The position numbers were made by a program, and so were the translations under genes. From the NCBI GenBank assembly GCA_905236615.1, contig CAJORC010000009.1, positions 1 to 17,042 of the forward strand: DNA of 17,042 nucleotides. Direction: 5' to 3'. Below are positions 1 through 17,042 of the stretch, piece after piece (position 1 is the first letter of the stretch; each line of letters opens with the position of its first letter). The notes beneath the pieces were generated by a model that was not told where the DNA came from, did not search any database, and saw only the letters and a list, made by a program, of their open reading frames with translations. This stretch comes from an uncultured Lachnospiraceae bacterium (GTDB lineage Bacteria > Bacillota > Clostridia > Lachnospirales > Lachnospiraceae).

Positions 1-1
1 A

Positions 2-334
2 ACTGCGGTTCCCGAAAAGGAGTCGATAGAGAGTTTTGCTTCACATGGGGCATCTATGGCGATCTATCTCTCTGCAGCTATGATGAAAGAATTATCTGAA
101 AGGCTGACAGCCGGAGGATATAAGCCGGAGACACCGGCGGCCATAGTATATAAGGCAAGCTGGAATGACGAAAGAAAGACAGTAACAACTGTCGGAAATC
201 TGGCAGAGGCTGCGGAAAAGATCGGAGCTTCGAGAATGGCGGTCATCCTTGTGGGGGATGCTGTCGCAGACGCGGATTATTCGCGGTCAAAACTTTATGA
301 CCCGGAATTTGAGACAATGTTCAGGAGAGTATGA
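2..334 (+). CDS. cbiF: Cobalt-precorrin-4 C11-methyltransferase, 3' end (partial at left edge)
   Basis: This is the C-terminal part of CbiF/CobM, the SAM-dependent methyltransferase that methylates C11 of (cobalt-)precorrin-4 in corrin ring synthesis. The frame is open from base 2, and the residues before the first ATG (56) read TAVPEKESIESFASHGASMA, a typical CbiF stretch. The ATG at 56 is therefore internal and the gene starts outside the window. About 110 residues are visible, against roughly 250 for the family. The visible part includes the conserved 'IYLSAAM' strand and the C-terminal Rossmann-like half of the tetrapyrrole methylase fold. The stop codon (332-334) directly abuts the cbiG start. 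Identity is secure from sequence and context; nothing can be said about the missing N-terminus. Confidence 0.93.
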   Translation, partial: TAVPEKESIESFASHGASMAIYLSAAMMKELSERLTAGGYKPETPAAIVYKASWNDERKTVTTVGNLAEAAEKIGASRMAVILVGDAVADADYSRSKLYDPEFETMFRRV

Positions 335-1378
335 ATGAAAGCAGACATAATATGCTTTACGGCGAGGGGACTGATACTTGCACACCGGATCCGTAAAGCA
401 ATGGGGGAAGAAGTAGAAGTTTATTATAAATTCAGGGGTGAAAAGGGAGAATTCGAACTGCCTGCCAATTACGTCAGTGAACCTGTGACGGAATGGGCGG
501 CAGAGCGTTTCAGGAACAGTACGGCTCTTGTTTTTATAGGTGCATGCGGGATAGCGGTACGTTCGATCGCACCGTCGATCAATGATAAATTTGCGGATGC
601 ACCGGTAGTGGTTATAGATGAGGCGGGAAGACATGTTATCCCGATACTCTCGGCGCATTATGGCGGAGGTGTGGAACTTGCGGCGCAGATATCGTCTCAT
701 ATCGGAGCAGAAACGATACTCACCACCGCAACAGATGTAAACGAGCTCTTTGCGGCGGATATTTTTGCAAGAAAGAATAATCTTCATATTTCATCAAAAG
801 AAGGCATAAAACGTGTTTCCGCAAAACTGCTGGGAGGAGAGCCTGTCAAGGTCAGAATTGACGGCGGAAAGATCCCGCAGAATCTTCCGGAAGGTGTCAG
901 GATTCTGAAAAAAGGCGAAAGCGATATCTTCGTATCACCATTCAAGGATAAGCCGGCAGATAAATATCTGGTAAAGCTTGTGCCCAAGGCTGTCTATGCC
1001 GGGATCGGATGCGTCAATGACAAGTCAATGGCGGAAATAGAGGAGCTTTTCGAAGATACATTAAAAGAGCTTAACATAGAAAAAGCTGCCATAAAAGGGA
1101 TAGCGACGATAGATATAAAGGAACATGAAAAGGGACTCCGCGATTTTGCAAGGAAGGGTGATTACTCATTCCAGACCTTTTCTGCGGATGTTCTGAAAAA
1201 GCTTAAGGGAAGTTTTACTGCATCAGCCTTTGTCGCAAAGACGGTCGGAGTGGACAACGTATGTGAGCGTTCATGCATGGCAGCGGCAGGAAAAGGCGCA
1301 AGCCTCATTTGTAAAAAAAGAACAAGAAATGGTGTAACTGTTGCTTTTGCAATGTCTAAGTGGAGTATTGAATTTTAA
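335..1378 (+). CDS. cbiG: Cobalt-precorrin-5A hydrolase CbiG
   Basis: CbiG opens the delta-lactone ring of cobalt-precorrin-5A and releases the C20 fragment as acetaldehyde. It is a marker of the oxygen-independent cobalamin route. At 347 residues the protein has the usual family length. The N-terminal domain carries the conserved GACGIAVRSIAP (residues 69-80) and LSAHYGGGVELA (about 105-116). The C-terminal CbiG domain begins near residue 218 with AGIGC and ends with the typical 'AKTVGVDNVCERSCMAAAGKG' region. The ATG directly follows the cbiF stop, and the TAA overlaps the next ATG by one base (TAATG), so translational coupling is likely. No anomalies were seen. Confidence 0.95.
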   Translation: MKADIICFTARGLILAHRIRKAMGEEVEVYYKFRGEKGEFELPANYVSEPVTEWAAERFRNSTALVFIGACGIAVRSIAPSINDKFADAPVVVIDEAGRHVIPILSAHYGGGVELAAQISSHIGAETILTTATDVNELFAADIFARKNNLHISSKEGIKRVSAKLLGGEPVKVRIDGGKIPQNLPEGVRILKKGESDIFVSPFKDKPADKYLVKLVPKAVYAGIGCVNDKSMAEIEELFEDTLKELNIEKAAIKGIATIDIKEHEKGLRDFARKGDYSFQTFSADVLKKLKGSFTASAFVAKTVGVDNVCERSCMAAAGKGASLICKKRTRNGVTVAFAMSKWSIEF

Positions 1379-2115
1379 TGGATGATCTGATTTTTGTGGT
1401 CGGCACGGGACCGGGAAGTATTTCAGCCCTGACTTTTGATGCTAAAGCAGCATTGGATAAGGCGGATACGATAGTCGGATACCCTGTCTATACCAATCTT
1501 TTGAAAAAAGACTTTCCCGATAAAGAATATATCGAAACGCCAATGGGATCGGAGATCGAACGGTGCAGGCTCTGTTTCGAAGAAAGTTCAAAGGGGAAAA
1601 AGGTTGCCATTGTATCGAGCGGTGATGCTGGAGTTTACGGAATGGCTTCGCTTATATATGAGATGAGCGGGGATTATCCGGATACCGAAATAGTTACGGT
1701 GCCGGGACTTACTGCGGCTATAACGGGAGCAGCGCTGTTGGGAGCGCCGCTCTCTAATGATTTTGCGGTTATTTCTTTAAGTGACATACTGACACCTAAA
1801 GAAAAGATCGAGAAGAGACTGAGAAAAGCAGCAGAGGGCGATTTTACAATAGTTCTCTATAATCCCATGAGCAGGAAAAGAAGGGATAATCTGAGAAAAG
1901 CCTGCGATATTTTTCTTGAATATATGGAAGAGGACAGGATCTGCGGCTGGGTTGAAAATATCGGACGCGAAGGCGAAAGAAAGGTATATCTCAGTCTGAA
2001 AGAGTTGAGAGATGCGGATCTGACAATGTTTACAACCGTATTCATAGGCTCTTCCGAAACAGTCATGAAAAACGGAGTAATGCTGACTAAGCGAGGTTAC
2101 GAGAAAAAGGAATGA
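1378..2115 (+). CDS. cobJ: Precorrin-3B / cobalt-precorrin-3 C17-methyltransferase
   Basis: CobJ/CbiH methylates C17 with SAM and drives ring contraction of the tetrapyrrole. The 245-residue protein begins with the tetrapyrrole methylase signature VVGTGPGS (residues 7-14), continues with the CobJ-like 'DTIVGYPVYTNLL', and has the SSGDAGVYGMASL motif (about residues 80-92) and a 'VPGLTAAITGAALLGAPLS' SAM-site segment. It is a single-domain CbiH-type protein with no extra cluster domain. The start overlaps the cbiG stop (TAATG) and the stop overlaps the next ATG (ATGA), so it is embedded in a coupled operon. Substrate cobaltation state is inferred from the neighbouring cbiG. Confidence 0.94.
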   Translation: MDDLIFVVGTGPGSISALTFDAKAALDKADTIVGYPVYTNLLKKDFPDKEYIETPMGSEIERCRLCFEESSKGKKVAIVSSGDAGVYGMASLIYEMSGDYPDTEIVTVPGLTAAITGAALLGAPLSNDFAVISLSDILTPKEKIEKRLRKAAEGDFTIVLYNPMSRKRRDNLRKACDIFLEYMEEDRICGWVENIGREGERKVYLSLKELRDADLTMFTTVFIGSSETVMKNGVMLTKRGYEKKE

Positions 2116-4163
2116 ATAAGGAAATTCTCATATTTTCGGGAAATTCGGAAACCGATGCCCTTGTAATAGAGCTCGCAAATAACGGTTTTCACACTGTTGT
2201 ATCCGTTGCAGGAGAAACCGGGGCAGAGGCGTTAAGAGAAAAATTAACGTCTTTGGATAAAAACGCGGCTATCCCTGAGATAAAGACCGGAAGAATGGAC
2301 AGGGATGAGATCCGTGATTATATAAAAGATAAGGCTTTTGAATTTGTTATCGACGGAACCCATCCTTTTGCAGAGGAAGTGACTGCAAATATCAGGTCGG
2401 CAGCGGAAGAGACGGGCACAAAGCTCATTAGGCTGGACAGAGAGTATTCTGATGCTGATATTTCGGATAAAAATATCAGCTTTTTTCAAAATTACAGTGA
2501 AGCTGCAGAATATCTGAAAGATACAGAGGGAAATATTTTTCTTGCAACAGGCGCAAAAGAAGCCGGGAAATTTACGGATATCATAGATAAGAAAAGGCTT
2601 TACCTGAGAGTGCTTCCGGTGGCTGAGTCAATAGAAAAGGCAAAGCAGTGCGGACTTGAAAATACCCATATCATCGCAATGCAGGGTGTCTTTTCGAAGG
2701 AGCTGAACGAGAGTCTTTTCAGAGAATTCAATATAAAATTCCTTGTTACTAAGGACAGCGGCAGGAGCGGCGGATATGAGGAAAAGATCGCTGCAGCCGG
2801 GGAACTGGGCATTAAGACCTGTGTTATAAGAAGACCGGGGGAAAGTGACGGATTAACCCGTAATGAGGTCATAAGCCGTCTGGAAGAGGCGTACGGAAGA
2901 AATATAAATGCAGGAAAAACTGATATAAGGATCGTACTTGCGGGCGTAGGTATGGGAGATGACCAGTCCATGACAGTTTCAGCATTGGAACTGATAAATG
3001 ATGCGGATGCGATCATAGCTTCATCTTCTAGGATCATGCCCGACAGTGCGGCAAAAATAAAGATAAATGAATATGATCCCGTAAAAATAGCTGAAAGGGT
3101 TCAGGAGATCATCAAAGAGAAAAACAGCGGGTACGGTAAGTTTACTATTGCTGTTCTTTTTTCGGGAGATACGGGATTTTACAGCGGGGCAAGAAAAACA
3201 GCGGAAGAACTTGATAAAAGGGGAATCTCTTATCGGATATTACCCGGAATATCAAGTCTTTCAATGCTTTCGGCACTGAGCGGTATAAGATGGCAGGATG
3301 CTTATATCTTAAGTGCGCATGGAAGGCAGGCAGATATCGTATCAGCGGTAAAAGAGCATGAAAAGACCTTTGTTCTGCTGAATGATGCGTCGGAGCTCAG
3401 ACAGATAGCAAATGAGATTCTGAATGCAGGACTCTTTTTCGTAAAGATCACTGCAGGAATAAATATGGGCAGTGAGAGGGAAAAGCTGCTAAGCTTTGAA
3501 ATTTCGGAAGCCGGCGGTATAAATGAAGAAGGAATCTGCTGCTGTTTCATTGAGAACAGAGGGACTTTAAGCAGGAGGATCATCACTCCCGGACTTAAGG
3601 ATGAGGCATTTGTGAGGCGTGATGTTCCCATGACGAAAGAAGAGGTCAGGGTTATTTCCATCTGTAAGCTGAAACTTAAGTCAGATTCCGTTCTATGGGA
3701 TATCGGATCGGGAACAGGCTCGATATCTGTTGAAGCTGCACGGCTGAGCTCAGACATAAAAGTATATGCCTTTGAAAGAAATGAGGATGCGGCTGATCTT
3801 ACACAGGAGAATGCCCTGAAGGCAGGAACCGGGAATATCAGTGTCATTTGCGGTGAGGCACCCGGGACCTTTGAAGGAGTTGAGGCACCTGATGCGGTAT
3901 TCATTGGCGGAAGCGGCGGAAAACTTAAAGATATAATAAAATTCATAATGCACTTTGAAAAACACATACAAATAGTGCTGAATTGTGTTACGATTGATAC
4001 TATAGGAGAGATTAACGCCATATTGAAAAGCATTCCCCATGAGGGTGAGGAAATCGTTGAAGTTCAAATGGCACGCTCCGTTAAAGCCGGAGATCACCGT
4101 ATATTAAAAAGCTTAAATCCGGTTTTTATAGTTAGTTTTATAATAAATTCAAGTGGGGGTTGA
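2112..4163 (+). CDS. cobK-cbiE-cbiT: Trifunctional CobK-CbiE-CbiT fusion (precorrin-6A reductase / C5 and C15 methyltransferase-decarboxylase)
   Basis: One 683-residue reading frame holds three corrin enzymes in pathway order. Residues about 1-260 are the NAD(P)H-dependent precorrin-6A reductase CobK/CbiJ, with 'DGTHPFAEEVTANI' and 'TKDSGRSGGYEEKI'. Residues about 271-480 are CbiE, a tetrapyrrole methylase (C5), with 'VLAGVGMGDDQ', 'FSGDTGFYSGA' and 'LPGISSLSMLSALSG'. Residues about 494-683 are CbiT, the C15 methyltransferase/decarboxylase, starting with 'GLKDEAFVRRDVPMTKEEV' and carrying the SAM loop DIGSGTGS (530-537). CbiE-CbiT fusions are common (CobL type); the added reductase is less so. 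No frameshift is needed. The start overlaps the cobJ stop (ATGA), and the stop lies one base before the likely cobB ATG. Confidence 0.93.
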   Translation: MNKEILIFSGNSETDALVIELANNGFHTVVSVAGETGAEALREKLTSLDKNAAIPEIKTGRMDRDEIRDYIKDKAFEFVIDGTHPFAEEVTANIRSAAEETGTKLIRLDREYSDADISDKNISFFQNYSEAAEYLKDTEGNIFLATGAKEAGKFTDIIDKKRLYLRVLPVAESIEKAKQCGLENTHIIAMQGVFSKELNESLFREFNIKFLVTKDSGRSGGYEEKIAAAGELGIKTCVIRRPGESDGLTRNEVISRLEEAYGRNINAGKTDIRIVLAGVGMGDDQSMTVSALELINDADAIIASSSRIMPDSAAKIKINEYDPVKIAERVQEIIKEKNSGYGKFTIAVLFSGDTGFYSGARKTAEELDKRGISYRILPGISSLSMLSALSGIRWQDAYILSAHGRQADIVSAVKEHEKTFVLLNDASELRQIANEILNAGLFFVKITAGINMGSEREKLLSFEISEAGGINEEGICCCFIENRGTLSRRIITPGLKDEAFVRRDVPMTKEEVRVISICKLKLKSDSVLWDIGSGTGSISVEAARLSSDIKVYAFERNEDAADLTQENALKAGTGNISVICGEAPGTFEGVEAPDAVFIGGSGGKLKDIIKFIMHFEKHIQIVLNCVTIDTIGEINAILKSIPHEGEEIVEVQMARSVKAGDHRILKSLNPVFIVSFIINSSGG

Positions 4164-4164
4164 A

Positions 4165-5565
4165 ATGCATTTTCCTAGAGTTATGATTGCTGCTCCGAGA
4201 AGCGGATCGGGCAAAACACTGATAACATGTCTTGTCCTCAAGTCTCTTATGCGTGAACAGCTTAAGGTATCAGCGTTTAAGTGCGGACCTGATTATATCG
4301 ACCCGATGTTTCACAAAAGGGTGATAGGTATTCCGTCAAAGAATCTGGATACGTTTTTTACAGATGTAAAGAAAACAAGAAAGCTCTTCATGGAGCTTGC
4401 GACTAAGACCGATATATCTGTTATCGAGGGTGCGATGGGACTTTATGACGGAATCGGAGGAACGAGCGAGAAAGCTTCTTCCTATGACGTTGCGAGAGCG
4501 ATACGCTGCCCGATAATTTTAGTCTGTGATGTAAAGGGCATGGGTGGAATGTCACTTACGGCACAGATCAGAGGATTTCTTGATTATGACAGGGATAAGC
4601 TTATTTCGGCTATCATATTGAACGGGATAAGCCCCGGAAACTACGAACACGTTGCAAAGCATATTGAAAAGGAACTCAGCATTCCCATCATAGGATATGT
4701 TCCTTACAATAAAGAACTGAGATTTGATTCAAGGCATTTGGGACTCATAATGCCGGAAGAGGTTACAGACCTGAATGTTACTCTGGATCTGGCTGCGGCA
4801 AGATTCAGACAGACCGTTGATTTCGTGAAGATCATGGAGATCGCATCAACGGCGGCTGATGTTGAATGGGAGAGCCTGAGACACAGGATTAGTCCTGAGA
4901 TGCCGGTTAGGATAGGAATTGCAGCAGATGAGGCATTTCGTTTTTACTATGAGGATAACCTTGAGATCTTGAGAGATTTCGGGGCAAATCTGGTTCCTTT
5001 TTCGCCGATCCATGACAAGAAGATACCGGACGGAGTTCAGGGACTCATATTCTATGGGGGATATCCGGAACTTTATGCAAAGGAACTGAGCGAGAACAAG
5101 GAGATGCTTAAATCAGTGGCGGATGCGATAAATTCCGGCATGCCGTCGATTGCAGAATGCGGTGGATTTATGTATCTGGGAGAGAGTATCGAGGCTCAGG
5201 ACAGAGTGACCTATCCGATGGTGGGCATTGTAAAAACAAAATTTTATAACAGCGGAAAACTAGTAAGATTCGGATATATGAGCGTTACCGAGAAGAGTAC
5301 TTCGTTCCTCGGCAACGGTAAGGCTATCAGGGGGCATGAATTCCATTACTATACCTGTAATGAGAACGGCTCTGACTGCATAGCGTATAAGCCGATAAGA
5401 GGCAAGACATGGGACTGCGTTTATGTTGGTGAGAACAGCTGGTGGGGATGGCCGCATCTTTATTATTCTTCATGTGCGACCTACGCCGAAAACTTCATAA
5501 GGAAATGCAGGCGTTATATGCCGGCGGATACTGTTCCTCATGAAAAATTCCAGCAGATTCTTTGA
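4165..5565 (+). CDS. cobB: Cobyrinate a,c-diamide synthase
   Basis: CobB/CbiA amidates the a and c side chains of (cobalt-)cobyrinate using ATP and glutamine. The N-terminal dethiobiotin-synthetase-like domain has the P-loop APRSGSGKT (residues 10-18) and the family signature 'FKCGPDYIDPMFH'. The C-terminal type I glutamine amidotransferase domain has the nucleophile in AECGGFMYL (Cys332) and the conserved GHEFHYY (His391 and His394). A GTG at 4153 is also in frame, but the ATG at 4165 is preferred: the G-run GGGGG at 4154-4158 sits at proper distance as its ribosome binding site, and the P-loop strand then starts at the usual distance. That gives 466 residues, normal for the family. The end overlaps the next gene by 26 nt. 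Confidence 0.95.
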   Translation: MHFPRVMIAAPRSGSGKTLITCLVLKSLMREQLKVSAFKCGPDYIDPMFHKRVIGIPSKNLDTFFTDVKKTRKLFMELATKTDISVIEGAMGLYDGIGGTSEKASSYDVARAIRCPIILVCDVKGMGGMSLTAQIRGFLDYDRDKLISAIILNGISPGNYEHVAKHIEKELSIPIIGYVPYNKELRFDSRHLGLIMPEEVTDLNVTLDLAAARFRQTVDFVKIMEIASTAADVEWESLRHRISPEMPVRIGIAADEAFRFYYEDNLEILRDFGANLVPFSPIHDKKIPDGVQGLIFYGGYPELYAKELSENKEMLKSVADAINSGMPSIAECGGFMYLGESIEAQDRVTYPMVGIVKTKFYNSGKLVRFGYMSVTEKSTSFLGNGKAIRGHEFHYYTCNENGSDCIAYKPIRGKTWDCVYVGENSWWGWPHLYYSSCATYAENFIRKCRRYMPADTVPHEKFQQIL

Positions 5566-5791
5566 AAACAGAGATTGTGAGTATTACCCATGTCATAAAC
5601 AGGAGGAAGATTTTAACTGCCTCTTTTGTTACTGTCCCTTGTATTTTCTGGAAAAATGTCCCGGAAATTACAGTTTCATTGAAAAGGAAGGAGGAAGGAT
5701 AAAAAACTGCATTGATTGTAATTTTCCGCATAAGGCTGAAAATTACGAGAAGATTATGAAAATTCTAAAGAAAGCATGTATTAAAAGTTAA
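5540..5791 (+). CDS. Cysteine-rich small-domain protein linked to cobalamin genes
   Basis: This is an 83-residue protein with nine cysteines, mostly in pairs or clusters: DCEYYPCH near the N-terminus, NCLFCYCPLYFLEKC in the middle and NCIDCNFPH near the C-terminus. It fits the 'cysteine-rich small domain' family, a probable metal-binding module often found beside or fused to CobB/CbiA-type genes. That association is recalled family knowledge; its biochemical role is unknown. It overlaps cobB by 26 nt and has no clear ribosome binding site of its own, so it is probably translated by coupling from cobB. Zinc or Fe-S binding, or a role in cobalt handling, is inference. It is the last gene of the cobalamin operon; no convincing terminator follows. 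Confidence 0.82.
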   Translation: MKNSSRFFENRDCEYYPCHKQEEDFNCLFCYCPLYFLEKCPGNYSFIEKEGGRIKNCIDCNFPHKAENYEKIMKILKKACIKS

Positions 5792-5829
5792 AGTTTTTGA
5801 AAAAAGTCCCGAAAACGGCTAATGGATTG

Positions 5830-5874
5830 AACATAGAACATTGTACAAGTTGTTTTATTTTGGTGCTCTATGTT
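5830..5874. promoter_or_regulatory. Inverted repeat bracketing the mecA promoter (operator candidate)
   Basis: AACATAGAACA (5830-5840) and TGCTCTATGTT (5864-5874) are complementary at 10 of 11 positions with 23 bases between. The arms lie on both sides of the -35 box, and the right arm runs into the -10 box. This placement suits a repressor operator with two half-sites, though chance in AT-rich DNA cannot be excluded. A separate short palindrome TTGTACAA (5841-5848) lies between the arms. Confidence 0.4.
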
Positions 5875-5879
5875 ATACT
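5850..5879 (+). promoter_or_regulatory. Predicted extended -10 promoter for mecA operon
   Basis: The -10 box TATACT (5874-5879) is preceded by TG at 5871-5872, giving the extended form TGTTATACT. A modest -35 box TTGTTT (5850-5855) lies 18 bp upstream. This is the best housekeeping-type promoter in the gap and points toward mecA. Initiation would be near 5886. It is a visual match only. Confidence 0.6.
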
Positions 5880-5937
5880 GAATTTATTAAAAAAGCTCAA
5901 AAATATTGATTTTATGCGATTTATCTAAGGGTTGATT

Positions 5938-6000
5938 TAATCAATGACGATTAGTTAAAATTTCGTAAAGACAAGAAATTTTGAACGATATAATTGATTA
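5938..6000 (+). promoter_or_regulatory. Two-part stem-loop in the mecA 5' leader
   Basis: The outer stem is TAATCAAT (5938-5945) paired with ATTGATTA (5993-6000), perfect over 8 bp. The inner stem is AAAATTTC (5957-5964) paired with GAAATTTT (5975-5982), perfect over 8 bp with a 10-nt loop. The inner stem can be extended by GTT/AAC across one bulged G (5983). An internal loop of about 8 + 6 nt separates the two stems. There is no T-run typical of a terminator. It matches no riboswitch class I recognise. It may act in mRNA stability or translation control, or be a DNA-level site. Confidence 0.5.
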
Positions 6001-6086
6001 GATGGCAGCCAGATCTATTTACGGTTACCAGTTAACAACTTAAAAATTCAGCTCATGAAATAGTACAGCTTGTAGAAGGGATTCCT

Positions 6087-6902
6087 ATGAAATTTACTAA
6101 ATTAAGTGATACGGATATCAGATGTGTCATGAGCGAGCAGGAGCTTTTTGACAACGGTCTTAATTTAGATGATATTATGGCTAAGACTGACGAGACAAAA
6201 AGATTTTTTCGCCAGCTCATGGATAAGGCAGCATTAAAATTAGGTATGGATTACGGCAATGGCATCCATATGGCATCGGCACAGATAAGTGTTATGGAAG
6301 ACAGGAGCATCTCCATCGTGTTCCATGAGGCAAATCTGGAAGAGGCTCTGGAGCATGTTACGGGCGGAGATCCCGAGAAGGCCCAGTCTCTTAAAACCCG
6401 TATAGCAGAGGAAGTTAATGCGCAGAAGGACAGCCTGCCGGAACTTCCGATCGACATGAAACGGGAGCTGCTTGATATGATGGAGGAGCAGCTTAAAAAT
6501 GGTGGAGAAGGCTCAACAGAGGCGCTGAGTGAGATCCGCCAGCTTCGCGCCGAACTTGATGCGCAGGAAGCAAACCGCAATATAATTGCGGAGCTCAAAG
6601 CGGCTATGAAGAAGTCTTTCGTGGTACGCTTTGAAAAGCTTGAAGAGGGCAGGATCTATGCCAAGAACTGTTCATCGGTCAGCAGGATAAACAGTACTCT
6701 TTATAAGTTTAACGAAGACGAGGCTTACTACCTCTTTATTCAGCATGACGTGATGCCTGACAGGATATACGAGGGCATCAGGACGCTTGCCTATGACTTT
6801 GGTGAGGTTGTTACACTGAAGGCTCCGGCAAAGCAGTATCTCGTGGAAAACAGTGAAGTTCTGATAGAGAATAATGCTGTGGAAGTTTTGAGAGAACTAT
6901 GA
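6087..6902 (+). CDS. mecA: MecA-family ClpC adaptor protein
   Basis: This is an adaptor that binds substrates and ClpC and delivers them for ClpCP degradation in the cytosol; in Bacillus it controls competence. The N-terminal substrate-binding domain (about residues 1-85) has the MecA-like pattern 'DTDIRCVMSEQELFDNGLNLDDIM'. Residues about 90-175 form a long acidic/charged linker with heptad-like helices. The C-terminal ClpC-binding domain (about 180-271) has 'FEKLEEGRIYAKN', 'STLYKFNEDEAYYLFI' and a terminal strand/helix pair. At 271 residues it is longer than the roughly 220 of Bacillus MecA because of the linker. The ATG has ribosome binding site AGAAGGG six bases upstream. Its TGA overlaps the ATG of the next gene (ATGA). 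Identification rests on domain pattern and is fairly sure. Confidence 0.8.
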   Translation: MKFTKLSDTDIRCVMSEQELFDNGLNLDDIMAKTDETKRFFRQLMDKAALKLGMDYGNGIHMASAQISVMEDRSISIVFHEANLEEALEHVTGGDPEKAQSLKTRIAEEVNAQKDSLPELPIDMKRELLDMMEEQLKNGGEGSTEALSEIRQLRAELDAQEANRNIIAELKAAMKKSFVVRFEKLEEGRIYAKNCSSVSRINSTLYKFNEDEAYYLFIQHDVMPDRIYEGIRTLAYDFGEVVTLKAPAKQYLVENSEVLIENNAVEVLREL

Positions 6903-7531
6903 AACTATGGAATAATTTAAAGCCGGTGATAAGCGGAGAAGATGACATTCTCCGCTCACTTGGCTGTCAAAAAAACGATCCTTCATACAGTGAATTTGAT
7001 AAGGCTTTTCAAGAAGTATTATCGGACAGTCTGAAGGCTGTAAAGGTGTCAGCGGCGGCATGCATTGGAAGGATACCGGATGATTTCCCGAAATCAATGA
7101 GGTTTTACGGCAGGGAAATGATCTTTTTCTGTATAACGCTGGGGGATGCTGTTTCAAGGCTTACAGACGAATGCATGGCAAAGGGTGAATTTGTTAAGGG
7201 CATGATTGTCGACGGAATTGCAGACAACTGCCTTTTTTCTTGCGAAAAAATTGTCTTGCATGAAATTGAACAGTATGCAAGAGAAAAAGGATTCGGAATA
7301 GAGGGTATTTATGATGCGCCTGATGCCATAGAGGGCAGGATGCAGAACCTTATTGCGGCAAAACTTAATGCCTGGGAAAATCTTGGAGTCCGGGTAACGG
7401 ATAATTTCATGATGTCGCCTTTAAAGACCTATGCATGTGTGATGCCGGTGGTGAATGACGGGGCGGTAATGAATATTTATCATGACTGTGCCGGATGCGT
7501 GAAGAAAGATTGCAGTTACAGGAAAGTGTAA
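6899..7531 (+). CDS. Stand-alone methionine synthase (MetH) activation-domain-like protein
   Basis: This 210-residue cytosolic protein is related to the reactivation domain of B12-dependent methionine synthase, which uses SAM and an electron donor to restore oxidised cob(II)alamin. Supporting segments are 'FFCITLGDAVSRLTDECMAKGEF' (residues about 80-102) and 'GVRVTDNFMMSPLKTYACVMPV' (about 161-182), which align with the domain's 'T-S-x-x-M-x-P-x-x-S' region. The usual RxxPGYG SAM-site motif is not evident where expected; the protein reads 'GIEGIYDAPDAIEGR' instead. The C-terminus has Cys197, Cys200 and Cys205 (CxxCx4C), possibly a metal or Fe-S site. It overlaps mecA by ATGA and is followed by a RACo-like activator. 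It may reactivate a MetH that lacks its own domain; that is inference. Confidence 0.75.
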   Translation: MKLWNNLKPVISGEDDILRSLGCQKNDPSYSEFDKAFQEVLSDSLKAVKVSAAACIGRIPDDFPKSMRFYGREMIFFCITLGDAVSRLTDECMAKGEFVKGMIVDGIADNCLFSCEKIVLHEIEQYAREKGFGIEGIYDAPDAIEGRMQNLIAAKLNAWENLGVRVTDNFMMSPLKTYACVMPVVNDGAVMNIYHDCAGCVKKDCSYRKV

Positions 7532-7546
7532 AGGGTGAGAATCGCT

Positions 7547-9046
7547 ATGTCGGTCAGACTGAAAATTCTGTCGGGAGAAAAAAACAGAATAATAGAGTGT
7601 AATGAAGGGGATAATCTTCTGGAGCTTTTAAGGGAGAATTCCTTTGACATAGACACGCCCTGCGGAGGAAACGGACGATGCGGAAAATGCAGGGTGAAGA
7701 TCAACGGAAGGGAAGCGCTGGCCTGCAAAAGCCGTGTGGAAGAAGATGCGGAAATCGAGATAGCATTTACTGCGGGAAATTACATTAACGAAGATGACCG
7801 GCCGGAAAAACTTAATGAGATCAGACCCGGTGATGAATTTGCGGCAGCGGTGGATCTGGGTACTACCACAATAACGGCAGCGATAATAAACTTAAGAAAT
7901 GGATCCCTGTGCGGCAGAGCTTCGTGTATGAATCATCAGAAAGCGTTCGGTGCGGATGTGATATCAAGGATAGATGCCGCACTTTCCGGCAGGGCGGCAA
8001 GCCTTCGTGATGCGGTACAGAAGGATATCATATCTCTTCTGGAAAAGGCTGCATCGGAAACGGCTATTGAAAGATCTCAGATAAGAAAAACTGTCATCTC
8101 TGCTAACACGACCATGGTACATCTGCTTATGGGCTGGAATACGGAAGGACTTGCTGCTGCACCGTTTAAGCCTTTCAGGATTGGATATTCCGAGATGGAT
8201 TTTGAGGAAGTATTCGGAGCATCGGAGGCTTTTAATGCAGAGGTTATAATTCTTCCGGCAGCTTCTGCTTTTGTCGGCGCCGATATCATTTCCGGAATTT
8301 ATGCTGTTGGCATGCAGGAGAAAGAGGAGATATCAGCTTTTATCGATCTTGGTACGAATGCGGAAATGGCAGTCGGAAACAGGGATGGTATATTTCTTAC
8401 AAGTACAGCTGCGGGTCCTGCGTTTGAGGGCGGAAATATCTCAATGGGAATGGCAGGTGTTGAAGGCGCGGTTTCGGATGTCTCCATCAATGCTGCTGAT
8501 GGGAAGATAAGCGTAAAAGTGATAGGCGGCGGAGAAGCTAAGGGAATATGCGGAACGGGACTTATTTCGGGAACAGCGGAGATGCTTCGTTCCGGGATAG
8601 TGGAAGAGAATGGCAGTCTTGCAGCTGACTATGCTGAAACGGGATTTGTGGTTTCAGAGAGTTCTGTGCGGAAAATCAGGATAAGTCAGGAAGACCTCCA
8701 CAATCTTCTTCTCGCCAAAGCAGCAGTGGCAGCAGGACTTAAAACGCTTCTTGAGAAAGCGGGACGGTCTTATTCCGATATTTCTTCTCTTTATATGGCA
8801 GGCAGCTTTGCCGAATATTTAAGGACGGAAGACGCAGTAAGGATCGGACTGATTCCGTCAGAATTAAAAGAAAAAACGATCACGACAGGCAACAGTTCAC
8901 TGAAGGGTGCTATAAAATTTTTGAATGATCCCGACGGGGCAAAAAAGGATATTCAGAAAATTATTTCATTATGCCGCATAGTAGAGCTTTCGGAAACAGA
9001 CAGCTTCGAAAAAAACTTTATAGACAGTATGACATATAGACAATAA
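7547..9046 (+). CDS. 2Fe-2S ferredoxin / ASKHA-domain corrinoid activator (RACo-like)
   Basis: This is a probable ATP-dependent reductive activator that returns inactive Co(II) corrinoid proteins to Co(I). The N-terminal ferredoxin domain has Cys39, Cys45, Cys48 and Cys60 (C-x5-C-x2-C-x11-C) for a 2Fe-2S cluster. The ASKHA ATPase part has phosphate motifs AAVDLGTTTITAAI (Asp103) and FIDLGTNAEMA (Asp267), plus GICGTGLISG; the C-terminal half matches the DUF4445/RACo C-terminal type with 'YMAGSFAEYL'. An upstream GTG at 7535 is in frame, but the ATG at 7547 is better placed after GGGTGAG (7533-7539), giving 499 residues, shorter than the roughly 600 of classical RACo. It begins 15 bases after the MetH-activation-like gene. 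The target is probably MetH or a methyltransferase corrinoid protein. Confidence 0.87.
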   Translation: MSVRLKILSGEKNRIIECNEGDNLLELLRENSFDIDTPCGGNGRCGKCRVKINGREALACKSRVEEDAEIEIAFTAGNYINEDDRPEKLNEIRPGDEFAAAVDLGTTTITAAIINLRNGSLCGRASCMNHQKAFGADVISRIDAALSGRAASLRDAVQKDIISLLEKAASETAIERSQIRKTVISANTTMVHLLMGWNTEGLAAAPFKPFRIGYSEMDFEEVFGASEAFNAEVIILPAASAFVGADIISGIYAVGMQEKEEISAFIDLGTNAEMAVGNRDGIFLTSTAAGPAFEGGNISMGMAGVEGAVSDVSINAADGKISVKVIGGGEAKGICGTGLISGTAEMLRSGIVEENGSLAADYAETGFVVSESSVRKIRISQEDLHNLLLAKAAVAAGLKTLLEKAGRSYSDISSLYMAGSFAEYLRTEDAVRIGLIPSELKEKTITTGNSSLKGAIKFLNDPDGAKKDIQKIISLCRIVELSETDSFEKNFIDSMTYRQ

Positions 9047-9065
9047 ATGAGTTTTTAGCTATAAT
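9037..9065 (+). promoter_or_regulatory. Consensus-like promoter in front of the Dlt-like operon
   Basis: TAGACA (9037-9042) and a perfect TATAAT (9060-9065) are 17 bp apart. The -35 box differs from consensus in one base and overlaps the end of the preceding gene. Transcription would begin at about 9071-9073, at most a few bases before the ATG at 9074, so the mRNA would be almost leaderless. It is a visual match, but a strong one. Confidence 0.6.
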
Positions 9066-9073
9066 TGAAGACT

Positions 9074-10039
9074 ATGGGCGATTTAGGAAAAAAGAAAAAT
9101 AATATACTAAAAGCGGCAGCTTTCTTAAGCGTGCTGGCAATATTGATAATCGCCGCATCTTTGGCAGTAAAGCCTAAGTACGGCGAAGTTTATGATATAT
9201 CAAAGACTAACAGGAAACAGATTGCGGTCTCTGCCGAAAAAAAAGACAGCATAGATGTGTTTTTTGCCGGTGACAGTGTTGTCTACAGGTCGATCTCTCC
9301 GCTGCAGCTCTTTGCCGATCACGGCTTTACCTCGTATGATTTGAGCGATAGTGCTTTACGTCTCTGTGATGCGGTGTCAATGGTTGAGACGGCTTATGAG
9401 AAACATTCGGCAAAGGTGATCGTGCTTGAAACAGATGCGCTTTTTACTGATGCATCACCTCACAGGGATGTTTACGCGCATCCGGCAAATGCGCTTGAAG
9501 ACCTGCTTCCAATATTTCATTATCATGTTTTTTATAAAACATGGCTGCCTTCGGTTGCGGCGGAAAGCTCAACGGTTGATCTTCATAATCTCCTTAAGGG
9601 CTTTGAATATACGGACTCTGTAATAGCTTATGAAGGATCGGCCGATTACATGAAGGAAGGACCTTCAAGGGCAAGGATGAGTAAGGAATGCCTTGATTAC
9701 TTAAATGAGCTGCATTCTTTCGCAAAAGAAAAAGGCGCTGAGCTTTTACTTGTCAGCGTACCGAGACCACTGGGCTGGAATGATGCAAGGCATGATGCGG
9801 TAGCGGACTGGGCAGAGAAAAATTCGGTCTCATATACAGACCTTAATAAAGAGGATATCGGGATAGACTGGAAGACAGACACGATGGATGCCGGAGACCA
9901 TATGAGTTTCGAAGGCTCTAAAAAAGTAAGCAGTTATATCGGAAGATATCTTACTGAGAATTACAATTTGGAAGATCACAGAGATGACCCGGATTACGGA
10001 TCATGGGCTGAGAGTTATAGAGAGGCAGGGATATATTGA
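9074..10039 (+). CDS. Membrane-anchored SGNH-like protein (DltD-like role)
   Basis: A basic N-terminus (GKKKNN) is followed by one hydrophobic segment (about residues 12-32), so the rest is probably outside the membrane. The extracytoplasmic domain has SGNH-hydrolase features: block I 'FFAGDSV' with Ser68, and a C-terminal 'DAGDHMSFEG' with Asp272/Asp275 and His276, which recalls the D-x-x-H-x-G-x-x-G block of DltD. In Dlt systems the corresponding protein takes the acyl group delivered by the MBOAT partner and passes it to teichoic acid. At 321 residues it is shorter than DltD (about 390) and may be an AlgJ-like analogue rather than an orthologue. A TTG at 9065 is in frame, but the ATG at 9074 was chosen; it has only a weak GAAG upstream. 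Its TGA overlaps the next ATG. Confidence 0.72.
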   Translation: MGDLGKKKNNILKAAAFLSVLAILIIAASLAVKPKYGEVYDISKTNRKQIAVSAEKKDSIDVFFAGDSVVYRSISPLQLFADHGFTSYDLSDSALRLCDAVSMVETAYEKHSAKVIVLETDALFTDASPHRDVYAHPANALEDLLPIFHYHVFYKTWLPSVAAESSTVDLHNLLKGFEYTDSVIAYEGSADYMKEGPSRARMSKECLDYLNELHSFAKEKGAELLLVSVPRPLGWNDARHDAVADWAEKNSVSYTDLNKEDIGIDWKTDTMDAGDHMSFEGSKKVSSYIGRYLTENYNLEDHRDDPDYGSWAESYREAGIY

Positions 10040-11634
10040 TGAACACTGGTGAATTTATTAATGATCTAATTCTCTGGTGGGGAGATCTGTCGTATTCGGT
10101 ATGGATGTTTTTTGCACTCTTTTTACCCCTTACGGCTGTTATTTATCAGCTTACACCTGCGAAAAGCAGAAAGTTTGTCCTGCTCGGAGCAAGCTGGGTG
10201 TTTTTTGCATCTTTGAGCAAATGGCTTTTGATCGTAAATATTTTAGAGTCTGTTTTCGTATGGAAAATGGCACTGCAGATTGAAAAGATTTCTAAGGACA
10301 AGAGCATTAAAAGAAAGGAAAGGGCAGCAAAGAGGACGAGAACACTTGTCTGGGGAATTATAAGCCTTTTGCTCATTCTTGTGGGATTTAAGTATCTTGA
10401 CTTCCTTGGACTGAATCTGGTCAGGATATCACAGCTTTTCAGACATCCTGTCAACTGGAAGATGCTGAATCTGGCTGCACCTTTGGGAATTTCATATTAT
10501 ACTCTGATGGCAATATCTTATCTTACGGATGTTTCAAGAGAAGATATCAAGGCGGATAAAAGTCTTGCCAATGTTGCGCTCTACCTTTCATTCTTCCCGA
10601 AGATCGTGGAAGGTCCCATCACAAGATACGGAGAGGATTCAAAGGCACTTTTTGCCGGAAATCCCATCAATTACAACGATCTTGCACAGGGATATCAGAG
10701 GATAGCCTGGGGACTCTTTAAGAAGATAGTGATCGCGGATCAGCTTGCACCGTCCATACCGGCTCTTTTTGAAGGCACCTATACTGACGGCGGTGTGGCA
10801 CTTTATGCGGCATTTGCCTTTACCATTCAGGAATATATGGATTTTTCGGGATCCATAGACATCGTTATCGGAAGTGCAAGGATTTTCGGAGTAAGAATGG
10901 CGGAGAACTTCACGCAGCCTTTTTTTGCAAAGAATGCATCCGACTTCTGGCACAGATGGCATATTACTCTCGGTACTTTCTTCAGGGATTATATTTTTTA
11001 TCCGGTTTCGCTTGCAAAGCCTGTAATGAAATTTACGAAAAAGGTAAAGAATATAGCAGGACAGGGAGTTGCCCATTTTACGGCACCGACGATCGCTCTC
11101 TTTCTTGTATGGCTTTCTAACGGTATATGGCACGGTCCCAGATGGACATATATTTTCTACGGAATGTATTATTTTGTGCTGATATTTATAGAGAATATTC
11201 TGGAAGAGCCTTTTCTTAAATTTCTCTCAAAAATACATCTGAGTGAGGAATCGATACCTGTCAGGGTATTTCGTTTTGTGAAACTTTTCTTTATCATAAT
11301 AATCGGAGAGATGTTCTTCAGGGCGCAGACGATGGAAGTGGGTATCTCGATGTTTAAGAGCATATTCACCAACCTCAGATTCGATATGCTGCTTGCCAAC
11401 ATTGGAAACCTGAACATGGATTTCTATGCCTTTGTTTCGGTTTATGCAGGTCTTGCTGTAGTGATCGCGGTAAGTATCATGAAGGAGATCCGTTTCCCTA
11501 TAAGGGCGAAGCTGGAGAGCCTTCCGATAGCGGTAAGGTTTACATTCTGGTATGTCTGCATATTTGTTATAATAATTTTCGGTGCTTATGGTACGGGATA
11601 TTCTTCGGAGGATCTGATCTATGCACAGTTTTAA
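10039..11634 (+). CDS. MBOAT-family membrane O-acyltransferase (DltB-like)
   Basis: This is a 531-residue polytopic membrane protein of the MBOAT family (DltB/AlgI/PatA type) with about ten or more hydrophobic segments, for example near residues 17-38, 46-72 and 100-123. The conserved catalytic-region histidines are visible: 'FWHRWHITLGTFFRDYIFYPV' with His305 and His308, and 'LSNGIWHGPRWTYIFYG' with His365, the family's invariant histidine. In Dlt systems this protein moves the amino-acyl group from the carrier protein through the membrane. The ATG at 10039 overlaps the previous stop (TGATG); an adjacent in-frame TTG at 10036 is less likely. The 3' end overlaps the adenylation gene by 14 nt. 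The neighbours argue for DltB-like aminoacyl transfer rather than acetyl transfer as in alginate acetylation. Confidence 0.9.
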   Translation: MNTGEFINDLILWWGDLSYSVWMFFALFLPLTAVIYQLTPAKSRKFVLLGASWVFFASLSKWLLIVNILESVFVWKMALQIEKISKDKSIKRKERAAKRTRTLVWGIISLLLILVGFKYLDFLGLNLVRISQLFRHPVNWKMLNLAAPLGISYYTLMAISYLTDVSREDIKADKSLANVALYLSFFPKIVEGPITRYGEDSKALFAGNPINYNDLAQGYQRIAWGLFKKIVIADQLAPSIPALFEGTYTDGGVALYAAFAFTIQEYMDFSGSIDIVIGSARIFGVRMAENFTQPFFAKNASDFWHRWHITLGTFFRDYIFYPVSLAKPVMKFTKKVKNIAGQGVAHFTAPTIALFLVWLSNGIWHGPRWTYIFYGMYYFVLIFIENILEEPFLKFLSKIHLSEESIPVRVFRFVKLFFIIIIGEMFFRAQTMEVGISMFKSIFTNLRFDMLLANIGNLNMDFYAFVSVYAGLAVVIAVSIMKEIRFPIRAKLESLPIAVRFTFWYVCIFVIIIFGAYGTGYSSEDLIYAQF

Positions 11635-13141
11635 TAAAAACGTTCTGGTCTGGCTGGAAGAGTCAGCTTCAAACTATCCGGACAGAACGGTTTACGAAGA
11701 TGAGAATGAAAAAATCACTTTTGCCGAACTTGAAAATGAGGCTAAGCGTATAGGAACAGCAGTTATAAAAGCAGAACTTCCGGACAGTCCGATAGCGGTC
11801 ATGATGGGAAGAAGCGTCCATACCATAGCTGCATTTTTAGGCGTTGTCTATTCGGGAAGAGCATATGCACCCATAGAGGCTAAAGATCCTCTGAGCCGGA
11901 GAGAGAAGATACTTGCAAATCTTGAAAATCCGGCAGTTATAACGGATGAAGAAACCTGCGGAGAGCTGGGGAACGGCAGTGTAAACCTTAAAGCAGGGGA
12001 ACTCTTAAAATCGGAAATAGATGAAGGACTGCTGGAAAGGGTCAGAAATGAAATGACAGAAAACGACCCTTTATATATAATATATACATCAGGCTCCAGC
12101 GGTAATCCGAAGGGCGTCATTACGTCCCATCGTTCACTTATCTGTTATATAAATTCGTATAGGGATGTAATGGATATCAATGAGTCGGATGTGCTTGCTT
12201 CACAGTCCCAGCTTGACTATATTGCAGCGATAAGGGATATCTACCTCCCGCTGCTTACAGGCGCAAAGACATTTCTTTTGCCGAAGGAATATTTCATGCA
12301 GCCTGATGTACTTTTTGAAAGCATGAACAGGCATGGAGTAACGGCAGCGGGCTGGAGCAGTTCAGCGGTTACGGTTCTCACAAAGCTTGGTGCATTCAAG
12401 GATTGCGGTCTTCAGGGCTTCAGGAAACTCTGTTTTTCGGGTTCGGTAATGCCGGGAAAGGTGCTGGCTCTCTGGCAGGAGAATCTGCCTGAATGCAAAT
12501 TTGTAAATCAGTATGGTCCTACAGAGGCAACAGCTTCCTGTACATATTATGAAGTTGATCATAAGGTTACCGAGGATGAGGTTCTTCCGGTCGGCAGAGC
12601 TTATGACAATTACAGGGTATTTCTGCTGACTGAAGACGGAAAACCTGCAGCTGACGGCGAGATGGGTGAAATATGCGTGTCAGGTCCCTGCGTGGCTCTG
12701 GGATATTACAATGATAAAGAGCGGACAGAGGCGGCTTTTATGCAGAATCCGCTTAATAATGCTTATCGTGAGATAATCTATAAAACAGGTGATATCGGAA
12801 GATTCAGGGAAGACGGACTTCTGGAATTTCACGGTCGTTCCGACAGGCAGATAAAGCATATGGGACACCGTGTTGAACTTGATGAAATAGAAGCTGCGGC
12901 GATGGAGATCGAAGGAGTGAGCGAGTGCGCGGCTCTTTATGATCATGAAAAGGAAAACATATGGCTTTTATATACGGGTGATATTGCATCGAGAGAAATT
13001 TCACTGAAATTAAGGGAAATGATCCCGCTCTTTATGGTTCCCCGTAAATTAAAGCAGCTTGAAGAACTGGCAAAACTGCCTAACGGAAAAACGGATATTA
13101 AGCGTTTAGAGAAAGATACATTTGGAGGTAAAAAGAAATGA
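11621..13141 (+). CDS. Amino-acid adenylation enzyme, DltA-like (AMP-forming carrier-protein ligase)
   Basis: This is a 506-residue stand-alone adenylation domain of the ANL superfamily that activates an acid with ATP and loads it onto the following carrier protein. Core motifs are present: 'YTSGSSGNPKG' (Thr156-Gly165 region), 'YGPTEA' (298-303), 'YKTGDIGRF' with Asp391, and 'LPNGKTDIKRL' with Lys490, the catalytic A10 lysine. Asp199 in 'QLDYIAAIRDIY' sits where DltA (Asp197) and NRPS A domains hold the substrate amino group, so an alpha-amino acid is likely. In the pocket strand 'LCFSGSVMP', Ser273 occupies the place of the DltA cysteine (Cys269 in Bacillus) that favours D-Ala. The substrate may therefore differ. 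The ATG has GGAGG (11607-11611) upstream, overlaps the MBOAT gene by 14 nt, and its TGA overlaps the ACP ATG. Confidence 0.88.
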   Translation: MHSFNKNVLVWLEESASNYPDRTVYEDENEKITFAELENEAKRIGTAVIKAELPDSPIAVMMGRSVHTIAAFLGVVYSGRAYAPIEAKDPLSRREKILANLENPAVITDEETCGELGNGSVNLKAGELLKSEIDEGLLERVRNEMTENDPLYIIYTSGSSGNPKGVITSHRSLICYINSYRDVMDINESDVLASQSQLDYIAAIRDIYLPLLTGAKTFLLPKEYFMQPDVLFESMNRHGVTAAGWSSSAVTVLTKLGAFKDCGLQGFRKLCFSGSVMPGKVLALWQENLPECKFVNQYGPTEATASCTYYEVDHKVTEDEVLPVGRAYDNYRVFLLTEDGKPAADGEMGEICVSGPCVALGYYNDKERTEAAFMQNPLNNAYREIIYKTGDIGRFREDGLLEFHGRSDRQIKHMGHRVELDEIEAAAMEIEGVSECAALYDHEKENIWLLYTGDIASREISLKLREMIPLFMVPRKLKQLEELAKLPNGKTDIKRLEKDTFGGKKK

Positions 13142-13371
13142 GAGACAGAATTATTGAGATTTTAAGCGGTGTAAGAGCAGACGTTGATTTTGAAAAGGAA
13201 ACAGAACTCGTAAGCGGGAACATTCTTGAGTCATTTGATATTGTAGATATCGTAGCAGAACTTGACGATGAATTCGATATCGAGATCGGACCGAAAGAGC
13301 TCAAGGCAGAGAATTTTGACTCTGTAGAGGCTATTGAGGCTCTTGTAGAGCGTCTTATGGGAGATGAGTAA
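13138..13371 (+). CDS. Acyl/aminoacyl carrier protein (DltC-like)
   Basis: This is a 77-residue acidic four-helix carrier protein. The phosphopantetheine site is Ser32 in 'NILESFDIVDIVAELDDEFDIEI', with Glu-Ser-Phe in place of the usual Asp-Ser-Leu. The sequence after it matches the recognition helix of ACP/PCP proteins. The ATG overlaps the adenylation-gene stop (ATGA) and has a strong GGAGG (13123-13127) site. Its position directly after the adenylation enzyme and before a PLP decarboxylase suggests that it carries the activated amino acid for both decarboxylation and transfer; the decarboxylation part is inference. Confidence 0.92.
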   Translation: MRDRIIEILSGVRADVDFEKETELVSGNILESFDIVDIVAELDDEFDIEIGPKELKAENFDSVEAIEALVERLMGDE

Positions 13372-14503
13372 ATTGACTCCCGAATATGTTTTCAGCGCAG
13401 ACAGATTTGCGGAGAGGATAGGGCTTATATCAGAAGCCTTACCGGGCATACCGCTGGTATATTCGATGAAGGCAAATCCCTTTTTGCTGCATTGTCTGCC
13501 GGAAAAAATCGATATGGTGGAAGTATGTTCTCCCGGAGAACTTGCGATCTGCGAAAACTTGTCCGTACCGGGTGAAAAGATTCTTTATTCGGGCGTGGTT
13601 AAAGGTAGTGAGGACAGTCTCAGGGCGGTTAAGCTCGGTGCTAAATATCTTACCGCTGAAAGTAAGAATCAGTTTGAGATAGTCAAGAAGGCTGCAGAGG
13701 AAACCGGTATAAGGGCAGATATTCTTTTGCGCCTTTCTTCGGGAAACCAGTTCGGAATGAGCAGGGAAGACCTCTTGTCGATAATTGAGACAGAGAGGGA
13801 TAGTTCTTCTGTAAGGATTGCGGGTATCCATCTTTTTTCGGGTACGTCTAAACGCAAACTGAAGGCGATCGAAAAGGATTTGAACCTGCTTCGTGAAATC
13901 TTGTCGGAAGCAGAAGAGAAGTTCGCTTTTAAGGCGGATATCGTCGAGTACGGTCCGGGGCTTGGAGTAAATTATTTCGAAAAGACTACGGCAGAATCGG
14001 AAGAAGCTGAGAGGGCAGCTCTTGAAGAAGCTGCTGCTTATCTTTGTGAATTTGCCAAAGAATATCCCTTAAGTATTGAAATGGGCAGATTCATGGCGGC
14101 ACCCTGCGGTTATTACGAGACGAGAGTCGCTGATATAAAAACAACTGACGGAGTAAATTACTGCATGCTGGATGGCGGAATTCACCAGCTTAATTATTAC
14201 GGGCAGAACATGGCAATGAAGATACCCGTGATAGAACAGATGCCTGCGAGGGCTGAGTTTGAAAAAAAGACCTACTGTCTTTGCGGCAGTCTCTGCACGA
14301 CAGCAGATGTAGTTGTAAGAGAAGTCGAATTAAATGAGGTTCAGATCGGGGATGTCCTCAGATTTGAAAGAACCGGAGCATATTCCGTGACGGAGGCACC
14401 GGCACTTTTTCTTTCAAGAGCCCTTCCGGAAGTTTACATCGAAGCCGGAGGAGAGAAGAAGCTTGTAAGGGAGAGGATTCAGGCATTTGAAATAAATTCC
14501 TGA
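13364..14503 (+). CDS. Fold-type III PLP-dependent amino-acid decarboxylase (DapDC/BtrK-like)
   Basis: This 379-residue enzyme has an alanine-racemase-like barrel followed by a beta domain, as in diaminopimelate, ornithine and BtrK-type decarboxylases. Visible active-site elements are Lys36 in 'YSMKANP' (PLP Schiff base), His156 in 'GIHLFSG', the phosphate-binding 'YGPGLG' (196-201), Glu239 and Arg242 in 'EMGR', Cys311 in 'GSLCTTADVV', and Tyr340 in 'TGAYSV'. Classic LysA has C-E-S-x-D where this protein has C-T-T-A-D, so free diaminopimelate is not an obvious substrate. The gene overlaps the carrier-protein gene by 8 nt. An in-frame TTG at 13373 has a better-spaced GGGAG (13359-13363), so the true start may lie there. 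The substrate is unknown; a carrier-bound amino acid, as for BtrK, is the hypothesis. Confidence 0.83.
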   Translation: MSKLTPEYVFSADRFAERIGLISEALPGIPLVYSMKANPFLLHCLPEKIDMVEVCSPGELAICENLSVPGEKILYSGVVKGSEDSLRAVKLGAKYLTAESKNQFEIVKKAAEETGIRADILLRLSSGNQFGMSREDLLSIIETERDSSSVRIAGIHLFSGTSKRKLKAIEKDLNLLREILSEAEEKFAFKADIVEYGPGLGVNYFEKTTAESEEAERAALEEAAAYLCEFAKEYPLSIEMGRFMAAPCGYYETRVADIKTTDGVNYCMLDGGIHQLNYYGQNMAMKIPVIEQMPARAEFEKKTYCLCGSLCTTADVVVREVELNEVQIGDVLRFERTGAYSVTEAPALFLSRALPEVYIEAGGEKKLVRERIQAFEINS

Positions 14504-14517
14504 CAGGGAGAAAAAGT

Positions 14518-15843
14518 ATGAAAAAGCTTAAGACAGTGCTGGCAATTGGGCTCGTGATATTATTTGCTCTGCTTATAATATACGGGTTCAATTTGTTTTT
14601 GCATAATTCGGATAATAAAGACATAGCTGGTATTGCAGAACTGATGGAGACAGAAGGAAAGGAAGAAACGGAAGAAATGGCATCTGCTGAAATAAGCAGT
14701 GAAGAACAGGAAGAGATCATTGCTTCGGAAGAGGAATCTGCCGGGACTGAACCTGCTTCGGAGGAATTTGTCGAAACGGCTGTACTTTCGGATCAGAGCA
14801 GAGTTGAGGATCTTATAAAAGGACAGAGCCTTGAAAAGAAGATTTCCCAGCTGTTTATATGTACACCTGAGGCGCTTACCGGGGGAGAAAACGTGTTAGA
14901 AGCCGGTGAGACAGCAAGAAGAAGGTTTGAGGAATTTCCTGTCTCGGGAATCATTTATATGGGCAAGAACCTTAAGAATCCTTCGCAGACGAAAAAGATG
15001 CTCTCTGATATGCAGAGCTACAGTCAGTCATGTCTGGGCCTTCCACTTATACAATGCGTCGATGAAGAAGGCGGGACGGTTTCCCGTATAGCCTCCAATG
15101 CTTCTTATGGCGTGAAAGATGTGGGAAATATGTCGGATGTCGGTAAGAGCGGAGATCAGACTAAAGCATATGAAAGCGGAAAATATATCGGTTCTTATTT
15201 ATCTGAACTTGGCTTTAATCTGGATTTTGCACCTGTCGCTGATATACTGACCGTTTCCAACAATAAGCTTATGGAAAAGCGTTCTTTTGGATCAGATAAG
15301 AATCTGGTATCGCAGATGGCGGTGTCTTTGAGCAAAGGACTTGAATCTGAAGGTGTGCTGTCCTGCGCAAAGCATTTTCCGGGGCATGGAAATACAGTAG
15401 AAGACTCGCATAAGGGATTTGCAGTATCGAATAAGAGCATGGCAGAGCTTGAGGAAACGGAGCTTCAGCCTTTCAGGGCAGAGATGGACAGTGGGATATC
15501 AATGATAATGGTCGGCCACATCTCGCTGCCGGAAGTTACCGGAGATAAGACACCGTCTTCACTTTCACCGAAGATCGTAGAAGGTATCCTGAGAAAGAGA
15601 ATGGGATATAATGGTGTTGTTACCACAGATGCAATGAATATGGGTGCGGTGGTTAATCATTATTCTAACGGGGAAGCAGCGGTACTTGCGATTGAAGCCG
15701 GCTGTGATATAATACTTGCCCCTGATGACTTAAATTTATCGAGGAACGCATTGCTTCAGGCAGTGAAAAGCGGCCGTATATCAGAAGACAGGATCGATGA
15801 ATCTCTGAAGAGGATATACAGATTAAAGCTGTCGCTTAAATAA
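14518..15843 (+). CDS. Membrane-anchored glycoside hydrolase family 3 protein (NagZ-like)
   Basis: The protein has 441 residues. A short basic start and hydrophobic segment (about residues 7-28) anchor it, followed by a Glu/Ser-rich low-complexity linker (about 45-85) and a GH3 N-terminal barrel domain. The NagZ signature KHFPGHGNTVEDSH begins at Lys285 and supplies the Asp296-His298 acid/base pair. The nucleophile is Asp371 in 'VTTDAMNMGAV'. It probably removes N-acetylglucosamine from peptidoglycan fragments or another envelope glycan outside the cell. The ATG has GGGAG (14506-14510) seven bases upstream and lies 14 bases after the decarboxylase. Presence in the Dlt-like operon suggests joint action on the cell wall. 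There is no C-terminal GH3 domain, as in single-domain NagZ. Confidence 0.9.
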   Translation: MKKLKTVLAIGLVILFALLIIYGFNLFLHNSDNKDIAGIAELMETEGKEETEEMASAEISSEEQEEIIASEEESAGTEPASEEFVETAVLSDQSRVEDLIKGQSLEKKISQLFICTPEALTGGENVLEAGETARRRFEEFPVSGIIYMGKNLKNPSQTKKMLSDMQSYSQSCLGLPLIQCVDEEGGTVSRIASNASYGVKDVGNMSDVGKSGDQTKAYESGKYIGSYLSELGFNLDFAPVADILTVSNNKLMEKRSFGSDKNLVSQMAVSLSKGLESEGVLSCAKHFPGHGNTVEDSHKGFAVSNKSMAELEETELQPFRAEMDSGISMIMVGHISLPEVTGDKTPSSLSPKIVEGILRKRMGYNGVVTTDAMNMGAVVNHYSNGEAAVLAIEAGCDIILAPDDLNLSRNALLQAVKSGRISEDRIDESLKRIYRLKLSLK

Positions 15844-15868
15844 AGTATCTTTCTGAATGAGGTAGAAG

Positions 15869-16756
15869 ATTATTTTATCATTATCGGATTACTTAAAAAA
15901 TAAATACGGGACTAAGGTTTATAAGCTGTCCCTGACAAGCGGGGCTACCTGTCCTAACAGGGACGGAACTGTATCGACCGGAGGATGCATTTTCTGCTCG
16001 GAGGGAGGTTCAGGAGATTTTGCTGCGAAAGCATCAACTATCGAAGAACAGATCATCGAGGCAAAAAGAAAAGTAGACTCGAAGTTTTCGTCAAAAATCC
16101 CGGCTGAAGAGAGAAAGTACATTGCATATTTTCAGTCCTTTACCAATACTTACGGAAATCAGGAATATCTGAAAAAAATCTTTGCGGAAGTTTTATCATA
16201 TCCTGAGATCGTCGGTTTGTCAGTCGGGACACGTCCGGACTGCCTGAAAGACGAAATGATAGAATATCTGTCAGAGTTAAACAGGGAAAAGGAAGTCTGG
16301 GTAGAACTGGGGCTTCAGACAATTCATGAGCGGACAGCCGAATATATCAACAGAGGCTATCCGCTTACTGTTTTTGATGATGCTTATAAACGATTAACGG
16401 ACGTGGGATTAAAGGTGGTCGTGCATTTGATCTTAGGTCTGCCGGGAGAAAGTGAAGAAGATATTTTTGAGAGTGTAAGATACCTTTCAGGTCTGAATCC
16501 GGTTCTTTTCGGAGTCAAGCTGCAGCTTCTGCATATACTTAAGGGTACGGCACTTGCTGAAATTTATGATAAAGAGCCTTTTCATGTTTATAGTCTGGAA
16601 GAGTATTGTACACTCGTTGCGAATTGCTTAAAATTGCTTCCTGAAGAGACAGTCATTCACAGGCTTACAGGTGACGGTCCCAAAAGACTTCTTATCGAAC
16701 CTCAATGGAGCGCAAACAAAAAGCTTGTTATGAATACAATGAGAAAATATATCTGA
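15869..16756 (+). CDS. TIGR01212-type radical SAM protein (YtqA-like), unusual start
   Basis: This is a radical SAM enzyme of the Elp3/MiaB-like type, family TIGR01212 (YtqA-like). Its function is unknown; a role in RNA or other modification is only guessed. The cluster cysteines are Cys28, Cys40 and Cys43 in 'TCPNRDGTVSTGGCIFC', followed by 'YFQSFTNTY', 'GLSVGTRPDC' and 'LGLQTIHERTAEYINRGY', all typical. From 15869 the length is 295 residues, near the family size. No ATG, GTG or TTG lies in frame between the stop TAG at 15863 and the conserved N-terminus. The best placed codon is ATT at 15869 (or 15872), 5-8 bases after GAGGT (15859-15863). An in-frame ATG at 15857 is followed after one codon by that TAG. 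The start is therefore uncertain: AUU initiation, a mutation or a sequencing error are possible. It lies 25 bases after the GH3 gene. Confidence 0.82.
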   Translation: MILSLSDYLKNKYGTKVYKLSLTSGATCPNRDGTVSTGGCIFCSEGGSGDFAAKASTIEEQIIEAKRKVDSKFSSKIPAEERKYIAYFQSFTNTYGNQEYLKKIFAEVLSYPEIVGLSVGTRPDCLKDEMIEYLSELNREKEVWVELGLQTIHERTAEYINRGYPLTVFDDAYKRLTDVGLKVVVHLILGLPGESEEDIFESVRYLSGLNPVLFGVKLQLLHILKGTALAEIYDKEPFHVYSLEEYCTLVANCLKLLPEETVIHRLTGDGPKRLLIEPQWSANKKLVMNTMRKYI

Positions 16757-16801
16757 ATTCGATTAATTGAAAAAACTTTACGACACTAATGCAAAAAACT
16801 A

Positions 16802-16830
16802 TTGACAAATTATAAATCATGGGTTAAGAT
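16802..16830 (+). promoter_or_regulatory. Strong-looking promoter ahead of tandem terminators
   Basis: A perfect -35 box TTGACA (16802-16807) and TAAGAT (16825-16830) are 17 bp apart. Initiation would be near 16837. No gene follows inside the window before two terminators, so it would make a short RNA or an attenuated leader. Confidence 0.6.
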
Positions 16831-16847
16831 TTTATAAAATTAACGAG

Positions 16848-16890
16848 AGCAAAGGAGCTTTTGAAGGAGATAATCTTTCAAAAGCTTTTT
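16848..16890 (+). terminator. Intrinsic terminator 1
   Basis: AGCTTTTGAA (16856-16865) pairs perfectly over 10 bp with TTCAAAAGCT (16877-16886), with an 11-nt loop and a T-run (16886-16890). The stem is AT-rich, so termination may be partial. The left side begins with the repeated 12-mer AGCAAAGGAGCT (16848-16859). Confidence 0.65.
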
Positions 16891-16922
16891 CTGTTTATTG
16901 AATAAAACTCAGCAAAGGAGCT
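16848..16922 (+). repeat. Direct repeat AGCAAAGGAGCT (two copies)
   Basis: Identical 12-mers lie at 16848-16859 and 16911-16922, 63 bp apart. Each forms the 5' entry to one of the two terminator hairpins and contains a Shine-Dalgarno-like AAAGGAG. No proper start codon follows either copy. Confidence 0.7.
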
Positions 16923-16954
16923 GTGGTGCATTAATTGCACTGCGGCTCTTTTTT
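16911..16954 (+). terminator. Intrinsic terminator 2
   Basis: GAGCTGTGGTGCA (16918-16930) pairs with TGCACTGCGGCTC (16936-16948) over 13 bp including three G-U pairs, with a 5-nt loop TTAAT and a run of six T (16949-16954). This is a strong intrinsic terminator. The A-rich 5' flank means that it could also work on the minus strand. Confidence 0.85.
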
Positions 16955-16955
16955 G

Positions 16956-16990
16956 ATTCATAGGAAATTGCGTTGCAATCCCCTATGAAT
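16956..16990. repeat. Nested inverted repeat (hairpin)
   Basis: The outer arms ATTCATAGG (16956-16964) and CCTATGAAT (16982-16990) are perfect over 9 bp. Inside them ATTGC (16967-16971) and GCAAT (16975-16979) pair around a GTT loop. No flanking T-run identifies it as a + strand terminator. It may be part of a repeat element or of a terminator array read from the right. Confidence 0.6.
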
Positions 16991-16991
16991 T

Positions 16992-17011
16992 AAAAAACGC
17001 ACTTTGTGCGT
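16992..17011 (-). terminator. Minus-strand intrinsic terminator
   Basis: Read on the minus strand, ACGCAC, a 3-nt loop and GTGCGT (17011 down to 16997) form a perfect 6-bp stem followed by a run of about six T (complement of the A-run 16992-16997). It suggests a gene transcribed leftward toward this point from beyond the window. Confidence 0.6.
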
Positions 17012-17042
17012 ATGATGCGACGCGCGCGGATAGGAAGAGCCT

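Follow-up and report, generated by a model that had tools for sequence, protein, structure and literature searches.

The window, the whole stretch of 17,042 nucleotides that was analysed, comes from an uncultured Lachnospiraceae bacterium. Between 9074 and 14503 its ORF list has five overlapping genes on the plus strand. ORFs and domain matches agree with the content proposed for this region in an earlier note: an SGNH protein, an MBOAT acyltransferase, an adenylation enzyme, a carrier protein and a PLP decarboxylase. The overlaps are, in gene order, 4, 14, 4 and 8 nt, and because adjacent genes overlap, translation of the five is probably coupled. The last of these, between the carrier and decarboxylase genes, had also been claimed and is present. 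By ORF coordinates the same 8-nt overlap occurs at three other loci – L082 (7629–7636), L031 (917–924) and L097 (5272–5279). The features are:

9074..10039, plus strand: SGNH (DltD/PatB-like) protein, predicted final transferase (ORF list, 14-homologue alignment, AlphaFold model)
10036..11634, plus strand: MBOAT acyltransferase, DltB-like (PF03062, E 3.8e-10; DltB 8jem, E 1.6e-21)
11614..11631, plus strand: putative C-terminal acyl-shuttle motif LIYAQF of the MBOAT (Tyr529 codon 11620–11622)
11621..13141, plus strand: stand-alone amino-acid adenylation enzyme, DltA-like (TIGR01733, 329.4 bits)
12221..12235, plus strand: adenylation codons Ile201–Arg205, equal to PheA positions 235–239 (ungapped HMMER alignment to LgrA)
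13138..13371, plus strand: aminoacyl carrier protein (predicted 4'-phosphopantetheine Ser32, codon 13231–13233)
13364..14503, plus strand: fold-type III PLP decarboxylase (PF02784, PF00278; Lys36 for PLP, Cys311–Thr312 loop)
13364..13371, plus strand: carrier/decarboxylase gene overlap, 8 nt (ORF coordinates)

The SGNH protein has an N-terminal helix (residues 2–31) and candidate catalytic residues Ser68 (in GDS), Asp269 and His276. In the alignment of 14 homologues Asp269 and His276 are invariant and Ser68 is nearly so, being Cys in L078. The window protein had no Pfam match, nor did c28 of L066 or c5 of L056, and one homologue matches Lipase_GDSL_2 (E 4.5e-6) under the family cut-off. The AlphaFold model (mean pLDDT 68.8, poor in the middle) has matches to SGNH/GDSL structures, among them PatB and DltD (Foldseek/VIA), and by this model the MBOAT has a predicted SGNH-fold partner.

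Four residues of the MBOAT – His309, His366, Tyr529 and Phe532 – are each found in 31 of 31 aligned MBOATs. The sequence FXYXXF is described as a C-terminal acyl-shuttle motif (PMC12148441, in part). The window MBOAT ends in LIYAQF, a predicted DltX-like shuttle motif of its own, so the role of DltX would be built into the MBOAT. A check of the ORF list for a separate DltX candidate found no additional plus-strand ORF of at least 70 aa between the cassette genes. The carrier protein has only weak NCBIfam ACP matches (best E 1e-06) and no Pfam match; its Ser32 is kept in 53 of 53 aligned carriers.

Adenylation, carrier, MBOAT and SGNH are the same four roles as in the Dlt pathway (DltA, DltB, DltC, DltD, DltX), and Dlt resembles the proposed window system in its carrier-bound aminoacyl thioester donor and acyl-tyrosine shuttle (PMC12148441, in part). 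Unlike Dlt, the window operon includes a decarboxylase, its shuttle motif forms part of the MBOAT and not of a DltX microprotein, and its adenylation pocket lacks Asp235. The window proteins also miss the equivalog cut-offs for DltA (TIGR01734, 272.7 bits vs 559.85), DltB (TIGR04091, 139 vs 375) and DltC (NF003464, 27.9 vs 68). Peptidoglycan O-acetylation by PatA/PatB also relies on an MBOAT that has an FXYXXF shuttle at its C-terminus and an SGNH protein as partner (PMC12148441, in part), but its donor is acyl-CoA and it has no carrier protein. The window system combines its carrier protein with an MBOAT-fused shuttle motif, and so unites features that are separate in the excerpted text of PMC12148441, where carrier donors go with a separate DltX and MBOAT-fused shuttles with acyl-CoA donors.

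The decarboxylase matches PF02784 and PF00278 with 63.9 and 49.3 bits. BtrK is its best PDB sequence match (E 1.3e-27) and the top Foldseek match of its model; in the fold comparison BtrK and LysA are tied, with no separation. Lys36, Cys311 and Thr312 are kept in 55 of 55 aligned family members, and the Cys-Thr loop is also found in BtrK, SbnH, a VinO-type enzyme and two XrtA enzymes. The loop Cys has a catalytic role in fold-III decarboxylases; BtrK of the butirosin pathway works on BtrI-S-glutamate to give a GABA-carrier, and the substrate of SbnH is a citryl conjugate (PMC7857480, in part). VinO decarboxylates a carrier-bound residue (PMC11284099, in part). In trees that contained no racemase, the family forms a single clade (support 100/100) that falls outside LysA (99/95), while the branch linking it to the BtrK/VinO or the LysA side has a support of only 59/3. 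The distinction from LysA for which the earlier note had proposed a phylogeny is thus borne out by the tree and by a loop shared with enzymes whose substrates are tethered or conjugated amino acids. The L078-type decarboxylase carries a fusion tail. A match of L190 to the decarboxylase HMM was rejected as false: the protein is transglutaminase-like, and the match came from the L078-type fusion tail in the HMM.

50 of 55 related loci have adenylation, carrier and decarboxylase genes within 5 kb, 29 also with an MBOAT. In the loci with at least 5 kb of flank on both sides the trio is kept in 36 of 36. It spans Lachnospiraceae and Ruminococcus (two bacterial families) in several gene orders, and Ruminococcus albus 8 is among the bacteria that have it. 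The earlier note had named a lack of conservation of the carrier/decarboxylase pair as grounds for refutation, and the pair is present in all 36 of these loci. The co-occurrence for which it proposed a search held for the trio, and the coupling to MBOAT loci is frequent without being general: of 65 adenylation loci linked to an MBOAT, 35 lack a decarboxylase inside 6 kb. The decarboxylase stands without an adjoining partner gene in at least two genomes (G013, G030), and in other Lachnospiraceae the trio is found in glycan clusters without an MBOAT.

The adenylation enzyme matches AMP-binding PF00501 (E 3.8e-62), and its score for AA-adenyl-dom TIGR01733 is above the cut-off of 317.4. In the ungapped HMMER alignment to LgrA, Ile201 lies under the aspartate of SFD, so that Asp235 is replaced by Ile, with Arg at 239; the register was fixed by this alignment and by VinN/XrtA-type references. 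The pocket IARSCSQASK occurs in 22 of 49 adenylation enzymes of the decarboxylase-linked family, and we take the window pocket to differ from that of DltA. Pockets were surveyed at 89 adenylation loci, after fragments from L107 (two), L195 and L255 were dropped as too short or weak. Of the 26 loci with the Ile235/Arg239 pocket, 24 have a decarboxylase within 6 kb and the other two are contig edges; among the 63 loci with other pockets, 11 have one at this distance. Only the Ile235/Arg239 pocket tracks the decarboxylase, and the link may be a single inherited event. Arg or Lys at 239 was discarded as a marker of coupling: it is found in 49 of 49 enzymes of the decarboxylase-selected set, but Lys239 is common without a decarboxylase in the wider survey.

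A stand-alone adenylation enzyme, an ACP and a PLP decarboxylase likewise occur together in VinN/VinL/VinO (vicenistatin) and in the proposed BolO/BolC/BolN (bolagladin), where the side-chain carboxyl is loaded and decarboxylation follows on the carrier (PMC11284099 and PMC7756342, each in part). Those trios feed polyketide or peptide synthesis, whereas the window trio partners an MBOAT–SGNH export pair; the Ile235 and Arg239 of the window enzyme contrast with Asp235 and Arg331 in the VinN-type enzyme of L117. The likeness to BtrK drawn in the earlier note stands, on the PDB match and the Cys-Thr loop, but butirosin gives way as the nearest model to the Vin and Bol trios. Butirosin biosynthesis has a loading enzyme of another kind and a protecting gamma-glutamyl step, and no gene for loading or gamma-glutamyl protection of this style is apparent among the window's genes. 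In the surface-polysaccharide loci of the exosortase-A type (TIGR03098/TIGR03099) an adenylation enzyme and a decarboxylase adjoin, with a carrier nearby in L120. The window proteins score 200.7 and 156.2 bits for these families, far under the cut-offs of 592.35 and 478.45, and two XrtA ligases inspected have Asp235 and Arg331, unlike the window enzyme. A search of literature listings, with few subscription papers among them, showed no paper on an MBOAT or Dlt-like operon with a decarboxylase. Dlt-like acylation roles and adenylation–ACP–decarboxylase trios were already known; what appears new here, judging from sequence, is the decarboxylase-bearing variant.

We consider it somewhat more likely than not that the cassette carries out a Dlt-like acylation of the envelope with a decarboxylation step on the carrier. 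Its substrate, step order and acceptor we infer as follows. The adenylation enzyme would activate an acidic amino acid at its side-chain carboxyl – most probably the gamma-carboxyl of glutamate, otherwise the beta-carboxyl of aspartate – and leave the residue on the carrier with its alpha-amino and alpha-carboxyl groups free. Once tethered, the residue would lose its alpha-carboxyl to the decarboxylase, so that the carrier bears a GABA or beta-alanyl group. The MBOAT would move the omega-aminoacyl group onto Tyr529 in the LIYAQF tail at its own C-terminus, and the SGNH protein would transfer it from the tyrosine to form an ester on a surface polymer.

The order of the first two steps could be reversed, with the decarboxylase acting on free aspartate or glutamate and the adenylation enzyme then loading the omega-amino acid for the same export. 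A substrate that has no alpha-amino group would also fit the absence of Asp235, and the gene neighbourhood leaves the step order unset. However, Arg239 resembles side-chain-activating domains and so suggests that the substrate bears two carboxylates when it is loaded, and the Cys-Thr loop matches enzymes that act on conjugates. ACV synthetase adenylates a delta-carboxyl (PMC7147772, in part). In the nearest trio described, decarboxylation follows loading (PMC11284099, in part), and beta-alanine feeding did not rescue a bolN mutant (PMC7756342, in part). We regard the reversed order as unlikely.

Less probable still is that the acyl group is exported without decarboxylation, and that the product of the decarboxylase serves another pathway nearby or in trans, such as amino-sugar acylation. 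The many MBOAT-linked loci with no decarboxylase and the MBOAT-free glycan clusters with the trio would fit such a role, but all five window genes overlap, and the decarboxylase accompanies the window-type pocket almost throughout.

It is very unlikely that the enzyme is a LysA-like diaminopimelate or lysine decarboxylase that is in the operon by accident. TIGR01048 (LysA) is its best NCBIfam match (E 7.5e-47), the fold is tied with LysA, and the window's own genome (76% complete) has no second LysA match. In eight genus genomes (G004, G006, G016, G019, G026, G028, G029, G041) a true LysA is encoded no more than about 4 kb from the cassette. However, these eight are among the 44 of 48 genus genomes with a separate LysA-like gene (at least 218 bits), and the window enzyme scores 159.8 bits against a TIGR01048 cut-off of 297.9. 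16 of the 44 are above that cut-off, and the 28 below it were counted as LysA because the seven inspected all carry the Glu loop. The LysA loop is Cys-Glu (C-E-x-x-D) in 12 of 12 genus LysA examined; the window family has Thr in place of this Glu. LysA was thus rejected on score, loop, separate LysA genes and the tree. None of 12 LysA loci (9.5–17 kb each, some short-flanked on one side) had an adenylation, carrier, MBOAT, SGNH or family decarboxylase gene nearby, a control that carries no weight, as the LysA sites were picked away from cassettes. It is similarly hard to credit that the protein is a racemase or epimerase of fold III and provides a D-amino acid for an ester like that of D-alanine: several relatives are named alanine racemase in their source databases and the Ala_racemase_N match (24.8 bits) is barely over its cut-off of 24.1, but both decarboxylase domains outscore it and the decarboxylase loop Cys is present throughout the family.

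More tentatively, on-carrier decarboxylation in this cassette may be part of a wider pattern. Rumen and gut Clostridia might place carrier-made omega-amino acyl esters (GABA or beta-alanine) on an envelope polymer by means of a dedicated decarboxylase and a self-shuttling MBOAT. The window type would then be one branch of a larger Dlt-like set in Lachnospiraceae and relatives, in which differing pockets give differing surface aminoacyl groups. D-alanylation is the textbook route to positive surface charge in Gram-positive bacteria. The operon predicts a different surface group in these Clostridia, one built on the carrier and carrying the amine at its distal end, and the stability of an omega-aminoacyl ester probably exceeds that of its alpha-aminoacyl counterpart. 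As no DltB-family match reached the TIGR04091 cut-off in any of the 48 genus genomes, such cassettes may be a means of tuning envelope charge in these bacteria. Several relatives of the decarboxylase, one of them from [Eubacterium] rectale, are listed in databases as diaminopimelate decarboxylase or alanine racemase, names that would lead metabolic reconstructions astray.

The source genome is a draft of 2.47 Mb in 447 contigs, 76% complete. ORF coordinates bear out the five gene calls made at 9074–14503 in an earlier note, and with them its five-gene cassette that includes a decarboxylase. All five genes are on the + strand, each overlapping its neighbour, end to end:

9074–10039, + strand, SGNH gene (ORF call)
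10036–11634, + strand, MBOAT gene (ORF call)
11621–13141, + strand, adenylation enzyme gene (ORF call)
13138–13371, + strand, carrier gene (ORF call)
13364–14503, + strand, decarboxylase gene (ORF call)

A search of genome contigs with the decarboxylase gave 55 loci, 36 of them well flanked (at least 5 kb on either side of the gene). In the gene-neighbourhood search proposed in the earlier note, adenylation and carrier genes lie within 5 kb of the decarboxylase in all 36 well-flanked loci, and 19 of these also have the MBOAT. Across all 55 loci, truncated ones counted, 52 have the adenylation gene, 52 the carrier, 50 both, and 29 the MBOAT. The gene order is adenylation-carrier-decarboxylase-MBOAT-SGNH in 17 loci, adenylation-decarboxylase-carrier in 16, and SGNH-MBOAT-adenylation-carrier-decarboxylase, as in the window, in three; others have further orders. 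Two genomes (G013 and G030) encode the decarboxylase without adjoining partner genes, and both have related adenylation genes elsewhere.

At the whole-genome level, a strong decarboxylase match (E < 1e-40) is present in 41 of the 48 genus members, in 7 of 25 genomes from other genera of the family, and in none of 44 from other families of the order. Named relatives are mainly Lachnospiraceae and Ruminococcus, many of rumen or gut origin; the occurrence of the decarboxylase in Ruminococcus, by name a member of the Oscillospiraceae, suggests horizontal spread. The closest locus (L082, labelled as Lachnospiraceae from a rumen co-assembly) encodes a decarboxylase 78% identical to that of the window. 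At the position of the window's SGNH gene, between the RACo and MBOAT genes, L082 has only a short remnant (4225–4330), whose two ends look like the beginning and the end of that gene. The loss may be an assembly error; the matching genome, G038, has a related SGNH gene elsewhere (C143:2806–3771, 44%).

All 55 aligned members of the decarboxylase family have the PLP lysine (K36) as well as Cys311-Thr312 in the loop. The residue after the loop Cys is Glu in all 12 LysA of the genus examined, and Thr in BtrK, SbnH, two exosortase-A enzymes and a VinO-type enzyme of Streptomyces (L117), whose gene adjoins a glutamate mutase gene. According to PMC7857480, BtrK decarboxylates glutamate on its carrier and SbnH a citryl conjugate; PMC11284099 describes decarboxylation by VinO only after thioester formation. 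In trees of the kind that the earlier note had called for, the family is a single clade (100/100) that falls outside LysA (99/95), with too little support (59/3) on the next branch to place it nearer either LysA or the BtrK/VinO group. BtrK was the top Foldseek match of the AlphaFold model (mean pLDDT 88), and BtrK and LysA scored alike in VIA-align.

The adenylation enzyme belongs to the amino-acid adenylation domains, scoring above the TIGR01733 cut-off; the next best family, DltA, reached half its own cut-off. In an ungapped alignment to LgrA, Ile201 and Arg205 occupy pocket positions 235 and 239. Asp at position 235 holds the alpha-amino group in ordinary adenylation domains. We read the Ile/Arg pocket as one that would no longer hold an alpha-amine beside the carboxyl being activated and could hold a distal carboxylate, which fits glutamate loading via the gamma-carboxyl; presumably it is akin to domains that activate side-chain carboxyls.

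Among 49 adenylation-family members adjoining decarboxylases, 22 have the Ile/Arg pocket and 27 an Asp/Lys pocket. The pocket survey took in 89 adenylation loci from 62 genomes: 117 related genomes were searched with the adenylation enzyme from a cassette that lacks the decarboxylase, matches at E <= 1e-70 were kept, and the loci collected earlier were added. A decarboxylase lies within 6 kb in 24 of 26 Ile235/Arg239 loci, the other two having 0 and 205 bases of flank before the contig ends, and in 11 of 63 loci with other pockets (Fisher p 2.9e-11, common descent ignored). A basic residue at 239 proves nothing alone, since Asp/Lys pockets often occur without a decarboxylase. Of 22 DVKS[ML]SLCN loci lacking one nearby, 15 belong to genus genomes that have a strong decarboxylase elsewhere, five to genus genomes without one, and two lie outside the genus.

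The Tyr and Phe of the C-terminal MBOAT motif are present in all 31 aligned MBOATs of decarboxylase loci (a further piece, cut by its contig in L048, was outside this set). Of 55 MBOATs in the broader set of genomes, 51 have the strict [FLMI]xYxxF, three nearly have it, and one, at a contig end, lacks it. PMC12148441 describes the MBOAT/DltX terminal motif as an acyl shuttle, located on DltX with a carrier-protein donor and on the MBOAT with an acyl-CoA donor; relative to the systems described there, the cassette joins a carrier protein with an MBOAT-fused motif. By structure prediction and comparison, the SGNH protein has a helix at its N-terminus and a fold of the SGNH type.

The earlier note's core proposal is well supported by this comparative evidence; the substrate, step order and acceptor we infer. 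We lean modestly towards the joint claim that the decarboxylase acts on a carrier-bound residue and the product is exported. From the adenylation pocket, the product would rank as GABA first and beta-alanine second; beta-alanine is favoured in turn by the absence of any visible protecting step.

LysA-like matches of at least 218 bits occur in 44 of the 48 genus genomes, 16 exceeding the family cut-off; G022 has a partial match (137 bits), and none was found in G000, G010 or G038. No adenylation, carrier, MBOAT, SGNH or family-decarboxylase genes occur at 12 LysA loci, a weak control because these were chosen away from cassettes and 8 genus genomes have LysA no more than about 4 kb from a cassette. 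In a subset of the genus a true LysA is about 3–4 kb from the cassette: L033 (9204–12240, behind a phosphohexomutase gene), L103, G004, G016, G019, G026, G028, G029 and G041. A Geobacillus plasmid gene annotated as diaminopimelate decarboxylase (L121:3947–5215), with queA and thymidylate synthase genes nearby, has the Cys-Thr loop and is probably not LysA. In L078 (7953–11225), L079 and L081 the decarboxylase frame runs on into a tail of ~700 residues, with Rib/Ig-like and transglutaminase domains in L078; a similar stand-alone transglutaminase-like protein adjoins a decarboxylase-free cassette (L190:4605–5879).

Of the 89 adenylation loci in the survey, 65 have an MBOAT within 6 kb, 30 with a decarboxylase and 35 without. 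The latter have 15 distinct pocket codes, so Dlt-like cassettes with diverse pockets are common in these bacteria and the decarboxylase marks some branches. Two adenylation-carrier-MBOAT-SGNH cassettes lacking it (L147:4878–10000 and L151:3487–7960) have the pocket DAISIGIGIK, which we take to be an ordinary alpha-amino-acid type, and would be useful natural controls.

Twenty Asp/Lys loci lack an MBOAT, and 19 of them have one or more genes of the glycan-cluster families that were counted (aminotransferase, epimerase, polymerase, hexapeptide transferase, glycosyltransferase and similar), which suggests that the identical acyl group can also end up on amino sugars. MBOAT-less adenylation-decarboxylase-carrier trios lie inside capsule-type clusters in L054–L056, L058–L062, L064, L065, L067, L068, L073, L075, L076 and L084. 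Several encode a DegT aminotransferase, Gfo/Idh dehydrogenase, hexapeptide transferase and UDP-GlcNAc 2-epimerase, a set that presumably resembles a pathway to 2,3-diamino sugars; an amino sugar may be omega-aminoacylated there. The trio in L072 (2693–11445) is near a NeuB-family synthase and DegT-cluster, Antibiotic_NAT-family and DUF4910 proteins, where nonulosonic acid acylation is possible.

Upstream of the cassette, 335–9046 holds genes that by eye resemble cobalamin (corrin ring) synthesis, and after them genes of MecA-like and RACo-like type; MecA, a 210-aa gene and RACo also adjoin the cassette in L082 and L097. A gene resembling GH3 beta-N-acetylhexosaminidases (14518–15843), whose product has a hydrophobic stretch at the N-terminus, starts 14 bases past the decarboxylase; it is probably not part of the cassette, because it is not adjacent to it in G033 (L097). 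The MnmL/YtqA-type radical SAM frame at 15866–16756 is open from about 15866, where a common start codon is absent, well upstream of its first ATG, GTG or TTG, a TTG at 16217.
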